Shown here piece by piece: positions 1-64,000 of a DNA stretch of 64,000 bases. The notes under the pieces are model-generated. The model saw nothing but the letters and a program-made list of their open reading frames with translations. It was not told the origin of the DNA and made no database searches. Source of the DNA: Pandoraea capi (GTDB lineage: Bacteria; Pseudomonadota; Gammaproteobacteria; Burkholderiales; Burkholderiaceae); contig NZ_CABPRV010000004.1 of NCBI RefSeq assembly GCF_902459735.1, positions 248,001-312,000 on the forward strand. The letters are read 5' to 3'. Numbering within the stretch: the first letter of the stretch is position 1; the number at the start of each line of letters is the position of its first letter. The translations under genes were made by a program, and so were the position numbers.

Positions 1-1
1 G

Positions 2-460
2 GCTGTGGACAAAGGCGAGATTCAGGCAATTGCCGACGGCGACCCGAACCTCTATCTGCTGGAAAAGCGCACCAACGGCGCGTACGTCGAACTGGCGACG
101 AACCTCAGCGGCGAATACGCCCGCAAGGTGTGCTGCGTGATCGGCGCACGCGGCGAACTCGTGCGCAACGACCGGGCCGCCGCGAGCGCGCTGGCACGCT
201 CGATCGTGCAGGCCACGGAATTCGTCAACGAGAATCCGAACGAGGCCGCGAAGATCTTCGCCAAGTACTCGCCGAAGATCAGCCCCGAAGATCTGCGCAA
301 GCTGTACGCCACGCTCACCTATACCCATCACCCGACCGGTGTCGATCTGCGCGACGAGATCGCGTATTTCGCCGACGACTTCCGTCGTATCGGCGTGCTC
401 AAGAAGACGACCGATCCGCAGAAACTCGCGCAGCACGTCTACGCCAATGTGCTGGGCTGA
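2..460 (+). CDS. ABC transporter substrate-binding protein, NitT/TauT (sulfonate-like) family, 3' part only
   Basis: The reading frame is already open at the left edge, so only about 152 C-terminal residues are seen and the start lies outside the window. This part resembles the C-terminal lobe of periplasmic binding proteins for sulfonates, nitrate or related anions: a strand CCVIGARGELVRN, then a long helix ending NENPNEAAKIFAKYSPK, then a helical tail. It should capture substrate in the periplasm and deliver it to the permease that begins 25 bases downstream. Family is inferred from this fragment and the operon; the substrate cannot be read from it. Confidence 0.75.
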   Translation, partial: AVDKGEIQAIADGDPNLYLLEKRTNGAYVELATNLSGEYARKVCCVIGARGELVRNDRAAASALARSIVQATEFVNENPNEAAKIFAKYSPKISPEDLRKLYATLTYTHHPTGVDLRDEIAYFADDFRRIGVLKKTTDPQKLAQHVYANVLG

Positions 461-485
461 CGCTGCAATTTTTGGATAAGCCACC

Positions 486-1634
486 ATGAGTGCAATCCTC
501 GACAATGCCGCACTGCGCGGCGCCTCGCCCGCCGGTGCACTGGAATTGACGGAACACACGGAAGGCTCGGCGCTGCGCGCGACGGCGTCGGCGGTGTCGA
601 CGACGTCCTCGCATCTGCCAGTATTCGACGACACCGACATCGATCAACTGTTTGCCGCACCACGCGCCCCGGCGCTGTGGGGCGCGGGCTTCGCGGCCGC
701 ACTCGCCTGGGCGGCCTTCGGCTCGCTCACGCTGCGCTGGCCCAACAAGATCGTGGGGTTCGCCGACTGGGCGTTCACCGATGAGTTGGGCGTGTTCGCA
801 CTGGTCGTCGCCGCGTTGCTCGCGGTGCTGTCCGTCGCGGGGCGCGCCACACCGCCGCTGCTGCGACTGCGCGAAGCGCTGACCGGCGCGGGCCCCTGGC
901 TCGTCGCCATTCCGGTGGCGCTGTCTGCGTGGGAAATCCTCACCGCCAAGACGGGTGCACTGCCCACACCTTTCTTCGCCCCGCCGCAAGCGCTCATCGA
1001 GGTCTACACCGAAGACTGGCGACGGCTTGGCGACAGCGCGGTGAACACGCTCAAGCTGCTCGGTCTCGGCTTCGGCTTCGGTGCGGTTGCCGGCTTTCTG
1101 ATCGGCGTGTCGATCGGCTGGTCGCGCGCCATCGGCTATTGGGTGCATCCGGTGCTGCGCGTGCTCGGCCCGGTGCCCGCCACCGCGCTGCTGCCGCTGA
1201 CCTTCTACTTCTTCCCGTCGAGCTATTCCGCCGCCGCGTTCCTCATCGCATTGTCGACAGCCTTCCCCGTGGCGGTGCTTACGTGGTCGGGCGTTGCAGG
1301 CGTGAACAAGAGCTACTACGACGTGGCGCGCACACTTGGCGCATCGGAAGCGTTTCTGGTGCTGCGTGTGGCGATTCCCGCCGCCTTGCCGAACGTTTTC
1401 GTCGGCCTGTTCATGGGCCTCGGCGCGTCGTTCTCGGTACTCGTGACGGCCGAGATGATGGGCGTGAAGTCCGGCCTCGGCTGGTATCTCACGTGGGCGC
1501 AGGGCTGGGCGTCGTACGTGAACATGTACGCCGCATTGATCGTCATGGCATTGCTCTTCTCGGGCGTCATCACGTTGCTCTTTACCGTGCGCGACCGCGC
1601 GCTCGCCTGGCAGAAAGGAACCGTCAAATGGTAA
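486..1634 (+). CDS. ABC transporter permease, NitT/TauT (SsuC-like) family
   Basis: Inner-membrane permease of 382 residues. The C-terminal 250 residues form the usual BPD_transp_1 domain, with the ATPase-contacting EAA-type loop in DVARTLGASEAFLVLRVAIP. SsuC/TauC permeases are usually about 250-280 residues. The extra N-terminus is a polar leader of about 55 residues followed by two or more predicted membrane spans (around residues 60-80 and 98-117). It follows the binding protein, and its stop overlaps the start of the ATPase gene, so translation of the two is probably coupled. Function is clear; a sulfonate substrate is inferred from the neighbours. Confidence 0.85.
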   Translation: MSAILDNAALRGASPAGALELTEHTEGSALRATASAVSTTSSHLPVFDDTDIDQLFAAPRAPALWGAGFAAALAWAAFGSLTLRWPNKIVGFADWAFTDELGVFALVVAALLAVLSVAGRATPPLLRLREALTGAGPWLVAIPVALSAWEILTAKTGALPTPFFAPPQALIEVYTEDWRRLGDSAVNTLKLLGLGFGFGAVAGFLIGVSIGWSRAIGYWVHPVLRVLGPVPATALLPLTFYFFPSSYSAAAFLIALSTAFPVAVLTWSGVAGVNKSYYDVARTLGASEAFLVLRVAIPAALPNVFVGLFMGLGASFSVLVTAEMMGVKSGLGWYLTWAQGWASYVNMYAALIVMALLFSGVITLLFTVRDRALAWQKGTVKW

Positions 1635-2521
1635 GCGCCGCCACCACTTCACCCACATTTGCCGGCGCGGACGCCGAGACGCCGCAATCCTCGGCATCGC
1701 AAACGTCGACTGAGTCGGTTCAGTCGCCCGATACGGGCCATCGCCCGAATGCCTCGGCCAACGACACCGGCGCGCAAATCGACATCCAGGGCGTGAGTCA
1801 CTGGTTCGGCTCGCGGCAAGCCCCGTTGCAGGTGCTCGACGGTGTCGACCTGCACGTCGCGCCCGGCGAGTTCGTCGCCTTGCTCGGCCCCAGCGGCTGC
1901 GGCAAGTCCACGCTGCTGCGCCTCGTTGCCGGACTGGAGACGGCCACGCGTGGCGCGATCCAGCAGGACGGCGCCGACATCACACGCCCCGATCCGTCAC
2001 GCATCGTCGTGTTCCAGGACCCGACGCTTTACCCGTGGCGCACGGTGCGCGATAACGTCGCGCTCGGTCTGCAGGCGCGCGGCGTGCTCGCGAAGGAACG
2101 TCCCCGTGTCGACGCCGCGCTGGCACGCGTGGGCCTGTCCGAGTTCGCCGACGCCTTCCCGCATCAACTCTCCGGCGGCATGGCGCAACGTGTAGCGCTC
2201 GCCCGTGCACTCGCCAACGATCCGCGCCTGCTCGTGCTCGACGAACCGCTCGGCAAGCTCGACTCGCTCACCCGGCTGGCGATGCAAAGCGAACTCGTCG
2301 ATCTGTGGCAGCGCGCCGGCTTCTCCGCGTTGCTCGTCACGCACGATGTCGAGGAAGCGCTGTTCCTCGCGCAACGGGTGATCGTCTTCAGTGCGCGCCC
2401 CGCGAGAATCGTGGCGGAGTTGCGCGTCGATCTGCCGTACCCACGTCATCGCGGCGACCCTCGCATTACCGAACTGCGCCATGAAGCGCTCCGACATCTG
2501 GGGCTCGATGCCAGTTGGTAA
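1628..2521 (+). CDS. ABC transporter ATP-binding protein, NitT/TauT (SsuB-like) family
   Basis: Cytoplasmic ATPase of 297 residues that powers the upstream permease. Visible motifs are Walker A GPSGCGKST, the signature LSGGMAQR (Met in place of the usual Gln), Walker B LLVLDEP and the switch histidine in LLVTHDVEEA. The ATG at 1628 lies inside the permease gene, overlapping its TAA by seven bases. This start gives a non-conserved N-terminal stretch of about 55 residues rich in Ser, Thr and Ala before the ATPase domain. A later start is possible, but I see no better site. Confidence 0.85.
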   Translation: MVSAATTSPTFAGADAETPQSSASQTSTESVQSPDTGHRPNASANDTGAQIDIQGVSHWFGSRQAPLQVLDGVDLHVAPGEFVALLGPSGCGKSTLLRLVAGLETATRGAIQQDGADITRPDPSRIVVFQDPTLYPWRTVRDNVALGLQARGVLAKERPRVDAALARVGLSEFADAFPHQLSGGMAQRVALARALANDPRLLVLDEPLGKLDSLTRLAMQSELVDLWQRAGFSALLVTHDVEEALFLAQRVIVFSARPARIVAELRVDLPYPRHRGDPRITELRHEALRHLGLDASW

Positions 2522-2641
2522 ACCTGCACGTGTCGTGGCTGTCGTGAATCGATTTACCGTGCGTCGTTCTGCGATGCGGGCGACGTTGACGCGCCCGCCG
2601 TCATCGGACTGCTGCCCGACAAAACCACTTCGGCAGCATCG

Positions 2642-3883
2642 ATGACATCGCCGCCCTCTCATCTCTGGCTCAATGCCTTGCTTCAGGCGTTGCAGTTCGC
2701 GCAGTCCACATGGCTGAGCGCGATGTATGCGCTCGGCATTACCGACGATTCGCACGGTGCCCCGGCGTGGCCGTGGGCGTCGCGCATCGCCGGTGAAAAC
2801 CTCGTCATCGACGTCTCCCTCGCCCGGCAATTCGCGTGGATGCTCGCAGCGATCGCGTTCGCGCTCCTCTGTCTGACAATCGCCCTGTGCTGGCGGCGTG
2901 CCTGGCGCTGGCTGACGGTGGCCGCCATCGGCGCACTGGTCATCGCACCATGGCCATCGCCGCCGCTGTGGCTTGCCGCCGCCGTGCCGACGAGCTTCCA
3001 CACGAGTCCGACGGGCTTCACCGTCGAGAGCATCGCGCGCGGCGCACGGATCTATGCCGCGCAATGTGTCGCGTGTCACGGGGACGACGGGCGCGGCGAG
3101 GGGCCGCTGGCCCAGACGCTCAGACGCTGGCCGCCCACGATGGCGAGCGCGCTGCTGAGTCGTCGTGCTGACGGCGAACTCTTCTGGCACGTGTTGTACG
3201 GCATGCGCGACGATCAGGGCGTGACGATGCCCGGCTTCGTCGGGAGACTGAACGACCGCGAAGTCTGGGCTGCGCTCGATTACATGCGCGTGCTCTCCGC
3301 GTCGGCAGGCATGGCAGCGGGCGGCAGTTGGCCGGTGCCGATCGCCATACCGTCCGTTGCCGTGAAATGCGGCAATGGTCCGGACGCGCCTGTCGCCGCG
3401 TGGCGCGGCCGTCAGCGCGTGCGTGTCGTGGCCGTGGACGCCGCGCATCCCGCACCGTTCGAAGATCCGCGTTTTCTCACGCTGCTGATTCGCACCGCAG
3501 ATTCGCCGACGGCATCGACAGCATCAACCGCATCAACCGTAAGCGCCGTTCGCACTGCGGCGTCGCCACAGACACGCGCCAACGTCACGCCGCTGTTCGG
3601 CGCGCGCGCGGACTGCGTCGCCGATTCGCCGCAGGCATGGCAGGTCTTCGCGCAGATCGCCGGGGCGTCGCCTTCGTCGCTCGCCGGTACCGAATGGCTG
3701 GCGGACCGCGACGGCTGGCTGCGCGCGCTCGCTCCGGCCGGGCGTCGCGGCTGGGCAGACGGCGGTCTCATGTGCACGACGACGACCGCACTGGCGACCA
3801 CCACCGGCGACCCACTGACCGCCACGCTGCGTCAGATGGACGACGATCCCGTGCGCTTCGTCAAAGGCGGGTTCGTGCATTAG
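2642..3883 (+). CDS. Membrane-anchored c-type cytochrome protein
   Basis: Protein of 413 residues with two hydrophobic spans (about 63-83 and 90-113) followed by a class I cytochrome c domain. Haem would attach at C142-V-A-C145-H146, and M196 in GVTMPGF is a likely sixth ligand. The C-terminal 190 residues carry no motif I recognise; they include a Thr/Ser/Ala-rich repeat around residues 285-300 and a few cysteines. The haem domain must face the periplasm. The gene sits between the ABC transporter ATPase and a second binding protein, all on the same strand, which suggests oxidation of the imported or bound compound. Electron donor and acceptor are unknown. Confidence 0.75.
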   Translation: MTSPPSHLWLNALLQALQFAQSTWLSAMYALGITDDSHGAPAWPWASRIAGENLVIDVSLARQFAWMLAAIAFALLCLTIALCWRRAWRWLTVAAIGALVIAPWPSPPLWLAAAVPTSFHTSPTGFTVESIARGARIYAAQCVACHGDDGRGEGPLAQTLRRWPPTMASALLSRRADGELFWHVLYGMRDDQGVTMPGFVGRLNDREVWAALDYMRVLSASAGMAAGGSWPVPIAIPSVAVKCGNGPDAPVAAWRGRQRVRVVAVDAAHPAPFEDPRFLTLLIRTADSPTASTASTASTVSAVRTAASPQTRANVTPLFGARADCVADSPQAWQVFAQIAGASPSSLAGTEWLADRDGWLRALAPAGRRGWADGGLMCTTTTALATTTGDPLTATLRQMDDDPVRFVKGGFVH

Positions 3884-3961
3884 CGCGCACGCCGTGCGCT
3901 CACCGTTGCCAACCTTTACAACACGTTCTTACGCTTTAGCTATCCACGACAGGCTTTCCTC

Positions 3962-4939
3962 ATGACGATCTCACGACGCCGATTCTTGCAGTACCTAACC
4001 ACAACGAGCGCCGCAGGCACCGTAACTACAATGGCCTCGCTGGCCGCCCCCGGCCTCGCCTTCGCCCAATCCGGCCGCCCGGTACTCAAGGCGGGCGACC
4101 AGAAAGGCGGGCTGCGCGCGCTGCTCGAAGCCGCCGACGAGTTGAAGCAACTGCCCTACGACATCCAGTGGACGGAATTCCCCGCCGCCGCACCGCTCGC
4201 CGAAGCACTCAATGCGGGCGCCGTCGACTGCGGCCCGATCGGCGACGCGCCGGTGATCTTCGCGCTCTCCGCAGGAGCCGCGATCAAGATCATCGGCGCC
4301 AACCGCTCGGACGCCTTTGGGACCGCCGTGCTGGTGCGTCCCGATTCGACGCTGCGCACGGCCGCCGACCTCAAGGGCAAGAACATCGGCACGACGCGCG
4401 GCTCCATCGGTCACTTCGTCACGCTCAAGGCGATCACGGCCGCGGGCCTCTCGCCGAGCGACGTCAACTTCCGCTTCCTGCCGCCGGCCGACACCGTCAC
4501 GGCGCTGGCGAGCGGTTCGGTCGACGCGTGGGCCACCTGGGAGCCGTACACGGCCGTGGCCGAGACCACCGGCCGCGCCCGCGTGCTCGTGAACGGCCGG
4601 GGACTCTGGTCGGGCCTGAGCTATCTCGCGGCAACCGACGCGGCGATTGCGGCGAAACAGGAAGTGCTGCGCGACTTCCTCGCGCGGGTCGTGCGCGCGC
4701 AGGTCTGGTCGTATCAGCACGTCGACGCGTTCTCCGCCGCGATGGCGCGCATCATCGGCATTCCGCCCGAGGCCGCGAAGCTCCAGTTCTCGCGACGCGC
4801 CACGAAATGGCGCAACATCGACGACGCGCTCGTCGCCGAACAGCAACGCACGGCCGATTTCTACTCACAGGTCGGGTTGCTGCGTCAGCCGCTCGACGTC
4901 AGACCGACGTTCGACAAACGCTTTCCGCTCAAGGTCTGA
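3962..4939 (+). CDS. Tat-exported ABC substrate-binding protein, aliphatic sulfonate (SsuA-like) family
   Basis: Periplasmic binding protein of 325 residues. The N-terminus has a twin-arginine signal (ISRRRFLQ) and a hydrophobic stretch ending LAFAQ, so export of the folded protein is likely. The body matches NMT1/SsuA-type proteins: DLKGKNIGTTRGS, the hinge region FLPPADTVTALASGSVDAWATWEPY, and a helical C-terminus. It closes a five-gene run of binding protein, permease, ATPase, cytochrome and this second binding protein. Two binding proteins for one permease suggest broadened substrate range. The exact substrate is not determined. Confidence 0.85.
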   Translation: MTISRRRFLQYLTTTSAAGTVTTMASLAAPGLAFAQSGRPVLKAGDQKGGLRALLEAADELKQLPYDIQWTEFPAAAPLAEALNAGAVDCGPIGDAPVIFALSAGAAIKIIGANRSDAFGTAVLVRPDSTLRTAADLKGKNIGTTRGSIGHFVTLKAITAAGLSPSDVNFRFLPPADTVTALASGSVDAWATWEPYTAVAETTGRARVLVNGRGLWSGLSYLAATDAAIAAKQEVLRDFLARVVRAQVWSYQHVDAFSAAMARIIGIPPEAAKLQFSRRATKWRNIDDALVAEQQRTADFYSQVGLLRQPLDVRPTFDKRFPLKV

Positions 4940-5186
4940 ACACGCACGGCGATCGGTGTCATAACGTGAGACTCCGGCCCATCGTCCCCATCCGGCGGTT
5001 CGACGATGGCGAACGGGGGATCGGAGGATGAGCCGACGCCCCGTACGGCATCCCCGGCGTCCAACTGGCTTGGCGGGAATTCGCCGAAGTGTCTATGGCA
5101 CGCGGCGTGGCGTGCCCCGACACTAGGGCATTGCCCGCCGTGCTGTGTGCGGGCCCGACATTCATCCGGGCTTACCGGGATTCGTC

Positions 5187-5828
5187 ATGACCGCCAACGC
5201 CGCGCTCTCCACGCATTTGCTGATCGCCTTCACGGCGTACTTCGTCAACGCCGCCAGCCCCGGGCCGAGCAATCTGGCGATCATGTCCATCGCGGCCAAT
5301 CACGGACGTCGCCCGGCACTCTCCTTCGCACTCGGCGTCATGTCCGGCTCGCTGTTCTGGGCGATGGTCGCGATGCTGGGCATCTCCGCAACGTTGCTCG
5401 CTTATGCGCAGTTCCTCGTGGCGATCAAGATTTTCGGCGGCGCCTACCTGCTGTGGCTCGCGTTCAAGTCGGGGCGTGCGGCACTGCGTCCCTCTCAATC
5501 GACCCCGTTCGTCCCCATGGATGCCGACGGCAAGCCCTCGCTCAAACGACTCTATGTGCGCGGCACCCTGCTCCACCTGACCAATCCGAAGGCCGTGCTG
5601 GGATGGATGTCGGTCGTCGCACTGTCATCCGCACCGGACGGCACGATGCCGGTGGCCGTCGTGCCCGGCTGCGCCGCGCTCGGGCTCACGATTTTCTGCG
5701 GTTATGCCTTGCTGTTCTCCACGCGTGCGGCGCGGCAGATCTACCTTCGGATCCGTCGCTGGCTCGACGGCTGTCTCGCCGTCGTGTTCGGTGCTGCGGG
5801 CTGGCAACTGCTGACGTCGCGCCTCTGA
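5187..5828 (+). CDS. LysE/RhtB family amino-acid exporter
   Basis: Integral membrane protein of 213 residues with about six hydrophobic spans. The family signature is at the start: NAASPGPSNLAIMSIAANHGRRPALSF contains the SPGP motif typical of LysE/RhtB exporters. These proteins export amino acids or homoserine-lactone-like compounds by proton antiport. I chose ATG 5187 because it places the first membrane span directly after the start; an upstream in-frame extension of 14 residues looks like leader DNA. It stands alone with no regulator beside it, and the substrate is unknown. Confidence 0.85.
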   Translation: MTANAALSTHLLIAFTAYFVNAASPGPSNLAIMSIAANHGRRPALSFALGVMSGSLFWAMVAMLGISATLLAYAQFLVAIKIFGGAYLLWLAFKSGRAALRPSQSTPFVPMDADGKPSLKRLYVRGTLLHLTNPKAVLGWMSVVALSSAPDGTMPVAVVPGCAALGLTIFCGYALLFSTRAARQIYLRIRRWLDGCLAVVFGAAGWQLLTSRL

Positions 5829-5926
5829 TCGGCATGCACAGGGGACGCTAGCGGGCGCGACGCACGACCGCCTGTGGTAGCGTGTTGCCTTCCCTTCGAT
5901 CTGCGCGCCTCACACGCACCCGCACC

Positions 5927-6169
5927 ATGCTGGATTTCGACGCCGACGCCCTGATGCGTCTCGTAACCACGCCCATGCCGTACGGCAAGCACAAGGGCAC
6001 GATGATCGCCGACCTGCCGGGCAACTATCTGAGCTGGTTCGCCCGCGAAGGCTTCCCGTCAGGCGAGATCGGCCGTCTGCTTGCGCTCATGCACGAGATC
6101 GATCACAACGCGCTCGGTGAATTGCTCAAACCGTTGCGTGCGCACGCACAGGGCGCGCGGCCGAAGTAA
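5927..6169 (+). CDS. DUF3820 family small protein
   Basis: Small protein of 80 residues. It has the family core MPYGKHKGTMIADLPGNYLSWFAREGFPSG, in which the G-K-x-K-G and LPxxYLxW elements are typical of DUF3820 (also named QSregVF_b, after a quorum-sensing-regulated Pseudomonas protein). No signal peptide or membrane span. Molecular function is not established. ATG 5927 removes an upstream in-frame extension rich in Arg that does not look coding. Confidence 0.75.
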   Translation: MLDFDADALMRLVTTPMPYGKHKGTMIADLPGNYLSWFAREGFPSGEIGRLLALMHEIDHNALGELLKPLRAHAQGARPK

Positions 6170-6237
6170 CCGGCGCGCCGCGTGCATTCCGTGCAATTTC
6201 GGGTGACCTCGTTCGACTCGATAAGCGGCAGATGACG

Positions 6238-7824
6238 TCAGACGCCCGTGAGCATCGACGGCAAACGACGTTGCACCCACTGCGTCTGCTTCTCGTGCGC
6301 ATGCGCCAGTTGCAGCACCGCGAGGTCGGCCTGCGCCGGGCCGATGATCTGCAAACCCATCGGCAAGCCACGCGCGTCGAACCCGACCGGCACGCTGATG
6401 GCCGGCAGCCCTGCCAGCGTCGGCCCGATCACGACTTCCATCCAGCGGTGATAGGTGTCCATCGACTTACCCGCCACCGACGTCGGCCAATGCAGGTCGG
6501 CGTCAAACGGGAAGACCTGTGCCGACGGCAACAGCAGGAAGTCGTAACGCTCGAACAGACGCGCCAGCGAGCGGTACCACTCGCTGCGGTCGATGGACGC
6601 GCGAAACACGTCGGCAGCACGCAGGGTCTCGCCCCCCGCCGCCTCCCACTGCGCTTCGGGCTTGAGCCTGTCGCGCCGTGCCGGGTCGGCGTACATCTCG
6701 CCAAGCGATCCGTTCACCATCCAGTGACGCAGCGTCAGCCACGTCTGCCAGAGGCGGTCCGGGGCGAAATCGGGCGCGCAGGCTTCGACTTCACATCCCA
6801 TTGCCGCGAAGTCCCTTAGCGACGCCTCGCACAGCGCCATCACGCCGTCTTCCATCGGGAGATGACCGCCGTAGTCGCCCAGCCAGCCGAGCTTCAATCC
6901 CTTGACGTCGCGTTGCAGGCTGCCTGCGAAATGCGACGCGTCATGCGCAAGCGACAACGGACTGCGGGCATCGAAGCCCGCCTGCGTGACGAGGAGTTGC
7001 GCGACGTCCGCGACCGTGCGTCCCATCGGGCCTTCGGTGCTCAGTTGCTGCACGAAGACTTCCGGGGCCGGACCGTACGGCACCCGGCCTTGCGACGGCC
7101 GGAAGCCGTAGACGTTGCCGAACGCAGCCGGGTTGCGCAACGAGCCCATCATGTCGCTGCCATCGGCCACCGGCAGCATGCGCAGTGCCAGCGCGCTGCC
7201 CGCGCCACCGCTGCTGCCTCCGGCGATGCGCGTGGGGTCGTAAGCGTTGCGGGTGGTACCGAACACGGGGTTGTAGCTATGCGAGCCGAGACCGAATTCG
7301 GAGACGTTGGTCTTGCCGATGAAGATCGCGCCGGCGGCACGGATGCGCGACACGCTGATGCTGTCCTGCGTGTCGGGGGCGTCCGACGTCAGTGGCGAGC
7401 CCTTGCGGGTCGGCAGTCCGGCGCAGGACGCCAGATCCTTTACCGCGTGCGGCATGCCGTGCATCCAGCCGAGATAGTCGCCATTGGCAAGCTGACGGTC
7501 GCGCGCATCGGCCTCGGCGAGCAGGGCGTCGGCGTCGCGCAGCGACACGATGGCGTTGACCGACGGGTTGTGTCGTGCGATGTGCGCGAGGTACGCCTGC
7601 ATCACTTCGCGGCACGACACGCGGCGTTCGCGAATGGCGGCGGACAGCGCGAGCGCGTCGAGCGCGACGATGTCGTTCAGGGGGGCGTGTGACGTGAACG
7701 GTGAAGCGGGCTGTGAAGCTGACCGTGAAGCGGACTGTGAAGCGGACCGTGAAGCGGACAGTGAAGCGTCACGCGAAAATTCGGCGGCGTCCGAGGGCAT
7801 CGGCCGGGTCGGCACTGTGGCCAT
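6238..7824 (-). CDS. Amidase (amidase-signature family)
   Basis: Enzyme of 528 residues that should hydrolyse a carboxamide to acid and ammonia; the substrate is unknown. The Ser-cisSer-Lys triad of the amidase-signature family is visible as K129 (HAVKD), S204 (AGGSSGG) and S228 (GSDMMGSLR). The last motif deviates from the usual GTDTGGS. Residues 22-41 are a Ser/Ala/Arg/Gln low-complexity stretch encoded by a 12-base tandem repeat, so the first 45 residues are probably disordered. A purine-rich ribosome site (GGAGAGAGAC) precedes the ATG at 7824. It stands alone, facing away from the secreted-protein gene at 8050. Confidence 0.85.
   Translation of the reverse strand: MATVPTRPMPSDAAEFSRDASLSASRSASQSASRSASQPASPFTSHAPLNDIVALDALALSAAIRERRVSCREVMQAYLAHIARHNPSVNAIVSLRDADALLAEADARDRQLANGDYLGWMHGMPHAVKDLASCAGLPTRKGSPLTSDAPDTQDSISVSRIRAAGAIFIGKTNVSEFGLGSHSYNPVFGTTRNAYDPTRIAGGSSGGAGSALALRMLPVADGSDMMGSLRNPAAFGNVYGFRPSQGRVPYGPAPEVFVQQLSTEGPMGRTVADVAQLLVTQAGFDARSPLSLAHDASHFAGSLQRDVKGLKLGWLGDYGGHLPMEDGVMALCEASLRDFAAMGCEVEACAPDFAPDRLWQTWLTLRHWMVNGSLGEMYADPARRDRLKPEAQWEAAGGETLRAADVFRASIDRSEWYRSLARLFERYDFLLLPSAQVFPFDADLHWPTSVAGKSMDTYHRWMEVVIGPTLAGLPAISVPVGFDARGLPMGLQIIGPAQADLAVLQLAHAHEKQTQWVQRRLPSMLTGV
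7701..7772. repeat. 12-base tandem repeat inside the amidase gene
   Basis: Six head-to-tail copies of a 12-base unit close to GTGAAGCGGACN on the plus strand. They lie in the 5' part of the minus-strand amidase gene and encode its Ser-Ala-Ser-Arg/Gln tract. The unit is a multiple of three, so copy changes would keep the reading frame. Confidence 0.9.
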
Positions 7825-8049
7825 GTCTCTCTCCTTGGCGGTGGCGTCGTCCGGTGCGACGCCGTTGTCTTAAACGTCATTCTCTGCCAAACGCGCGACA
7901 AATGCCGAAGGAAAAATATCGCTCGCTCGGCGACGATCCCAATTCGCGTGACCCGACATTGAGAAGAACACCCAAAAATTTCGCCATTCCATTGAATCGC
8001 GTCCCGACGGCTTCTAGCTTTGTCAAACCAATCAACGGAACAGGAACGA

Positions 8050-9258
8050 ATGATGAAGCGTCTCGTCGTTACAACCGCCCTGCTGGCGCTGTGGGTTTGC
8101 GCAGTTCCCAATGCCGCGTCGAAAGCCACGATCGCGAAACCACCGTCTGCGATAACTCAGGTGCCGCAGCCTGCCACCGCGACCGGGCCTCGAACGGATC
8201 TGAAAGGCACCAAGACATTGCTGATCGTCCCGGTCAGTTTTACCGACTATCCATACGGGGACGTCAAGCTCACCCAGAACATCGTATTCGGCGTCACCCG
8301 CAACTTTCAGCCGTTTAACTTCCGACAGTATCTGCACGACGTTTCACGAACCCATCTGTTGCTGTCCGATGGCTTTCAAGGCACGGGAGCTCACCCGCCG
8401 CCCAATATCGTCAAGCTTGGCGGCATGCCCCCCGCCTGCGATCCGAAAGCCATCATCAAGGCGACGCAGGACGCACTCGCCGCCAGCAAGACAGACACCG
8501 ATCGCTTCGACTATGTGCTGATCGACGTCTCCTCGACCATCAAGGCGTGCACCGGCAAGGACTACGCCGCGCCGTCGGAGAAGTGGATGGTTTCCATGGG
8601 ACTGAGCAAGGTTGAAACGCTTGCCTACCTCTTCGGACGAGCGGCGGGATTCGCCGACGCGAAAACGGTCGGGAACTGCGCCGTCACGCAAGGGAAATGG
8701 CGACTCAACGATCAGTGCGCCACGTCGAGCGCAATGGACTGGAGCGATCCGATGTCGCCGGGACACAAGGGCATGTACCCGGTCAGCTATCAACTTTATG
8801 CGGGCTGGCTGAAAGACACGGACAACCCGATCGTCGCCGGAGCGGATCTCGATCGATCGCTCCCGCTCGCGCGCATCTGGGAGACGCGATCGAAGAAAAC
8901 GGGTGGGAAAGCCCCCCCTGCCGAAGCGCCCGTGGGATATCGGATTGCGCGCAAGGATGGGTCTTTTCTACAAATCGAGTACCGGCGTCCCTATGAAGTT
9001 TTCGAAGAGTGGAATCCGACTGCCGCATTAGCCAAGGGGGTGACGATACGCATCACCCGGGTCCAGGCGCGGTCCATCGCCAGCGCCATTGTCGATCCGG
9101 CGAACGCCGGATCGGGACCTGTCCAGACGTCTCTGCTCGCCGGACAATCCCTCTCCGATGATCTTTCCGGAAAGACGATCACGGTGGAGAGCGTCGACGC
9201 CAATGTGGCGAAGATCCACATCAAGTCGATCAGCGATGTCTCCGCCGCGCCCCGATAG
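8050..9258 (+). CDS. Secreted protein resembling a gametolysin/M6-type metallopeptidase with the active site lost
   Basis: Protein of 402 residues with a signal peptide (MMKRLVVTTALLALWVCAVPNAAS). Its architecture recalls M11/M6 metallopeptidases: a strand LLIVPVSFTDYPYGD, then FDYVLIDVSS, then a region where HExxHxxGxxH is expected, then AMDWSDPMSPGHKG followed by YAGWL, and a C-terminal sandwich-like part (SFLQIEYRRPYE). Where the zinc motif should be the sequence is VETLAYLFGRAAG (188-200): the Glu remains but both first histidines are gone. I infer a non-catalytic relative. Two adjacent ATG codons (8050, 8053) follow an AGGAACGA ribosome site. A lineage-specific secreted protein is the alternative reading. 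Confidence 0.55.
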   Translation: MMKRLVVTTALLALWVCAVPNAASKATIAKPPSAITQVPQPATATGPRTDLKGTKTLLIVPVSFTDYPYGDVKLTQNIVFGVTRNFQPFNFRQYLHDVSRTHLLLSDGFQGTGAHPPPNIVKLGGMPPACDPKAIIKATQDALAASKTDTDRFDYVLIDVSSTIKACTGKDYAAPSEKWMVSMGLSKVETLAYLFGRAAGFADAKTVGNCAVTQGKWRLNDQCATSSAMDWSDPMSPGHKGMYPVSYQLYAGWLKDTDNPIVAGADLDRSLPLARIWETRSKKTGGKAPPAEAPVGYRIARKDGSFLQIEYRRPYEVFEEWNPTAALAKGVTIRITRVQARSIASAIVDPANAGSGPVQTSLLAGQSLSDDLSGKTITVESVDANVAKIHIKSISDVSAAPR

Positions 9259-9349
9259 CGGACGCACGCCGTACTGAATCGAACGTGGCCTGGAAATTCC
9301 GGACCACGTCGTCGCGTCACGCGTTCGGGCAGTTTCCTGTGTCAGTGTC

Positions 9350-10165
9350 TCAGTGTGTCAGCGGATCCAGACCGGTGGACTCGACATCCTTGGCGGCCGA
9401 CGGTGCAGCCATGTACGTGAGCAACTTCTTGCCCTCGTCCGGATGCGGGGCCGTCACCGGCACGCCACCCGCAAAGCGCGTGACCGATTGCAGCGACTCG
9501 GGAATCTTGCCCGCGTAGGCGATGCCCTTCACCGGCAGCAGTTCGCTCACCTGTTGCAGCCCGATGGCATAGTCGCCCGCGGCGACCTTCTCGGCCACCG
9601 GCGTCTTCTGCACCATCACCGCCTTGCCTCGCATTTCGTCGGCAATGCCCAGTTTCCTGAACAGTTCGCGCTCGACATACACGCCGCTGGCGCTGTCCGA
9701 GTACGCCACCGACTTCGCTGCCAGCAACGCCGCCTTGAGCTTCTCCGGCGTGCTGACGTCAGGCACCGTGTCACCCGCTTTCACCACCACGCCAATGCGC
9801 GAATCGGCGAGATCGACGCGCGAATCCGCACGCACCTTGCCCGCCTTGATGAGATCGTCGAGCGCATAGCCGACCATGATGACGACGTCGGCCGACTCGC
9901 CGCGTGCCAGACGATTGGGAATCGCCTCGGGCGCACGGCCCATCGACGGACCCCAAGCCGTGTCGACGTGATCGCCGCTCGCCGCTTCGAACTTCGGCAG
10001 CAGCAGCTTGTACGCGGCCGTGAAGCCGCCGGAGTTCATCACGCGCAGGTCTTCCGCTTGCGCGGCGCTCGCGCCGAACAGCGTCGCCATGACGACACCC
10101 GCACCTGCCGCGGCCAGCAAACGACGAACCGTACGCGCGCGCGTCGGAGCACCAGGAATATTCAT
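9350..10165 (-). CDS. Periplasmic substrate-binding protein, ModA-like
   Basis: Protein of 271 residues with a signal peptide that ends ASAAQA before EDLRVMNSGGFTAAY. The mature part resembles the molybdate/oxyanion binding-protein family in fold: the N-terminal strand, the ADVVIMVGYALDDLIKAGK segment, and AYSDSASGVYVERELFRKLGI. ModA normally pairs with ModB and ModC. Here no permease or ATPase is nearby, only an MFS transporter gene 136 bases upstream on the same strand. It may bind an organic acid and not molybdate. ATG 10165 was chosen because the signal peptide follows directly. Confidence 0.7.
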   Translation of the reverse strand: MNIPGAPTRARTVRRLLAAAGAGVVMATLFGASAAQAEDLRVMNSGGFTAAYKLLLPKFEAASGDHVDTAWGPSMGRAPEAIPNRLARGESADVVIMVGYALDDLIKAGKVRADSRVDLADSRIGVVVKAGDTVPDVSTPEKLKAALLAAKSVAYSDSASGVYVERELFRKLGIADEMRGKAVMVQKTPVAEKVAAGDYAIGLQQVSELLPVKGIAYAGKIPESLQSVTRFAGGVPVTAPHPDEGKKLLTYMAAPSAAKDVESTGLDPLTH

Positions 10166-10301
10166 GATGTTGTCTCTCTGAATTTTGCTTTTGATGACGC
10201 CGGATGCAGGAAGGCATCCGGCAGGGGAAAGCGAGGAAGCCGGGAAAGTAAAGGCGCGGCGCACCGCAATATCCCGGTGCGCCGGTTGCCGTCTTTCCGG
10301 A

Positions 10302-11621
10302 TTAGCCGACAGCGAGTTCCGTGGGCGTGCGTCCCTGATCGCCACGACGGTTGCGATAGAGCGCCAGCGTCGCGCAAATGGCGCACAGCGCCGCGAAGCT
10401 CATCCAGTAACCGGGAGCGGCCTTGTCGCCCGTGACGTGAATCAGGTACGTCGACAGTGCTGGCGTGAAGCCGCCGAACAGCGCCGTCGCCAGACTATAG
10501 GCCAGCGAGAAGCCAGCCACGCGCACGTCCGGCGGCATGACCTCCGTCAGCGCCGGGATCATTGCGCCGTTGTACATGCCGTACAGGAACGACAGCCACA
10601 GCAGCGCGATCAGCATGCGCGTGAAGCTCGGGGCCTGCACGAGGAACGAGAGCACCGGGTAAGCCGTCGCCAACGTGAGTCCGGCGAACAGCAACAGCAC
10701 CGGACGACGCCCGATACGGTCCGACAGCGACCCGCCGATCGGCAGCCAGATAAAGTTCGACACCCCCACGCACAGCGTGACGAGCAGCGCGTCGGCGCTC
10801 GACAGGTGCAGCACGCTCTTGCCGAACGTCGGCGCGTAGACGGTAATCAGGTAGAACGCCGTGGTGGTCAGCGCCACGAGCATGGTGCCGCCGATCACGA
10901 CGCCGAGATTCGACGCCATCGAACGGAACACTTCCTTCACCGACGGATGACGCTTGCGCTGCTTGAACTCGTCGCTCTCTTGCAGCGAACGGCGCAGCGC
11001 GAAGATCACCGGCACGATCATGCAGCCCACGAGGAACGGCAGACGCCAGCCCCACGATGCGATCTGCTGGGCCGTGAGCGTGAGCGACAGCGTGAAGCCG
11101 AGCGCCGCCGACACCACGATGGCCACCTGCTGACTGGCCGATTGCCAGCTCGTGTAGAAACCCTTGCGACCCGGCGTAGCGATTTCCGCCAGATACACGG
11201 ACACGCCCCCGAGTTCGGCCCCGGCCGAGAAACCCTGCAACAGACGACCGATCAGCACCAGCACCGGCGCGGCGAGACCGATGGTCTCGTAGCCGGGCAC
11301 GAACGCGATGAGGATGGTGCCGCTCGCCATGATGCCCAGCGTGGTGACCAGCCCTTTGCGACGGCCGACGTTATCGATGTACGCGCCCAGCACGATGGCG
11401 CCGAGCGGGCGCATCAGGAAGCCCGCACCGAAGACGGCGAAGGTCAGCATGAGCGAGGCGAATTCGCTGTCCGTCGGGAAGAAGACGCGGGAAATCTGGG
11501 TGGCGTAGAAACCGAACAGGAAGAAATCGAACTGCTCGAGGAAGTTACCGGCCGTGACGCGCAGGACTGCGCCGGCTTTCGATTGGCGACGCGAAACCGC
11601 GTCTTGGGGGCGCTGTGACAT
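10302..11621 (-). CDS. MFS transporter, metabolite:H+ symporter (citrate/dicarboxylate-like) family
   Basis: Inner-membrane transporter of 439 residues with about 12 spans. The sequence near the start, [16 protein letters not shown], and the loop [24 protein letters not shown] are typical of the MHS subfamily, which takes up citrate, tricarballylate, shikimate, proline or betaine. ATG 11621 gives the normal short cytoplasmic N-terminus. The binding-protein gene follows on the same strand, and a LysR regulator is transcribed divergently. An organic-acid substrate is likely but not shown. Confidence 0.8.
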
Positions 11622-11780
11622 GCGCTGTCTCCGTGTTGCCTGCGGCCCGGGGGGTCGGACCGTCAGTATTTGTCGCACTGCGTCTCTGCCAGGGACGTGT
11701 CAGACCGTCACGGACGCTTTTTGATCGGCCGCCAATGGTGCGCCGGAAGTTCGACGTTTGTGAATTGCAATTTTTGGAAC

Positions 11781-11805
11781 GATTGATGCGCATATGCTAT
11801 CAATC
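11781..11805. promoter_or_regulatory. Inverted repeat, candidate LysR operator
   Basis: Arms GATTGAT and ATCAATC are perfectly complementary across an 11-base spacer that itself contains GCATATGC. The site lies in the 363-base gap between the divergent MFS gene (start 11621) and the LysR gene (start 11985). LysR regulators typically bind T-N11-A dyads in exactly this position. No other gene is seen in the gap. Confidence 0.5.
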
Positions 11806-11984
11806 GTATGATGCTAATGCACCAACCGAGCGGTAACACGTTTCACTCGCTCCGCACTGGATATCGCGCCTTTACCCACCGATCAAGGGCTTCGGCGCTT
11901 TCCGGTACCGGATGACGCTTCCCCGCGCGTTTGGGCCCCTCCGGGCATCTGCCGCTGCTTGCACGGCTTTCATCTCCTCATGTC

Positions 11985-12953
11985 ATGGCGATCAACTTCG
12001 ATCTGAACGATTTGCAGGCCTTTCGCGCGGTAGCGCAACTCGCGAGCTTTCGCCGCGCGGCCGAATCGATCCATATTTCCCAGCCGGCCCTCTCGCGTCG
12101 CATCGACAAGCTCGAAGACGCGCTGGGCGTCAAACTCTTCGAGCGCAGCACGCGACGCGTGGCGCTGACCAACGTCGGCCGGGCATTTGCGCGTGACGCT
12201 GAGCGGATTCTCGACGATCTGGACAACGCGCTGCTCGGCATTCGCGATGTGGCGTCGTCGAGCCTCGGGCACGTGACCATCGCCTGTGTGCCGTCCGCCG
12301 CGTACTACTTCATGCCGCAAGTGATCTCGCGTTATCACAAGGCGTTCCCGCGCATTCGCATCTCGGTGTTCGACGCGAGCGCCAACGAAGTACTGGTCGC
12401 CGTGGTGAACGGCGACGCCGACTTCGGCCTGAATTTCATCGGCAGCCAGGAGCCGAACATCGAGTTCAAGCTGTTGTTGCAGGAGCGCTATGTCGCCGCG
12501 TGCCGACGCGATCACCCCCTTGCGGGCAAGAAGCGCGTGACGTGGCGCGAGCTTTACGAGTACGACTACATCACCGTGGGCAAGGTGTCCGGCAACCGGC
12601 TGCTGCTCGATCAGGCGCTCACGGAACTGCCACAACGCCCGCCGAGCATTTGCGAGACGCAGCACGTCACCACGATGATCGGGCTCGTCGAAGCGGGGCT
12701 GGGGGTGGCGGCGGTGCCGACGATGGCGATGCCCGGCAGCGATCATCCGGTGCTCACGAGCGTACCGCTGGTCGATCCGGTGGTGACGCGCCGGGTGGGC
12801 CTCATCCACAGCAAATCGCGCCCGCTCTCACCGGCGGCCGCGCAGTTATACCGGTTCGTGGCGGAGATGAAGACGGGCTCGCGTCGCCGCGCAAGCGGCG
12901 CAGGGGATGCCGCGGAGACCCGGGATCCGGCCGGTATCTTCGATTCGCGCTGA
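11985..12953 (+). CDS. LysR family transcriptional regulator
   Basis: DNA-binding regulator of 322 residues. The N-terminal winged helix-turn-helix is clear: DLQAFRAVAQLASFRRAAESIHISQPALSRRIDKLEDALGVKLFERSTR. It is followed by the two-lobed effector domain from about residue 90 (GHVTIACVPSAAYYF). Divergent orientation from the MFS and binding-protein genes predicts that it controls them and itself. The last 25 residues are rich in Arg, Gly and Ala and look disordered. ATG 11985 places the helix-turn-helix at the normal distance from the N-terminus. Confidence 0.85.
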   Translation: MAINFDLNDLQAFRAVAQLASFRRAAESIHISQPALSRRIDKLEDALGVKLFERSTRRVALTNVGRAFARDAERILDDLDNALLGIRDVASSSLGHVTIACVPSAAYYFMPQVISRYHKAFPRIRISVFDASANEVLVAVVNGDADFGLNFIGSQEPNIEFKLLLQERYVAACRRDHPLAGKKRVTWRELYEYDYITVGKVSGNRLLLDQALTELPQRPPSICETQHVTTMIGLVEAGLGVAAVPTMAMPGSDHPVLTSVPLVDPVVTRRVGLIHSKSRPLSPAAAQLYRFVAEMKTGSRRRASGAGDAAETRDPAGIFDSR

Positions 12954-13072
12954 TTGCACCTGTCGAAACACTTTGTTACCCGTCTTACGAGAAGTGAAAC
13001 ATTGGGTCGACGGCAGCGCGGCGAAGCGTCTTTATACTTGCGTCGCGTCAATCCGAATCTTACTCAAGACTC

Positions 13073-13501
13073 ATGTTCAAGCGAATTTTCCCGATGGTGG
13101 CGCTGGCCACGCTGGCTGCAACCACTTCCCTGACGGCCACGGCCGGTGATATGAACAATGCCCTCGGCGGTGCGCTGGGCGGCGTGGCAGGCGCGGCGGT
13201 CGGCGGCGCGCTGGGCGGCAGCACCGGTGCGGTGCTCGGCGGTGCAGTCGGCGGCGGCGCCGGCGGCGCGATGACGTCGAACCGTCGCGAGCGCACGGGC
13301 GCGATTATCGGCGGTGCACTCGGCGGCGGTGCCGGCACGGCCGCCGGCAATGCGATGGGCGGCCGCTCAGGCGGTCTGATCGGTGCGGCAGTGGGCGGTG
13401 GCGCAGGTGCCGCGCTCGGCGGCAACATGTCGCGCTCCAGCTCGTATGACGACGATCACTATCGCGGCAAGCGTCGCGGTCATCGCAAGCACCATCATTG
13501 A
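13073..13501 (+). CDS. Secreted glycine-zipper protein
   Basis: Protein of 142 residues: a signal peptide (MFKRIFPMVALATLAATTSLTATA) followed by about 90 residues of Gly/Ala repeats with the GxxxGxxxG spacing of glycine-zipper domains. These pack as transmembrane hairpins in outer-membrane lipoproteins and related proteins. There is no lipobox cysteine. The C-terminus is strongly basic and His-rich (KRRGHRKHHH), which could bind metal or the envelope surface. The gene stands alone between a LysR gene and the urea operon. Role unknown. Confidence 0.75.
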   Translation: MFKRIFPMVALATLAATTSLTATAGDMNNALGGALGGVAGAAVGGALGGSTGAVLGGAVGGGAGGAMTSNRRERTGAIIGGALGGGAGTAAGNAMGGRSGGLIGAAVGGGAGAALGGNMSRSSSYDDDHYRGKRRGHRKHHH

Positions 13502-13528
13502 TGGCGCGCGGGGGGCCAGCAGCCGCTT

Positions 13529-14302
13529 TCAGCCCCCCTCACCCTCCCGGGCCGCATAGCGTTCGCGTGCGGCCTGCATCATGTACAGCGTGATGCGTTT
13601 GACCTCCGCCTGACTCTCCGCGATGTGCGCACCGATCATCTGCTGCGCCAGCGTCACGTCGCCTGCAAAGATCGCGGTGAGAATCTCGCCGTGCTCCTTG
13701 TAGGTCGCGGCGATACGCGGCTTCTTGGTGAAGTCCAGCCGCCGGATGATGCGGATCTTCTCCGTCACCTCTTCGTGCATGCGGGCCATCTCCTGATTGC
13801 CGACGGCCGCTACGAGCCGCGCGTGAAACGCTTCGTCCATGGCGGCCACCGTCGCCGGGTCTTCCAATTGCTGCTTTACCGGCACGCACCACGTCTCGCG
13901 CAGGGCGTCCAGCCGCGACGCCGCATCTGCCGCCACGATCTTCGCGATGGCGGTCGTCTCCATCATCACCCGAATCTCGTACAGGTCCTCGAAGTACTTG
14001 AAGTCGAAGGCCCGCACCTGCCAACCGCTGCGAAAGTGCACTTCGACGTACCCCTCGCGCTGCAACCAGAACAGCGCCTGCCTGACCGGCGTGCGGCTGA
14101 CCTGCATGCGCGTGGCGATATCGCCTTCGCTGAACCGATCGCCGGGCAGCAGACGGAAATCGAAGATGTCCGTCTTCAACTGCACGTAGATTTGCGCGGC
14201 GAGGTTGCTCGCGCTCTTGGCCACATTGGCCGGGGGAAGGTTGTCCGTCATAGACGTTCGACTCGATGAATCCGGTGAAAACGTTTTGGAGAAGACGCTC
14301 AT
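13529..14302 (-). CDS. GntR family regulator (FadR/FCD subfamily), last gene of the urea operon
   Basis: Regulator of 257 residues. The N-terminal winged helix is seen in LKTDIFDFRLLPGDRFSEGDIATRMQVSRTPVRQALFWLQREGYVEV. The all-helical C-terminal FCD ligand domain follows (YEIRVMMETTAIAKIVAADAA onward). Its ATG at 14302 overlaps the stop of urea carboxylase as ATGA, which fixes the start and couples the two genes. An ATG 17 codons downstream is a weaker alternative. It probably represses the urea operon in response to urea, allophanate or a nitrogen signal. A GntR-like dyad precedes the first gene of the operon. Confidence 0.85.
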   Translation of the reverse strand: MSVFSKTFSPDSSSRTSMTDNLPPANVAKSASNLAAQIYVQLKTDIFDFRLLPGDRFSEGDIATRMQVSRTPVRQALFWLQREGYVEVHFRSGWQVRAFDFKYFEDLYEIRVMMETTAIAKIVAADAASRLDALRETWCVPVKQQLEDPATVAAMDEAFHARLVAAVGNQEMARMHEEVTEKIRIIRRLDFTKKPRIAATYKEHGEILTAIFAGDVTLAQQMIGAHIAESQAEVKRITLYMMQAARERYAAREGEGG

Positions 14303-17300
14303 ACTAACGACACCAACGGTTCTCCTGCGTTGATCGTCATGCCCGGCATGCAGTGGAACTGTCTCACGGTGCCGTCACACGGCGCGCAGACCTGAAACTC
14401 CATCTTCATCGCCTCGAGAATCAGCAGCGGATCGCCCGCGCTCACGCTCGCGCCCGGGGCGGCGAGCAGCTTCCAGACACTGCCGGAAATGTCCGCCGAC
14501 ACGGTCGATCCGCTTAGGTCGATGGCCTCGGCCCGCTGAGCACCGGCATGCGTATCGACATCGGCGCCGCCAGCATCCAGCGCCCAACGGGCGACTTCCG
14601 CCTCGAAGGCGTCCTGCTGCCTGTCGTGGAACGCCGCGAGTTCGGGTTCGATCCGCACGAGGAAGTCATTGTAGGCCCCGAGATCGAACATCTCCTGCTC
14701 GATGCGAACGGCACTGCGGCCCTCCCGGAAGTCGTTACGCAGCGTTTCGAGTTCCGCTTCGCTTACCGGATAGAAGCGCACCTGATCGAAGAAGCGAAGG
14801 AGCCACGGCTTCCCGTCGACGAACACCTCGTTCTTCAGAAACTTGTTCCAGATCGGCAGTGTGCGTCCCACGAGTTGGTAGCCGCCCGGCGAGTCCATGC
14901 CGTAAATGCACATGTAGACGCCGCCGATACCGACGGTGCCCTCCGCCGTATAGGTCCGTGCCGGGTTGTACTTCGACGTGAGCAAGCGGTGACGCGGATC
15001 CACCGGCACGGCGCAGGGTGCGCCGAGGTAGACGTCGCCCAGCCCCAGCACCATGTAGCTCGCGCTGTAGAGCACGTCGCGCACGTCGTCGACCGAGTCC
15101 AGACCGTTGATGCGCCGCATGAACTCGGTGTTGCTCGGCAGCCAGGGCGCCGTGTCGCGCACCGACTGGCGGTAGCGTGCGACGGCATCGAGCGTGGCCG
15201 AGTCTTCGAACGCCATCGGCAGGTACACGACGCGACTCGGCACCTTCATCGTCCGCACGTCGGCGAGCGAAGCGTCGGCAATGCGCAACGCGTCGACGAG
15301 CGCGCGCTGCGGAATCACCCGTGAGTCGTAGCGCACCTGAAGCGAGCGCACCCCCGGCGACAACTCCAGCACGCCGGGCACGGCATGCGCCTTCAGTTCC
15401 TCCATGAGCGCATGCACCCGGAAGCGCAGATTCAGGTCGAGCACGTTCTCGCCGTATTCAATCAGGAGGTACTTGTCGCCTGCCTGACGGAAGACGGTCT
15501 TCGGATGCGCGTCCCGCTCCGGCGCTTCGAACAGAATCGGCTCGCCGCGTCCGGCACGGAACACGGGGGCGAGCGTCGCCGTGGTCGGCCAGTCGGCGAG
15601 GAATGCGTCCTGTGCGCGCTCAAGTGCGAGGGCGTCGTCGAATGTCATCTCATGGAAACGAATCTTGTCGCCCGGCTTGACCTGACCGACCTTCCACAAC
15701 TCGGCTTTGACGATGGTCGCCGCGCAGACGAAACCACCGAGGCTCGGGCCGTCGCGCGTGAGGATCACCGGCATATCGCCCGTGAAGTTGATGCTGCCGA
15801 TGGCGTACTCGCAATCGTGCACGTTCGACGGATGCAACCCCGCCTCGCCGCCGTCGGCACGCGCCCAACTCGGCTTCGGCCCGCTCAGACGGACACCCAG
15901 ACGGTTCGAGTTGTAATGCACCTCCCACTCGCTCGCGAAGAACGTCTCGATCGACTCGGCCGTGAAGAAATCCGGTGCGCCGTGCGGGCCGTACAGCACG
16001 CCGATGTCCCACGTCTTGCCGTAGGTCGGCACAAGCGTATCGGGCAACGCCGACGGCGCATGCTGCGGCGCGAGTGCCGCGCATGCGGGCAGCGTGATGT
16101 CGGCGATGGACAACACGTCGCCCGGGCGAAGCGTGCGTCCGGCGTGACCGCCGAACTGACCGAGTGCGAACGTCGAACGGCTACCGAGATACACGGGCAC
16201 GTCGAAACCGTGGCGCACGGCCAGATAGGTGCGACAGCCGCTCGTGGCGCGTCCGATGCGCAACGTCTGACCGGCTTTCACTGTCATCGGCGCCCAGAAC
16301 GTCAACGCTTCGCCATCGAGATTGCCGTCGGTCGGCGCGCCCGTGAGCGCGATGACGGTGTCGACGTGAAAACGCAGCGTCGGTCCGAGCACGGTGGTCT
16401 CGATGCCCGCCGCTTCGGGCGCATTGCCCACGATGCGATTGGCCAGACGAAACGCCCAGTCGTCCATCGGCCCGGAAGGTGGCACGCCAATGTCCCAGTA
16501 GCCGACACGTCCCGGATAGTCCTGCACCGTCGTGTACGTACCGGGCTCGACCACTTCGACGACTTGCGGACGGTAGACGAAGCTGTCGAGATAGCGCGTC
16601 GACACGTCGCCCGCGACGAAGCCTTCGCTGTCGATCACGTAACGCAGATAATCCAGGTTCGTCGAGATCCCCGACAGCCGCGTGTCCGCCAGCGCCTGCT
16701 TCATCTTCGCGATGGCAGCGGGACGGTTTTCCGCGTGCACGATCAGCTTCGCGATCATGGGATCGTAGTGCGCCGAGACTTCGGTGCCGGTGTCGACCCA
16801 GCCGTCGACGCGCACGTCCGGCGGGAAACTGACTTCGGTCAGCGTGCCGGGGCTCGGTGCGAAATTGCGTAGTGCGTTCTCGGCATAGATACGCACTTCG
16901 ATGGAGGCGCCCTCGGACGTCACCGGCCGATCGAGCGACGGCGGCTCACCGGCGGCGGTGCGAATCATCCACTCGACCAGATCGACGCCCGTCACGCATT
17001 CGGTGATGGCGTGCTCCACTTGCAGACGCGTGTTCACTTCGAGGAAGTAGAACGCCTGTTGCGCTTCGTCGTAGATGAACTCGACGGTGCCGGCGGAACG
17101 GTAGTTCACCGAGCGTCCGAGACTCGCGGCGGCCGACAGCAAACGCTCGCGCACGTCAGCAGGCAGATTCGGCGCGGGCGTCTCTTCGACGACTTTCTGG
17201 TTGCGCCGTTGCAGCGAGCAATCGCGCTCGCCCAGCGCAAGCACGTTGCCCCGACCGTCGCCGAAGATCTGCACTTCGACGTGACGCGCGCGGTCCACGA

Positions 17301-17901
17301 AGCGCTCGACGAACACGCCGCCGTTGGAGAAGAACGATTGCCCCAGACGTTGCACCGAAGCGAACGCGGCGACGAGTTCGGCTTCGTCGTTGCACCGCGT
17401 GAGGCCAATGCCGCCACCGCCGGCCGTGCTCTTGAGCATCACGGGGTAGCCGATGGTACGAGCCGCTTCACGCGCGGCGTCGATATCGGCGAGCAACCCC
17501 GACCCCGGCGTGAGGGGCACGTCGGCGGCTTGCGCGAGTTCACGGGCGGCGTGCTTGAGGCCGAATTGCGCCATCTGCTGCGCAGTCGGGCCGACGAAGG
17601 CGATGCCTTCTGCCTCGCATCGCTCGGCGAATTCGGCGTTCTCGGACAGGAAGCCGTAACCGGGGATGATGGCCTGCGCGCCCGTCTGTTTGGCCGCCGC
17701 GATGATGAGGTCGGCTTTGAGGTAACTCTCGGCGGCGGTATTGCCCCCGAGTGCGACGGCGACATCGGCCGCGCTCACGTGCAGACTGTTGCGGTCGGCG
17801 TCGGAATAGACAGCGACGGCGCGGATGCCCATTCGCTTGAGCGTGCGAGCGATGCGACAGGCGATTTCACCGCGGTTGGCGATCAGAACGGTATCGAACA
17901 T
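14299..17901 (-). CDS. uca: Urea carboxylase
   Basis: Biotin enzyme of 1200 residues that makes allophanate from urea, bicarbonate and ATP. Domain order matches the family: biotin carboxylase (about 1-450, FDTVLIANRGEIACRIART, glycine-rich ATP loop KSTAGGGGIG, VNTRLQVEHAITE), the carboxyltransferase-like half with KipA/KipI-type domains (about 460-1010, e.g. GPMDDWAFRLANRIVGN and EFMRRINGLDS), and a biotinyl domain with the attachment lysine K1166 in EAMKMEF. Length is normal. It lies 11 bases after allophanate hydrolase, its functional partner. Together they give a urease-free route from urea to ammonia and carbon dioxide. Confidence 0.95.
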   Translation of the reverse strand: MFDTVLIANRGEIACRIARTLKRMGIRAVAVYSDADRNSLHVSAADVAVALGGNTAAESYLKADLIIAAAKQTGAQAIIPGYGFLSENAEFAERCEAEGIAFVGPTAQQMAQFGLKHAARELAQAADVPLTPGSGLLADIDAAREAARTIGYPVMLKSTAGGGGIGLTRCNDEAELVAAFASVQRLGQSFFSNGGVFVERFVDRARHVEVQIFGDGRGNVLALGERDCSLQRRNQKVVEETPAPNLPADVRERLLSAAASLGRSVNYRSAGTVEFIYDEAQQAFYFLEVNTRLQVEHAITECVTGVDLVEWMIRTAAGEPPSLDRPVTSEGASIEVRIYAENALRNFAPSPGTLTEVSFPPDVRVDGWVDTGTEVSAHYDPMIAKLIVHAENRPAAIAKMKQALADTRLSGISTNLDYLRYVIDSEGFVAGDVSTRYLDSFVYRPQVVEVVEPGTYTTVQDYPGRVGYWDIGVPPSGPMDDWAFRLANRIVGNAPEAAGIETTVLGPTLRFHVDTVIALTGAPTDGNLDGEALTFWAPMTVKAGQTLRIGRATSGCRTYLAVRHGFDVPVYLGSRSTFALGQFGGHAGRTLRPGDVLSIADITLPACAALAPQHAPSALPDTLVPTYGKTWDIGVLYGPHGAPDFFTAESIETFFASEWEVHYNSNRLGVRLSGPKPSWARADGGEAGLHPSNVHDCEYAIGSINFTGDMPVILTRDGPSLGGFVCAATIVKAELWKVGQVKPGDKIRFHEMTFDDALALERAQDAFLADWPTTATLAPVFRAGRGEPILFEAPERDAHPKTVFRQAGDKYLLIEYGENVLDLNLRFRVHALMEELKAHAVPGVLELSPGVRSLQVRYDSRVIPQRALVDALRIADASLADVRTMKVPSRVVYLPMAFEDSATLDAVARYRQSVRDTAPWLPSNTEFMRRINGLDSVDDVRDVLYSASYMVLGLGDVYLGAPCAVPVDPRHRLLTSKYNPARTYTAEGTVGIGGVYMCIYGMDSPGGYQLVGRTLPIWNKFLKNEVFVDGKPWLLRFFDQVRFYPVSEAELETLRNDFREGRSAVRIEQEMFDLGAYNDFLVRIEPELAAFHDRQQDAFEAEVARWALDAGGADVDTHAGAQRAEAIDLSGSTVSADISGSVWKLLAAPGASVSAGDPLLILEAMKMEFQVCAPCDGTVRQFHCMPGMTINAGEPLVSLV

Positions 17902-17912
17902 TGGGGGCTCTC

Positions 17913-19835
17913 TCAGGCGTCGGACGGCGTGGAACCGCGGGTGGTCTTGCCAACGTTGGCGAGGTCGGCGAGGCTCGCGATGTAGGCTGCCCAGCCACCG
18001 AAGGCCGTGATGTCCTTCGCCTCATGCAACCCGAACGGCTCGCAGATGAAGCCCTTGACCTGACGTCCGTCGGCCAGCGCAACGGAGCCGATGCCCAGCG
18101 GTGCGGGCACGCCGGCGACGAACGACCCGAATTCAGCGGATGGCACGTCCCACAACTCCAGTCGAATCTGCGCGCCGTCGTCGGTACGCAGCAATCCCGG
18201 CTTCGGCGGCGAGGTGTTGGCAAGCGCGAACAGGCGGTAGTTCGCAGACGTCGTCGTGCTCTCGACGAACTGCGCGCCGCGACTCGTCAACTCGTGGTTG
18301 AGCGGCATGCCGCGAAGGTGCGCGCCGACGACCGCGACGCGGATGGCGGCGGCGGGAGCGGAATCGGTCGTGGGGGCGAAGGCGGCATCATTGGCCGGGC
18401 GTGCCGAGGCGGGAGCACCCAGGGTGGCCGGCGGGTGCGGCGCGGCGACATCGTCTGCCGGCAGCGGCTGCCCCGTCGCACCTCGCGTCAGACCGGTGGT
18501 GCGATGCCATTCGCCGGCGAACTCGGCGAGCGCGCGTTCGCGCCAGGCATCGGCGATGAACGTGATGCCGAACGGCAGTCCGTCGTCGCGCAAACTGGCG
18601 GGCACGGAGAACGCGCTCCAGTCCAGCAGGTTCACGAAGTTGGTGTATTTGCCGAGGTGACTGTTCAAACGTACCGGATCGGCCAGCAGTTCGTCGATCT
18701 TGTAATGCGTGGGGGCCGTCGGCACGAGCAAGGCGTCGAAGGGGGCGAGCACGGCATCGGCGCGACGTTTGAGATCGGCCAGCCGGTACATCGATGCGAA
18801 CGTGTCTGCCGCGGAGAAGGCCTTCGCCTTGAAGATGATGTCGCGCACCACCGGATGGATGTCGGCTTCGTTGGTTTGCGCGAAGTCGCGAATGGCGGCG
18901 TAGCGTTCGGCGACCCATGCACCGTCGTACAGCAATTGCGTCACCTCGTCGAACAACGAGAAGTCGATGGGCACGCAGGTCGCACCGCGCGCTTCGATCT
19001 GGGCGACGGCGTCACGGAAGGCTTCCTCGGCCAGCGCGTCACCGAAAAACTCGGGCGTTGCGGGGATGGCGAAGCGCGGTGCCGCAGGGACTTTCCAGCG
19101 CATTGCCTGCGCCGGGGCTTCGCGCGACAGACCATCCAGCGGGTCGAACGCTGCGGCCACGTCGTAGACGAGTGTTGCATCGGCGGCGGTCGTCGCGAAC
19201 ACCGAGACGCAGTCGAGGGTGCGGCAGGCGGGCACCACACCGGTGTTGCTGAACGCGCCACGCGTGGGCTTGAGGCCGACGATGTTGTTCAGGCCAGCGG
19301 GGACGCGTCCCGAGCCCGCCGTATCCGTACCGAGCGCGAAGGGCACGATGCCGCGCGCGACGACGCTCGCGGAGCCCGAGCTGGAACCGCCGGAGATGTA
19401 AGCAGGATCGAACGTGTTGGTGGGAATGCCGTAAGGCGAGCGCACGCCGACCAGGCCGGTGGCGAACTGATCGAGATTGGTTTTACCGATGACGATGGCG
19501 CCGGCGTCCACGAGACGTTGCACGAGGGTGGCGTTGGTATCGGGGGCATACGCAAAGGCGGGGCACCCTGCCGTGGTCTCGAAGCCCGCGGCGTCGATAT
19601 TGTCTTTCGCGGCAAACGGCACGCCATACAGCGGCAGCTTGCGCATGTCGCCCCCGACGGCGGCGAGCCGCGCGTCGAGCCGCATGAGTTGCGCCTCAAG
19701 CACGGCGGGCGTGACCGTCGAGATCCACGCGACGTCGCCGGGCACAAGGGCGTCAACCAGTTCACCGAGTAATTGTGCGGGTGTGGCGCCGCTACGATAA
19801 GCGCTCAGCCACTGCGTGATTGTCCAGGAGTGCAT
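17913..19835 (-). CDS. atzF: Allophanate hydrolase
   Basis: Enzyme of 640 residues that splits allophanate into two ammonia and two carbon dioxide. The amidase-signature domain occupies about the first 430 residues, with K77 (FAAKDNID), the cis-serine S151 (SGGSSSGSAS) and the nucleophile S175 (GTDTAGSGR). A C-terminal domain (about 490-620) of the kind seen in AtzF-type hydrolases follows a Pro/Ala-rich linker. It is first in a three-gene operon with urea carboxylase and the GntR regulator. The ribosome site (AAGGAA) lies inside an inverted repeat that may be the operator. Confidence 0.93.
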   Translation of the reverse strand: MHSWTITQWLSAYRSGATPAQLLGELVDALVPGDVAWISTVTPAVLEAQLMRLDARLAAVGGDMRKLPLYGVPFAAKDNIDAAGFETTAGCPAFAYAPDTNATLVQRLVDAGAIVIGKTNLDQFATGLVGVRSPYGIPTNTFDPAYISGGSSSGSASVVARGIVPFALGTDTAGSGRVPAGLNNIVGLKPTRGAFSNTGVVPACRTLDCVSVFATTAADATLVYDVAAAFDPLDGLSREAPAQAMRWKVPAAPRFAIPATPEFFGDALAEEAFRDAVAQIEARGATCVPIDFSLFDEVTQLLYDGAWVAERYAAIRDFAQTNEADIHPVVRDIIFKAKAFSAADTFASMYRLADLKRRADAVLAPFDALLVPTAPTHYKIDELLADPVRLNSHLGKYTNFVNLLDWSAFSVPASLRDDGLPFGITFIADAWRERALAEFAGEWHRTTGLTRGATGQPLPADDVAAPHPPATLGAPASARPANDAAFAPTTDSAPAAAIRVAVVGAHLRGMPLNHELTSRGAQFVESTTTSANYRLFALANTSPPKPGLLRTDDGAQIRLELWDVPSAEFGSFVAGVPAPLGIGSVALADGRQVKGFICEPFGLHEAKDITAFGGWAAYIASLADLANVGKTTRGSTPSDA

Positions 19836-19837
19836 CT

Positions 19838-19872
19838 GGTATTCCTTCTTGTGTACAAGTTTGAGGAATACC
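19838..19872. promoter_or_regulatory. Nested inverted repeats at the start of the urea operon, candidate GntR operator
   Basis: The outer arms GGTATTCCT (19838-19846) and AGGAATACC (19864-19872) are perfect complements. Inside them, CTTGT-GT-ACAAG (19848-19859) is a second dyad of the TTGT-ACAA type bound by FCD-class GntR regulators. The site touches the allophanate hydrolase start and includes its ribosome site, so a bound regulator would block transcription or translation directly. Confidence 0.55.
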
Positions 19873-20026
19873 TATGCAAGGGGTGTGCCAGACCTTGGCA
19901 ATACCAGTCAATATAAGGACGCCAGCGCAAACGCCCCGAAAGCGGGCAGCGCCGTAGTTGTGCCGGATGCACGAAGGCGGTGCGGTTTGCACAATGGAGA
20001 CGCGCCCAAGTTTGGGGGCGCACCAA

Positions 20027-20057
20027 TAAAAAAACCGCAGCACGATGGCTGCGGTTT
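20027..20057 (-). terminator. Rho-independent terminator after the FMN dehydrogenase gene
   Basis: A nine-base stem AAACCGCAG / CTGCGGTTT with an eight-base loop. On the minus strand it is followed by a run of T (plus-strand A at 20027-20034). It lies 30 bases past the stop of the minus-strand gene ending at 20088. Confidence 0.85.
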
Positions 20058-20087
20058 CGGTGTGTCGCGTGAGTGGCGCGAGCTGTC

Positions 20088-21275
20088 TTACGGCCTGCCC
20101 GGCTCCGGGAGGTAGGGGCCGATGCCCGTCGGGTAGCTGCCCGGGATCAGCATCGAGGTGTCGAGACGCTCGACGTTCGTACGGCCCGTCAGGGCCATCG
20201 TCACGTCCATCTCTTTCGCGATCACCTCAAGCGCGCGACGCACGCCCGCTTCGCCCATCGCACCCAGGCCGTACAGGAACGGACGCCCGATCAGCGTGCC
20301 CTTCGCGCCCAACGCCATCGCCTTGATCACATCCTGCCCCGAACGAATGCCGCCATCGAGCCACACCTCCGTGTCGCGCCCCACGGCCGCCACGATGTCC
20401 GGCAACGCGCGAATCGTCGAGATCGCACCGTCCAGCTGACGACCACCATGATTGCTCACCACAATGGCGTCCGCCCCGGTGTCGCGTGCCGCACGCGCAT
20501 CTTCGGGATCGAGCACACCCTTGAGTACCAGCTTGCCGCCCCAGCGCTTCTTGATCCACTCGACGTCGTCCCACGACAGACACGGATCGAACTGCGCGGC
20601 CGACCATGCGGCAAGCGAACCGATGTCGTCCACGCCCTTCGCATGCCCCACGATGTTGCCGAACGTGCGACGTCGCGTGCCAAGCATGCCCATGCACCAG
20701 CGCGGCTTGGTCATCATGTTCGCGATGTTCGGCAGCGTCAGCTTGGGCGGCGCGGACAAACCGTTCTTGATGTCCTTGTGACGCTGGCCGCTGATTTGCA
20801 GATCCATCGTCACCATCAACGCCGAACAACCGGCCGCCTTGGCGCGATCGATCAGACGTTCGATAAAGTCGCGATCGCGCATGACATACAACTGGAACCA
20901 GAACGGTGCCTTGGTATGCGCCGCCACATCCTCGATGGAGCAGATGGACACCGTCGAGAGCGTGAACGGCACACCGAACGCCTCAGCGGCACGCGCCGCG
21001 AGAATTTCGCCGTCGGCATGCTGCATGCCCGTCATCCCCGTGGGTGCCAGCGCCACCGGCATCGCCACCGACTCGCCGAGCATCGTCGTGCGTGTGCTGC
21101 GATGCTCGATGTTCACGGCCACGCGCTGCCGGAATTCAATGCCGCCGAAGTCCGCCGCGTTCGCCCGATACGTGGATTCGGTCCAGGACCCGGAATCGAC
21201 ATACTCATAGAACATGCGCGGTACCCGTTGCTGCGCCAGAACCCGTAAATCCTCAATCGTGGTGATCACTGCCAT
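20088..21275 (-). CDS. lldD: FMN-dependent alpha-hydroxy-acid dehydrogenase, L-lactate dehydrogenase type
   Basis: Flavoprotein of 395 residues that oxidises an L-2-hydroxy acid (lactate in LldD) and passes electrons to the respiratory chain. Family features are visible: APTGMTGMQHADGE near the flavin, FWFQLYVMRDRDF, the catalytic histidine in VVSNHGGRQLD, and the phosphate-binding WLDGGIRSGQDVIKAMALGA. Length is as expected. An Lrp regulator gene lies 65 bases upstream on the same strand and may control it. Mandelate or another hydroxy acid is a possible alternative substrate. Confidence 0.85.
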   Translation of the reverse strand: MAVITTIEDLRVLAQQRVPRMFYEYVDSGSWTESTYRANAADFGGIEFRQRVAVNIEHRSTRTTMLGESVAMPVALAPTGMTGMQHADGEILAARAAEAFGVPFTLSTVSICSIEDVAAHTKAPFWFQLYVMRDRDFIERLIDRAKAAGCSALMVTMDLQISGQRHKDIKNGLSAPPKLTLPNIANMMTKPRWCMGMLGTRRRTFGNIVGHAKGVDDIGSLAAWSAAQFDPCLSWDDVEWIKKRWGGKLVLKGVLDPEDARAARDTGADAIVVSNHGGRQLDGAISTIRALPDIVAAVGRDTEVWLDGGIRSGQDVIKAMALGAKGTLIGRPFLYGLGAMGEAGVRRALEVIAKEMDVTMALTGRTNVERLDTSMLIPGSYPTGIGPYLPEPGRP

Positions 21276-21340
21276 GCTGCGTCTCTTCTTTTAAGAATGT
21301 ATTCCCAAATTTCGAGAATAGTTAATATGTTTTGTATTTT

Positions 21341-21814
21341 TTATTTCTGCTTCACGAGATCGACGAGCGACTGCGTGTTTTTAATTGTCTTTAGGACAAT
21401 GTTCGATTGAATCGACATGACAGCCGGCGCCCGGTATAGCTCATTGACGATAAAGTCGGAGTAATGCGCGAGGTTACGCGCTCTTACCGTCAAGATGTAA
21501 TTGGCAGAGCCGGTGACGATGCGGGCCGTGACGACTTCCGGCCAGTTCTGCACGCACGCCAGAAACTTTTCATGCCACTGATCGACGTCCGGACGCAATG
21601 TGATTTGCACTAGCGCTTCGAACTCCAGACCGATATGCTGTGCGTCCACGATGCAGCGATATCCGGAAATCACCCCCCGGTCCTCCAGCAATTTCACCCG
21701 GCGCAGGCATGCCGATGGCGACAAGCCAACGGCGTCGGCCAGTTCCTGATTGGAGATGCGGCCATTGAGTTCCAGATGGCGGAGGATGCGCAGGTCGGCA
21801 AGGTCGAGGTTCAT
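21341..21814 (-). CDS. Lrp/AsnC family transcriptional regulator
   Basis: Regulator of 157 residues. The N-terminal helix-turn-helix (LRILRHLELNGRISNQELADAVGLSPSACLRRVKLLEDRGVI) is followed by the RAM/AsnC ligand domain (ALVQITLRPD, VVTARIVTGSANYILTVRARN). Proteins of this kind form octamers and respond to amino acids. It is upstream of, and on the same strand as, the lactate-type dehydrogenase, and diverges from the porin gene at 22085. A perfect 10-base inverted repeat just upstream of the start codon suggests autoregulation. Confidence 0.88.
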   Translation of the reverse strand: MNLDLADLRILRHLELNGRISNQELADAVGLSPSACLRRVKLLEDRGVISGYRCIVDAQHIGLEFEALVQITLRPDVDQWHEKFLACVQNWPEVVTARIVTGSANYILTVRARNLAHYSDFIVNELYRAPAVMSIQSNIVLKTIKNTQSLVDLVKQK

Positions 21815-21817
21815 TGG

Positions 21818-21846
21818 CAGAATCCATCAAGTTTTCATGGATTCTG
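21818..21846. promoter_or_regulatory. Inverted repeat beside the Lrp gene start
   Basis: CAGAATCCAT and ATGGATTCTG are perfect 10-base arms around a nine-base spacer, beginning four bases from the Lrp start codon. The position fits an autoregulatory site or an RNA hairpin in the leader that hides the ribosome site. Looser GAAT/ATTC dyads occur at 21295-21320 before the dehydrogenase gene. Confidence 0.45.
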
Positions 21847-22084
21847 GCAGATCCTTCGAATTATTGCCAGTTGCCCGCTAGAAATAGCAAGCAAATTCCA
21901 TTTTTGCGTTGATATGATAGCCCTCGGCCCCGGGCCGCATGGGTGACATATTCCCGATGGGGCCGTTTCTAATATTGCAGTCGTCGTGCCGAGAAGAATC
22001 CGTAATCTCCTTTATCGGAAGGAGCTGCGGATCGTTTTAAGCGTTCACCAAAAAAAACGTCTACAAGACGCACCAAGGAGACCC

Positions 22085-23173
22085 ATGAAGTCTGCACTTC
22101 CGGCCAGTCTGGCCATCATTTCGGCCGCTTGCGGCCTCGCCTTCAGCACCACCGCTGCCGCACAAAGTTCCGTCACGCTGTACGGGATCGTCGATCAGAG
22201 CGTGCGCTATCAGACCAACGCCAACGCCAATAACGACGCCCTCTGGCAAGTGACCAACGGCGCCGTGACCAACAGCCGCTTCGGCTTCAAGGGCTCGGAA
22301 GATCTGGGCGGCGGCATGAAGGCGATCTTCCAACTGGAATCGGGTATCAACCCGCAGAACGGCACGCTCGCCAACAACCCGCGTCTGTTCGATCGTTATG
22401 CATTCGTCGGTTTGCAGAATCAGTACGGCACGATCAAGATCGGTCGTCAGGCGACCGAGGCGTTCAACGTGTACGGCGACTTCGATCCGCTCACGATCGG
22501 CAACTACGCGAACAACTCGTGGATGTACAACATCACGCGCGGTCGTGTGGATAACGCCGTGAGCTACGCCGGCACGTTCGGCGGCCTGTCCGTCGGCGCA
22601 ACCTACGGCTTCGGCAACACGGCCGGCACGATGGCTGCAAGCAACTATTGGGGCGCACGCGCCGCCTACGCCATGGGCCCGTTCCAGATTGCCGGCGTGT
22701 ATCAGGCCGCCCGCGATGCCAGCAAGCGCGTGCAGCAGATGTGGGGCCTGGGCGGTATCTACAGCGTCTCCATCGCCAAGGTGTTCGTCGGCTACATGGG
22801 CGGACGCGACCGCAGCGGCTGGCTCGACAGCACGCTCAACGATCCGGCGCACACGGTCACCACGGGTAACCTGAACGACAACCCGCGCAAGGACATGACG
22901 TTCTACCTCGGCACGACCATCCAGGCCATGCCGAACCTCGCCATCACCGGCGCCGCGTACTTCGACGACATCAAGAACATCAACGCACAGGCGGGCGACG
23001 CCGGCTCGGGCCGTCGTTACACGTATGTGCTGCTCGCCGAGTACGCGCTGTCCAAGCGCACGCAGGTCTACGGCACGGTCGATTACAACAAGGTCAGCGG
23101 CGCCGCACGCGTCGAACTGCCGGGTAACTCGACGCAGGTCGGCGTGGGCACGGGCATCCGCCACATCTTCTAA
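22085..23173 (+). CDS. Outer-membrane general porin (Burkholderia type)
   Basis: Beta-barrel porin of 362 residues. It has a signal peptide ending in TAAAQ, the mature start SSVTLYGIVDQSVRY typical of Gram-negative Porin_4 proteins, the GFKGSEDLGGGMKAIFQLESG motif of strands 2-3, and a terminal Phe (GIRHIF) recognised by the BAM machinery. The trimer would let small hydrophilic solutes cross the outer membrane. ATG 22085 follows an AAGGAG ribosome site. The long leader contains an A-rich stretch and a small ACGTC-TACAA-GACG hairpin. Confidence 0.92.
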   Translation: MKSALPASLAIISAACGLAFSTTAAAQSSVTLYGIVDQSVRYQTNANANNDALWQVTNGAVTNSRFGFKGSEDLGGGMKAIFQLESGINPQNGTLANNPRLFDRYAFVGLQNQYGTIKIGRQATEAFNVYGDFDPLTIGNYANNSWMYNITRGRVDNAVSYAGTFGGLSVGATYGFGNTAGTMAASNYWGARAAYAMGPFQIAGVYQAARDASKRVQQMWGLGGIYSVSIAKVFVGYMGGRDRSGWLDSTLNDPAHTVTTGNLNDNPRKDMTFYLGTTIQAMPNLAITGAAYFDDIKNINAQAGDAGSGRRYTYVLLAEYALSKRTQVYGTVDYNKVSGAARVELPGNSTQVGVGTGIRHIF

Positions 23174-23453
23174 GCGGCACGCACAGGGCGCACATCGAGC
23201 GCATCAAACGCACGCCCTGGGCCATCCGGTCCGCCAGAAGGCTTCACCTTTTTGCAGTTCGTATCACCCGCCCCGACTCCGATCGGGGCGGCGGGGCCCG
23301 CTCGCGCCTGCGATTCCGGCATCCTGGCCACAGGCACAGCGCGGTGCATCGGCCAATGCCGTGTTGCGTCGCGCAAACGGGCAATGACAAGCAATGTTGT
23401 ACTCATGCAGATGCCGCGTCCATCTCGATCGTGCGGTGTCCCAGAGGTGTGTC

Positions 23454-24938
23454 ATGACGCGTACTCCCCAGTCTCCCCAGCCGACCCGGTCCACTCAGTC
23501 GACGTCCCCGGCCAGGCCCCGCGACTTCTCGCACATCACGAAGCGCGAGCAAGGCCTGCGTCGTTCGCTCACCGCAAGTCAGATGGCCATGATCGCCATC
23601 GGCGGCGCGATCGGCACAGGACTCTTCCTCGGTAGCGGTTTCGCCATCGGCTTCGCCGGACCGAGCGTGCTGATCTCCTATGCCATCGGCGCACTCATCG
23701 CGCTCATGCTCATGGGGTGTCTGGCGGAGATGACGGTCGCTCACCCGACGTCCGGCTCATTCGGCGCGTACGCCGAGCATTACATCGGGCCGTGGGCCGG
23801 TTTTCTGGTGCGCTACGCGTATTGGTCCTGCATCGTGCTCGCCGTCGGCACGGAAGTCAGCGCCATCGCCGTCTATATGAAGTACTGGTTCCCACAGGTG
23901 CCGGGCTGGTACTGGGTCGCGGGCTTTTCCGCCGCGCTGGTGCTCGTGAACGCCATGTCTGTGAACCTTTTCGGCGCCATCGAGTATGGGTTCTCGCTCA
24001 TCAAGATCACCGCCATCGTCATCTTCATTCTGATCGGCGCGTATGTGGTCTTCATCGCGCCGAACTCGGTCGCAGACGCCGCTCACTCACCCGCAGGTTT
24101 CGCCAACTACACCGCACACGGCGGCTTCTTCCCGAAGGGCCTCTGGGGCATGTGGATAGCGGTCATCATTTCGATCTTCAGTTACCTGTCCATCGAAATG
24201 ATCGCAGTCGCCGCCGGTGAAGCGGAGAACCCCGAGCGCGCCGTGACGCGCGCCTTCCGCTCGACGGTCGTGCGCCTCGTGCTGTTCTATCTGCTCACGC
24301 TCGCGCTGATGCTCGCCATCGTGCCGTGGACCGCCGCCGGTCAGGACGAGAGCCCGTTCGTGAAGGTGATGCAGGCCATCAACATTCCGGGTGCTGCCGG
24401 CGTCATCAACTTCGTGGTGCTGATCGCGGCGCTCTCGTCGATGAACAGCCAGCTCTACATCACCACACGCATGATGTTCTCGCTCTCGCGCGCCGGCTAT
24501 GCGCCCGCCCGATTCGGCGAAGTGAACCGTCGCGGGGTGCCACTCGCAGCACTGTTGCTCTCGACCGTAGGCATTGCGCTCGCGACGCTCGTGAACTTCC
24601 TTTACCCCGAGTCGTCGTTCACGTTCATGATGGCGATCTCGATGTTCGGCGCGATGCTCACGTGGATGATGATCTTTGTCACGCACTTCTTCTTCCGTCG
24701 CGCGTGGCGACGCGAATCGCATCCGCCGCTGGCGTTTCGTATGTGGGGTTTTCCGTGGCTCACACTGATGGGCGCAGCGCTCATGGCCGCGATCATGCTC
24801 ACGACGCTCTTCACCGGTGTCTTCCGCATGACGCTGATCTTCGGTGTGCCGTTCGTCGCTGTCGTGTTGCTGGTCTACTTCCTCTGGTATCGCAAGCGCG
24901 ATGGCGAACCGCAGGGGCGAACGGCCACGCAGTCCTGA
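23454..24938 (+). CDS. Amino-acid permease, AAT family of the APC superfamily
   Basis: Transporter of 494 residues with about 12 spans. The APC-type consensus is clear in LRRSLTASQMAMIAIGGAIGTGLFLGSGFAIGFAGPS, and the AAT-type loop is EIVAVAAGEAENPERAV-like (EMIAVAAGEAENPERAV). Relatives such as ProY, CycA, GabP and AroP take up amino acids by proton symport. I cannot tell which amino acid is carried. The N-terminal 25 residues are a Ser/Thr/Pro-rich cytoplasmic tail. Transcription ends at a strong hairpin shared with the convergent TetR gene. Confidence 0.87.
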   Translation: MTRTPQSPQPTRSTQSTSPARPRDFSHITKREQGLRRSLTASQMAMIAIGGAIGTGLFLGSGFAIGFAGPSVLISYAIGALIALMLMGCLAEMTVAHPTSGSFGAYAEHYIGPWAGFLVRYAYWSCIVLAVGTEVSAIAVYMKYWFPQVPGWYWVAGFSAALVLVNAMSVNLFGAIEYGFSLIKITAIVIFILIGAYVVFIAPNSVADAAHSPAGFANYTAHGGFFPKGLWGMWIAVIISIFSYLSIEMIAVAAGEAENPERAVTRAFRSTVVRLVLFYLLTLALMLAIVPWTAAGQDESPFVKVMQAINIPGAAGVINFVVLIAALSSMNSQLYITTRMMFSLSRAGYAPARFGEVNRRGVPLAALLLSTVGIALATLVNFLYPESSFTFMMAISMFGAMLTWMMIFVTHFFFRRAWRRESHPPLAFRMWGFPWLTLMGAALMAAIMLTTLFTGVFRMTLIFGVPFVAVVLLVYFLWYRKRDGEPQGRTATQS

Positions 24939-25011
24939 TCGCGTGACCGTGATGTGGTTGTCGTTCCTGTTGCCGCGAGGCATCGGCATGGGCCGCAATG
25001 CGCTGAAATGA

Positions 25012-25041
25012 AAATGGGGGCACGTGTCAGTGCCCCCATTT
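25012..25041. terminator. Bidirectional terminator between permease and TetR genes
   Basis: A 12-base perfect stem AAATGGGGGCAC / GTGCCCCCATTT around a six-base loop, with short A and T stretches at its two ends. It serves the convergent genes ending at 24938 and 25060. Confidence 0.8.
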
Positions 25042-25059
25042 CGTTATGTGCCGCGCAGC

Positions 25060-25812
25060 TTACTTTGCCGCAGCCTTGCGTTCGCGCACGGTGCGCTCCA
25101 ACAGGTAGCGCGTCTGTTCCATCACGGCTTCGCGCACCATGCGGTTACGCTCGGGGTTCGGCTCAGTGCCCCACCCCATCGAACAATCGACGGAGCGGCG
25201 CATTACGCGAAACGCCATGCCGAGCGTGCTGATGCACACGGCACGAACGCGCATCGCTTCGTTGTCGGGTTCGACACCGGCGAGTCGCGTCACGATATGC
25301 GAGCCGACCGCCGCCAGACGGCTGGAAAAGCGATCGTGAAAGACCTTGAAGCCCGCGTCGGGCCCCAGCCCCGCCTGCTCGCGCGCCATGAACATGTTCC
25401 AGCCCTCGATCTCCGGGCTCTTCTCCATGAAGCCGCCCTTGCGGCTCTGCAACTCGCAGAAGGCGTCGATCAGTTGCTCGTCGGTCGCATTCGGATCGGC
25501 CACCACCTGCTCGGCTAACTCGATGGCTTCGCCCATCTGCCCGAGCACGAGTTCCAGGATGTACTCGACGCAAGCCTTGTACACCCCTTCCTTGTTGTCG
25601 AAGTAGTACTGAAGCGCGGGCGCATTCACGCCCGCCGCGTTCGCGATGTCGCGCGTGGACGCCCCGGAAAACCCGAACTCCCCGAAGCACTTGATCGCCG
25701 CGAGGATGATGCGCGCACGCGTTTCCTCGCCACGTTGGTATCCCGTATCGACCGCATGTCGCGGGCGCGCGGGTGTGCTCTGAACACGCGCAGCACGTGA
25801 TGTTCCAGTCAT
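25060..25812 (-). CDS. TetR family repressor of the adjacent efflux operon
   Basis: Regulator of 250 residues. The helix-turn-helix is ILAAIKCFGEFGFSGASTRDIANAAGVNAPALQYYFDNKEGVYKACVEYI. The C-terminal domain resembles the CerR/DUF1956 group of TetR proteins, which usually guard efflux operons. It is divergent from emrA-emrB-nodT genes with 103 bases between the starts. The first 28 residues are basic and probably flexible. The inducer is unknown. Confidence 0.87.
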   Translation of the reverse strand: MTGTSRAARVQSTPARPRHAVDTGYQRGEETRARIILAAIKCFGEFGFSGASTRDIANAAGVNAPALQYYFDNKEGVYKACVEYILELVLGQMGEAIELAEQVVADPNATDEQLIDAFCELQSRKGGFMEKSPEIEGWNMFMAREQAGLGPDAGFKVFHDRFSSRLAAVGSHIVTRLAGVEPDNEAMRVRAVCISTLGMAFRVMRRSVDCSMGWGTEPNPERNRMVREAVMEQTRYLLERTVRERKAAAK

Positions 25813-25854
25813 GTATCCCCTTGCTTGCCAAAACTTTCGTCAAAAATATAACAC

Positions 25855-25902
25855 TTGACATAAATCGATCAACTGGAATAATTCTGCCAATTGGAATAAT
25901 TT
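25855..25902 (+). promoter_or_regulatory. Sigma-70-type promoter and direct repeats before the efflux operon
   Basis: TTGACA at 25855-25860 and ATAATT at 25878-25883 are separated by exactly 17 bases. The -10 region overlaps a direct repeat, CTGGAATAATT then TTGGAATAATT, spaced 18 bases apart (about 25873-25901). This is a natural place for the TetR protein to bind. Confidence 0.65.
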
Positions 25903-25915
25903 GAGGAAAATTCCC

Positions 25916-27241
25916 ATGACCACCGCAGCACAGGTCAAGCCGTCGGAGTCGGTGCAGACGATGGCGCGACCCGCAGACACCCCGGCCGCCAAGGCACAGG
26001 AAAGCGCCGCAAAGCCCGACCAGACAAAGGCGCCGGCCAATCCGCGCCGCAAGAAGATGCTGCTCGGCGCGCTGGCGCTGGGGATCGTCGCCGGCCTCGG
26101 CTGGGGGGCGCACTGGTGGTTCGTGGGACGCTTCATTGAGTCGACCGACGACGCCTACCTGCAAGCCGACAGCATGACCGTCGCCCCGAAGGTCGGCGGT
26201 TATGTGACGGAAGTGCTCGTGCGCGACAACGAGACGGTCAGCGTCGGCCAGCCGCTCGTACGACTCGACGGCCGCCAGTATCAGGCCGCCTACGACGAAG
26301 CCGCCGCGACCGTGGTCGCCCGCGAGGCGGACGTCGCCCGCGCGCAGGCCGAGCTGTCGCAGCACGCCGCGACCATTGCGCAGGCACGTGCCGAACTCGA
26401 CAGCGCCCGCGCCAATGCCGCTTACTCGGCCGGTCAGGTCAAGCGTTACGCCCCGCTCGTGGCGACCGGCGCCGAGACGGACGAGCGGCTGGCCGAGCTG
26501 CGCAACACCAGCACCCGCGCGGACGCCTCGCTCAAGAGCAACGAGGCCAACCTTCAGTCGACGCAGCGTCAGACGGACACCCTGACGGCCGCGCTCGCGC
26601 AGGCCAAGGCGCAATTGGCGGTGGCGCAGGCCAGTGCCCGCAAGGCAGAACTCGATCTGGCGGATACCGTCGTCAAGAGCACGCTCGCCGGACGCGTCGG
26701 CGACCGCGCCGTGCGCGTCGGTCAGTTCGCGCAACCGGGCACACGGCTGCTGACGGTCGTGCCGGTACAGAACGTCTATCTGACGGCCAACTTCAAGGAA
26801 ACGCAGGTCGGCCATATGCGCGCCGGCCAGCCGGTGACGATTCACGTCGACGCGTTGCCGGGCGAGCCGATCCATGGCGTAGTCGACTCCGTGTCGCCGG
26901 GCACCGGCTCGCAGTTCGCACTGCTGCCCGCCCAGAACGCGACGGGCAACTTCACGAAGATCGTGCAGCGCGTGCCGGTACGCATTCGTCTCGAAGCGCC
27001 GGAATCGTTGCGTGCCGTGTTGTTGCCGGGACTCTCGGTGACGGCGGACGTCGACACGCACCGCGACGCTACGACGGCCACGGCGGCCGCACCGGCCAAG
27101 CAGGCGGCACGAGCGGAACCGACACAGGTGTCGCTTAGCGCGCCGCTCGGCTCGGCGGTCGGTCCACTCATGAACGCACCGTCGAATGCCAATGCGGCCA
27201 ACGCCGCAGCGACGTCCGGCAACGGAGTCCAACGTGGCTAA
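25916..27241 (+). CDS. HlyD/EmrA family efflux adaptor
   Basis: Membrane-fusion protein of 441 residues: a cytoplasmic leader of about 45 residues, one membrane span (MLLGALALGIVAGLGWGAHWWF), a lipoyl-like beta domain (TDDAYLQADSMTVAPKVGGYVTEVLV), a coiled-coil hairpin (about 115-235), then the beta-barrel part (VYLTANFKETQVGHMRAGQPVTIHVD). It should bridge the MFS pump encoded next to the outer-membrane channel. The 3' end codes an Ala-rich tail of about 65 residues. ATG 25916 follows a GAGGA site. The gene overlaps emrB by eight bases. Confidence 0.9.
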   Translation: MTTAAQVKPSESVQTMARPADTPAAKAQESAAKPDQTKAPANPRRKKMLLGALALGIVAGLGWGAHWWFVGRFIESTDDAYLQADSMTVAPKVGGYVTEVLVRDNETVSVGQPLVRLDGRQYQAAYDEAAATVVAREADVARAQAELSQHAATIAQARAELDSARANAAYSAGQVKRYAPLVATGAETDERLAELRNTSTRADASLKSNEANLQSTQRQTDTLTAALAQAKAQLAVAQASARKAELDLADTVVKSTLAGRVGDRAVRVGQFAQPGTRLLTVVPVQNVYLTANFKETQVGHMRAGQPVTIHVDALPGEPIHGVVDSVSPGTGSQFALLPAQNATGNFTKIVQRVPVRIRLEAPESLRAVLLPGLSVTADVDTHRDATTATAAAPAKQAARAEPTQVSLSAPLGSAVGPLMNAPSNANAANAAATSGNGVQRG

Positions 27242-28832
27242 TACGGGCGCTGGCAGCGTCACCCCCGCGCCGGCGGCACACCCGGCGGCCCCGGCAAACG
27301 CCACGGCGTCAGACTGGATCGCGGTGGCAGCCGGCGCGCTCGGCGCGTTGCTCGCCACGCTCGACATCTCGATCACGAACTCCGCACTGCCGCAGATTCA
27401 GGGGCAAATCGGCGCATCGGGCACCGAGGGCACGTGGATCTCGACCGGCTATCTCATGTCGGAAATCGTCATGATTCCGCTGGCAGCGTGGCTCACGCGC
27501 GTGCTCGGTCTGCGACGCTTTCTGATGCTCAATGCCGTCTTCTTCACGCTGTTCTCGATGATGTGCGGCGCGTCGAGCAGCCTGCCCGAAATGGTCATCG
27601 GTCGTATCGGACAGGGCTTCGCGGGCGGCGCCATGATCCCGACGGCGCAGATGATCATCCGAACGCGATTGCCGCGTCACCAGATGGGCGTCGGCATGGC
27701 GATGTTCGGACTGATCGTGCTGCTCGGGCCGCTACTCGGTCCGGTCGTTGGCGGATGGCTTACCGAAAACGCGAACTGGCGCTGGTGCTTCTTCCTGAAC
27801 CTGCCCCTGTCGGCCGCCATCGTCACGCTGCTCATCCTCGGTCTCAAACGCGAACCAACCGACTTGCAGGCCTTCCTCAAGGCGGACTGGCTGGGGATCG
27901 TGGGGCTGGCTATCGGACTGAGTTCGCTTACCGTGGTGCTCGAAGAAGGTCAGCGCGAACGCTGGTTCGACTCGCACATGATCATCTGGCTGTCGATACT
28001 GTCGGCACTCGGCATCGGCTTGATGCTCGTGGCGCAGTTCACCGCCGAGAAGCCCATCGTCAAGCTCTCGTTGCTGGGCAACAAGAACTACGCGAGCGTG
28101 ATCTACATCGTGTTCACGGTCGGGGCCGGGCTGTATGGCGTGTCGTATCTGCTGCCGCAGTTCCTCGCGACCATCGCGGGCTACAACGCGCAGCAGTCCG
28201 GCAACATCATGCTGCTCTCCGGATTGCCCGCGTTCCTGATGATGCCGTTCCTGCCTCGCCTGATCAGCCGAGTCGACATACGTCTGCTCGTGATTCTCGG
28301 GCTGTTGTTCTTCTTCGCCAGTTGCATGCTCGACATCGATCTCACGGCACAGAGCGTGGGGCATGACTTTACGCTGTCGCAATTGCTGCGAGGCGTCGGG
28401 CAGATGCTCGCGATGATGCCGCTCAATCAGGCCTCGATGGCAGCGGTCGAAGCACAGGACGCCGGTGACGCCGCAGGCCTCTACAACATGGCACGCAACC
28501 TCGGCGGCTCCGTGGGCCTCGCGCTGCTGGGCACGCTCATCGATCGTCGCACCGACTATCACGACGCCGTGCTGCGCGAATCGCTCACCGCGAACAATCC
28601 GATGGGCCAGGAACATCTCTCGGCGAATGCGGCAAGTTTCTTCGCACAGTCGGGCGATATGGTCCACGCGCAGTTGCAAGCCACGGCGCAACTGGCCACC
28701 GAGATCGCGAGACAGGCGAGCGTGATTACGTTTTCCGAGACTTTCTACGCACTGGGTATCGCGCTGCTGCTTTGCGTGCCGCTTGCCCTGCTACTCAAGC
28801 AACCGGCCGGATTCTCCTCTGGCGGGCATTGA
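27234..28832 (+). CDS. EmrB/QacA (DHA2) family multidrug MFS transporter
   Basis: Inner-membrane pump of 532 residues with about 14 spans. DHA2 features include LLATLDISITNSALPQIQGQ in the first span and the antiporter motif region GLIVLLGPLLGPVVGGWLTE. The GTG start at 27234 lies inside the adaptor gene and has a GGAG site before it, which couples translation. With the adaptor and the NodT channel it forms a tripartite drug-extrusion system. The substrate range is unknown. Confidence 0.9.
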   Translation: MANTGAGSVTPAPAAHPAAPANATASDWIAVAAGALGALLATLDISITNSALPQIQGQIGASGTEGTWISTGYLMSEIVMIPLAAWLTRVLGLRRFLMLNAVFFTLFSMMCGASSSLPEMVIGRIGQGFAGGAMIPTAQMIIRTRLPRHQMGVGMAMFGLIVLLGPLLGPVVGGWLTENANWRWCFFLNLPLSAAIVTLLILGLKREPTDLQAFLKADWLGIVGLAIGLSSLTVVLEEGQRERWFDSHMIIWLSILSALGIGLMLVAQFTAEKPIVKLSLLGNKNYASVIYIVFTVGAGLYGVSYLLPQFLATIAGYNAQQSGNIMLLSGLPAFLMMPFLPRLISRVDIRLLVILGLLFFFASCMLDIDLTAQSVGHDFTLSQLLRGVGQMLAMMPLNQASMAAVEAQDAGDAAGLYNMARNLGGSVGLALLGTLIDRRTDYHDAVLRESLTANNPMGQEHLSANAASFFAQSGDMVHAQLQATAQLATEIARQASVITFSETFYALGIALLLCVPLALLLKQPAGFSSGGH

Positions 28833-28838
28833 TCGAAC

Positions 28839-30287
28839 ATGACTTTTTCTCTACGAACCCTGGCGGTTGCGGCCGCCTTTCTCGTCGCCGGTTGCACTGT
28901 CGGTCCCGACTATCGCGGCGCCCCTGACGTGGCGAACGATGCGCTGCGCACCGGCGCGACGTTTGCTCACGCGGGTGAAGGCGTCGAAGCCCACACCCCG
29001 GGCGTCGCGCGCTGGTGGACAGGACTCGACGATCCGCAACTCACCGCGCTCATCGACGATGCCATCGCCAATAGCCCGGACATCCGTGCGGCGCAGGCGA
29101 AGGTGCGTCAGTCGCGTGCGAGCCTGCGCAGTCATCAGGCCGATCTGTTGCCGAAGGCGACCGTCGATCTGGCCGCCGTTCGCACGCGCTCGCCGGACCT
29201 CGGCGCGCTCACGGGCAACGGCGGTGGCAGTGGGCGCGGGCCGCTCGACCTCTACATTGCGGGCTTCGACGCGAGTTGGGAAATCGATTTGTTCGGCGGT
29301 ACCCGCCGGGCGGTCGAAGCGGCGAGTGCCGACGCCGACGCCGCGTCGGAGGATCTCGCCGATGCCCACGTGCAACTCGCTGCCGAAGTCGCGCAGACCT
29401 ACGTCGCATTGCGCGATCAGCAGGCGCGTCTCGCACTGGTGCGCGATTCTGCGCAGCTCGAAGGCGAGATGCTCGATCTGACGCGTCAACGCCGAGCCGG
29501 TGGCGTGGCCTCGGAACTCGACGTCGAACGCATCTTCACGCAAGTCGAACAGACGCAGTCGCGCGTGCTGCCGCTAGAGGCCGACGTCATCGAGTCGCTC
29601 GATCAGTTGGCACTGCTCACCGGCCGTGCGCCCGGCGCCCTGGACGACGAACTCAAATCGCCCAAGGCGCTGCCCCGCGTGCCGGCCAAGGTGGCCATCG
29701 GTGACCCGTCGGCACTGTTGCAGGCGCGTCCGGACATTCGTGCGGCGGAGCGACGCCTGGCATCGCAGAACGCGCAGATCGGCGTGCAGACCGCCAACTG
29801 GTTCCCGAAACTCTCGATCATGGGCGAACTCGGTTACTCCGCGCTGGACCCCGGCCATCTCCTGCGCAAGGACAACTTCAGTTGGCTGGCGTTGCCGCGT
29901 CTGCAATGGAACGCGCTCGACTTCGGACGCGTGCAGGCAGGTGTCGACGGCGCCAAGGCCGGGCGCGATCAGGCACAGGCCAAGTATGAAAGCGCGGTCC
30001 TGACGGCGTTGCGCGACGCCGACGTGGCATTGGCGCGCTACGGCCATCAGCGCGAAAACGTCTATCGCCTGCAAAGCGTGGAGTCGTCGGCATCGCGCGC
30101 GGCGACGCTTACGCGTCAACGCTATCGCGCCGGAACGGCCAGCACGCTCGACTGGCTCGACGCCGAACGCACGCGCTTCTCGGCAGAGCAGGACCGGATT
30201 GCCGGCGACGCGCAACTGCTCAAGTCGTTCGTGACGTTGCAGAAGGCGTTGGGGCTGGGATGGCAGGTGAACACCACGACCGGCTGA
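28839..30287 (+). CDS. NodT/RND-type outer-membrane efflux lipoprotein
   Basis: TolC-like channel of 482 residues. It has a lipoprotein signal with the lipobox VAGC (acylated C19), followed by TVGPDYRGAP, the usual start of the NodT family. Two outer-membrane-efflux repeats follow, with the motif ASWEIDLFGG in the first and LPRLQWNALDFGRVQAG in the second. The gene begins six bases after emrB and ends the operon. A nine-base AACGGGCTG repeat lies just past its stop codon. Confidence 0.9.
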   Translation: MTFSLRTLAVAAAFLVAGCTVGPDYRGAPDVANDALRTGATFAHAGEGVEAHTPGVARWWTGLDDPQLTALIDDAIANSPDIRAAQAKVRQSRASLRSHQADLLPKATVDLAAVRTRSPDLGALTGNGGGSGRGPLDLYIAGFDASWEIDLFGGTRRAVEAASADADAASEDLADAHVQLAAEVAQTYVALRDQQARLALVRDSAQLEGEMLDLTRQRRAGGVASELDVERIFTQVEQTQSRVLPLEADVIESLDQLALLTGRAPGALDDELKSPKALPRVPAKVAIGDPSALLQARPDIRAAERRLASQNAQIGVQTANWFPKLSIMGELGYSALDPGHLLRKDNFSWLALPRLQWNALDFGRVQAGVDGAKAGRDQAQAKYESAVLTALRDADVALARYGHQRENVYRLQSVESSASRAATLTRQRYRAGTASTLDWLDAERTRFSAEQDRIAGDAQLLKSFVTLQKALGLGWQVNTTTG

Positions 30288-30476
30288 ACGATCCGAACGG
30301 GCTGAACGGGCTGAACGGGCTGTCGTTCATCGTGGACGCCCATCGATCGATGTGCGTGTCGACGGTGACGGCATGGCGACGCATTGGGGATGTGTCGTCA
30401 TGCCCGCGAAAGAAGGAGGAAGGGCATGCGGGACGGACAGCAGGCAAGCGAGGCGCGTAAGCCGGGCACGTAAACG

Positions 30477-30514
30477 AAAAACGCTCCAGAAGCTTTCGCC
30501 TCTGGAGCGTTTTT
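30477..30514. terminator. Terminator hairpin between the efflux operon and tRNA-Arg
   Basis: Ten-base perfect stem ACGCTCCAGA / TCTGGAGCGT with a ten-base loop. It has A on its left side and T on its right, so it can end transcription from both sides: the efflux operon and the minus-strand tRNA. Confidence 0.85.
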
Positions 30515-30525
30515 GCCAACTGAGT

Positions 30526-30602
30526 TGGCGCGGCTGGCAGGATTCGAACCCACGACCCCTTGGTTCGTAGCCAAGTACTCTATCCAACTGAGCTACAGCC
30601 GC
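30526..30602 (-). tRNA. tRNA-Arg (anticodon ACG), copy 2
   Basis: The minus strand folds into a complete cloverleaf of 77 bases including an encoded CCA: acceptor GCGGCTG/CAGCCGC, D-loop AGTTGGATAGA, anticodon stem CTTGG/CCAAG with loop CTACGAA (anticodon ACG, read as ICG), and T-loop TTCGAAT. It reads CGU, CGC and CGA codons. It is identical to the copy at 30751. Its own promoter is unclear, and a terminator separates it from the other copy. Confidence 0.96.
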
Positions 30603-30711
30603 ACTTACTGCACGAGACACCGACCAGACGATTCTGCTGGCTGTCGGCCGACCTTCTCAACAACGTCACCGGTGCATGACACTCGGTACGCCACTGGGAA
30701 GGACTCCCCCG

Positions 30712-30740
30712 AAAAACTAAGGGTCTCCGTGAGGAGACCC
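30712..30740 (-). terminator. Terminator after tRNA-Arg copy 1
   Basis: Stem GGGTCTCC / GGAGACCC around a four-base loop. On the minus strand it is followed by TTAGTTTTT, just downstream of the tRNA at 30751-30827. Confidence 0.8.
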
Positions 30741-30750
30741 TCGAAATAGG

Positions 30751-30827
30751 TGGCGCGGCTGGCAGGATTCGAACCCACGACCCCTTGGTTCGTAGCCAAG
30801 TACTCTATCCAACTGAGCTACAGCCGC
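30751..30827 (-). tRNA. tRNA-Arg (anticodon ACG), copy 1
   Basis: Same 77-base sequence and cloverleaf as the copy at 30526-30602, with encoded CCA. The two genes lie 148 bases apart in the same orientation, so the duplication covers the tRNA but not the flanks. A good promoter precedes this copy and a terminator follows it. Confidence 0.96.
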
Positions 30828-30841
30828 GCTGTGAGAACAGA

Positions 30842-30870
30842 ATTATGTAAGAAACCAGTCTGCCACGCAA
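30842..30870 (-). promoter_or_regulatory. Promoter of tRNA-Arg copy 1
   Basis: On the minus strand TTGCGT (30870-30865) and CATAAT (30847-30842) are separated by exactly 17 bases. This places the transcription start a few bases before the tRNA 5' end. Confidence 0.65.
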
Positions 30871-31235
30871 GTGTTTTTTGCAATTCTTTTGTCATATCCC
30901 CGATTTACCCGCCGCATCCCGCGTTCCATGCGGGATTAGCGCGGAATCGCCCTCAATGGCAAGCCTTTGCCGCTAGAACAATTACTCCACGCAAACCCGC
31001 ATCAAATCAGGGCTTTCCATGTGCTCGCCCCGGAAACGGCACGGTATGCTACGGCTTTTTGCAACGCATCGAATGGCGCACCCGCTGCGCAGGCGAGACA
31101 GTATCGGGCAAGGAGACGCCCCGCTCGCACCCCCACACGACATGCGATGAAACGACGCATCGGCCCGCCCGTACTTTGCCTGGTACTTCCCCCGGCGGCC
31201 ACGATGCGATAAAAACCAAATTCAAGGAGGCGCTC
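30871..31235. other. Intergenic region before fadD
   Basis: No convincing gene. The fadD frame is open back through the tRNA, but this stretch lacks family similarity and the ribosome site (AAGGAGG) lies at 31224. The sequence at 30870-30900 is T-rich, and the remainder has ordinary GC content. Confidence 0.6.
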
Positions 31236-32888
31236 ATGGAAAAAGTCTGGCTCAAGAGCTATCCGCCCGGCGTGCCGGCCCAGATCGACGTCAACACCTA
31301 TCGTTCGCTGAACGACCTGTTCCTGCAAAGCTGCCAGAAGTTTGCGAATCGCCCGTCGTTCACCAATCTCGGTGTCACGCTGACGTTCGCCGACCTAGAA
31401 CGCAAGTCGCGTGATTTCGCCGCCTATCTGCAAAGCCTGCCCGGCTTACAACGCGGTTCGCGTGTGGCCATCATGTCACCGAACCTCCTGCAATATCCGG
31501 TCGCCGTCTTCGGCATCCTGCGCGCGGGAATGGTCGTCGTGAACGTCAATCCGCTTTATACGGCGGGCGAACTCGAACATCAGCTCAAGGACGCGGACTG
31601 CGCGGCGATTCTCGTCATCGAGAACTTCGCCGCCACGCTGCAAAAGGCGCTGCCGAATACGCCGGTCAAGCACGTCATCACCACCGCCATCGGTGACCTC
31701 GTGCCGGCACCCAAGCGCTGGATCGTGAACTACGTCGTGCGTCACGTGAAGAAGATGGTGCCCGAGTGGAGCATTCCTCATGCCGTGCCGTTCCGCACCG
31801 CCATGGCGCAGGGGGCACGCGCCAAGTTGCAGGAAGCGCAGCTCGGTCATGACGACATCGCGTTCCTGCAATACACCGGCGGCACGACCGGTGTGGCCAA
31901 GGGCGCGATGCTCACGCATCACAACATGATCGCCAACATGCTGCAGGCACGCGCGTGGATCGGCTCCGGTCTGGAAGAAGGCAAGGAGATCATCGTCACC
32001 GCCCTGCCGCTGTATCACATCTTCTGTCTGACGGCGAACTGTCTGGTCTTCCTCCAGCTCGGTGCGCTCAATCTGCTCATCACCAACCCGCGCGACATGC
32101 CGGGCTTCGTGAAGGAACTGGGCAAGTGGAAATTCACGTTCATGACCGGCGTGAATACCCTCTTCAACGGCTTGCTCAATACGCCGGGCTTCGATCAGCT
32201 CGACTTCAGCGAACTGAAGTGCGCGCTTGGCGGCGGGGCCGCCGTGCAACGCGCCGTCGCCGAGCGCTGGCAGAAGGTCACGGGGCATCCGCTGATCGAG
32301 GCTTATGGGCTCACCGAGACATCGCCTGCCGTATGCATCAACCCGCTCGGCAGCGAGTTCAACGGGTCGATCGGTCTGCCGATCTCGTCGACGGAAGTCA
32401 GCATCCGCAACGACGCCAACGAGGCGCTCGACTTCGGTCAGGAAGGCGAAATCTGCGTGCGTGGCCCGCAGGTCATGAAGGGCTACTGGAATCGCCCCGA
32501 TGAGACCGCCAAGACCATTACCCCGGACGGCTGGCTGCGCACCGGCGACATCGGCACGATGGATGACAAGGGGTATGTCCGCATCACCGATCGCAAGAAG
32601 GACATGATCATCGTCTCGGGCTTCAACGTCTATCCGAACGAAGTCGAAAGCGTGCTGGCGATGTGTCCGGGCGTGCTGGAGTCGGCCGTGGTCGGCGTAC
32701 CGAGCGAGCGCACCGGCGAAGCGGTCAAGGCCGTGATCGTCAAGAAGTCGGCGGATCTGAGCGAGAAGGCCATCATCGACTTCTGCCGTCAGCATCTGAC
32801 TAACTACAAGGTGCCGCACGTCATCGAGTTCCGCACCGAATTGCCGAAGACGCCGGTCGGCAAGGTGCTGCGTCGCGAACTGCGCTGA
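31236..32888 (+). CDS. fadD: Long-chain fatty-acid--CoA ligase
   Basis: AMP-forming ligase of 550 residues that activates fatty acids to acyl-CoA at the inner membrane. The ATP/AMP motif is YTGGTTGVAKGA, the second core motif is EAYGLTETSPAVCINP, the hinge region is GWLRTGDIGTMDDKGYVRITDRKKDMI, and the catalytic lysine is near the C-terminus in LPKTPVGKVLRREL. Length is typical of FadD (about 555). A strong AAGGAGG site precedes ATG 31236. A terminator follows at 33020. Confidence 0.92.
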   Translation: MEKVWLKSYPPGVPAQIDVNTYRSLNDLFLQSCQKFANRPSFTNLGVTLTFADLERKSRDFAAYLQSLPGLQRGSRVAIMSPNLLQYPVAVFGILRAGMVVVNVNPLYTAGELEHQLKDADCAAILVIENFAATLQKALPNTPVKHVITTAIGDLVPAPKRWIVNYVVRHVKKMVPEWSIPHAVPFRTAMAQGARAKLQEAQLGHDDIAFLQYTGGTTGVAKGAMLTHHNMIANMLQARAWIGSGLEEGKEIIVTALPLYHIFCLTANCLVFLQLGALNLLITNPRDMPGFVKELGKWKFTFMTGVNTLFNGLLNTPGFDQLDFSELKCALGGGAAVQRAVAERWQKVTGHPLIEAYGLTETSPAVCINPLGSEFNGSIGLPISSTEVSIRNDANEALDFGQEGEICVRGPQVMKGYWNRPDETAKTITPDGWLRTGDIGTMDDKGYVRITDRKKDMIIVSGFNVYPNEVESVLAMCPGVLESAVVGVPSERTGEAVKAVIVKKSADLSEKAIIDFCRQHLTNYKVPHVIEFRTELPKTPVGKVLRRELR

Positions 32889-33019
32889 CGATAGGCAGAT
32901 AGGCAGGTCTCGCGCGCTCGCTGAGATTTTTGCATCCACGCGTTGTTCTGGTTGTTTCCGTTGTTTCGTTATGCACAACGAATCAACGTCGCATCGATGC
33001 TGCGAGGCAGCATATAAAT

Positions 33020-33058
33020 CGGCCCAGGGCGGTTCATTCGCCCCGGGCCGTTTTCTTT
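33020..33058 (+). terminator. Terminator after fadD
   Basis: Hairpin CGGCCC-A-GGGCG / CGCCC-C-GGGCCG with one internal mismatch and a seven-base loop, followed by TTTTCTTTTA. The 309-base gap between fadD and tcdA holds no gene. Confidence 0.8.
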
Positions 33059-33197
33059 TACGCATCGAGAGACCTATCGAGAGGTCTCGCGTCCTTCGCC
33101 GTAGCCCAACCCCGCTCGTTTCGTAACTTTTGGTTACAGACGCGAGGCGTGAGGCTTGCGAAAATCTCGGGCACGCCAGTGCCCTCGCGCGCGCCGT

Positions 33198-34034
33198 TCA
33201 GCGCCCGACCTTCGTGACTTGCTTCAGAACGTGAGCAGCGGCTGCCATGCCGAATGTCGCTGTGACACACATGCTCGACCCGAAGCCGGCACAGTTAAGG
33301 CCCTGCGGCCCCACAGCGGCATCGGGCGATTCGCCCGGCGCGCACACGGCTTCCGGATACTGCAACGGCTCGTCCGAGTACACGGCGGGCACGTTGAACT
33401 TGGCTTTCGGGCCACGGACAAAACCGTGTTGCTTGCGTAATTGCGCACGCACTTTCGCAAGCAGCGGGTCCTGGATCGTGCGGGCGAGATCGTCGATGCG
33501 AATCCGTGTCGGATCGATCTGACCGCCGGCGCCGCCCACGGTGATCAGACGCTGCTTATGCGCCACGCACCACGCGATGAGCGCCGTCTTCACCCGCACG
33601 CTGTCGATGGCATCGATCACCCAATCGAAGCCACCGCCCAACATGGCGTCGAGATTTTCGAGCTCTACGAAGTCCTCGACGAGCGTAAGCTGGCAAGCAG
33701 GATTGATGGCCACGATGCGTTCGGCCATCGCGGCGACTTTCGGTTTTCCGTAGTTGCCATCGAGTGCATGCACCTGACGATTGGTATTGCTTTCGGCGAC
33801 GTTATCGAGATCGATGAGCGTGAGTCGACCCACGGCGCTACGCGCCAGCGCTTCGGCCACCCACGAGCCGACACCGCCGATACCGATGACGGCCACGTGA
33901 GCGTCGCGTAGACGCGCGAGACCGTCGTCACCATACAAACGCGCGAGGCCGCCGAAACGGCGATTCGCGTCAAAATCCACCTCCGGTGGCGCAGCGGGCA
34001 CCGGAGCAACAACGATCGACGGGGTACTGTTCAT
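33198..34034 (-). CDS. tcdA: tRNA threonylcarbamoyladenosine dehydratase (TcdA/CsdL)
   Basis: E1-like enzyme of 278 residues that cyclises t6A37 in tRNA with ATP. The Rossmann ATP site is HVAVIGIGGVGSWVAEALARSAVGRLTLIDLD, followed by NTNRQ and the conserved ESNTNR-type arginine. FGGLARLYG near the N-terminus is the family start. A conserved motif (VYSDEP) and a C-terminal helix (AAAAHVLKQV) follow. ATG 34034 gives a short leader before the conserved core; an alternative ATG at 34112 would lie within the divergent AsmA gene. The two divergent start codons overlap. Confidence 0.9.
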   Translation of the reverse strand: MNSTPSIVVAPVPAAPPEVDFDANRRFGGLARLYGDDGLARLRDAHVAVIGIGGVGSWVAEALARSAVGRLTLIDLDNVAESNTNRQVHALDGNYGKPKVAAMAERIVAINPACQLTLVEDFVELENLDAMLGGGFDWVIDAIDSVRVKTALIAWCVAHKQRLITVGGAGGQIDPTRIRIDDLARTIQDPLLAKVRAQLRKQHGFVRGPKAKFNVPAVYSDEPLQYPEAVCAPGESPDAAVGPQGLNCAGFGSSMCVTATFGMAAAAHVLKQVTKVGR

Positions 34035-36120
34035 GATGCGATGGGTAACGTCCTTGAAATGGCTGGCGATCACGATGGTCGCCATCGTGCTGGCATTCGC
34101 GGCGTTCATCACGTGGTTTGACTGGAACTACGCCCGGCCCTTCATTAACCGGGAGGTGAGCACCGCGACCGGGCGCCCCTTCGCAATCCGGGGCGACCTC
34201 TCGCTGCACTGGTTGGCGCCGAATGCACAGGCCCCGGGTCTGGGGCGCTGGCTGCCGAGGCCTCGCCTGATCGCGAATGATATCGTGTTAGGCAATGTCG
34301 CGTGGAGTCAGACGCCGAACATGATCTCCGTCGGCCGCCTCACGTTCTCGCTCGAATGGCTGCCGCTACTCGAGAAGCACGTGGTGCTGCCCGAAGTCGC
34401 GCTGTCCGCCCCGAAGGTCATCGTCGAACAACAGGCCGACGGTCAGAACAACTGGACCTTTGCGAAGGGCGACGGCAAGCCTTCGCCGTGGAAGCTCCGC
34501 ATCGGCCGCCTGATTCTCGAAGACGGCGTGATACGCGCCAACATCGTGCCGCAGCAGCTCGACCTGACGGCCAACATCGCCACCATCGACGGTCAGGCAC
34601 CGTACGGCATCGGCGTCTCTTTGAAGGGCACCTTCCGCAAGGTCGCTGTCACCGGCAAGGCGCGCGGCGGGGATGTGCTTTCACTCGAAGACACTGGCGA
34701 GCCCTATCCGCTCGACGCCAGCGTGCGCATCGGACGCACCTTGATCGCCGCGAAAGGCACGTTCACGAATCCGGCCACGCTCTCGGCACTCGACATGCAT
34801 CTGAAGCTGGCGGGGCCGACGATGGCCGATCTGTATCCGATCACCGGCGTGCTGCTGCCGGAAACGCCCGCCTACGAAACCAACGGCCATTTGCTGCACA
34901 CGGCCGGCGTGTGGCGCTACGAGCGCTTCCAGGGCAAGGTCGGACAGAGCGATCTGTCCGGCACGCTCGTGTTCCGTCAGCGCGAGCCGCGCAACATCCT
35001 GCAAGGCGCGGTGGTGTCCAATCAATTGCGGCTGGTCGATCTCGGTCCGGCGATCGGCGGACAGAACCCGTCCGGCGGCAGCGACCTGTCGGGCAAGCCG
35101 AAAGCGCCGCCGTCCGACAAGGTGCTGCCGGTCGATCCGTTCAAGACCGACCGCTGGCGCGCCATCGATGCCGACGTGCAATTCACCGGCCGCAAGATCA
35201 TCAAGGACAAGAGCCTGCCGATCGACAACCTCGTGACGCATCTCGTGCTGGACGATGGCGTACTGTCGCTGCGTCCGCTGGAGTTCGGCGTGGCGGGCGG
35301 TCGCATCACGTCCACACTCGTGCTCAACGGACAAGCCGAGCCGATGAAGGTGGACTCGCAGGTGTCGCTGCGGCATCTGAAGATGAAGCAGTTGTTGCCC
35401 GACGTCGACCTGATGAAGACGAGCGTGGGCGAAGTCAACGGCGACGCCGCGCTCACCGCGACCGGCAACTCCATTGCGGCGCTGGCCGGCTCGTCCAACG
35501 GCGAGATCAAGACGCTGATCGACCGTGGGTCGGTGAGCAAGTTGTTGCTGCAATACATGGGGCTCAACGTGGGCAACATCGTGCTGACCAAGCTCTTCGG
35601 CGACAAGCAGATCGAGATGCGTTGCGCGGCGGCCGACTTCGCCGTGCGCGACGGTGTCATGGACGCCCGTACGTTCGTGATCGACACCGACGATACGAGC
35701 ATTGGCGTCACCGGTCAGGTCGATCTCAAGCGCGAACACTTCAACCTGACGATCCGTCCGGAACCGAAGCACTTCGGCCTGCTGTCGCTGCGCTCGCCGC
35801 TGTATGTACGCGGCACGTTCAAGCATCCGGACGTCGGGGTGAACGTGCCGACGCTCGTCGCGCGCGCAGGCGGCGCGATCGCGCTGGGCGTGCTCGCGCC
35901 GTACACGGCGCTGATCCCGTTGCTCGAACTCGGCCCTGGCAAGGACAGCCCATGCGGCGAACTGCTCGCCAAGCTGCAACATCCGCCCAGCCGCAATCCG
36001 GCGAACGTCAAAGCCGTTCCCGGCGCCGACGGCGCCGCCAAGGCCAACAAGACAGACAACAGGACGCGCACGAACCAACCCGCCGCCGCCGGCATCGACG
36101 CCGGACGCGACAAGCCTTGA
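34033..36120 (+). CDS. AsmA family envelope protein
   Basis: Protein of 695 residues with a single N-terminal membrane span (LAITMVAIVLAFAAFITWF) and a long periplasmic part. The N-terminal AsmA element is seen in RPFINREVSTATGRPFAIRGDLSLHW, and the C-terminal AsmA_2 region around 450-620 includes GNIVLTKLFGDKQIEMRCAAADFAV. Proteins of this superfamily (AsmA, TamB, YhdP) form lipid-transporting bridges between membranes. The last 45 residues are Lys/Asn/Ala-rich and disordered. ATG 34033 was preferred because the span follows at once; ATG 34036 is equally possible. Confidence 0.87.
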   Translation: MMRWVTSLKWLAITMVAIVLAFAAFITWFDWNYARPFINREVSTATGRPFAIRGDLSLHWLAPNAQAPGLGRWLPRPRLIANDIVLGNVAWSQTPNMISVGRLTFSLEWLPLLEKHVVLPEVALSAPKVIVEQQADGQNNWTFAKGDGKPSPWKLRIGRLILEDGVIRANIVPQQLDLTANIATIDGQAPYGIGVSLKGTFRKVAVTGKARGGDVLSLEDTGEPYPLDASVRIGRTLIAAKGTFTNPATLSALDMHLKLAGPTMADLYPITGVLLPETPAYETNGHLLHTAGVWRYERFQGKVGQSDLSGTLVFRQREPRNILQGAVVSNQLRLVDLGPAIGGQNPSGGSDLSGKPKAPPSDKVLPVDPFKTDRWRAIDADVQFTGRKIIKDKSLPIDNLVTHLVLDDGVLSLRPLEFGVAGGRITSTLVLNGQAEPMKVDSQVSLRHLKMKQLLPDVDLMKTSVGEVNGDAALTATGNSIAALAGSSNGEIKTLIDRGSVSKLLLQYMGLNVGNIVLTKLFGDKQIEMRCAAADFAVRDGVMDARTFVIDTDDTSIGVTGQVDLKREHFNLTIRPEPKHFGLLSLRSPLYVRGTFKHPDVGVNVPTLVARAGGAIALGVLAPYTALIPLLELGPGKDSPCGELLAKLQHPPSRNPANVKAVPGADGAAKANKTDNRTRTNQPAAAGIDAGRDKP

Positions 36121-36472
36121 TCCGGTCCGCCCGCCGCCGCTAACGCGGACCCCGGATCGGTCGACGGTGCCGCGATCGAGCCAGCGCGTCAGCCATTGCA
36201 TGCGATATGCCATCCGACGCGCGAAGCAATGCCCATGCCAACGAGATGGATTTGCCGCCGTCGTCGCGAACGATTTTCGGGACATCTACGGCGACCCGGC
36301 GCAATTACTTCACTCATTAAATATCAAGCACATAGCGCGAGACGCCCATTCCACGGGGCATTCGGGGGGTTGATATTCACGCGACGCGGCAAATCGTCAC
36401 GTGCACACATTTGCCGACTCTTCGCTATACTGTGTCGCAACCCCCAACCGCCATAGACCGGCTACGATCGTC
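36121..36472. other. Intergenic region before pdxH
   Basis: No gene seen. The part around 36300-36345 is AT-rich compared with its surroundings and may hold the pdxH promoter, but I cannot place hexamers with confidence. Confidence 0.5.
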
Positions 36473-37120
<648 letters not shown>

Positions 37121-37235
37121 ACGTTGTTGTGTCGGCTACGCCGACGCGGTACGCCTGCCCGCCCGTTTGACGAGGAGACGTCACCGTGCCGACGGTACGG
37201 ATTGAAGTTTTTTTGGTGACACTTGGAGCACATCC

Positions 37236-38447
37236 ATGTTGTGGGAGAAAAAACTCGAAAACTGGGTAAGCGGCGTCAAGACATCTTCGAATCTGCCCAT
37301 CCGCCTCGCGCTTTGGAACGGACAGCAATACGATTTCGGTGCCTTCGACAATCCCAGCGTAACGTTGCGCATCAATGGCCCTGCGGCCATGACGCGTCTA
37401 CTGAGTCCCAGCCTCGACAATCTCGGCGAGGCCTATGTGAAGGGTGAAATCGACGTCGAGGGCAGGCTGACCGACGTCATCGACATGAGCTACGCGCTCG
37501 CCGGTAGCAGTCTCACGACTATCGGCCCGCTGGAGCGTGCCGTACGTCACTTCAATCACAGCAAGAAGTCCGACAAACGCTCGATCGAGTTTCACTACGA
37601 CGTGTCGAACGAGTTCTACCAGCTCTGGCTGGACAAGAACATGGTCTATTCGTGTGCCTACTTCGAAAATGGCGACGAAGACCTCGACACGGCGCAGGAG
37701 AAGAAGATCGATCACATCCTCACCAAGATCCAGCTTCAGCCGGGGCAGACACTGCTCGACATCGGCTGCGGATGGGGCGCGCTGGTGATTCGTGCCGCCC
37801 AGAAGTTCGGTGCGAAGTGTATCGGTGTGACGCTCTCGCAGAACCAGTTCGATCTGGCGACCGAACGCGTGAAGAAGCTCGGTCTGGAAGATCAGATCGA
37901 AATCCGCATTCAGGATTATCGCGACGTGGAAGGTCAGTTCGACCGCATCACGAGCGTGGGCATGTTCGAGCACGTCGGGCGCAAGAATCTCAAAGACTAC
38001 TTCGCGAAGATTTCGTCGTTGCTCAAAGACGACGGCGTCGCCATGAACCACGGCATCACGTCGACCGATCCGGATAGCGGCGAGACGGCAATGGGCGGCG
38101 GCGAATTCATCGACAAGTACGTCTTCCCGAACGGCGAGCTGCCGCACATCAGCCTGGCGCTCGAAACGATGCAGCGCGGCGGGCTGGAGGCGAGCGACGT
38201 GGAAAGCCTGCGGCGTCACTATGCGCGTACACTCACGCTCTGGTCGGAACGCTTCGAAGCTAACGCTCCGCGCCTGCGTGAGCTGGCCGGCGAAGAGCGC
38301 TTCCGGGTCTGGCGTGTGTATCTTGCCGGTTGCGCATATGCGTTCGAGCACGATCACGTGTCGATCTATCAAATCGTTTGCCGCAAGGCCGGGCAATCGG
38401 CCAGGAATCTGCCCTGGTCGCGCCGTTACATGTACGAAAACCGATGA
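37236..38447 (+). CDS. cfa: Cyclopropane-fatty-acyl-phospholipid synthase family methyltransferase
   Basis: Enzyme of 403 residues that uses S-adenosylmethionine to add a methylene bridge to unsaturated acyl chains of membrane lipids. The SAM site is LLDIGCGWGALVIRAAQKFGAKCIGVTLS, and family motifs include HYDVSNEFYQLWLDKNMVYSCAYF and the C-terminal GCAYAFEHDHVSIYQIVCRK. ATG 37236 follows TTGGAG. The stop overlaps the next gene as ATGA, so a DUF72 protein is co-translated. Confidence 0.9.
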   Translation: MLWEKKLENWVSGVKTSSNLPIRLALWNGQQYDFGAFDNPSVTLRINGPAAMTRLLSPSLDNLGEAYVKGEIDVEGRLTDVIDMSYALAGSSLTTIGPLERAVRHFNHSKKSDKRSIEFHYDVSNEFYQLWLDKNMVYSCAYFENGDEDLDTAQEKKIDHILTKIQLQPGQTLLDIGCGWGALVIRAAQKFGAKCIGVTLSQNQFDLATERVKKLGLEDQIEIRIQDYRDVEGQFDRITSVGMFEHVGRKNLKDYFAKISSLLKDDGVAMNHGITSTDPDSGETAMGGGEFIDKYVFPNGELPHISLALETMQRGGLEASDVESLRRHYARTLTLWSERFEANAPRLRELAGEERFRVWRVYLAGCAYAFEHDHVSIYQIVCRKAGQSARNLPWSRRYMYENR

Positions 38448-39616
38448 GCCAGTTCGATCTGTTCGGCGCGCCGCCTGAGGATCTTTCGCCAGGCAAGCGC
38501 GCCGGGCAGGTCGACGACCATCGTGCGGCATCGCCCGATGCCGCCGACAGCACCGAATCCCCTCGCCGCCGTGGCGGCGTCGGTGCTGCCGACAGTCCTC
38601 CCGCCATGCACACACTGGGCAAGCACTTGCCCGGCAACATCCGCCTCGGCACCTCGTCATGGTCGTTCCCCGGCTGGAAAGGCATTGTCTGGGACGACGA
38701 TTACAGCGATACCAAACTCTCACGTCAGGGACTCCCGGCATACGCGCGTCACCCTGTGCTGCGTTGCGTCGGCATCGACCGGTCGTTCTACAAACCGATG
38801 TCGATCATGGAGTATCAGAAGTACGCCGAGCAGGTGCCGAAGGACTTCCGCTTTCTCGTCAAGGCGCCGAGCGTTGTCACGGATGCCGTCGTACGGGGCG
38901 ACAAGGGCGAAGGCCTGAGTGCCAATCCCTGCTTTCTCGACGCGCGCATCGCCAACGAACAATTCGTGGCGCCCTGCCTTACCGGACTCGGCCCCAAGGC
39001 TGGCGTGCTGGTGTTTCAGGTGTCGCCGTTGCCGGTCGAACTCCTGCGCGACGTGCCCGCACTGATTCAACGCATCGAAGCGTTCTTCGCCGCCCTGCCA
39101 CCGCTGCCCGAAGGTGAGATAGCGCCTGACGGCACGCCGTCACCGGGGCCGTGTTACGCACTCGAGATTCGCGACGGCGCATTGCTGACCCCACGCCTCA
39201 TGCGCGCGCTGGGACAGCTAGGCGTGCGCTACTGCATTGGCCTGCACGCGCGCATGCCGCATGTTGAGCGTCAGGCCGCCGCCCTCGCCCTGCTCGATGA
39301 GATGAACGCCGGCCCGCTGGTGGTCCGGTGGAATCTGAACAGCGCACACAAGTACGAACAGGCGAAAGCGAAGTACGCGCCATTCGACAAGATCGTCGAT
39401 CCCGATCCGACAACGCGCGACGTGCTTGCCGCACTCGCCACACACTATGCGCTCGCGGGGCAGCCCGTCTATGTGATCGTCAACAACAAGGCGGAAGGTT
39501 CGTCTCCGCTGTCATGTCAGGCGCTGGCCGAGCGGATCTTCGAGATGTCGCAGGCGGCGCCCCCGTCCGAGACCTCCGAGACCTCCGAGACCTCCGAGAG
39601 CACGCCGGACGCCTGA
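38444..39616 (+). CDS. DUF72 (YecE-like) family protein
   Basis: Protein of 390 residues with the DUF72 TIM-barrel-like fold: IRLGTSSWSFPGWKGIVWDDDYS, then LRCVGIDRSFYKPMS and QVPKDFRFLVKAPSVVTDAV, ending VYVIVNNKAEGSSPLSCQALAERI. Molecular function is not established for the family. A linker of about 50 residues precedes the domain, and the C-terminus ends in a Ser-Glu-Thr repeat coded by a nine-base tandem repeat. The four-base overlap with cfa fixes the start and links the two genes. Confidence 0.85.
   Translation: MSQFDLFGAPPEDLSPGKRAGQVDDHRAASPDAADSTESPRRRGGVGAADSPPAMHTLGKHLPGNIRLGTSSWSFPGWKGIVWDDDYSDTKLSRQGLPAYARHPVLRCVGIDRSFYKPMSIMEYQKYAEQVPKDFRFLVKAPSVVTDAVVRGDKGEGLSANPCFLDARIANEQFVAPCLTGLGPKAGVLVFQVSPLPVELLRDVPALIQRIEAFFAALPPLPEGEIAPDGTPSPGPCYALEIRDGALLTPRLMRALGQLGVRYCIGLHARMPHVERQAAALALLDEMNAGPLVVRWNLNSAHKYEQAKAKYAPFDKIVDPDPTTRDVLAALATHYALAGQPVYVIVNNKAEGSSPLSCQALAERIFEMSQAAPPSETSETSETSESTPDA
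39566..39599. repeat. Nine-base tandem repeat at the 3' end of the DUF72 gene
   Basis: Three copies of TCCGAGACC and a partial fourth encode repeated Ser-Glu-Thr in the last residues of the DUF72 protein. The unit keeps the frame. Confidence 0.85.
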
Positions 39617-39656
39617 CGTCGCCCTCAGCGCGAAAGCGATTCCCTCAGAAACGACA

Positions 39657-39693
39657 ATGGCCTGAGCCGGCAGTCATGCCGAACTCAGGCCAT
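39657..39693. terminator. Hairpin between convergent DUF72 and fabV genes
   Basis: Stem ATGGCCTGAG / CTCAGGCCAT with an extended inner loop. There is no strong T run, so it is only a probable terminator, in the gap between convergent genes. Confidence 0.5.
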
Positions 39694-39733
39694 CGCTCAC
39701 TATCGATCGCTAACGGGTAGAACGACGTAGCAC

Positions 39734-40927
39734 TTACGCGACGAGGTGCGTAATCGCGACGTCCGGGTACACATCAGCCTCGTAATCGACGCCTTCGATC
39801 TCGAAACCGAACAGACGCAGGAATTCGTGCTTGTAGCCCGCGAAGTCCGTCAGTTCGTACAGGTTCTCATTCGTCACCTTGTCCCACAGCGCCGACACTT
39901 CGCCCTGCACGTCCGCTGCGAGCTCCTTCTGGTCGGTGCGCACGCGGCCTTCTTCGTCGAGTAACGGCGATGCGCTGTACAGGCTGTCCTTGTACAGGCC
40001 ATAGATCTGCTCGATGCAACCTTCGTGGGTGCCCTTGGCCTTCATGACCTTGAACAGCAGCGAGAGGTAGAGCGGCATCATCGGAATGGCCGAGCTGGCC
40101 TGCGTGACCAATGCCTTGAGCACGGCAACGCGCGCGTCGCCGCCAGTCGCACCCAGCTTGGCGCGAATGCCCAGCACCTTCTCGTCCAGATCCTTCTTGG
40201 CCGCGCCAATGGAACCGTTCCAATAGATGTCGTGCGTGATCTTCTCGCCGAGATACGTGAACGCGGTCGTCTTGGCGCCCGGGGCGAGCACGCCGGCTTC
40301 AGCCAGCGCATCGATCCACATCTGCCAGTCTTCACCGCCCATGACGGCCACCGTGTTCTCGATTTCTTCCTGCGTGGCAGGCTCGAACACCGATTCCTTC
40401 ACGACTTCCTTGTCCGTGTCGATGCCGCGCAGCGTCACCGACTTGCCAACCGGCTTGAGCACCGAGTTGAACACCTGACCGGTTTCCGGATGCGTGCGGC
40501 GCGGCGCGGCCAGGCTGTACACGACCAGATCGACCTGACCGAGATCGTTCTTGATCGTCTCGATGGTCTTGGCCTTGATTTCGCGGGAGAAGGCGTCGCC
40601 GTTGATGCTCTTCGCGTACAGGCCCTTTTCCGTGGCGAACTTGTCGAAGGCGGCCGTGTTGTACCAGCCCGGCGTGGCCGGTTTGGTATCGGTACCCGGA
40701 CGCTCGAAGAACACCCCGAGCGTGGCGGCGTCGCTGCCGAAGGCGGACGTAATACGTGCAGCGAGGCCGTAGCCGGTCGATGCACCGATCACGAGCACCT
40801 TCTTCGGGCCGTTCGCGATGGGGCCTTGCGCCTTCACGTATTCGATCTGTTGCTTGACGTTGGCTTCGCAGCCGACGGGATGGGTGGTGACGCAGATGAA
40901 GCCGCGCACGCGTGGCTTGATGATCAT
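39734..40927 (-). CDS. fabV: Trans-2-enoyl-ACP/CoA reductase (NADH), FabV type
   Basis: Reductase of 397 residues for the last step of each fatty-acid elongation round. It is characteristic of Burkholderia, Pseudomonas and Vibrio and is linked to triclosan tolerance in those groups. The start [28 protein letters not shown] and the cofactor loop [23 protein letters not shown] are diagnostic, as is [19 protein letters not shown]. Length matches the family (about 400). ATG 40927 is the conserved start; an in-frame extension upstream is not. Confidence 0.93.
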
Positions 40928-41094
40928 GGAAACCTCGTTCACAAAATTCGGTGATGCCGGCTCACCCGGCAAACACCGCGCATTGTAAACGAGGTCGGGC
41001 CCAGCCCGGCATTTCACGGCCGTTTTGCCCTGCTAGCGGCCGATTTTGCGCCATCCGGCAATGCCGCGTCGGACAGCGCCGAGCGGCAATCGGA

Positions 41095-42669
41095 TTATTC
41101 CGGCGCGACTACGACAGTACGGTCGACGCGCTTGGGAAATTGAATCTGCCGGATGCGACGTACGAGCAATGCTGCAACGATAGCGGCGAGCCCGGTCAGC
41201 AGCACCCCGGCATGGACGGCGCTCACGAGCGTCTGACGAGCCGTCTCGACCAGCGGCGCGCCATCGATACCCATTGCGCGCAAATCCGTGAGCAGGTCCG
41301 TTCGCAGTGCCGGGTCGATCAGAATGCGCGGATCGAGCGCCCGGGCCACCGCATGCGCGGCGAGCGTGCCGTCATAGGCCGACACCGCACCGGCGACACC
41401 TCGGGCGTACCAGTGATTGACCAGCGTGCCCACGATGGTCGTGCCCAGCATGCCGCCGACCATGCGCGTCGATTGCAGCAATGCGGTGGTGATGCCGAAG
41501 CGCTCGCGTCCGGCGATTTCCTGCCCGAACACGTTCATGTTGTTCAGGATGAAACCGATGCCGATACCGGCGCAGGCCATCGCCATCGCGAGCAGCCCGT
41601 GCGGCGTGTCGCTATGCGACAGACCGACGCCAGCCGAGGCGACCGCCAGCAGACAGAATCCGATCACCAGCATGTTCGTGGGACGCGCCAGACGCACGAC
41701 AACCGGTGTGTTGATGAAGCTGCCCAGCGCGATACATGCGGCAATCGGCGTGGCAATCAGTCCGGCCGCCTGCGGGCTCAGACCAAAACCGCCTTGCAGC
41801 AACAACGGCGCGAAGAAGATCAGGGAGTACATCACGAAGCCGATCAGGACCGACAGCGTGAACAGCACCACGAGTTGCGGGTGACGGAACATGTCCAGCG
41901 GCACGATCGGATGCGTAGCGCTGCGCTCGGTACGCAGCAATGCCCAGAAACCGACGGCGACCGCCACGATCAGCGCGAGATTGCCGAGCGACGCACCGTG
42001 CGACGGCACGTTCTCGATGAAGACCTGAAAACCGCCGAGCACGACGGCGATCCACAACGCGCCGCGCCAGTCGACGCGAACGTCGCCCTTGTGCGCGGGC
42101 GGGAATTTCGGCAAATAGCGCCACACGAAGTAGAGCGCCGCCAGACCGACAGGCAGATTGACGAAGAACGTCGAACGCCAGCCGAAGTGTTCCGAGAGCA
42201 GACCGCCCAGCGACGGGCCGGCGGCGGTGCCGATACCGTACGCCGTCGTGATCACGACCTGCCAGCGCACGCGCGAGCGGGCGTCCGGAAAGAGGTCGGG
42301 CACCGACGCGAAGGCCGTGCCGACCATCATGCCCCCACCGATGCCTTGCAAACCTCGCGCGAAGACGAGGAACGGCATGTTGGGTGCCAGACCGCACAGC
42401 AGCGAGGCGAAAGTAAATGTCAGGACCGACGCGATCACGAAACGGCGACGGCCGAAGTAATCGCCAAGACGTCCGAACACCGGCACGGTCACGACGGATG
42501 CCAGCAAATATATGCTCGCGATCCAGGCGTAATACTCGAAACCTTTGAGTTCGGCGACGATGGAAGGCAGGGCGGTACTGACGACGGTCTGGTCGAGGGC
42601 GACCAGCATATTGACGAGCGCGATGCCGATCATGGCCATCAACGCATCGCGGAAAGGCAGGGGGCGCAC
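41095..42669 (-). CDS. DHA2 (EmrB/QacA) family MFS exporter
   Basis: Transporter of 524 residues with about 14 spans. The first span LVNMLVALDQTVVSTALPSIVAEL and the motif TAYGIGTAAGPSLGGLLSEHFGWRSTFFVNLP are typical of DHA2 drug or metabolite exporters. There is no adaptor or outer-membrane partner beside it. A perfect 12-base palindrome lies 63 bases upstream, similar to one in the divergent promoter at 55346. This suggests control by the MarR protein encoded there. The substrate is unknown. Confidence 0.85.
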   Translation of the reverse strand: MRPLPFRDALMAMIGIALVNMLVALDQTVVSTALPSIVAELKGFEYYAWIASIYLLASVVTVPVFGRLGDYFGRRRFVIASVLTFTFASLLCGLAPNMPFLVFARGLQGIGGGMMVGTAFASVPDLFPDARSRVRWQVVITTAYGIGTAAGPSLGGLLSEHFGWRSTFFVNLPVGLAALYFVWRYLPKFPPAHKGDVRVDWRGALWIAVVLGGFQVFIENVPSHGASLGNLALIVAVAVGFWALLRTERSATHPIVPLDMFRHPQLVVLFTLSVLIGFVMYSLIFFAPLLLQGGFGLSPQAAGLIATPIAACIALGSFINTPVVVRLARPTNMLVIGFCLLAVASAGVGLSHSDTPHGLLAMAMACAGIGIGFILNNMNVFGQEIAGRERFGITTALLQSTRMVGGMLGTTIVGTLVNHWYARGVAGAVSAYDGTLAAHAVARALDPRILIDPALRTDLLTDLRAMGIDGAPLVETARQTLVSAVHAGVLLTGLAAIVAALLVRRIRQIQFPKRVDRTVVVAPE

Positions 42670-42731
42670 GGCGGACTACCTGAAGACTTCATGAAGGAGA
42701 GCGGTCATTTTATGCGAAAAATAATGAATAT

Positions 42732-42743
42732 ATGAACGTTCAT
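42732..42743. promoter_or_regulatory. Palindrome ATGAACGTTCAT, candidate operator of the exporter
   Basis: A perfect 12-base palindrome in AT-rich DNA (42710-42735 is nearly all A and T) upstream of the minus-strand exporter. Its outer five bases on each side match those of the palindrome at 55346-55359. Confidence 0.5.
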
Positions 42744-43112
42744 GCGTGGCGCGCATTTCCGGACCAAAGCCCCCGAAACCCCTTGCCAGGGGCCAATCCG
42801 CAACCTTTGATCGAGCAACGAATTTACCAGCCACAAACACTCAATGCCATCGATCAAATAATTCAACCATCGATTTCCTGGCCCACCTTCCCCCTCTCAA
42901 TCCCCAAACCAAGGCGTTGTCCGATACCGCTTTCGGACGCACCTCAACCCGATTCTCGGCCTGCCCGTGCATCATCTTTCCATCGCCATCGGTGTGGATC
43001 GATGCAAATTCGGCAATTCCCGGTGCATTCGCGAAAACCGCTCTCGAACAACGGCCGCACCATCGCTCGACGCTTCGGACAGCGTCGTCGTCAATTCTCT
43101 GGAGGCACGTCA
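42744..43112. other. Intergenic region before an unknown three-gene run
   Basis: I see no gene I can support. One frame is open from 42732 into the gene at 43113, but it lacks a ribosome site at its start. GC content in 42780-42880 is visibly lower than in the surroundings. The promoter for the three genes downstream presumably lies here. Confidence 0.5.
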
Positions 43113-43475
43113 ATGAAACATCGCCCTGCGCGCGAGGAATACCGTCGCTGGCTGAACGCACAGAGCGCAACTGACGGAAAGATCACGGACGCGATGAGAA
43201 CGGGTATCGAAACGGCCACTGCCGCGCGTCCCGAACTTCCAGCAACGCTGCCCTTCGCCGGGTATGTCGTCTGGTTCCACACGAGTCTGACGTTTCTCGA
43301 CATCCGTTTCGATCACCACCGGTTCGCCATCGTCACCCAGCAGGTGGAAAACCCCTCGGAAGCGTTCTATTTCGACCATCTCGACGCCGCCTATGGACAC
43401 GCAGCGGACGTAGGCGAGCCGTGTCTGATCCTGTTTGCCGAGACGGCAGGGGCGCCGGTCAGCGTCGTCGGTTGA
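43113..43475 (+). CDS. Unknown protein, 120 residues (first of three)
   Basis: I do not recognise this protein. It starts at an ATG preceded by CTGGAGG, begins MKHRPAREEYRRWLNAQ, and has a C-terminal half rich in aromatic and hydrophobic residues (VVWFHTSLTFLDIRFDHHRFAIV). No signal peptide or membrane span. It is followed on the same strand by two more unknown genes, each with a good ribosome site, so it is probably real and co-transcribed with them. Confidence 0.55.
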   Translation: MKHRPAREEYRRWLNAQSATDGKITDAMRTGIETATAARPELPATLPFAGYVVWFHTSLTFLDIRFDHHRFAIVTQQVENPSEAFYFDHLDAAYGHAADVGEPCLILFAETAGAPVSVVG

Positions 43476-43554
43476 GCTGCCGATCCCCGACATAGCCTCG
43501 ATGCCCCCCTTATCGCTTCATCGCCATTCCACTCTTTTCAAGGGAGCATGAACT

Positions 43555-43917
43555 ATGCCGTTCCTCGCTTTGGCAATTCCGCAAACACGGGCGAACACCC
43601 CGTCGGTACCTATCGAGGCCGATGGCCAGCGACATGAGGTCGTCATCGATATGCAGGAAATCAGGAACCAACTGCCCGGGAGACCTCAGTTCGACCCCGT
43701 CGCCTCCATGCCGGTGTCGCCCTTCGCGTCGTTCCGTCCGACTTTCGAATGCCGGCCGATTCCTGTCGGCGAATACTTCGAGCGCGCACTCGCGGAACTC
43801 GCACGCTGTCGTCATCGCGACACATCGGGTCGCGCTACACGCCACAGCGCGTCACGTCAGCAGGCGCTATCGCCGCTCGACGCCAGGCAGAATGGCCTGA
43901 CGTGCTCGATTCTTTGA
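43555..43917 (+). CDS. Unknown protein, 120 residues (second of three)
   Basis: Not recognised. The ATG is preceded by AAGGGAGC. Sequence is Pro- and Arg-rich, with VVIDMQEIRNQLPG and CRPIPVGEYFERALAELARCRHRD as the only stretches with clear secondary structure. It has the same length as the preceding product but no convincing similarity to it. No signal peptide or span. It lies 79 bases after the first gene of the set. Confidence 0.5.
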   Translation: MPFLALAIPQTRANTPSVPIEADGQRHEVVIDMQEIRNQLPGRPQFDPVASMPVSPFASFRPTFECRPIPVGEYFERALAELARCRHRDTSGRATRHSASRQQALSPLDARQNGLTCSIL

Positions 43918-43934
43918 CCTGAAGGAGCGCACCC

Positions 43935-44915
43935 ATGCACGTACCATCGCAACCGCTGCCGGGTTACTGGCCGCAACTGTCGGACTGGCAAGTCAAGGCG
44001 GGGGAAGCACCGGCCACCTCTCGTCCCGCAACGACATTTACAAGCATCAGAAATCGTTTGCCCGAAGGGCACGCCATCCGAATGGATTCGTGGAGATCGA
44101 AAGCGCATGCGGCGCCGAAGGACAACGGCTGCCGTGCCGTGCATGTGAATGAATACACACACCATGTGCTCACAGCGCTGGTCACGCCGCAGGAGGGGTG
44201 TCCGTCACGACGCTATACGCGCAATGCAGAACTGCGGAATTCGGTGGCCACCGCACTGGCACTTCACCCGCAAGGGGGCGATGCGTTGCTCGAAGCGAGA
44301 CTCAAGGCGCTGGGTCTGCCGTCATTGCTGCGCGACGAACCCCAATACTTGCCGGGGACACTCGCCGCCCTTCGCTACGACGTGGGCTCGCGCATCGTGG
44401 CGATCGGCCGCAGCAAGCTGCCCGACCTCGCGGATCTCGATGCGCCGGGTGATCTCGCGCTGCATGCGGCTGGCGGGCGCGAATTGTCGTATCTCGACGG
44501 CGAAAGCCCCCACGCCGCGCAAGTCGCCCACGATCACAAACGGATTCTAGATTTCCACTACAGCGCGGCGGGCGTGTCGACGTGGCAAGCGATGCCCGAT
44601 AGCGAGCGTCGTCAGGCGTCCTCGGACGATCATCAACGTCTCGATGAACGTAGACGTCACCGCACCTTCAGTGCGAGCGTTACGTCTCGCCCGCCAGAAG
44701 CCGAAGCGCCACGTATCGGCACATTCATCGAGCATCTCGAACAATGCCGGCAGCGCCGCGAACCCTCGCGGATGCGAAGCAAGCCAAAGGGAAGAATTCC
44801 GATTTCGCACGACTCGGAGGCGCAACGAATGCGGCGTAAGGCATCGAAGCCCACGCCGCCCCCCTATCCGCTTTCGCCGCACCACGACGCGCTCTACAAC
44901 TGCACGCTGCTTTGA
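43935..44915 (+). CDS. Unknown protein, 326 residues (third of three)
   Basis: Not recognised. It starts 17 bases after the previous gene, with GAAGGAGCG before the ATG. A possible folded core spans about residues 70-210 (NSVATALALHPQGGDALLEARLKALGLPSLLRDEP, LPDLADLDAPGDLALHAAGG). The C-terminal third is strongly basic, Ser/Arg/Pro-rich and probably disordered (RMRSKPKGRIPISHD, KPTPPPYPLSPHHD). No signal peptide or span. A secreted effector-like or nucleic-acid-associated protein is conceivable, but nothing in the sequence proves either. Confidence 0.5.
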   Translation: MHVPSQPLPGYWPQLSDWQVKAGEAPATSRPATTFTSIRNRLPEGHAIRMDSWRSKAHAAPKDNGCRAVHVNEYTHHVLTALVTPQEGCPSRRYTRNAELRNSVATALALHPQGGDALLEARLKALGLPSLLRDEPQYLPGTLAALRYDVGSRIVAIGRSKLPDLADLDAPGDLALHAAGGRELSYLDGESPHAAQVAHDHKRILDFHYSAAGVSTWQAMPDSERRQASSDDHQRLDERRRHRTFSASVTSRPPEAEAPRIGTFIEHLEQCRQRREPSRMRSKPKGRIPISHDSEAQRMRRKASKPTPPPYPLSPHHDALYNCTLL

Positions 44916-44993
44916 CTGGCCGCCTGGGCGGCCGGTCGATCGCGGGATGACGCAGGATGACGCCGGATAAGATAACGGGCGTCGGTCAGGAAC

Positions 44994-45566
44994 TCACGCC
45001 GCCGGCTTGAGGCGGCGGGCGAACTTCTCGCGGAATTTCTTGAGCTTCGGTGCGACGACGTAAGCGCAATAGCCCTGGTCGGGATGTTGGCGGAAATAGT
45101 TCTGGTGATAAGCCTCGGCCGGCCAGAACGTTTGCACGGGCACGACCTGCGTGACGATGGGGTGCTGATACGTCATCTCGGCCATCAGCTCGGCGATGAG
45201 ATGATCGGCAGCCGTCTTTTGCACGTCGTTGTGATAGAAGATCGCCGAGCGGTATTGGGTGCCGATGTCGTTGCCCTGACGATTGAGCGTGGTCGGATCG
45301 TGGATCTGGAAGAACACGATCAGAATTTCCTCGAACGTGACGACGTCCGGATCGTAGGTCACCTGTACCACTTCGGCGTGACCCGTATCACCCTCGCAAA
45401 CCTGCTCGTACGTGGGGTTATCGACGTGCCCGCCTTCGTAGCCCGAGACGACGGACTTCACGCCGTCCAGTTGCTGATAGCAAGCTTCGAGGCACCAGAA
45501 ACAACCACCAGCCAGCGTGGCGACTTCGGTACGGGTATCGCTCGGAGAGTTCGTCTGCTCTGTCAT
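44994..45566 (-). CDS. msrA: Peptide methionine sulfoxide reductase MsrA
   Basis: Repair enzyme of 190 residues that reduces methionine-S-sulfoxide in proteins. The catalytic motif GGCFWC (C22 the nucleophile) and the downstream EVVQVTYDP, FFQIHDPTTLNRQGNDIGTQYRS and HPDQGYC are all present, with the resolving cysteine in QGYCAY. It is cytosolic, with no signal peptide, and has normal length. A very stable hairpin lies between it and the hutG gene upstream, so it probably has its own promoter. Confidence 0.93.
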   Translation of the reverse strand: MTEQTNSPSDTRTEVATLAGGCFWCLEACYQQLDGVKSVVSGYEGGHVDNPTYEQVCEGDTGHAEVVQVTYDPDVVTFEEILIVFFQIHDPTTLNRQGNDIGTQYRSAIFYHNDVQKTAADHLIAELMAEMTYQHPIVTQVVPVQTFWPAEAYHQNYFRQHPDQGYCAYVVAPKLKKFREKFARRLKPAA

Positions 45567-45648
45567 CTTGACCTCGCTTGTCGACTGCGTTCGTGCGTGC
45601 GCGTCAGTGAGCGGTTGTGCGCCCGGCCGTGTCGCACTGCACCAAACA

Positions 45649-45688
45649 AATAGGGCGGGCGATCGATGGTTCGATCGCCCGCCCTATT
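45649..45688 (-). terminator. Strong hairpin terminator after hutG
   Basis: An 18-base perfect stem (AATAGGGCGGGCGATCGA and its complement) around a four-base loop. On the minus strand it continues TTTGTTTGG. It separates hutG from msrA. Confidence 0.75.
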
Positions 45689-45836
45689 GTCGCGCAGAAG
45701 TCTCGCGAATGGCGCAAATAACCTTTCAGGCCGCTCAGTCGCCCTGCCACGCTACGGCTGCGCCTTGTGTTCGCCGCCCATACCGGCTTGCACCGTCGAA
45801 TCGGGCGTCAGCACAAGCGCCACCGATAACGGCGAG

Positions 45837-46793
45837 TCAGTCCTGCAACTGCGTGATCAGCGGATGCAGCAGACGCGCGCCGACACGTGCGGTGAGGCCG
45901 TCGCGGTCGTACGTCGGGTTGTACTCGGCAATGTCCGCCACGCGCAGCTTGCCCGAACGACGCACCACACCGATCAACGCCTCGACGACTTCGAGCGCCA
46001 CGCCGTGTGCCGCCGGCGCCGACACGCCCGGCGCCTTCTCGCCCGGCAGCACGTCCATGTCGATGGTCAGATAAACGTGGCTCACCTTCGCCAGTTTCTT
46101 CTCCAGACGCTCGCACATTTCCGGCAGACGGTGCGCGAGCATCGTGTCGTCGAGCCAGTAGTCGACGTTCAGCGACGCCGCACGCTCGAACAGCGCTTCG
46201 GTATTGCTGTAGCGGCTCACGCCGAGACAAGCATACTGAAACGGTGCCTGGCGCCCCGCGAGCAACTGCGAGATCTGCCAGAACGGCGTACCCGAGCTGG
46301 CGGTCGGCTGGGCGCGAAGATCGAAGTGTGCGTCGAAGTTGAGAATCAGGATCGGCTCGTCGCGCAGACGGTCGCCGTAATGTTCGGCCACCCCGAGGAA
46401 CGTGCCGTAAGCGATTTCATGTCCGCCGCCCAGCACCACCGGACGCGCCCCCGCGGCCAGCACTTCCGCCACACGATGCCCCAGCGCCGCTTGCGCCGCT
46501 TCGAGACGCTCGTCGGCACAGACGATGTTGCCGCCGTCGAACACCGCCGGCGTGCCCTGCACCGGCAGACTCGCCAGTGCCCGACGCAGCATGTCCGGAC
46601 CTGCCACGGCCCCCTGACGCCCATGGTTGCGACGCACGCCCTCATCACTGCAGAAGCCCAGCACCACGGCGCCACCGGCGACTTCAGATGCATCGCACGC
46701 ATCGTAGTCCCGCAGCACCTGATGCAAACGCAGCGTGTGACCGGTTTCGCCGGTATCCACACGGCCTTGCCAGACTGCTCGATCGATTGTCAT
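45837..46793 (-). CDS. hutG: Formimidoylglutamase (arginase family)
   Basis: Manganese enzyme of 318 residues in the arginase/agmatinase fold. Metal ligands are visible in GGGHEIAYGT, NFDAHFDLR and TIDMDVLPG. The GGGHE-xx-YGTFLG pattern and the length favour N-formimidoyl-glutamate hydrolase of histidine degradation over arginase. It follows an amino-acid ABC transporter on the same strand with a 127-base gap, so it probably acts on the imported substrate. No hutH, hutU or hutI is in the window; another arginase-family amidinohydrolase remains possible. Confidence 0.8.
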   Translation of the reverse strand: MTIDRAVWQGRVDTGETGHTLRLHQVLRDYDACDASEVAGGAVVLGFCSDEGVRRNHGRQGAVAGPDMLRRALASLPVQGTPAVFDGGNIVCADERLEAAQAALGHRVAEVLAAGARPVVLGGGHEIAYGTFLGVAEHYGDRLRDEPILILNFDAHFDLRAQPTASSGTPFWQISQLLAGRQAPFQYACLGVSRYSNTEALFERAASLNVDYWLDDTMLAHRLPEMCERLEKKLAKVSHVYLTIDMDVLPGEKAPGVSAPAAHGVALEVVEALIGVVRRSGKLRVADIAEYNPTYDRDGLTARVGARLLHPLITQLQD

Positions 46794-46920
46794 ACGTTTT
46801 CCTGCCTTGCCTTGCCTGATCGTTGCCGAATTACCGTACTGCTCACATGTCACCCGCGGATCGCACGCTCTCGGCGCGCGCGAATGTCACGTCATCACCT
46901 CTTCACGCCTGCTGTACGAA

Positions 46921-47703
46921 TTACGCCGAACGCGAAATCACGGCTTGCAGGAATTCGCGCGTACGCGCTTCGCGCGGTGCGGTGAAGATCTGCTCCGGCG
47001 AACCGGCTTCGATGATCCGGCCCTGATCCATCACGACCACCACATCGGCGACTTCACGGGCGAAACCCATTTCGTGCGTGACGACGAGCATGGTCATCCC
47101 GTCGTTCGCGAGTGCCTTCATCACTTGCAGCACTTCGCCGACGAGTTCCGGATCGAGTGCAGACGTCGGTTCGTCGAACAGCATGACCTGCGGCTGCATG
47201 GCAAGCGCGCGGGCAATCGCCACACGCTGCTTCTGGCCGCCAGAGAGCGTGCCCGGGTAGACGTCGGCCTTCGCGGCGAGACCGACCTTGGCGAGCAGTT
47301 CGCGGGCCAGCTTGTCGGCATCGGCACTCTTCAGGCCGCGCAGCTTCTTCGGCGCGAGCGTCACGTTATCGAGCACGCTCAGATGCGGAAACAGGTTGAA
47401 CGACTGGAACACCATGCCCACGTCCGTGCGCAACTGGTTCAAGGCGTTCTCGCCCATCATCTTGCCGTGATCGACGAGCTTCTTGCCGACGATCTCGATG
47501 GTGCCCTGCTCGGCCGTCTCCAGCCCGTTGCAGCAACGCAGGAACGTGCTCTTGCCCGAGCCGCTGGGGCCGATGACCACCACGACCTGACGCGCCTGAA
47601 CTTCGAAATCGATGCCCTTCAGGACCTGATGGCTGCCGTAGGCCTTGCCCAGCCCTTCGATCTTCAGGATCGGGGCTTTGCCCGCTTGATTCACTTCGCT
47701 CAT
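46921..47703 (-). CDS. Polar amino-acid ABC transporter ATP-binding protein
   Basis: ATPase of 260 residues of the HisP/GlnQ type. Walker A is [13 protein letters not shown], the signature [15 protein letters not shown], Walker [15 protein letters not shown], and the switch histidine lies in VVTHEMGFA. It powers the permease encoded just upstream, with which it shares an ATGA overlap. Third of a run of IclR regulator, binding protein, permease and this gene. Confidence 0.93.
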
Positions 47704-48368
47704 TGCACGGCACCTCCGGCACGCAGGGACTTCTCGGCGCGCTGCAGCAACAGCGTGGTGACACCGGTCAGAATCAGATAAACAAAAGCAATCGCCAGAT
47801 ACACTTCCAGCGAGCGATACGACACGCTGATGATCTTCTGGCCTTCGTGCATCACGTCGTGAATCGTCAGCAGCGACACGAGGGCAGAGTTCTTGATCAG
47901 CGCGATGAATTCATTGCCCAGCGGCGGAATCATGCGCACGACAGCCTGCGGCAGAATCACCGAGCGCATGGCCAGACCGTACGGCATGCCCAGCGAGCGG
48001 GCGGCTTCCATCTGGCCGCGCTCGATCGACTGGATTGCGCCGCGCACGATTTCCGAGACGTAAGCACCGCTGTAGATGCCCAGCCCCAGCACACCGCACA
48101 CGAACGCGGGCAGCAGAATGTTGAACTGCGGCAGACCAAAGAACAGGATGAAGAGCTGCACCAGCAGCGGCGTGCCACGAATGAACGTGACGTATGCGGT
48201 ACAGATGCCGTAGCGAATGCGGTTAGCGGGGTTGAGGCGGCCCATGCCGACCAGCAAGCCCAGCACACAGCCCAGTGCCAGGGCACAGGCAGTGACTTCG
48301 ACGGTCACCAGCGCGCCACGCGCCAGATCCGTCCAGTTTGCCCACACCGGCGAGAAATCGAGTTCCAT
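47700..48368 (-). CDS. Polar amino-acid ABC transporter permease
   Basis: Inner-membrane permease of 222 residues with about five spans. The HEQRALPA-type N-terminal domain and the ATPase-contacting loop [23 protein letters not shown] are typical of the HisMQ/GlnP group. Only one permease is encoded, so it probably works as a homodimer as GlnP does. Its stop overlaps the ATPase start by four bases. Confidence 0.92.
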
Positions 48369-48533
48369 GCGTACTCCGTCAGTTGCTCTACTGCGCTAAT
48401 GCTTTATTGCTTGGGCGGGCGACGTCGCCCTGCGAAGGGTGACGGCCAGCCCGCCCGGGTAGTGCTCAGGGTGACGACGTGGGCGAGGTCGCCCCGGATC
48501 GGTGCGACGGTTCGCACGTCGTCGTACCCTGAC

Positions 48534-48577
48534 GTCAGACCTTAGTCAGACCTTAGTCAGACCTGAGTCAGACCTTA
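48534..48577. repeat. Four 11-base tandem repeats at a gene end
   Basis: Four head-to-tail copies of GTCAGACCTTA (one with TGA in place of TTA at its end). The last copy supplies the stop codon of the minus-strand binding-protein gene. Because 11 is not a multiple of three, the other copies lie outside the coding frame. Confidence 0.9.
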
Positions 48578-49312
48578 CTTCGACGAACCGAAGTACTTGG
48601 TGACGAGTGCGGCGTAAGTGCCGTCGGCACGCACCTTTTCCAGCGCCTTGTTCATCTCTTCGGTCAGCGCCTTGTCGTCCTTACGCAGGGCGAAGCCGTA
48701 GCGCTCGACGGTCAGCGTCTTGTCGAGCACCTTCACGACCGGATTGGCCTTCGCGTACAGCAGCGCAGCCGGCTTGCCGGTCACGGCCGCATCGGCACGG
48801 CCGATCTTCACGAGTTCGAACATCTGGTCGTTCTTCTCGACTTCCACGCGCGAGACCTTCGGGTAGTTTTCCGTCAGGAACTGCACCGACTTCGTACCGA
48901 CCTGCACCGAGACCTTCTTGCCGTTCAGATCGGCCGGTTCCTTGATGCTGGTGTTGTCAGCCTTGACCATGATGGCCAGACCGCCGGTGTAGTACGGATG
49001 CGTGAAGTTCACGGCCTTCAGGCGTTCGTCGGTGATGTAGATCGCCGAAGCGGCCACGTCGACACGCTTGGACAGCACGGCCGGGATCAGGCCCTTGAAA
49101 TCGATATCCGTCCACTCGATCTTCTTGCCCATGGCCTTGCCGAGCGCTTCGATCATTTCCACGTCGAAGCCGGTACGCTTACCGTTTTCCACGTATTCGA
49201 ACGGCGGGAAGGTCGCGTCGGTGGCAACACGCAGCACGTCGTCGGCAGCGAAAACCTTGGTCGAGCAGGTGACGGCCAGCGCCATCGTGAACAGGATGTG
49301 ACGCAATTTCAT
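48575..49312 (-). CDS. Polar amino-acid ABC transporter binding protein (SBP family 3)
   Basis: Periplasmic protein of 245 residues with a signal peptide (MKLRHILFTMALAVTCSTKVFA). The mature part is a family 3 binding protein: LRVATDATFPPFEYVENGKRTGFDVEMIEALGK, DVAASAIYITDERLKAVNFTHPYY, and LNGKKVSVQVGTKS. It should deliver histidine, glutamine or a similar amino acid to the permease downstream. The hutG neighbour makes histidine or formimidoylglutamate a reasonable guess. It starts 39 bases after the IclR gene. Confidence 0.9.
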   Translation of the reverse strand: MKLRHILFTMALAVTCSTKVFAADDVLRVATDATFPPFEYVENGKRTGFDVEMIEALGKAMGKKIEWTDIDFKGLIPAVLSKRVDVAASAIYITDERLKAVNFTHPYYTGGLAIMVKADNTSIKEPADLNGKKVSVQVGTKSVQFLTENYPKVSRVEVEKNDQMFELVKIGRADAAVTGKPAALLYAKANPVVKVLDKTLTVERYGFALRKDDKALTEEMNKALEKVRADGTYAALVTKYFGSSK

Positions 49313-49351
49313 CTGGTACTCCTTCGTGTAGTCTCGGTTCGGAAAAACCGG

Positions 49352-50098
49352 TTAAAAGTACTGCAATCGATTCGAAATACGCTCAGCTGCCGCCACCGTC
49401 AGGCGGATCAGCTCCTCGTGGCGCTGCGCCACACGCACGGCCGGCGCCATCAGGGTGATGGTGCCTTCCAGACGTTCCTTCGCGGCAAACACCGGGGCCG
49501 ACACGCCCCACACGCCGAAGTCCACTTCGCTCTCCGACACGGCATACCGCTGCTTGCGAATCTCTTCGATCTGCGCAACGAGACGCTCCTGCGCAACCGG
49601 CTGCCCCGCCAGTTGGCGGCCGATCAGGTTATCGCGGGTGGTCTGGGGAAGGAAGGAGAGCAAGGCCTTGGCCGACGCGCCGTGCACCAGCGGGTGCGCA
49701 CGTCCCTTGGCGAACGAGCAACGCAGCGACTGCTCGCTCTCGTGCATGTCGAGGCAGACGACCTGACCGTTCGCGGCGACGAGCAGACCGACGGTCTCCC
49801 CGGTGCGCTGCACGAGGGCGTCGATCTCTTCACGCGCCTGGGTGACTAGATGCGAGTTGTGGTCGAAACCCCACGCCAATTGCACGCCAACCGGCCCCGG
49901 TTCATAGAGCGCCTCATGGGCATGCTCTTGCACCAGGCCCCACTTCTTGAGCGGCACGAGGTGGCGGTAAACCGTAGAGAGCGGCAGGCTCGTTTGCGCG
50001 GCGATCTCGCGTGCCGCGATCGGGCGTCCATGACGCGCCACAGTCACAAGGACTTGCAGTACGCGCTCGGAGACCGAATGCGCTTCGGTGGTGTCCAT
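49352..50098 (-). CDS. IclR family transcriptional regulator
   Basis: Regulator of 248 residues with the N-terminal winged helix (VLQVLVTVARHGRPIAAREIAAQTSLPLSTVYRHLVPLKKWGLV) and the C-terminal effector domain (GETVGLLVAANGQVVCLDMHESEQSLRCSF, SEVDFGVWGVSAPVF). It is first in the same-strand run with the amino-acid transporter and hutG, so it probably controls them. ATG 50098 was chosen over an in-frame TTG three codons upstream. Confidence 0.87.
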   Translation of the reverse strand: MDTTEAHSVSERVLQVLVTVARHGRPIAAREIAAQTSLPLSTVYRHLVPLKKWGLVQEHAHEALYEPGPVGVQLAWGFDHNSHLVTQAREEIDALVQRTGETVGLLVAANGQVVCLDMHESEQSLRCSFAKGRAHPLVHGASAKALLSFLPQTTRDNLIGRQLAGQPVAQERLVAQIEEIRKQRYAVSESEVDFGVWGVSAPVFAAKERLEGTITLMAPAVRVAQRHEELIRLTVAAAERISNRLQYF

Positions 50099-50272
50099 CG
50101 TCTTCAAAAACTAAAGAAAGCAAAAAAACCGGCAGGCGGTGCCGCCGATGACGACATGGGCGCTATCTTGCGATGCAATTCCCAAAGTAAAAAATACGAT
50201 TCTCAGCGGATGGTAACAAATTGGGAGATTACGCATAGGGACTTTCCCTTATGCACCGCGTAAGCCGAGCAT

Positions 50273-50314
50273 AAAAAAACGCCGAGTCCCTTGTGTGACA
50301 AGGCGATCGGCGTT
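50273..50314 (-). terminator. Terminator at the end of the catabolic island
   Basis: Stem AACGCCGA / TCGGCGTT with an internal CCTTGT/ACAAGG pairing. On the minus strand it is followed by seven T. It lies 51 bases past the CoA-ligase stop. Confidence 0.85.
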
Positions 50315-50364
50315 ATTAAGCAAAAACTGAATAAAGATTCTGATTAGCGAATCCGGGTAGACAT

Positions 50365-51894
50365 TTACGAATCCGGGCCGTCGGATAGCCACTCGATGAG
50401 AATCGGTTTTTGCACTTTCCCAAGGGCGCTCTTGGGCAGGATGTCGAAAACGACCACGCGCCGCGGCAGTTTGAAGCGTGCAATGCGCGTGCCGAGGAAG
50501 TCGAGCACCGACGCCTGCGTCGCGGGCGAGTCCGCCGTCGGCACGACCACGGCAACGGGCACTTCACCCCATCGCTCGTCCGGCACCCCCACGACCGACG
50601 CTTCCATCACGCCCGGGCAGTCGACCAGCGCGTTCTCGATCTCCGCCGGGTAAATGTTCTCGCCGCCCGAGATGATCATGTCCTTGCTGCGGCCAACGAC
50701 CTCGTAACAGCCGTCCTCGCGCAGTCGTGCGAGGTCGCCCGAGTGAAACCAGCCGTCTGCGAACGACACGTGACCGGGCGCGCGCCAGTACTCGCGCATG
50801 ACGTTCGGCGCACGCACCAGAATCTCGCCGACGTGGCCGGGCGGCACGTCCTGCCCTGCCGCATCGACCAGACGCACTTCCACGCCCGGACACGCACGTC
50901 CCACCGCGCCGGGATGCGCCTTCGCTTCGCCGAAGCGCAGCGCGATCGACACCGGCCCGGTTTCCGTCGCGCCATACACCTGCCCCAGCGGAATGCCTCG
51001 CGCGTGAAAGGCGTCAATGGCAGACATCGGTACGACACTCGATCCGGCCATCACGCCACGCAGCGACGAGACGTCTGTCGTCGCCCACATCGGGTGCATC
51101 TGTACGGCGCGCATCGTGGCGGGCACCATCAGCGACAGCGTCGGGCGATGTCGGGCGACGTCTGCGAGCCACGCCGCCGGATCGAAGCGAGGGTGCAGCG
51201 TGACGCTGGCGCCCCGCAACAGCGCCGGGAGCGTCTGAATGCACAGACCGCCGACGTGGAACATCGGCAGCGTCGAGAGCACATGATCGTCGGCGCGCAT
51301 GTCGTGCGACCACCAGCTCGCCTCGGCATTGGCCAGCAATCCAGCCTGCGTATGCAGCGCGCCTTTGGGCTCCCCCGTCGTGCCGGAGGTATACGCGAGC
51401 AGCACAGGCGCGTCGGGCGAGACGTCGGGGTAATGGACCGGTTTGACGGACGGTACTGCGATCAGGCCTTCGATCGGCGCGATGGCGGGCGGCGGCAAAT
51501 CGGTGATGACGTCCTGTTCCAGCGTGTCGCGGATCTGGCGCGCGGCGTCACGATGCGCCGCGTCGAACCACAGCACGCGCACGCCCGCATGGCGCACGAT
51601 CGCGGCCAGTTCGGGCACGGCAAGACGGAAATTGAGCGGCAGAAAGATGGCGCCGGCCCGCGCGCAGGCGAACAGCAGCGCCAGTTGCAGTTCGTCGTTC
51701 AGACCGAGGCACGCGACGCGATCGCCGGGGGCGATGCGCCATGTCTCACGCAGATGACCGCCTACGCGCTCGATGCGCCGCCATAGCGCGGCGTAGTCCG
51801 TCGTCCGGGCTTGCTCACCCACGCCGCACCGCAGCGCCAGCCGCTCGGGCGTGGCGCGCGCATGACGGGCAAGCGCTTCTACAAAAGGCGTCAA
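50365..51894 (-). CDS. AMP-forming acyl/aryl-CoA ligase
   Basis: Ligase of 509 residues that should activate a carboxylic acid as its CoA thioester. Motifs are LAYTSGTTGEPKGALHTQ, GQVYGATETGPVSI, GWFHSGDLARLREDGCYEVVGRSKDMIISGGENIYPAEIE and the catalytic lysine in LPKSALGKVQK. I chose the TTG at 51894 because GGAG precedes it and no ATG gives a sensible N-terminus; the longer in-frame start at 52005 adds a charged stretch without similarity. It is last of four minus-strand genes with the NicX-like enzyme. The acid activated is unknown. Confidence 0.85.
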   Translation of the reverse strand: MTPFVEALARHARATPERLALRCGVGEQARTTDYAALWRRIERVGGHLRETWRIAPGDRVACLGLNDELQLALLFACARAGAIFLPLNFRLAVPELAAIVRHAGVRVLWFDAAHRDAARQIRDTLEQDVITDLPPPAIAPIEGLIAVPSVKPVHYPDVSPDAPVLLAYTSGTTGEPKGALHTQAGLLANAEASWWSHDMRADDHVLSTLPMFHVGGLCIQTLPALLRGASVTLHPRFDPAAWLADVARHRPTLSLMVPATMRAVQMHPMWATTDVSSLRGVMAGSSVVPMSAIDAFHARGIPLGQVYGATETGPVSIALRFGEAKAHPGAVGRACPGVEVRLVDAAGQDVPPGHVGEILVRAPNVMREYWRAPGHVSFADGWFHSGDLARLREDGCYEVVGRSKDMIISGGENIYPAEIENALVDCPGVMEASVVGVPDERWGEVPVAVVVPTADSPATQASVLDFLGTRIARFKLPRRVVVFDILPKSALGKVQKPILIEWLSDGPDS

Positions 51895-52062
51895 CTTGTT
51901 CTCCGTGACAAGAGAGACGGCAAGGCGCTTGTCGCCTCGCCGTTTCGCTGAACCACTGACCTGCCGATTTTCTTGCGATCTGTCGTCGACTTGCCGACTT
52001 ACCAACTTGCCAACGCATAACCTCGTCGAGCACTCACCGATGACCCGACGCGTTCGCCGCGA

Positions 52063-53307
52063 TTACTCGTCGCGCTCGCCCGGCTCATAGAGCGCTTCGC
52101 GCCCGATACGGTCGAGGCACAGCTCCGCCGTCCACGGCAGCATCAGCGCACCGCAGCGCGAGTCGCGATACATGCGTTCGAGCGGCAGCGTCTTGAGCAT
52201 CGACTGTCCGCCACACGTGCGAATCGCGAGGCGGCACAACTCATTCGCATTCTCCATGATCGTGTACTGCGCCGCATAGGCGCGCAGACGCGCTTGCTTG
52301 CCCGGATCGGCACGACCGTCCTGCAACGCGCGCAGGAACAACGCGCGCGTCTGCTCCAGCATGATGTGCATTTGCGCGACGGCGATCTGCTTGGTCGGAT
52401 ACATACGGCGCTTGACCGGCGCGCCCATGCCTTCGGCTTCGCCGCGCAGATAGCGCACGGTGAAGTCGTAGGCGGCCTGCGCGATCCCCATGTACGTCGG
52501 CGCGAGCGTCATGAACATGTGAGGCCAGCGGCTCGCTGCCTGATAGTAGACACCGCGCGGCATCAGTTGCAGTTCGTCGGCAACGAACACGTCCTTGAAC
52601 AGCAGCGTACGCGAGACGGTGCCACGCATGCCGAGCGGGTCCCAGTCGCCGGTGACGGTCACGCCCGGGGCGTCGCCCGGCACGGCGATGTAGAACGTGT
52701 CTTTCATTGACAGTTCGGGCTTCTCTTCCGTGCAGAGCACGCCGTAGTAGTTCGCGGCACCGGAGAGCGACGCGAAGATCTTGCGGCCATTGATGAGCCA
52801 GCCGCCGTCGACCTTCGTCGCGGTGGTGCCAAACGGCGCCTTGCCTGCGGCGGCCGCGCTGCCCTCGGAGAACGGTTGCGCGTAAATCGCACCGTCCTGG
52901 ATCACGCGCTCGAAGTGATGCTTGCGATATCCCGCGTGCTCGGCGCGTTGCTCGGGGGTCATGTCGAGATCGTCGGCCAGAATGCCCGTCCACATCATCG
53001 AGCACGTATGCATGTTGAACGTGAGCGCCGTCGCGCCGCAATGGCGCCCCAGCTCGGCGGACACCATCATGTACGTGGCGAAGTCGGCGCCCAGACCGCC
53101 GTCCGCTTCGGGAATGCATAGCTTGAGCAGGCCGGCCGCGCGCATGTCGTCGTAGTTCTCGAACGGGAACGACGCTTCGCGATCCCAGCGAGCGGCGCGC
53201 GGCGCGAGGGACTCGCGTCCTACCTGTTCGGCCAGCGCCAGCAGGCGCCGCTGCTTGTCCGTGAGCGGGTAGTGCTCGCCGACGATCGAAGGGGGCTGAT
53301 AGGCCAC
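52063..53307 (-). CDS. Acyl-CoA-dehydrogenase-fold flavoprotein lacking the usual catalytic Glu
   Basis: Protein of 414 residues with the ACAD fold: N-terminal helices, the middle beta domain (IYAQPFSEGSAAAAGKAPFG, then KVDGGWLINGRKIFASLSGAANYYGV and DPLGMRGTVSRTLLFKDVFV), and C-terminal helices. Near the end, where medium-chain enzymes read YEGT, this protein has LMLPWT (388-393), so no base sits at that place. Flavin monooxygenases with this fold also lack that Glu. With the flavin reductase encoded divergently, a two-component monooxygenase is plausible; a true dehydrogenase with its base elsewhere remains possible. It starts at GTG 53307 after an AGGAG site. Confidence 0.75.
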   Translation of the reverse strand: MAYQPPSIVGEHYPLTDKQRRLLALAEQVGRESLAPRAARWDREASFPFENYDDMRAAGLLKLCIPEADGGLGADFATYMMVSAELGRHCGATALTFNMHTCSMMWTGILADDLDMTPEQRAEHAGYRKHHFERVIQDGAIYAQPFSEGSAAAAGKAPFGTTATKVDGGWLINGRKIFASLSGAANYYGVLCTEEKPELSMKDTFYIAVPGDAPGVTVTGDWDPLGMRGTVSRTLLFKDVFVADELQLMPRGVYYQAASRWPHMFMTLAPTYMGIAQAAYDFTVRYLRGEAEGMGAPVKRRMYPTKQIAVAQMHIMLEQTRALFLRALQDGRADPGKQARLRAYAAQYTIMENANELCRLAIRTCGGQSMLKTLPLERMYRDSRCGALMLPWTAELCLDRIGREALYEPGERDE

Positions 53308-53356
53308 GGTAGTCTCCTGATAGGTTCTTGGGGTGCCTGATGTGGGTAGGCAGTGG

Positions 53357-54211
53357 CTAGAGCGCCGAGAGGAACGCTTGCACCTCGGCGTCGAATGCCG
53401 CCGGATGCGTGAGATTCATGAGATGACCCGCGCCGGGCAGACAGACGTAACGTGCGTCGGGAATGGCCTCGGCCATGCGTGCCATCACCTTCGGCGGTGC
53501 GTTGTTGTCGTGCTCACCGGCAATGAGCAGCACCGGCACGGACAGACGCGTCAGCGCGGCACGCTGCTCGAAGCCGACGAGCGCCTGCAATGCCGCACGG
53601 TAGGCGTCGGGCGTGAGTGCGCCCATGGCATCGACGGCCAGCGCCTGCGCCTGTTCACGGGTGACGTCGTCGGGCTCGCCCAGCATGCCCGGCACGATCG
53701 CCTGCGCCATCTCGCGCAGGGTCTTGCCCGCATCGAGCGGCGCGGTGCGTTGGCGCACGAATTCGCGCTGAAAATCGCCGTCCGGCTTGCCGAACGCGGG
53801 CGATGTGCCACACAGCACGAGGCCCGCAATATCGTGGGTGAAGGGCTCGCCGCGTGACATCAATTCCTGCACGACCATGCCGCCCATGCTGTGACCGACG
53901 AGCACGAACCGCGAAGCGCCGAGCGACGTCAGACGGTCGAGCAACGCGCGCAGGCTGTCGGCGAGCGCCGCCATCGTCGGCGCGGCGGGCATGGCGCTTT
54001 CGCCGTACCCCGGCATGTCCCAGGCCACCACGCGATAGCCCGCCGCGACGAACGTCGCGAACTGAGCGGGCCAGACATCACGATTGCCGCCGATGCCGTG
54101 CAGCAGCACGAGCGTGAGCGGACCCTCGCCCGCAACACGATAGGTTGGACAGGCCGGACCGTCAGGCTGACCGGACTGCGTGGATGATGTTGGCGGAACG
54201 GGCGTCGTCAT
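53357..54211 (-). CDS. Alpha/beta hydrolase
   Basis: Hydrolase of 284 residues. The oxyanion-hole motif is LLHGIGGNRDVW, the nucleophile S108 lies in VGHSMGG, and the acid and base are D235 (GEHDNNAP) and H263 (GAGHLMNL). The sequence looks closest to enol-lactone or ring-fission-product hydrolases. In the nicotinate pathway an alpha/beta hydrolase (NicD) removes formate from the product of NicX, and a similar job would fit here. Its ATG overlaps the NicX-like gene stop as ATGA, which fixes the start and couples the two. Confidence 0.8.
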   Translation of the reverse strand: MTTPVPPTSSTQSGQPDGPACPTYRVAGEGPLTLVLLHGIGGNRDVWPAQFATFVAAGYRVVAWDMPGYGESAMPAAPTMAALADSLRALLDRLTSLGASRFVLVGHSMGGMVVQELMSRGEPFTHDIAGLVLCGTSPAFGKPDGDFQREFVRQRTAPLDAGKTLREMAQAIVPGMLGEPDDVTREQAQALAVDAMGALTPDAYRAALQALVGFEQRAALTRLSVPVLLIAGEHDNNAPPKVMARMAEAIPDARYVCLPGAGHLMNLTHPAAFDAEVQAFLSAL

Positions 54212-55254
54212 GCGAACTCGCCTTGCAGTTCGCCGTCGCGCACGACGACGTCGCCATCGAGCGAGATCGTGCATTTGCGCAGCGGCAGATCGAAGTGGCC
54301 CAGCGTGTGGCGACCGGCGACTTCGTTGGCCCCCGTCGAATAGAGGAAGTTGCCTGCGAAGGCGCGCTGCTCCGTACCGTTGCAGTCGCGCTTGTCGTAG
54401 CAGGCGAGCGCATCCCAGCGCGCGCGCTGGTTCAGACCGAAGCCGACGTGCGAGACGGCGTACGCCTCGCGATCGCCCCAGGCGGCAAAGTAGTCGCGCA
54501 TGAGATCGACGTCGACGCCCTCGCCGTCGATGGCGACGACATAATCGTCCTCGACGGTGAGCGCAATGCGATCGCGCAAATACTGTTTGAAGGTGAGGTT
54601 GATGTCGCCCGGCGCGAGCACGAGCTGGCCGCTCACGCTGTGCGCGGCGGGGAAGGCCAGCGCCAGTCCGCCGGGCCAGTGCGCGACCTGCCCGGGCTTG
54701 GCACACCAGCCCCACACGCCGCCTACGCGCGCGTCGCGAAGTCCGATGCGCAGATCGGTACCGGCGGCAGACGTCACATGCATCTGTGCTGCACTGCGCA
54801 AGCGCTTGATCGCGGCACGCACCTTCGGCTCCAGCGCCGGGTCGGTCGCGCAGCGCTCCAGAATCTCGGGATGTTCGTTGGAGACCATCAGCACGCGCGC
54901 GCCGCCGCCCAGGATGTCGGGCAATTCGGGGGCATGCAGCAAGCCTTCGACTGTGCAGTCGACAACGAGGGTCGCAGCCTTGAGGGCCGCCACGACGGGG
55001 GCGAGTTGCCCCAGGGCGTCGCTCGCGCCGGTCGAGCGCACGGGCACCGGTGCAGACACGCGCGGGCTGGGCACGACCAGCCGGAATGGCCTTGCGCCAA
55101 GCGACTCGGCGGCCAGTTGCGCTAATTCCACGTTGACAGGCCGGGATTGGGTTTCAGCTACAATCGCCACCACGTCACCGGGTCGTATGTCGCAGCGCCG
55201 CAAAGTCTCGGCAAATACGTCGATCCACTTATGCTCGATTCGCTCGATCAGCAT
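54208..55254 (-). CDS. NicX-like enzyme (2,5-dihydroxypyridine 5,6-dioxygenase family)
   Basis: Protein of 348 residues, the same size as NicX of Pseudomonas putida (about 350). The family pattern is clear: HVTSAAGTDLRIGLRDARVGG, GDINLTFKQYLRDRIALTVED, SHVGFGLNQRARWDAL and GHFDLPLRKCTISLDG. The expected iron ligands are kept as H269, H320 and D322, close in number to those I recall for NicX (H265, H318, D320). NicX cleaves a dihydroxylated pyridine ring to N-formylmaleamate. Here the substrate may differ, since no nicC, nicE or nicF lies nearby. First gene of its operon, with AGGAGACG before the ATG. Confidence 0.78.
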   Translation of the reverse strand: MLIERIEHKWIDVFAETLRRCDIRPGDVVAIVAETQSRPVNVELAQLAAESLGARPFRLVVPSPRVSAPVPVRSTGASDALGQLAPVVAALKAATLVVDCTVEGLLHAPELPDILGGGARVLMVSNEHPEILERCATDPALEPKVRAAIKRLRSAAQMHVTSAAGTDLRIGLRDARVGGVWGWCAKPGQVAHWPGGLALAFPAAHSVSGQLVLAPGDINLTFKQYLRDRIALTVEDDYVVAIDGEGVDVDLMRDYFAAWGDREAYAVSHVGFGLNQRARWDALACYDKRDCNGTEQRAFAGNFLYSTGANEVAGRHTLGHFDLPLRKCTISLDGDVVVRDGELQGEFA

Positions 55255-55345
55255 ATCGTCTCCTGAGCGCCTGACCTTCTCGCCCCGAAAGGGAGCCATG
55301 TTTGGCCATCACGCGTCTTGTCGATCTGTTGTTCGTGCCATAGTA

Positions 55346-55359
55346 TATGAATATTCATA
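55346..55359. promoter_or_regulatory. Palindrome TATGAATATTCATA, candidate MarR operator
   Basis: A perfect 14-base palindrome in the 136-base gap between the divergent NicX-like and flavin-reductase genes. MarR proteins bind such sites in divergent promoters next to their own gene. Its 12-base core has the same ATGAA-NN-TTCAT form as the palindrome at 42732. Confidence 0.6.
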
Positions 55360-55390
55360 CAAATCAACCCGATCAAATTTACCGGACGCA

Positions 55391-55930
55391 ATGGACGGGA
55401 GTGCAGGGAAAGTGAACGTCAAACACGCCACAGCGCCGGACTTCGACAGCGCGGCTTTTCGCAGTGCGCTCGGTCAATTCGCCACCGGTGTCACCGTCAT
55501 CACCACGCGGGCCGACGATGGCTCGCTCATCGGCATTACCGCCAGTTCGTTCAACTCGGTGTCGCTCACGCCGCCACTCATCTTGTGGAGTCTGGCCACG
55601 CGAGCCGGCAGCATGCCTGTCTTCCGTGAAAACTCGCACTATGCGGTGAATGTGCTGGCGGCCGATCAACTCGACCTGTGCAAGCGCTTCGCCACGATGA
55701 AGGGCGACCGGTTCGCGGGCGTGCCGTACACGCTGTCGGCGTCGGGTACGCCGGTGCTCGACGGCGCGCTCGCCTGGTTCGAATGCCACAACCGCAGCCG
55801 GTACGACGAGGGCGACCATGTCATCTTCGTGGGCGAAGTCGAGCGTTGCGGTGTGCATGAGGAAGTGGCGGATCGCATGCCGCTGATCTTCCACGCTGGC
55901 GGCTTCCACAAGCCGCAGTCGCTGGGCTGA
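55391..55930 (+). CDS. Flavin reductase family protein (HpaC/RutF-like)
   Basis: FMN-binding protein of 179 residues with the flavin-reductase-like domain: FRSALGQFATGVTVITTRADDGSLIGITASSFNSVSLTPPLILWSLA and a C-terminal DHVIFVGEVERCGVHEE. These proteins reduce free flavin with NAD(P)H for a partner monooxygenase. No classic HpaB-type oxygenase is nearby; the likely partner is the ACAD-fold protein at 52063. ATG 55391 is used, but a GTG at 55412 with AGGGA before it is an equally good start. Confidence 0.85.
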   Translation: MDGSAGKVNVKHATAPDFDSAAFRSALGQFATGVTVITTRADDGSLIGITASSFNSVSLTPPLILWSLATRAGSMPVFRENSHYAVNVLAADQLDLCKRFATMKGDRFAGVPYTLSASGTPVLDGALAWFECHNRSRYDEGDHVIFVGEVERCGVHEEVADRMPLIFHAGGFHKPQSLG

Positions 55931-55938
55931 GGCGCGCG

Positions 55939-56385
55939 ATGTCCGTGGCGGGCGCGCCGTTCGTCGACGACTATCTGGCGTATCTGCTCGCCCGCGCGAG
56001 CGCGCTCGTCTCGGACGAATTCCATCGTGAAGTCGCCGCCGCCGGTCTGGGCGTGCTGGAGTGGCGCGTGCTCGCTACGCTCTCCGACGCCCGGGCGCGT
56101 ACCGTCAATCAACTCGCGGACATCGTGCTTGCCAAGCAGCCCACGGTCACCAAGGTCATCGACCGGCTCGAGGCGGCGGGGTATGTCGTGCGGGGTGCGA
56201 GTGCCACCGACAAGCGCCAGTCGCTCGTGTCGCTGACCGAGGCGGGCGTCGTTCACGTCACGCCGCTGCTCGATAGTGCACGCCGTCATGAAGCGCATGT
56301 GCTTGTGCGGTTTGGCGAGACGCAATCGGCGCAGTTGAAGGACTCGCTGCGCGAACTCATCCAGCAGATGACACAGGGCCGGTAG
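55939..56385 (+). CDS. MarR family transcriptional regulator
   Basis: Regulator of 148 residues with the winged helix LGVLEWRVLATLSDARARTVNQLADIVLAKQPTVTKVIDRLEAAGYVVRGASATDKRQSLVSLT. It lies eight bases after the flavin-reductase gene and is divergent from the NicX-like operon. NicR of the nicotinate pathway is also a MarR protein. It probably represses both directions from the palindrome at 55346 and is released by the aromatic substrate or a CoA ester. Confidence 0.87.
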   Translation: MSVAGAPFVDDYLAYLLARASALVSDEFHREVAAAGLGVLEWRVLATLSDARARTVNQLADIVLAKQPTVTKVIDRLEAAGYVVRGASATDKRQSLVSLTEAGVVHVTPLLDSARRHEAHVLVRFGETQSAQLKDSLRELIQQMTQGR

Positions 56386-56516
56386 TCGCAGACGCGATTT
56401 GCCCCAGCGCTCCTACGCTATCCCGCGCCCCTGCCTGAGCGCCCTGTCCGAATTCTGTCGAACTCGCATCGAATTCGATCAATTTCGCGAAAATTAAAAT
56501 AATCCACCGCGAAAAT

Positions 56517-56532
56517 GGCAAAAATGTTTGCC
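56517..56532. promoter_or_regulatory. Inverted repeat before the kyn operon
   Basis: GGCAAA and TTTGCC around AATG, in AT-rich DNA about 100 bases upstream of kynB. A candidate site for the kyn regulator, which is not identified in this window. Confidence 0.4.
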
Positions 56533-56633
56533 AGGTTTCAATCTGACGTTTCGCGCCCTTCGAATACGCAAGCACCTGCGGCAAGGAATTTCCTACACTA
56601 TGTGGGACTTTTCCTTTCACAAAACGCTTGCGC

Positions 56634-57320
56634 ATGAACGCTTCGAACGTTTCGAACGCCTCGGACAAAACCGTCGCACACGCCCAGACTCGCGAGCGTC
56701 GCGTGTGGGATATCAGCGCGCCGCTCTCGGCCAGCACGCCGGTGTGGCCGGGCGACACCCCGTTCACCGAGGAGGCCGTCTGGCAGATCGGCCCGGGCTG
56801 CCCGGTCAATGTGGGGCGCATCACGTTGTCGCCGCACACCGGCGCCCATGCCGACGCCCCACGTCACTACGACGATGCCGGTGCGTTCATCGGGGAAGTC
56901 GATCTTCAGACGTATCTGGGGCCGTGCCGGGTGATTCACTGCCTCGGCGCCGCGCCGGTCGTCACGCCCGAGATGGTCGAAGCGCACCTGAAGGATGTGC
57001 CGTCGCGCGTGCTGCTGCGCACCTATGCGCACGCCCCCGTCGCGCAGTGGGATAGCGCCTTCTGCGCGGTTGCGCCCGAGACCATCGATCTGCTTGCCTC
57101 GCACGGCGTGAAGCTCGTGGGCATCGATACGCCGTCGCTCGATCCGCAGGAGAGCAAGACGATGGACGCGCACCACCGCATTCGCGCGCATCGCATGGCG
57201 ATTCTCGAAGGGCTGGTGCTCGACGCCATCGAGCCTGCCGATTACGAACTCATTGCCCTGCCGCTCAAGTTCATGCGACTCGACGCCAGCCCGGTTCGCG
57301 CCGTGCTGCGTTCGCTCTGA
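56634..57320 (+). CDS. kynB: Kynurenine formamidase
   Basis: Metal-dependent cyclase-family hydrolase of 228 residues that removes formate from N-formylkynurenine. The metal site [12 protein letters not shown] is present, with [21 protein letters not shown] at the N-terminus and [21 protein letters not shown] later. ATG 56634 gives a leader of about 25 residues longer than usual (Asn/Ser/Thr-rich); a later start is possible. It begins the kynB-kynU-kynA operon. Confidence 0.92.
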
Positions 57321-57385
57321 GCGTCATCGCACACCGTTTTTTGCTTCGATTGCCTTTACAACATCCACACCTACCAACGCAAACC

Positions 57386-58639
57386 ATGACGTCTTCTCGC
57401 AACGATTGTCTGGCCCTCGACTCGGCCGATCCGCTCGCTCCGCTACGCGCCCAATTCGATCTGCCGCCGGGGGTCATCTATCTCGATGGCAACTCGCTGG
57501 GGGCGCGTCCGATCGCATCGGCCAAGCGTGCCCAGGAAGTGATTACCGCGGAATGGGGCGTGGGTCTCATTCGCAGCTGGAACGAAGCCGACTGGTTCGC
57601 GCTGCCGCGCACGCTGGGTGATGCGCTGGCGCCGATCGTCGGCGCGGGCAAGGGGGAAGTCGTGGTGACGGACACCACGTCGAGCAACCTGTTCAAGGTG
57701 ATGGCCGCGGCGCTCGACGCACAGCGCGCACGCGCGCCGCAGCGCAAGGTCGTCGTCTCCGAGCGCAGCAACTTCCCGACCGATCTGTACATCGTGCAGG
57801 GCCTGACACGTCTGCTCGACGACGGCTACTCGCTGCGTCTGATCGACTCGCCGGACGAACTGCAAAGCGCGCTGGGCGACGACGTCGCCGTGGCCCTGCT
57901 CACGCACGTGAACTACCGCACCGGCGCGATGTACGACATGGCGGCACGTACGGCGCAGATTCATGCGTCCGGCGCGTTGGCGGTGTGGGATCTGTGTCAC
58001 TCGGCAGGTGCCGTGCCGGTCGACCTGAATGGCGCGAACGCGGACTACGCCGTGGGTTGCACGTACAAGTACCTGAACGGCGGCCCGGGCGCGCCTGCGT
58101 TCGTATGGGTCAACAAGAAGCATCAGGACACGTTCTGGCAGCCGCTGTCGGGCTGGTGGGGTCACCGCACGCCGTTCGCGATGACGCCGGAATACACGCC
58201 GGACGACGGCATCGGCCGTTACCTTTGCGGCACGCAGCCGATCGTCTCGCTCTCGCTGGTCCAATGTGGTCTGGACATCTTTGCGCAGACGTCGATGCAG
58301 GCGTTGCGCAGCAAGTCGCTCGCACTCACCGACCTGTTCATCAAGCTGGTGGAGGAGCGTTGCGCCGAATTCCCGTTGACGCTGGTCACGCCGCGCGACC
58401 ATGCGGCGCGTGGGTCGCAGGTGAGCTTCGAGCATCCGGAAGGGTTTGCCGTGATTCAGGCGTTGATTGCGCGGGGCGTCATCGGCGACTACCGCGAGCC
58501 GCGCATCATGCGTTTCGGCATGACGCCGCTGTACACGAGCTTTGCCGACGTCTGGGATTCGGTCGAAATTCTGCGCGACGTGCTGAGCACGGGTTCCTGG
58601 GACAAGCCCGAGTTTCATCGTCGTGGCACGGTGACCTGA
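57386..58639 (+). CDS. kynU: Kynureninase
   Basis: PLP enzyme of 417 residues that cleaves kynurenine to anthranilate and alanine. Features: [13 protein letters not shown] near the start, [31 protein letters not shown], and the PLP lysine in [18 protein letters not shown]. Length is normal. It starts 65 bases after kynB and ends 16 bases before kynA. No anthranilate dioxygenase genes are in the window. Confidence 0.94.
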
Positions 58640-58655
58640 GCGAGGAGCAGTCAGC

Positions 58656-59642
58656 ATGAGCAAGACTTCCCCCACGTCTCACGTACCGACCGGCGAAGAC
58701 GGTTCGCCGTCGTCGGCTCAGGCATCGTCGGGTGGTTGCCCGTTCGGGCATCGGAGCGACGAGAGCTACGAGACGGCCGGTGCGCCGAAGACCGAGGCAC
58801 CGGCATCGACGTCGGCGAACGCCAACGCGTGGCACGACGCCCAGCTCGATTTCTCGAAGAGCATGAGCTACGGCGACTACCTGTCGCTCGATCCGATTCT
58901 GAATGCGCAGCATCCGCGCTCGACCGATCACAACGAGATGCTGTTCATCATTCAGCATCAGACGAGCGAGTTGTGGATGAAGCTCGCGCTGTATGAGTTG
59001 CAGGCAGCGCGCACAGCGGTGCATAACGACGAACTGCCGCCGGCGTTCAAGATGCTCGCGCGCGTGTCGCGCATTCTCGAGCAACTGGTGCAGGCGTGGA
59101 GCGTGCTCGCGACGATGACGCCGTCGGAGTATTCGTCGATGCGTCCGTCGCTGGGCAGCTCATCGGGCTTCCAGTCGTATCAGTACCGCATTCTGGAGTT
59201 CATGCTGGGCAACAAGAATGTGGCGATGCTCCAGCCGCATTCGCATCGTCCCGATCTGTTCCAGCAGGTCGAGGCGGCCCTCAAGGCGCCGTCGTTCTAC
59301 GATGAAGTGGTGCGCTTGCTCGCGCGTCGCGGATTTGCGATTGCGCCGGAGCGGCTGGATCGCGACTGGACGAAGCCGACGCCGCACGACAAGACCGTCG
59401 AAGCGGCTTGGCTGGAGGTGTATCGCAACCCCTCGCAGCATTGGGAACTCTACGAGATGGCCGAAGAACTGGTCGATCTCGAAGACGCGTTCCGTCAATG
59501 GCGCTTCCGTCACGTGACAACCGTCGAGCGCATCATCGGCTTCAAGCAAGGGACCGGCGGCACCAACGGCGCGCCCTATCTGCGCAAGATGCTCGATGTC
59601 GTGCTGTTCCCTGAGTTGTGGCACGTGCGGACGTTGTTGTGA
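58656..59642 (+). CDS. kynA: Tryptophan 2,3-dioxygenase
   Basis: Haem enzyme of 328 residues that opens the indole ring of tryptophan. The family core runs from [40 protein letters not shown] to [11 protein letters not shown], with [18 protein letters not shown] in the middle. An N-terminal extension of about 65 residues is Ser/Ala-rich and contains C28-P29-F30-G-H32, which resembles a haem-regulatory motif. A GAGGAG site precedes ATG 58656. Last gene of the operon; a hairpin follows. Confidence 0.94.
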
Positions 59643-59656
59643 TTTGGACCTTCACG

Positions 59657-59788
59657 TAGAGACGGTTTTCGCCGTCTCTTATGCCCGGGGCTGCGGCGCT
59701 GAGTGTTTCGGCATTTTGCGGTCCGCCGATGTAACCCATCTTATAGAGACGGCCCTCACCCTCTCCTCTGCCCGGGGCTGCGGCGCTT
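59657..59788. repeat. Two copies of a 45-base element with hairpin after kynA
   Basis: The block beginning TAGAGACGG and ending GCCCGGGGCTGCGGCGCT occurs at 59657-59701 and again at 59744-59788, with identical ends and a diverged middle. The first copy forms the stem GAGACGG / CCGTCTC (59659-59678) and may end kyn transcription. The rest of the 362-base gap to 60005 holds no gene I can support. Confidence 0.7.
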
Positions 59789-60004
59789 GCCCGGCCCCTG
59801 ACTCCGCTCCAATGCTCGTTAAGTCGCTACGTCAGGGGCCGGACAATCACCGCCATCGAATGCCCTATGCGTTGCCGCCCGCAGTGCGCTCGGTGTCGTC
59901 GCATCGACGACGGTTGCGAATCGGGTTGGGGGTCGCTCGCAGCGCGACTTAAAACGATGTCGGAGTGCTGCGGGCGACCCCCAAGCCGATTGACCACCGA
60001 CCGC

Positions 60005-60853
60005 TTAAGCGTTTCCGCTGAGCCGAGCGGCCAACTGTTTCAACCGGGGTCCGATCTCCTCGCGAAAAACCGCATCGGGAATCGACGACGACGGCCCGCT
60101 GCAACTGATCGCGAGCCACCGGTTTTGCCGCACGTCGCGCAACGGCACCGCAACGGCATTCACCCCCTCATGCCAGTCGCGGAACGAGTAACAACACCCC
60201 TCCCGCTTGTACGATTCGACGCCCTTGCCGACCCCGGCCTGCAACGCCTCCCACCCCATATTGCGCAGTGCCGCCGGATTCGCGTCGTAGGCGTCATGCA
60301 AGTCGGAGAGCATCGTCTCGCGCTCAGTCGGCGTCATGGCCGCGAGATAGACGCGCCCCATCGAACTCGTCAGCATCGACAGACGCGACCCCGCAGTCAA
60401 ACCCAGCGTGAGATGCGCCGAGTCGCTACGAATCGTCTCGAGATACATCATGTCGAGGCCTTCGCGACAACCGAGTGAAATCGAGCAGCCCATTTCCTTG
60501 GCCAACGCCCGCATGTGCGGACGCGCCAGCGTGAGCATGTCGGTACCGTTGAGGAATGCGTAACCGAGGGCCAGCACGCCTGCGTCCAGCGCGTATTTGC
60601 CCAGTTCGGCGTCGTAACGCAGATAGCCGAGTTCGGTCAGCGTGTACGCCAGGCGGCTGACGGTCGCCTTGGGCAAACCCGTGCGGGCGGCAAAGTCGCG
60701 GTTGCCGAGTAACACGTCGTCGGGCCCGAAGGCCCGCAACAACTCCAGTCCCCGCGCGAGCGCCGTCACGAATTTGCGCTCGTCATGCGACGGCGGCACA
60801 CCATGCGCCGGGGCACCGGCAAAGGCAGATAGGGAAGTTTTGATCACAGCCAT
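60005..60853 (-). CDS. IclR family transcriptional regulator
   Basis: Regulator of 282 residues: winged helix [51 protein letters not shown], and effector domain from about residue 100 ([45 protein letters not shown]). The architecture is that of PcaR/PobR-like regulators of aromatic or organic-acid catabolism. It diverges from the glutaryl-CoA dehydrogenase gene and probably controls it through the palindrome at 60961. Confidence 0.87.
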
Positions 60854-60960
60854 GGCGCACTCCGCTCCCAGTCATCATCAACAGCTTCGGCCAGCGCACG
60901 CACTGGCCGTTGCCGGGCAAAAAACTTTAGTGTTAAACTAACTTCGATTTCAGAACATTG

Positions 60961-60975
60961 TTCCGCATTGCGGAA
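60961..60975. promoter_or_regulatory. Palindrome TTCCGCA-T-TGCGGAA, candidate IclR operator
   Basis: Perfect seven-base arms around one base, 32 bases before the gcdH start. IclR-family operators often have the form TTCCG-CGGAA. A second, looser dyad TTAGT-ACTAA lies near 60926-60940 in the same divergent promoter region. Confidence 0.6.
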
Positions 60976-61006
60976 CTTCCGTCAAGTTGAATGGAGGAGA
61001 AGGGCC

Positions 61007-62200
61007 ATGGCAGGCAATGCACAGTTTCATTGGGAAGATCCGCTGTTGCTCGACGCGCAGCTCACCACCGACGAGCGCATGATCCGCGATGCTGCGGCCG
61101 CCTATGCAAACGACAAGCTCGCGCCGCGCGTGCTCGAAGCGTTTCGTCATGAGCGCACCGACGCTGCGATCTTCCGCGAGATGGGCGAAATCGGTCTGCT
61201 CGGCCCGACGATTCCGGAACAGTACGGTGGCCCCGGTCTGAACTATGTGGCTTACGGTCTGATCGCGCGTGAAGTGGAGCGCGTGGACTCGGGCTATCGC
61301 TCGATGATGTCGGTGCAGTCGTCGCTGGTGATGGTGCCCATCTACGAATTTGGCAGCGAAGCGCAGAAGCAGAAGTATTTGCCGAAGCTCGCGAGCGGTG
61401 AGTGGATCGGCTGCTTCGGTCTGACCGAACCGAACCACGGATCGGATCCCGCCGGCATGACGACGCGTGCCAAGAAGGTCGCCGGCGGCTACGAGCTGAG
61501 CGGCGGCAAGATGTGGATCACGAACTCGCCGATCGCCGATGTCTTCGTCGTGTGGGGCAAGCTCGCCGACGAAAACGGCGAGGAGAAGATCCGCGGCTTC
61601 ATCCTCGAGAAGGGCTGGAAGGGTCTGTCGGCACCGGCGATTCACGGCAAGGTCGGCCTGCGGGCATCGATCACCGGCGAGATCGTGATGGATCAGGTCT
61701 TCGTGCCGGAAGAGAATCTGATGCCGGGCGTCTCCGGTCTGAAAGGTCCGTTCACGTGCCTGAACTCGGCGCGCTACGGTATCGCATGGGGCGCACTGGG
61801 CGCCGCTGAATTCTGCTGGCACATGGCGCGTCAATATGTGCTCGACCGCCAGCAGTTCGGTCGCCCGCTCGCCGCCAATCAGTTGATTCAGAAGAAACTG
61901 GCCGACATGCAGACGGAAATCACGCTGGGCCTGCAAGGTTGCCTGCGTCTGGGCCGCATGAAGGACGAAGGCACGGCAGCCGTCGAAATCACGTCGATCA
62001 TGAAGCGCAATTCGTGCGGCAAGGCACTCGATGTCGCCCGCCTCGCCCGCGACATGCTCGGCGGTAACGGTATCTCGGACGAATTCGGTATCGCCCGCCA
62101 TCTCGTGAACCTCGAAGTGGTCAACACCTACGAAGGCACGCACGACATCCACGCGCTGATTCTCGGCCGTGCACAGACGGGCATTCAGGCGTTCTTCTGA
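61007..62200 (+). CDS. gcdH: Glutaryl-CoA dehydrogenase
   Basis: FAD enzyme of 397 residues that oxidises and decarboxylates glutaryl-CoA to crotonyl-CoA in lysine, tryptophan and dicarboxylate catabolism. GcdH-type features are [56 protein letters not shown] and the catalytic Glu in [24 protein letters not shown] site precedes ATG 61007. It is the only gene of its unit, controlled by the divergent IclR protein. Confidence 0.92.
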
Positions 62201-62432
62201 TCGCGTCGCCCTGCCGGTCGATCGGTCGCCGTCGCCACGATCCGACCGGCGGCGATGATCTCGATGCGCTGAACCGGGCAGACGGCACAAGCAAGGGGCG
62301 GGCTTCCGAGCCTTCCCCGGCGGGTGCCGGAGACATCCGGTTCGATGCATCGCCGGAGTTGTCTGGTACGCGCCGTTCTCGCGCCGCATGCAGCGGGCCG
62401 TCAATCCCACGAGTGACGGCGCGTACCAAACA

Positions 62433-62466
62433 AAATGCCAGCTCATCGAGCTGGCATTTTTTTCAA
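62433..62466. terminator. Terminator after gcdH
   Basis: Stem AATGCCAGCTC / GAGCTGGCATT with a three-base loop and a long T run on the plus strand. A shorter A stretch on the left lets it also act on the convergent peroxiredoxin gene. Confidence 0.9.
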
Positions 62467-62475
62467 CCGGTATAC

Positions 62476-62524
62476 CGGTGCGTAACGTCACGAACGTTGA
62501 GAACGTTGAGAACGTTACGTACCG
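62476..62524. repeat. Imperfect hairpin enclosing AACGTTGAG repeats
   Basis: Arms CGGTGCGTAACGT and ACGTTACGTACCG pair at 12 of 13 positions. The 23-base loop contains AACGTTGAG repeated. It lies between the gcdH terminator and the 3' end of the peroxiredoxin gene; no coding role is seen. Confidence 0.7.
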
Positions 62525-62560
62525 GACGCCCGGCGTACTTACGTATGTCTTGCGACCGGC

Positions 62561-63199
62561 TTACTTGTTCGGTTGCGGCGTCAGACGCAGGTACGGACGC
62601 ACGGCCTTGTAGCCCTTCGGGAATTTCTCCTTGAGCACGGCTTCGTCCTTGAGCGACGGCACGATCACCACGTCTTCGCCATCTTTCCAGTTACCCGGCG
62701 TGGCAACCGAGTAGTTGTCGGTCAGTTGCAGCGAATCGATGACACGCAGGATCTCGTCGAAGTTACGGCCCGTGCTCGCCGGGTACGTAATGGTCAGACG
62801 CACTTTCTTCTTCGGGTCGATCACGAACAGGGAACGCACCGTCATGGTTTCGCTGGCGTTCGGGTGAATCATGTCGTACAGCTGCGAGACCTTGCGATCC
62901 TTATCGGCCAGAATCGGGAAGTTGACCGTGGTGTTCTGCGTCTCGTTGATGTCGCTGATCCAGCCCTTGTGCGATTCAGCATCGTCCACCGACAGCGCGA
63001 TGGCCTTCACGTTGCGTTTTTCGAACTCGCCCTTGAGCTTTGCGGTCAGACCGAGTTCGGTCGTGCACACCGGCGTGTAGTCGGCCGGGTGCGAGAAAAG
63101 GACACCCCAGCCATCGCCAAGGAACTCGTGAAACTTGATCGTACCGATCGACGAATCCTGCTCGAAATCGGGAGCGATATCACCCAAACGCAATGTCAT
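62561..63199 (-). CDS. 1-Cys peroxiredoxin (Prx6-like)
   Basis: Antioxidant enzyme of 212 residues. The peroxidatic cysteine lies in HPADYTPVCTTELG, the Prx6-type signature, and the C-terminal domain runs to VRPYLRLTPQPNK. It reduces peroxides in the cytosol; no resolving cysteine motif is seen, so an external thiol is needed. ATG 63199 gives the conserved start MTLRLGDIAPDFEQD. It is a single-gene unit with no oxidative-stress regulator beside it. Confidence 0.92.
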   Translation of the reverse strand: MTLRLGDIAPDFEQDSSIGTIKFHEFLGDGWGVLFSHPADYTPVCTTELGLTAKLKGEFEKRNVKAIALSVDDAESHKGWISDINETQNTTVNFPILADKDRKVSQLYDMIHPNASETMTVRSLFVIDPKKKVRLTITYPASTGRNFDEILRVIDSLQLTDNYSVATPGNWKDGEDVVIVPSLKDEAVLKEKFPKGYKAVRPYLRLTPQPNK

Positions 63200-63424
63200 T
63201 GACGGTCTCCTTGAGAACCTTTCACTCAGTGGGAACAAGACTAAAGGATGCTAAGCTTAGTCAGAACGAATAAAAAATTTGTTCCAAATAACGATTCGAA
63301 ATATACCGCAGACAGTGTGTTGTTTTCTGGCAACGACGCATTGAAAGCGGTACGATAAGCCCCATATCCCCCGTACCCGCAGCATCTCTATTACGCATTT
63401 TCCTCCCAGAATCGGGTAATGACT

Positions 63425-63733
63425 ATGTCGCAAGTGCCCACCAACAAGGAGAAGTTCATGACCGATATCAAATCCGTACTGGCCGACGCAGAAGATCTGC
63501 TCAAGCAAGCTGCCAACACGACCGGTGAGCGTGCTTCCGAACTGAGCGACCGCGCCCTGACGCTGCTCAAGCAAGCCAAGGAAAAAGCCTCGGACGTTCA
63601 GGTCGTCGTCGTGGAGAAGAGCAAGCAAGCCGCGCGTGCAACCGACGACTACGTGCACGATCATCCGTGGCAAGCCGTGGGCATCGCGGCCGGTATCGGC
63701 GTGGTGATCGGTCTGCTGCTCAACCGCAAGTAA
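63425..63733 (+). CDS. DUF883 (ElaB/YqjD-like) membrane-anchored protein
   Basis: Small protein of 102 residues. A long amphipathic helix (TDIKSVLADAEDLLKQAANTTGERASELSDRAL) leads to one C-terminal span (AVGIAAGIGVVIGLLLNRK). E. coli relatives bind ribosomes at the inner membrane in stationary phase. I use ATG 63425 because MSQVPTNKEK matches the family start; ATG 63458 has the better ribosome site (AAGGAG) and gives 91 residues. It is followed by a DUF1469 gene, the usual partner. Confidence 0.85.
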   Translation: MSQVPTNKEKFMTDIKSVLADAEDLLKQAANTTGERASELSDRALTLLKQAKEKASDVQVVVVEKSKQAARATDDYVHDHPWQAVGIAAGIGVVIGLLLNRK

Positions 63734-63827
63734 GCATCGCCGACGCAAGTCACTTCTCGCCTACTCTGCCGAGGCGGAGCCTGCCTGACCGGTGCGACGG
63801 GTCGGGCGGGCCGCCCAGACCAGCCCA

Positions 63828-64000
63828 TGACCGACAATGATCGCACGACCCCACCGCGGCCTTCGCTGCGGCGCCTCGCCGGTGCGTTGCTCGAGATCGT
63901 ACAGTCGCGCATCGAACTCATCGGTATCGAACTGACTGAAGAAAAGGAACGCCTGATGGGCGTGGCCTTCCTCGGTCTCGCCGCGATGCTCTTCGGCGTT
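63828..64000 (+). CDS. DUF1469 (YqjE-like, phage-holin-family) membrane protein, 5' part only
   Basis: The frame opens at ATG 63828 and runs off the window, giving 57 residues: a short polar leader, then LRRLAGALLEIVQSRIELIGIELTEEKERLMGVAFLGLAAMLFG. This pattern, helix with the RIELxxIELxEEK motif followed by a membrane span, is typical of YqjE. It lies 94 bases after the DUF883 gene, as in the yqjD-yqjE pair of E. coli. Confidence 0.75.

Follow-up and report, generated by a model that had tools for sequence, protein, structure and literature searches.

A conserved NicX-like divergon of Pandoraea with a likely role beside anthranilate/2-aminobenzoyl-CoA catabolism

The 64-kb stretch of Pandoraea capi DNA analysed here, hereafter the window, contains a divergon of six genes that, judged from sequence comparison, we consider fairly likely to be a MarR-controlled accessory ring-cleavage branch of anthranilate/2-aminobenzoyl-CoA catabolism. 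The broader statement, that the divergon has some role in this branch, is predicted with greater assurance. All six genes proposed in an earlier note on this DNA were confirmed in place and strand: four minus-strand genes, for a CoA ligase, an ACAD-fold flavoprotein, an alpha/beta hydrolase and a NicX-like protein, diverge from genes for a flavin reductase and a MarR regulator.

Beginning from the distal end of the minus-strand arm, the divergon encodes an AMP-forming acyl-CoA ligase (50365..51894), whose open reading frame opens at 52005 but whose likely start is a TTG at 51894 with a GGAG upstream, located by eye; the ACAD-fold flavoprotein, read as the oxygenase component of a two-component flavin monooxygenase (52063..53307, Pfam Acyl-CoA_dh domains); an alpha/beta-fold hydrolase (53357..54211, Pfam Abhydrolase), whose start overlaps the stop of the NicX-like gene (ATGA); and the NicX-like Fe(II) dioxygenase-type protein (54208..55254). 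The open reading frame of the latter extends to 55299, but translation probably begins at the ATG at 55254, because an AGGAG lies upstream and most homologues begin at that Met. The plus-strand arm encodes an HpaC/HsaB-type flavin reductase (55412..55930, GTG start; Pfam Flavin_Reduct 1.6e-42, NCBIfam matches under their cut-offs) and a MarR-family regulator (55939..56385; Pfam MarR_2 1.7e-13, with an HpaR-like NCBIfam match under cut-off). Outside the divergon, kynB-kynU-kynA (tryptophan to anthranilate; 56634..59642, plus strand, named from reading of the open reading frames alone) form the flanking context.

Between the two arms lies a 14-bp perfect palindrome, TATGAATATTCATA (55346..55359, no strand), a candidate MarR operator that overlaps a possible -10 box. 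The palindrome ATGAAWWTTCAT occurs in 40 of 55 divergent regions, the window included, and its 12-mer core is found in the host genome exactly at one place and with one mismatch at four more. When the region was shuffled 2000 times, palindromes of at least 12 bp arose in 3.75% of cases, and 26 such occur across the whole window. None matching this one was found at the host abm (2-aminobenzoyl-CoA) cluster (L124) with up to 3 mismatches allowed.

No Pfam or NCBIfam family matches the NicX-like protein at 1e-3; its match to Pseudomonas putida KT2440 NicX (7cn3) is at 2.9e-56. Its fold gives TM scores of 0.81-0.85 to NicX (7cn3/7cup) against 0.46-0.59 to M29 peptidases (0.81-0.82 against 0.51-0.59 when normalised by the query), with 34-35% identity to NicX in the fold alignment. 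The protein thus has the fold of NicX and is not peptidase-like; grouping with aminopeptidase-type proteins had been named in the earlier note as a possible refutation. Some database records annotate the family as peptidase M29. The four Fe ligands (His265, Ser302, His318 and Asp320 in NicX) are retained in 109/109 rows of at least 65% identity and in 4/4 plasmid rows (L112-L115), a set of 113 that includes the window protein and many near-duplicates, and equivalents of NicX His105 and His189 are retained as well. Unlike NicX, the NicX-like protein has a two-residue insertion immediately ahead of His105 relative to 7cn3 and lacks Glu177, which is replaced in 113/113 rows (Val in 96, Gly in 13, Thr in 4). 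At the positions of NicX Glu308 and Cys76, alignments disagree or gap. The host's second NicX (L002) keeps Glu177 and has Phe at 105. According to the available portion of PMC7910607, Glu177 contacts the substrate at N1 and O1, and NicX defines its dioxygenase subtype, 2,5-dihydroxypyridine being the only substrate reported there. In a tree, 28 NicX-like rows were separated from 6 NicX rows by a branch with 100/100 support, for which the program gave a long-branch warning; the proteins thus form a clade of their own instead of grouping with characterised 2,5-dihydroxypyridine dioxygenases. From these comparisons a function as 2,5-dihydroxypyridine dioxygenase is unlikely for the NicX-like protein.

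The surrounding genes likewise differ from those of a nic operon. When Azospirillum NicC, NicE, NicD, NicX and NicF were searched against the window at 1e-5, NicX alone matched (41%), in agreement with the proposed absence of nicC, nicE and nicF, which holds for the window; elsewhere in the host genome, contig C8 (L002) encodes NicE, NicD, NicX and NicF homologues with 62-75% identity to the annotated Azospirillum cluster. Annotated nic operons (L165, L166, L167) do share with the divergon the pairing of a NicX homologue with a neighbouring alpha/beta hydrolase, and L167 also has a MarR gene, but here flavoprotein, flavin reductase and ligase take the place of the missing nic genes. Of the echo of nicotinate genes first proposed, the NicX part stands, and the hydrolase as nicD does not: its identity to two NicDs is 23-25%, against 63% between those two, and its oxyanion motif differs, which rules out NicD and leaves an echo at the level of fold only. 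The hydrolase has an intact Ser/Asp/His triad in 134/134 matches and a PcaD/esterase-like resemblance under cut-off.

In the flavoprotein, the catalytic glutamate position of acyl-CoA dehydrogenases aligns to Pro within an M-L-P-x-T motif present in 100/100 orthologues (x is Trp in 86, Tyr in 10, Phe in 3, other in 1). The gcdH product and one abm ACAD carry YEG at this position, the glutamate of which we take to be the dehydrogenase catalytic residue. Its loss throughout the orthologues makes likely the two-component oxygenase that had been raised as a possibility, and the flavoprotein reads as the oxygenase partner of the flavin reductase. The top two Foldseek matches are 5gj7 ('putative Acyl-CoA dehydrogenase') and 5z8t ('Flavin-containing monooxygenase'), for which no publications were found in the literature searched; in the fold search VIA Z ties oxygenases with true dehydrogenases and does not separate the two. 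A search for the flavoprotein at 1e-30 in five genomes, including that of Cupriavidus sp. IDO (L098), found only the cluster copy in each, and one complete genome (G106) lacks the flavoprotein while retaining the NicX-like and hydrolase genes.

The divergon CoA ligase (Pfam AMP-binding, 2e-80) has as its best solved relatives feruloyl-CoA synthetase (8wev, 1.8e-100), FadD5, FadD13 and malonyl-CoA synthetase. We think it unlikely to be an anthranilate-CoA ligase, because the host abm cluster encodes a separate 2-aminobenzoate-CoA ligase homologue (65%, of the Limnohabitans type) to which the divergon ligase is only 31% identical. At 8 loci a glutamine-synthetase-like (GS-like) ligase occurs in place of the CoA ligase, and in two genomes of the same order (L151, L153) the 19 kb examined showed no CoA ligase orthologue. 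CoA activation, as suggested in the earlier note, is therefore not universal; the alternation of CoA and GS-like ligases between lineages suits a substrate that bears an acid as well as an amine group.

Relatives are widespread. In a species collection they were encoded at 1e-3 in 444 of 473 candidate stretches, of which the best 80 were kept, and 31 of 32 same-genus genomes, host included, contain a match (partial in G030), the single miss being a 1.2-Mb genome. All six divergon genes occur in 56 of the 80 named loci and five in another 15, bearing out the idea of a conserved catabolic-looking unit; the flavoprotein orthologue is present in 76/80 and the flavin reductase in 66/80, with 19 of the 80 loci spanning under 15 kb. 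The core set is common to Pandoraea, Cupriavidus, Polaromonas, Limnohabitans and more distant genomes with differing surroundings, and gene sets vary in L092, L107 and L151-L154. Within Pandoraea, many further neighbour genes are also conserved. Among the titles and abstract openings listed, we recognised no prior description of the cluster in the literature searched.

The closest genomic company of the clade is with 2-aminobenzoyl-CoA genes. Two or more of kynB, kynU and kynA accompany the clade in 27/80 named loci (18 Pandoraea, 9 Cupriavidus-type), upholding the tryptophan link drawn from the kynBUA neighbourhood, and kynA is present in 22/25 whole genomes with the clade. Tighter than this tracking is that of the 2-aminobenzoyl-CoA monooxygenase family, as represented by NF006101, a model named for salicylyl-CoA 5-hydroxylase that we assign to this function from the neighbours of its matches: full-length matches occur in 25/25 of these genomes (just under cut-off in G106). 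An outlier genome at 43% (G255) has no NF006101 match. Across a sample of 398 genomes, NF006101 matched at 1e-250 in 19/19 carriers of the clade vs 52/379 others (Fisher 6.5e-16, the 19 carriers being related and falling in 7 families), and over the curated cut-off in 18/19 vs 46/379. As a control in the same sample, anthranilate dioxygenase was found in small numbers (9 genomes over cut-off, 26 at 1e-120), none of them clade carriers; such numbers are too small to tell an association with free anthranilate from one with its CoA ester. Genes of abm type lie near the divergon in 20/80 named loci, as well as in L125, three L149-type and two L157-type loci, and in G348 flavoprotein, hydrolase and ligase genes sit inside the abm stretch. 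The divergon itself, however, has no NF006101-type gene, and the complete abm cluster of the host is on a different contig (C19, L124). In 33/80 named loci, 19 of the 80 being under 15 kb, neither kyn nor abm genes were found by the rule used. Acid-transporter genes (TctC, DctP, NMT1-type) stand beside several loci.

Other aromatic clusters bear partial likeness to the divergon. We take iacC/iacD to be Rieske-type, and among the six divergon proteins Pfam finds neither Rieske nor short-chain dehydrogenase domains, which distinguishes them from both the iac/iad auxin and the iif indole clusters. As described in the available parts of the sources, iac/iad operons share MarR control and are defined by adjacent iacC/iacD homologues (PMC9613470), and the iif cluster shares a two-component flavin oxygenase (PMC6221969). 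With no Rieske domain present, membership of the iac/iad operons was rejected.

In the pathway we favour, the flavoprotein, with reduced flavin from the flavin reductase, would hydroxylate an anthranilate-family aromatic acid; the NicX-like enzyme, with Fe(II) and O2, would open the ring beside the hydroxyl; the hydrolase would act on the ring-opened product, for example by deformylation; the ligase, CoA-type here and GS-like in eight other loci, would activate substrate or product; and the products would feed into 2-aminobenzoyl-CoA/beta-oxidation genes. We infer each of these reactions, as well as the substrate; what the sequences show is the conserved unit, the NicX fold with its iron site kept and Glu177 lost, the missing dehydrogenase glutamate, the co-occurrence with 2-aminobenzoyl-CoA genes and the conserved palindrome. 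The ligase alternation and the gene content of G106 also count in favour of this pathway. Hydroxyanthranilate or an indole-type acid would be the likeliest substrates, and we tentatively prefer the hydroxyanthranilate type, at well under an even chance; our first guess would be a hydroxylated aminobenzoate, for instance 5-hydroxyanthranilate in free form or as the CoA ester. The accessible text of PMC3534580, citing Langkau 1990, describes 5-hydroxyanthraniloyl-CoA as a side product of 2-aminobenzoyl-CoA monooxygenase at short NADH. Against this reading, such a substrate is already hydroxylated and so leaves the flavin monooxygenase pair, present in most named loci, without an obvious job, the acid-transporter genes point to import of the substrate instead of its formation as a side product, and co-occurrence with 2-aminobenzoyl-CoA genes could reflect shared ecology. 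The loci with neither kyn nor abm genes, the name of the NF006101 model, the tie in the fold search and the lack of the palindrome at the host abm cluster weigh against it too.

A different, rather unlikely reading is an upper pathway for an N-heteroaromatic (of the indole, indole-3-carboxylate, indole-3-acetate, 4-quinolone or kynurenate type), in which the flavin pair would hydroxylate the heteroring, the NicX-like enzyme would, like NicX, cleave the N-CH=C(OH) unit, and the hydrolase would remove the formyl or acyl group to give anthranilate or 2-aminobenzoyl-CoA. By extension of the NicX reaction, this chemistry on 3-hydroxyindole would give N-formylanthranilate; the overlap of hydrolase and dioxygenase genes, the nearby acid transporters, and the strict 2-aminobenzoyl-CoA company and kyn proximity, which meet at anthranilate, are all consistent with it, as is an old report of indole-3-acetate conversion through 2-formamidobenzoylacetate to anthranilate (cited in PMC11630574, as far as its available portion goes). 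Set against these are the loss of Glu177, which in NicX holds the ring N-H, a GS-like ligase that would require an amine absent from such substrates, a hydrolase that is not NicD-like, and the complete genome lacking the flavoprotein; the absence of the clade from the 9 genomes that exceed the cut-off for anthranilate dioxygenase also counts against it, though these are too few to decide. Indoxyl, an early idea for the favoured substrate, was demoted to this alternative in view of the loci with a GS-like ligase, the missing Glu177 and a hydrolase unlike NicD.

The pyridine-carboxylate pathway of the earlier note, in which the NicX-like protein would cleave a dihydroxypyridine or its CoA ester, we consider improbable. 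NicX is indeed the closest solved relative, and iron ligands and both histidine equivalents are kept, but pyridine chemistry is doubtful because the residue that binds N1 and O1 is replaced in every row; the separate clade, the location of the other nic homologues elsewhere in the genome and the strict link to 2-aminobenzoyl-CoA genes weigh in the same direction. Still more improbable is that the genes form no functional pathway unit and are separate-function neighbours held by shared ancestry, the ACAD-fold protein being a true beta-oxidation dehydrogenase. The further conserved neighbours in Pandoraea and the variable gene sets would agree with this, whereas retention of the core across genera and distant genomes in differing surroundings, the palindrome shared among divergent regions and the lost dehydrogenase glutamate argue for a unit.

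The NicX fold may have a second enzymatic branch that opens an anthranilate-derived ring (aminobenzoate or indole-type), with a core of hydroxylase, ring-opener and hydrolase paired by lineage with one of two unrelated activating enzymes, a CoA ligase or a gamma-glutamyl ligase, a proposal to which we give a little less than an even chance. If correct, it would add one more aerobic route with a link to 2-aminobenzoyl-CoA metabolism. A widespread sister clade that retains the iron site but differs at a key substrate residue points to where new ring-cleavage chemistry may lie, and the strict company of 2-aminobenzoyl-CoA genes narrows the candidate substrates to a few testable compounds. It could help, too, in naming a gene family that some records annotate as peptidase M29.

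The six-gene divergon at 50365-56385 comprises a minus-strand arm encoding a CoA ligase, an ACAD-fold flavoprotein, an alpha/beta hydrolase and a NicX-like protein, and a divergent plus-strand arm encoding a flavin reductase and a MarR regulator, downstream of which lies kynBUA (plus strand; names read from ORFs); ORF and domain searches confirmed the gene set and strands given in the earlier note. In the window sequence the NicX-like stop codon overlaps the hydrolase start, and ATG 55254 is the likely start of the NicX-like gene. A same-genus search gave a match in 31 of 32 genomes, host counted (G030 only partially), the sole genome without a match being 1.2 Mb in size. Scanning the species contigs turned up 473 candidate stretches, of which 444 encode relatives at 1e-3; the best 80 were retained as named loci (19 shorter than 15 kb). 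A gene was scored as present when identity reached 40% and the match spanned more than 35% of the query; by that rule, all six divergon genes occur in 56 of these best 80 loci, five in 15, four in 5, three in 2, two in 1 and one in 1, co-conservation of the kind the earlier note anticipated. Carrier genera include Pandoraea, Cupriavidus, Polaromonas and Limnohabitans. Named loci at comparable identity belong to Pandoraea, which makes the host almost certainly a member of that genus. Adjoining the divergon at 45837-50107 are hutG, genes for an amino-acid ABC transporter and a gene for an IclR regulator; 17 of the 80 loci have homologues of the IclR and transporter genes and 16 have one of hutG, these in Pandoraea.

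The NicX-like protein matches P. putida NicX at 2.9e-56, with no Pfam or NCBIfam match at 1e-3. Its AlphaFold2 model averages a pLDDT of 77.8, with confidence low in places such as 296-317 and 319-329, and gives TM scores of 0.81-0.85 to NicX versus 0.46-0.59 to M29 peptidases, a NicX-type rather than a peptidase-type fold. Residue roles were taken from PMC7910607, in which NicX Glu177 hydrogen-bonds substrate N1 and O1. Across 109 rows at at least 65% identity (the window included, many near-duplicates) and 4 plasmid rows (L112-L115), all four residues that bind iron are retained together with His105 and His189 (NicX numbering) in 109/109 and 4/4, and the Glu177 position holds Val (96), Gly (13) or Thr (4). 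In a maximum-likelihood tree, which carries a long-branch warning, 28 NicX-like rows separate from 6 NicX rows at 100/100, setting this clade apart from the characterised enzymes. The host's second homologue, L002 (contig C8, around 71930-72967), retains Glu177 but has Phe at 105. There, NicE, NicD, NicX and NicF homologues are encoded next to one another and share 62-75% identity with an annotated nic cluster of Azospirillum, whereas only NicX among five Azospirillum Nic proteins (NicC included) matches the window, in keeping with the absence of nicC, nicE and nicF noted earlier. The host therefore has nic genes besides the divergon, and by homology the L002 genes are its separate, putatively nicotinate-type set.

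Carriers of the clade keep company with 2-aminobenzoyl-CoA (abm) genes. Matches to NF006101, a family named salicylyl-CoA 5-hydroxylase, are read here as probable 2-aminobenzoyl-CoA monooxygenases because RidA, CoA ligase, ACAD, enoyl-CoA hydratase and SDR genes surround them in several loci; the host's own abm cluster (L124) shows the same surroundings. Of 398 genomes sampled from the phylum, 20 match the NicX-like protein at 1e-70; leaving out G255 (43% identity, NicX side of the tree), 19 carriers remain, host included. NF006101 is found at 1e-250 in 19/19 carriers versus 52/379 other genomes (Fisher 6.5e-16, the carriers representing 7 families and not being independent), and above its curated cut-off in 18/19 (G106 just below) versus 46/379. 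In a second test of 30 chosen genomes or records, all 25 whole genomes with the clade have a full-length match, as do two of four plasmid records (one partial, one none); none was found in G255. Among 61 relatives, the clade occurs in 32, and NF006101 in all 32 plus two genomes without the clade. The proposed tracking with kyn genes held in part: kynA is present in 22 of the 25 whole genomes, and kyn genes lie at 27 of the 80 named loci (18 Pandoraea, 9 Cupriavidus-type), but surroundings vary, with abm-type genes at 20 and neither kyn nor abm at 33. Several abm clusters have their own MarR-type gene ('d38' family, e.g. L161:8501-8875).

The divergent region of the window contains the palindrome TATGAATATTCATA, and a perfect ATGAAWWTTCAT palindrome occurs in 40 of 55 divergent regions, the window counted (two of the 40 carry an additional unrelated palindrome); 15 of the 55 have no palindrome of at least 12 bp, and L066 has an imperfect copy. 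Palindromes of such length arise in 3.75% of region shuffles and number 26 in the whole window, so the evidence is conservation, not length. In the 5.85 Mb host genome, the 12-mer core has a single exact match and four further sites with one mismatch. No copy of the palindrome turned up at the host's abm cluster, so MarR control looks local to the divergon.

At eight loci a glutamine-synthetase-like (GS-like) gene accompanies the NicX-like gene, with no CoA ligase orthologue alongside: L112-L115, on Hyphomicrobiales plasmids, and L155-L158, from genomes outside the host's class. Near this variant lie double cupins resembling gentisate/5-aminosalicylate dioxygenases (L115:10263-13883 and L155:6586-7536, 90% identical; L156 has a member of the same protein cluster), and L157 has class-I glutamine amidotransferase and TctA/TctB genes nearby. 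FAH-family and nitrilase-like genes accompany the L115 cupin. Two same-order genomes (L151, L153) have no orthologous ligase within the 19 kb fetched. G106, a genome rated complete, has NicX-like and hydrolase genes and no flavoprotein match at 1e-20. The metagenome loci L092 and L107 retain the NicX-like gene and lack the usual orthologues of the flavoprotein and ligase, their genomes giving flavoprotein matches of 28-30% identity only; L107 instead carries a zinc alcohol dehydrogenase and what looks like a true ACAD. In G348 the NicX-like gene lies apart from the hydrolase, flavoprotein and ligase genes, which are inside an abm stretch. At L149 (family f66) a second ACAD_2-type flavoprotein adjoins the flavin reductase, with IlvD-type dehydratase and octopine-dehydrogenase-like genes (sites 16486-17736, 12058-13752).

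Within the library searched, no paper joined 'aminobenzoyl-CoA' with 'dihydroxypyridine', and no description of the cluster was recognised. From the alternation of acid- and amine-activating ligases, the loss of Glu177 and the gene content of G106, we lean towards a substrate bearing both acid and amine. In PMC3534580, 2-aminobenzoyl-CoA monooxygenase is reported to yield 5-hydroxyanthraniloyl-CoA under NADH limitation; against a substrate of that type, the flavoprotein and flavin reductase, read as a two-component monooxygenase, would need a different role, and the transporter genes suggest an acid taken up from outside. A serious alternative is that the divergon is an indole- or quinoline-type upper pathway leading to anthranilate. 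Our preferred reading, in which we infer every reaction, is that the divergon appears to form a branch of anthranilate/2-aminobenzoyl-CoA metabolism in which a ring is cleaved.
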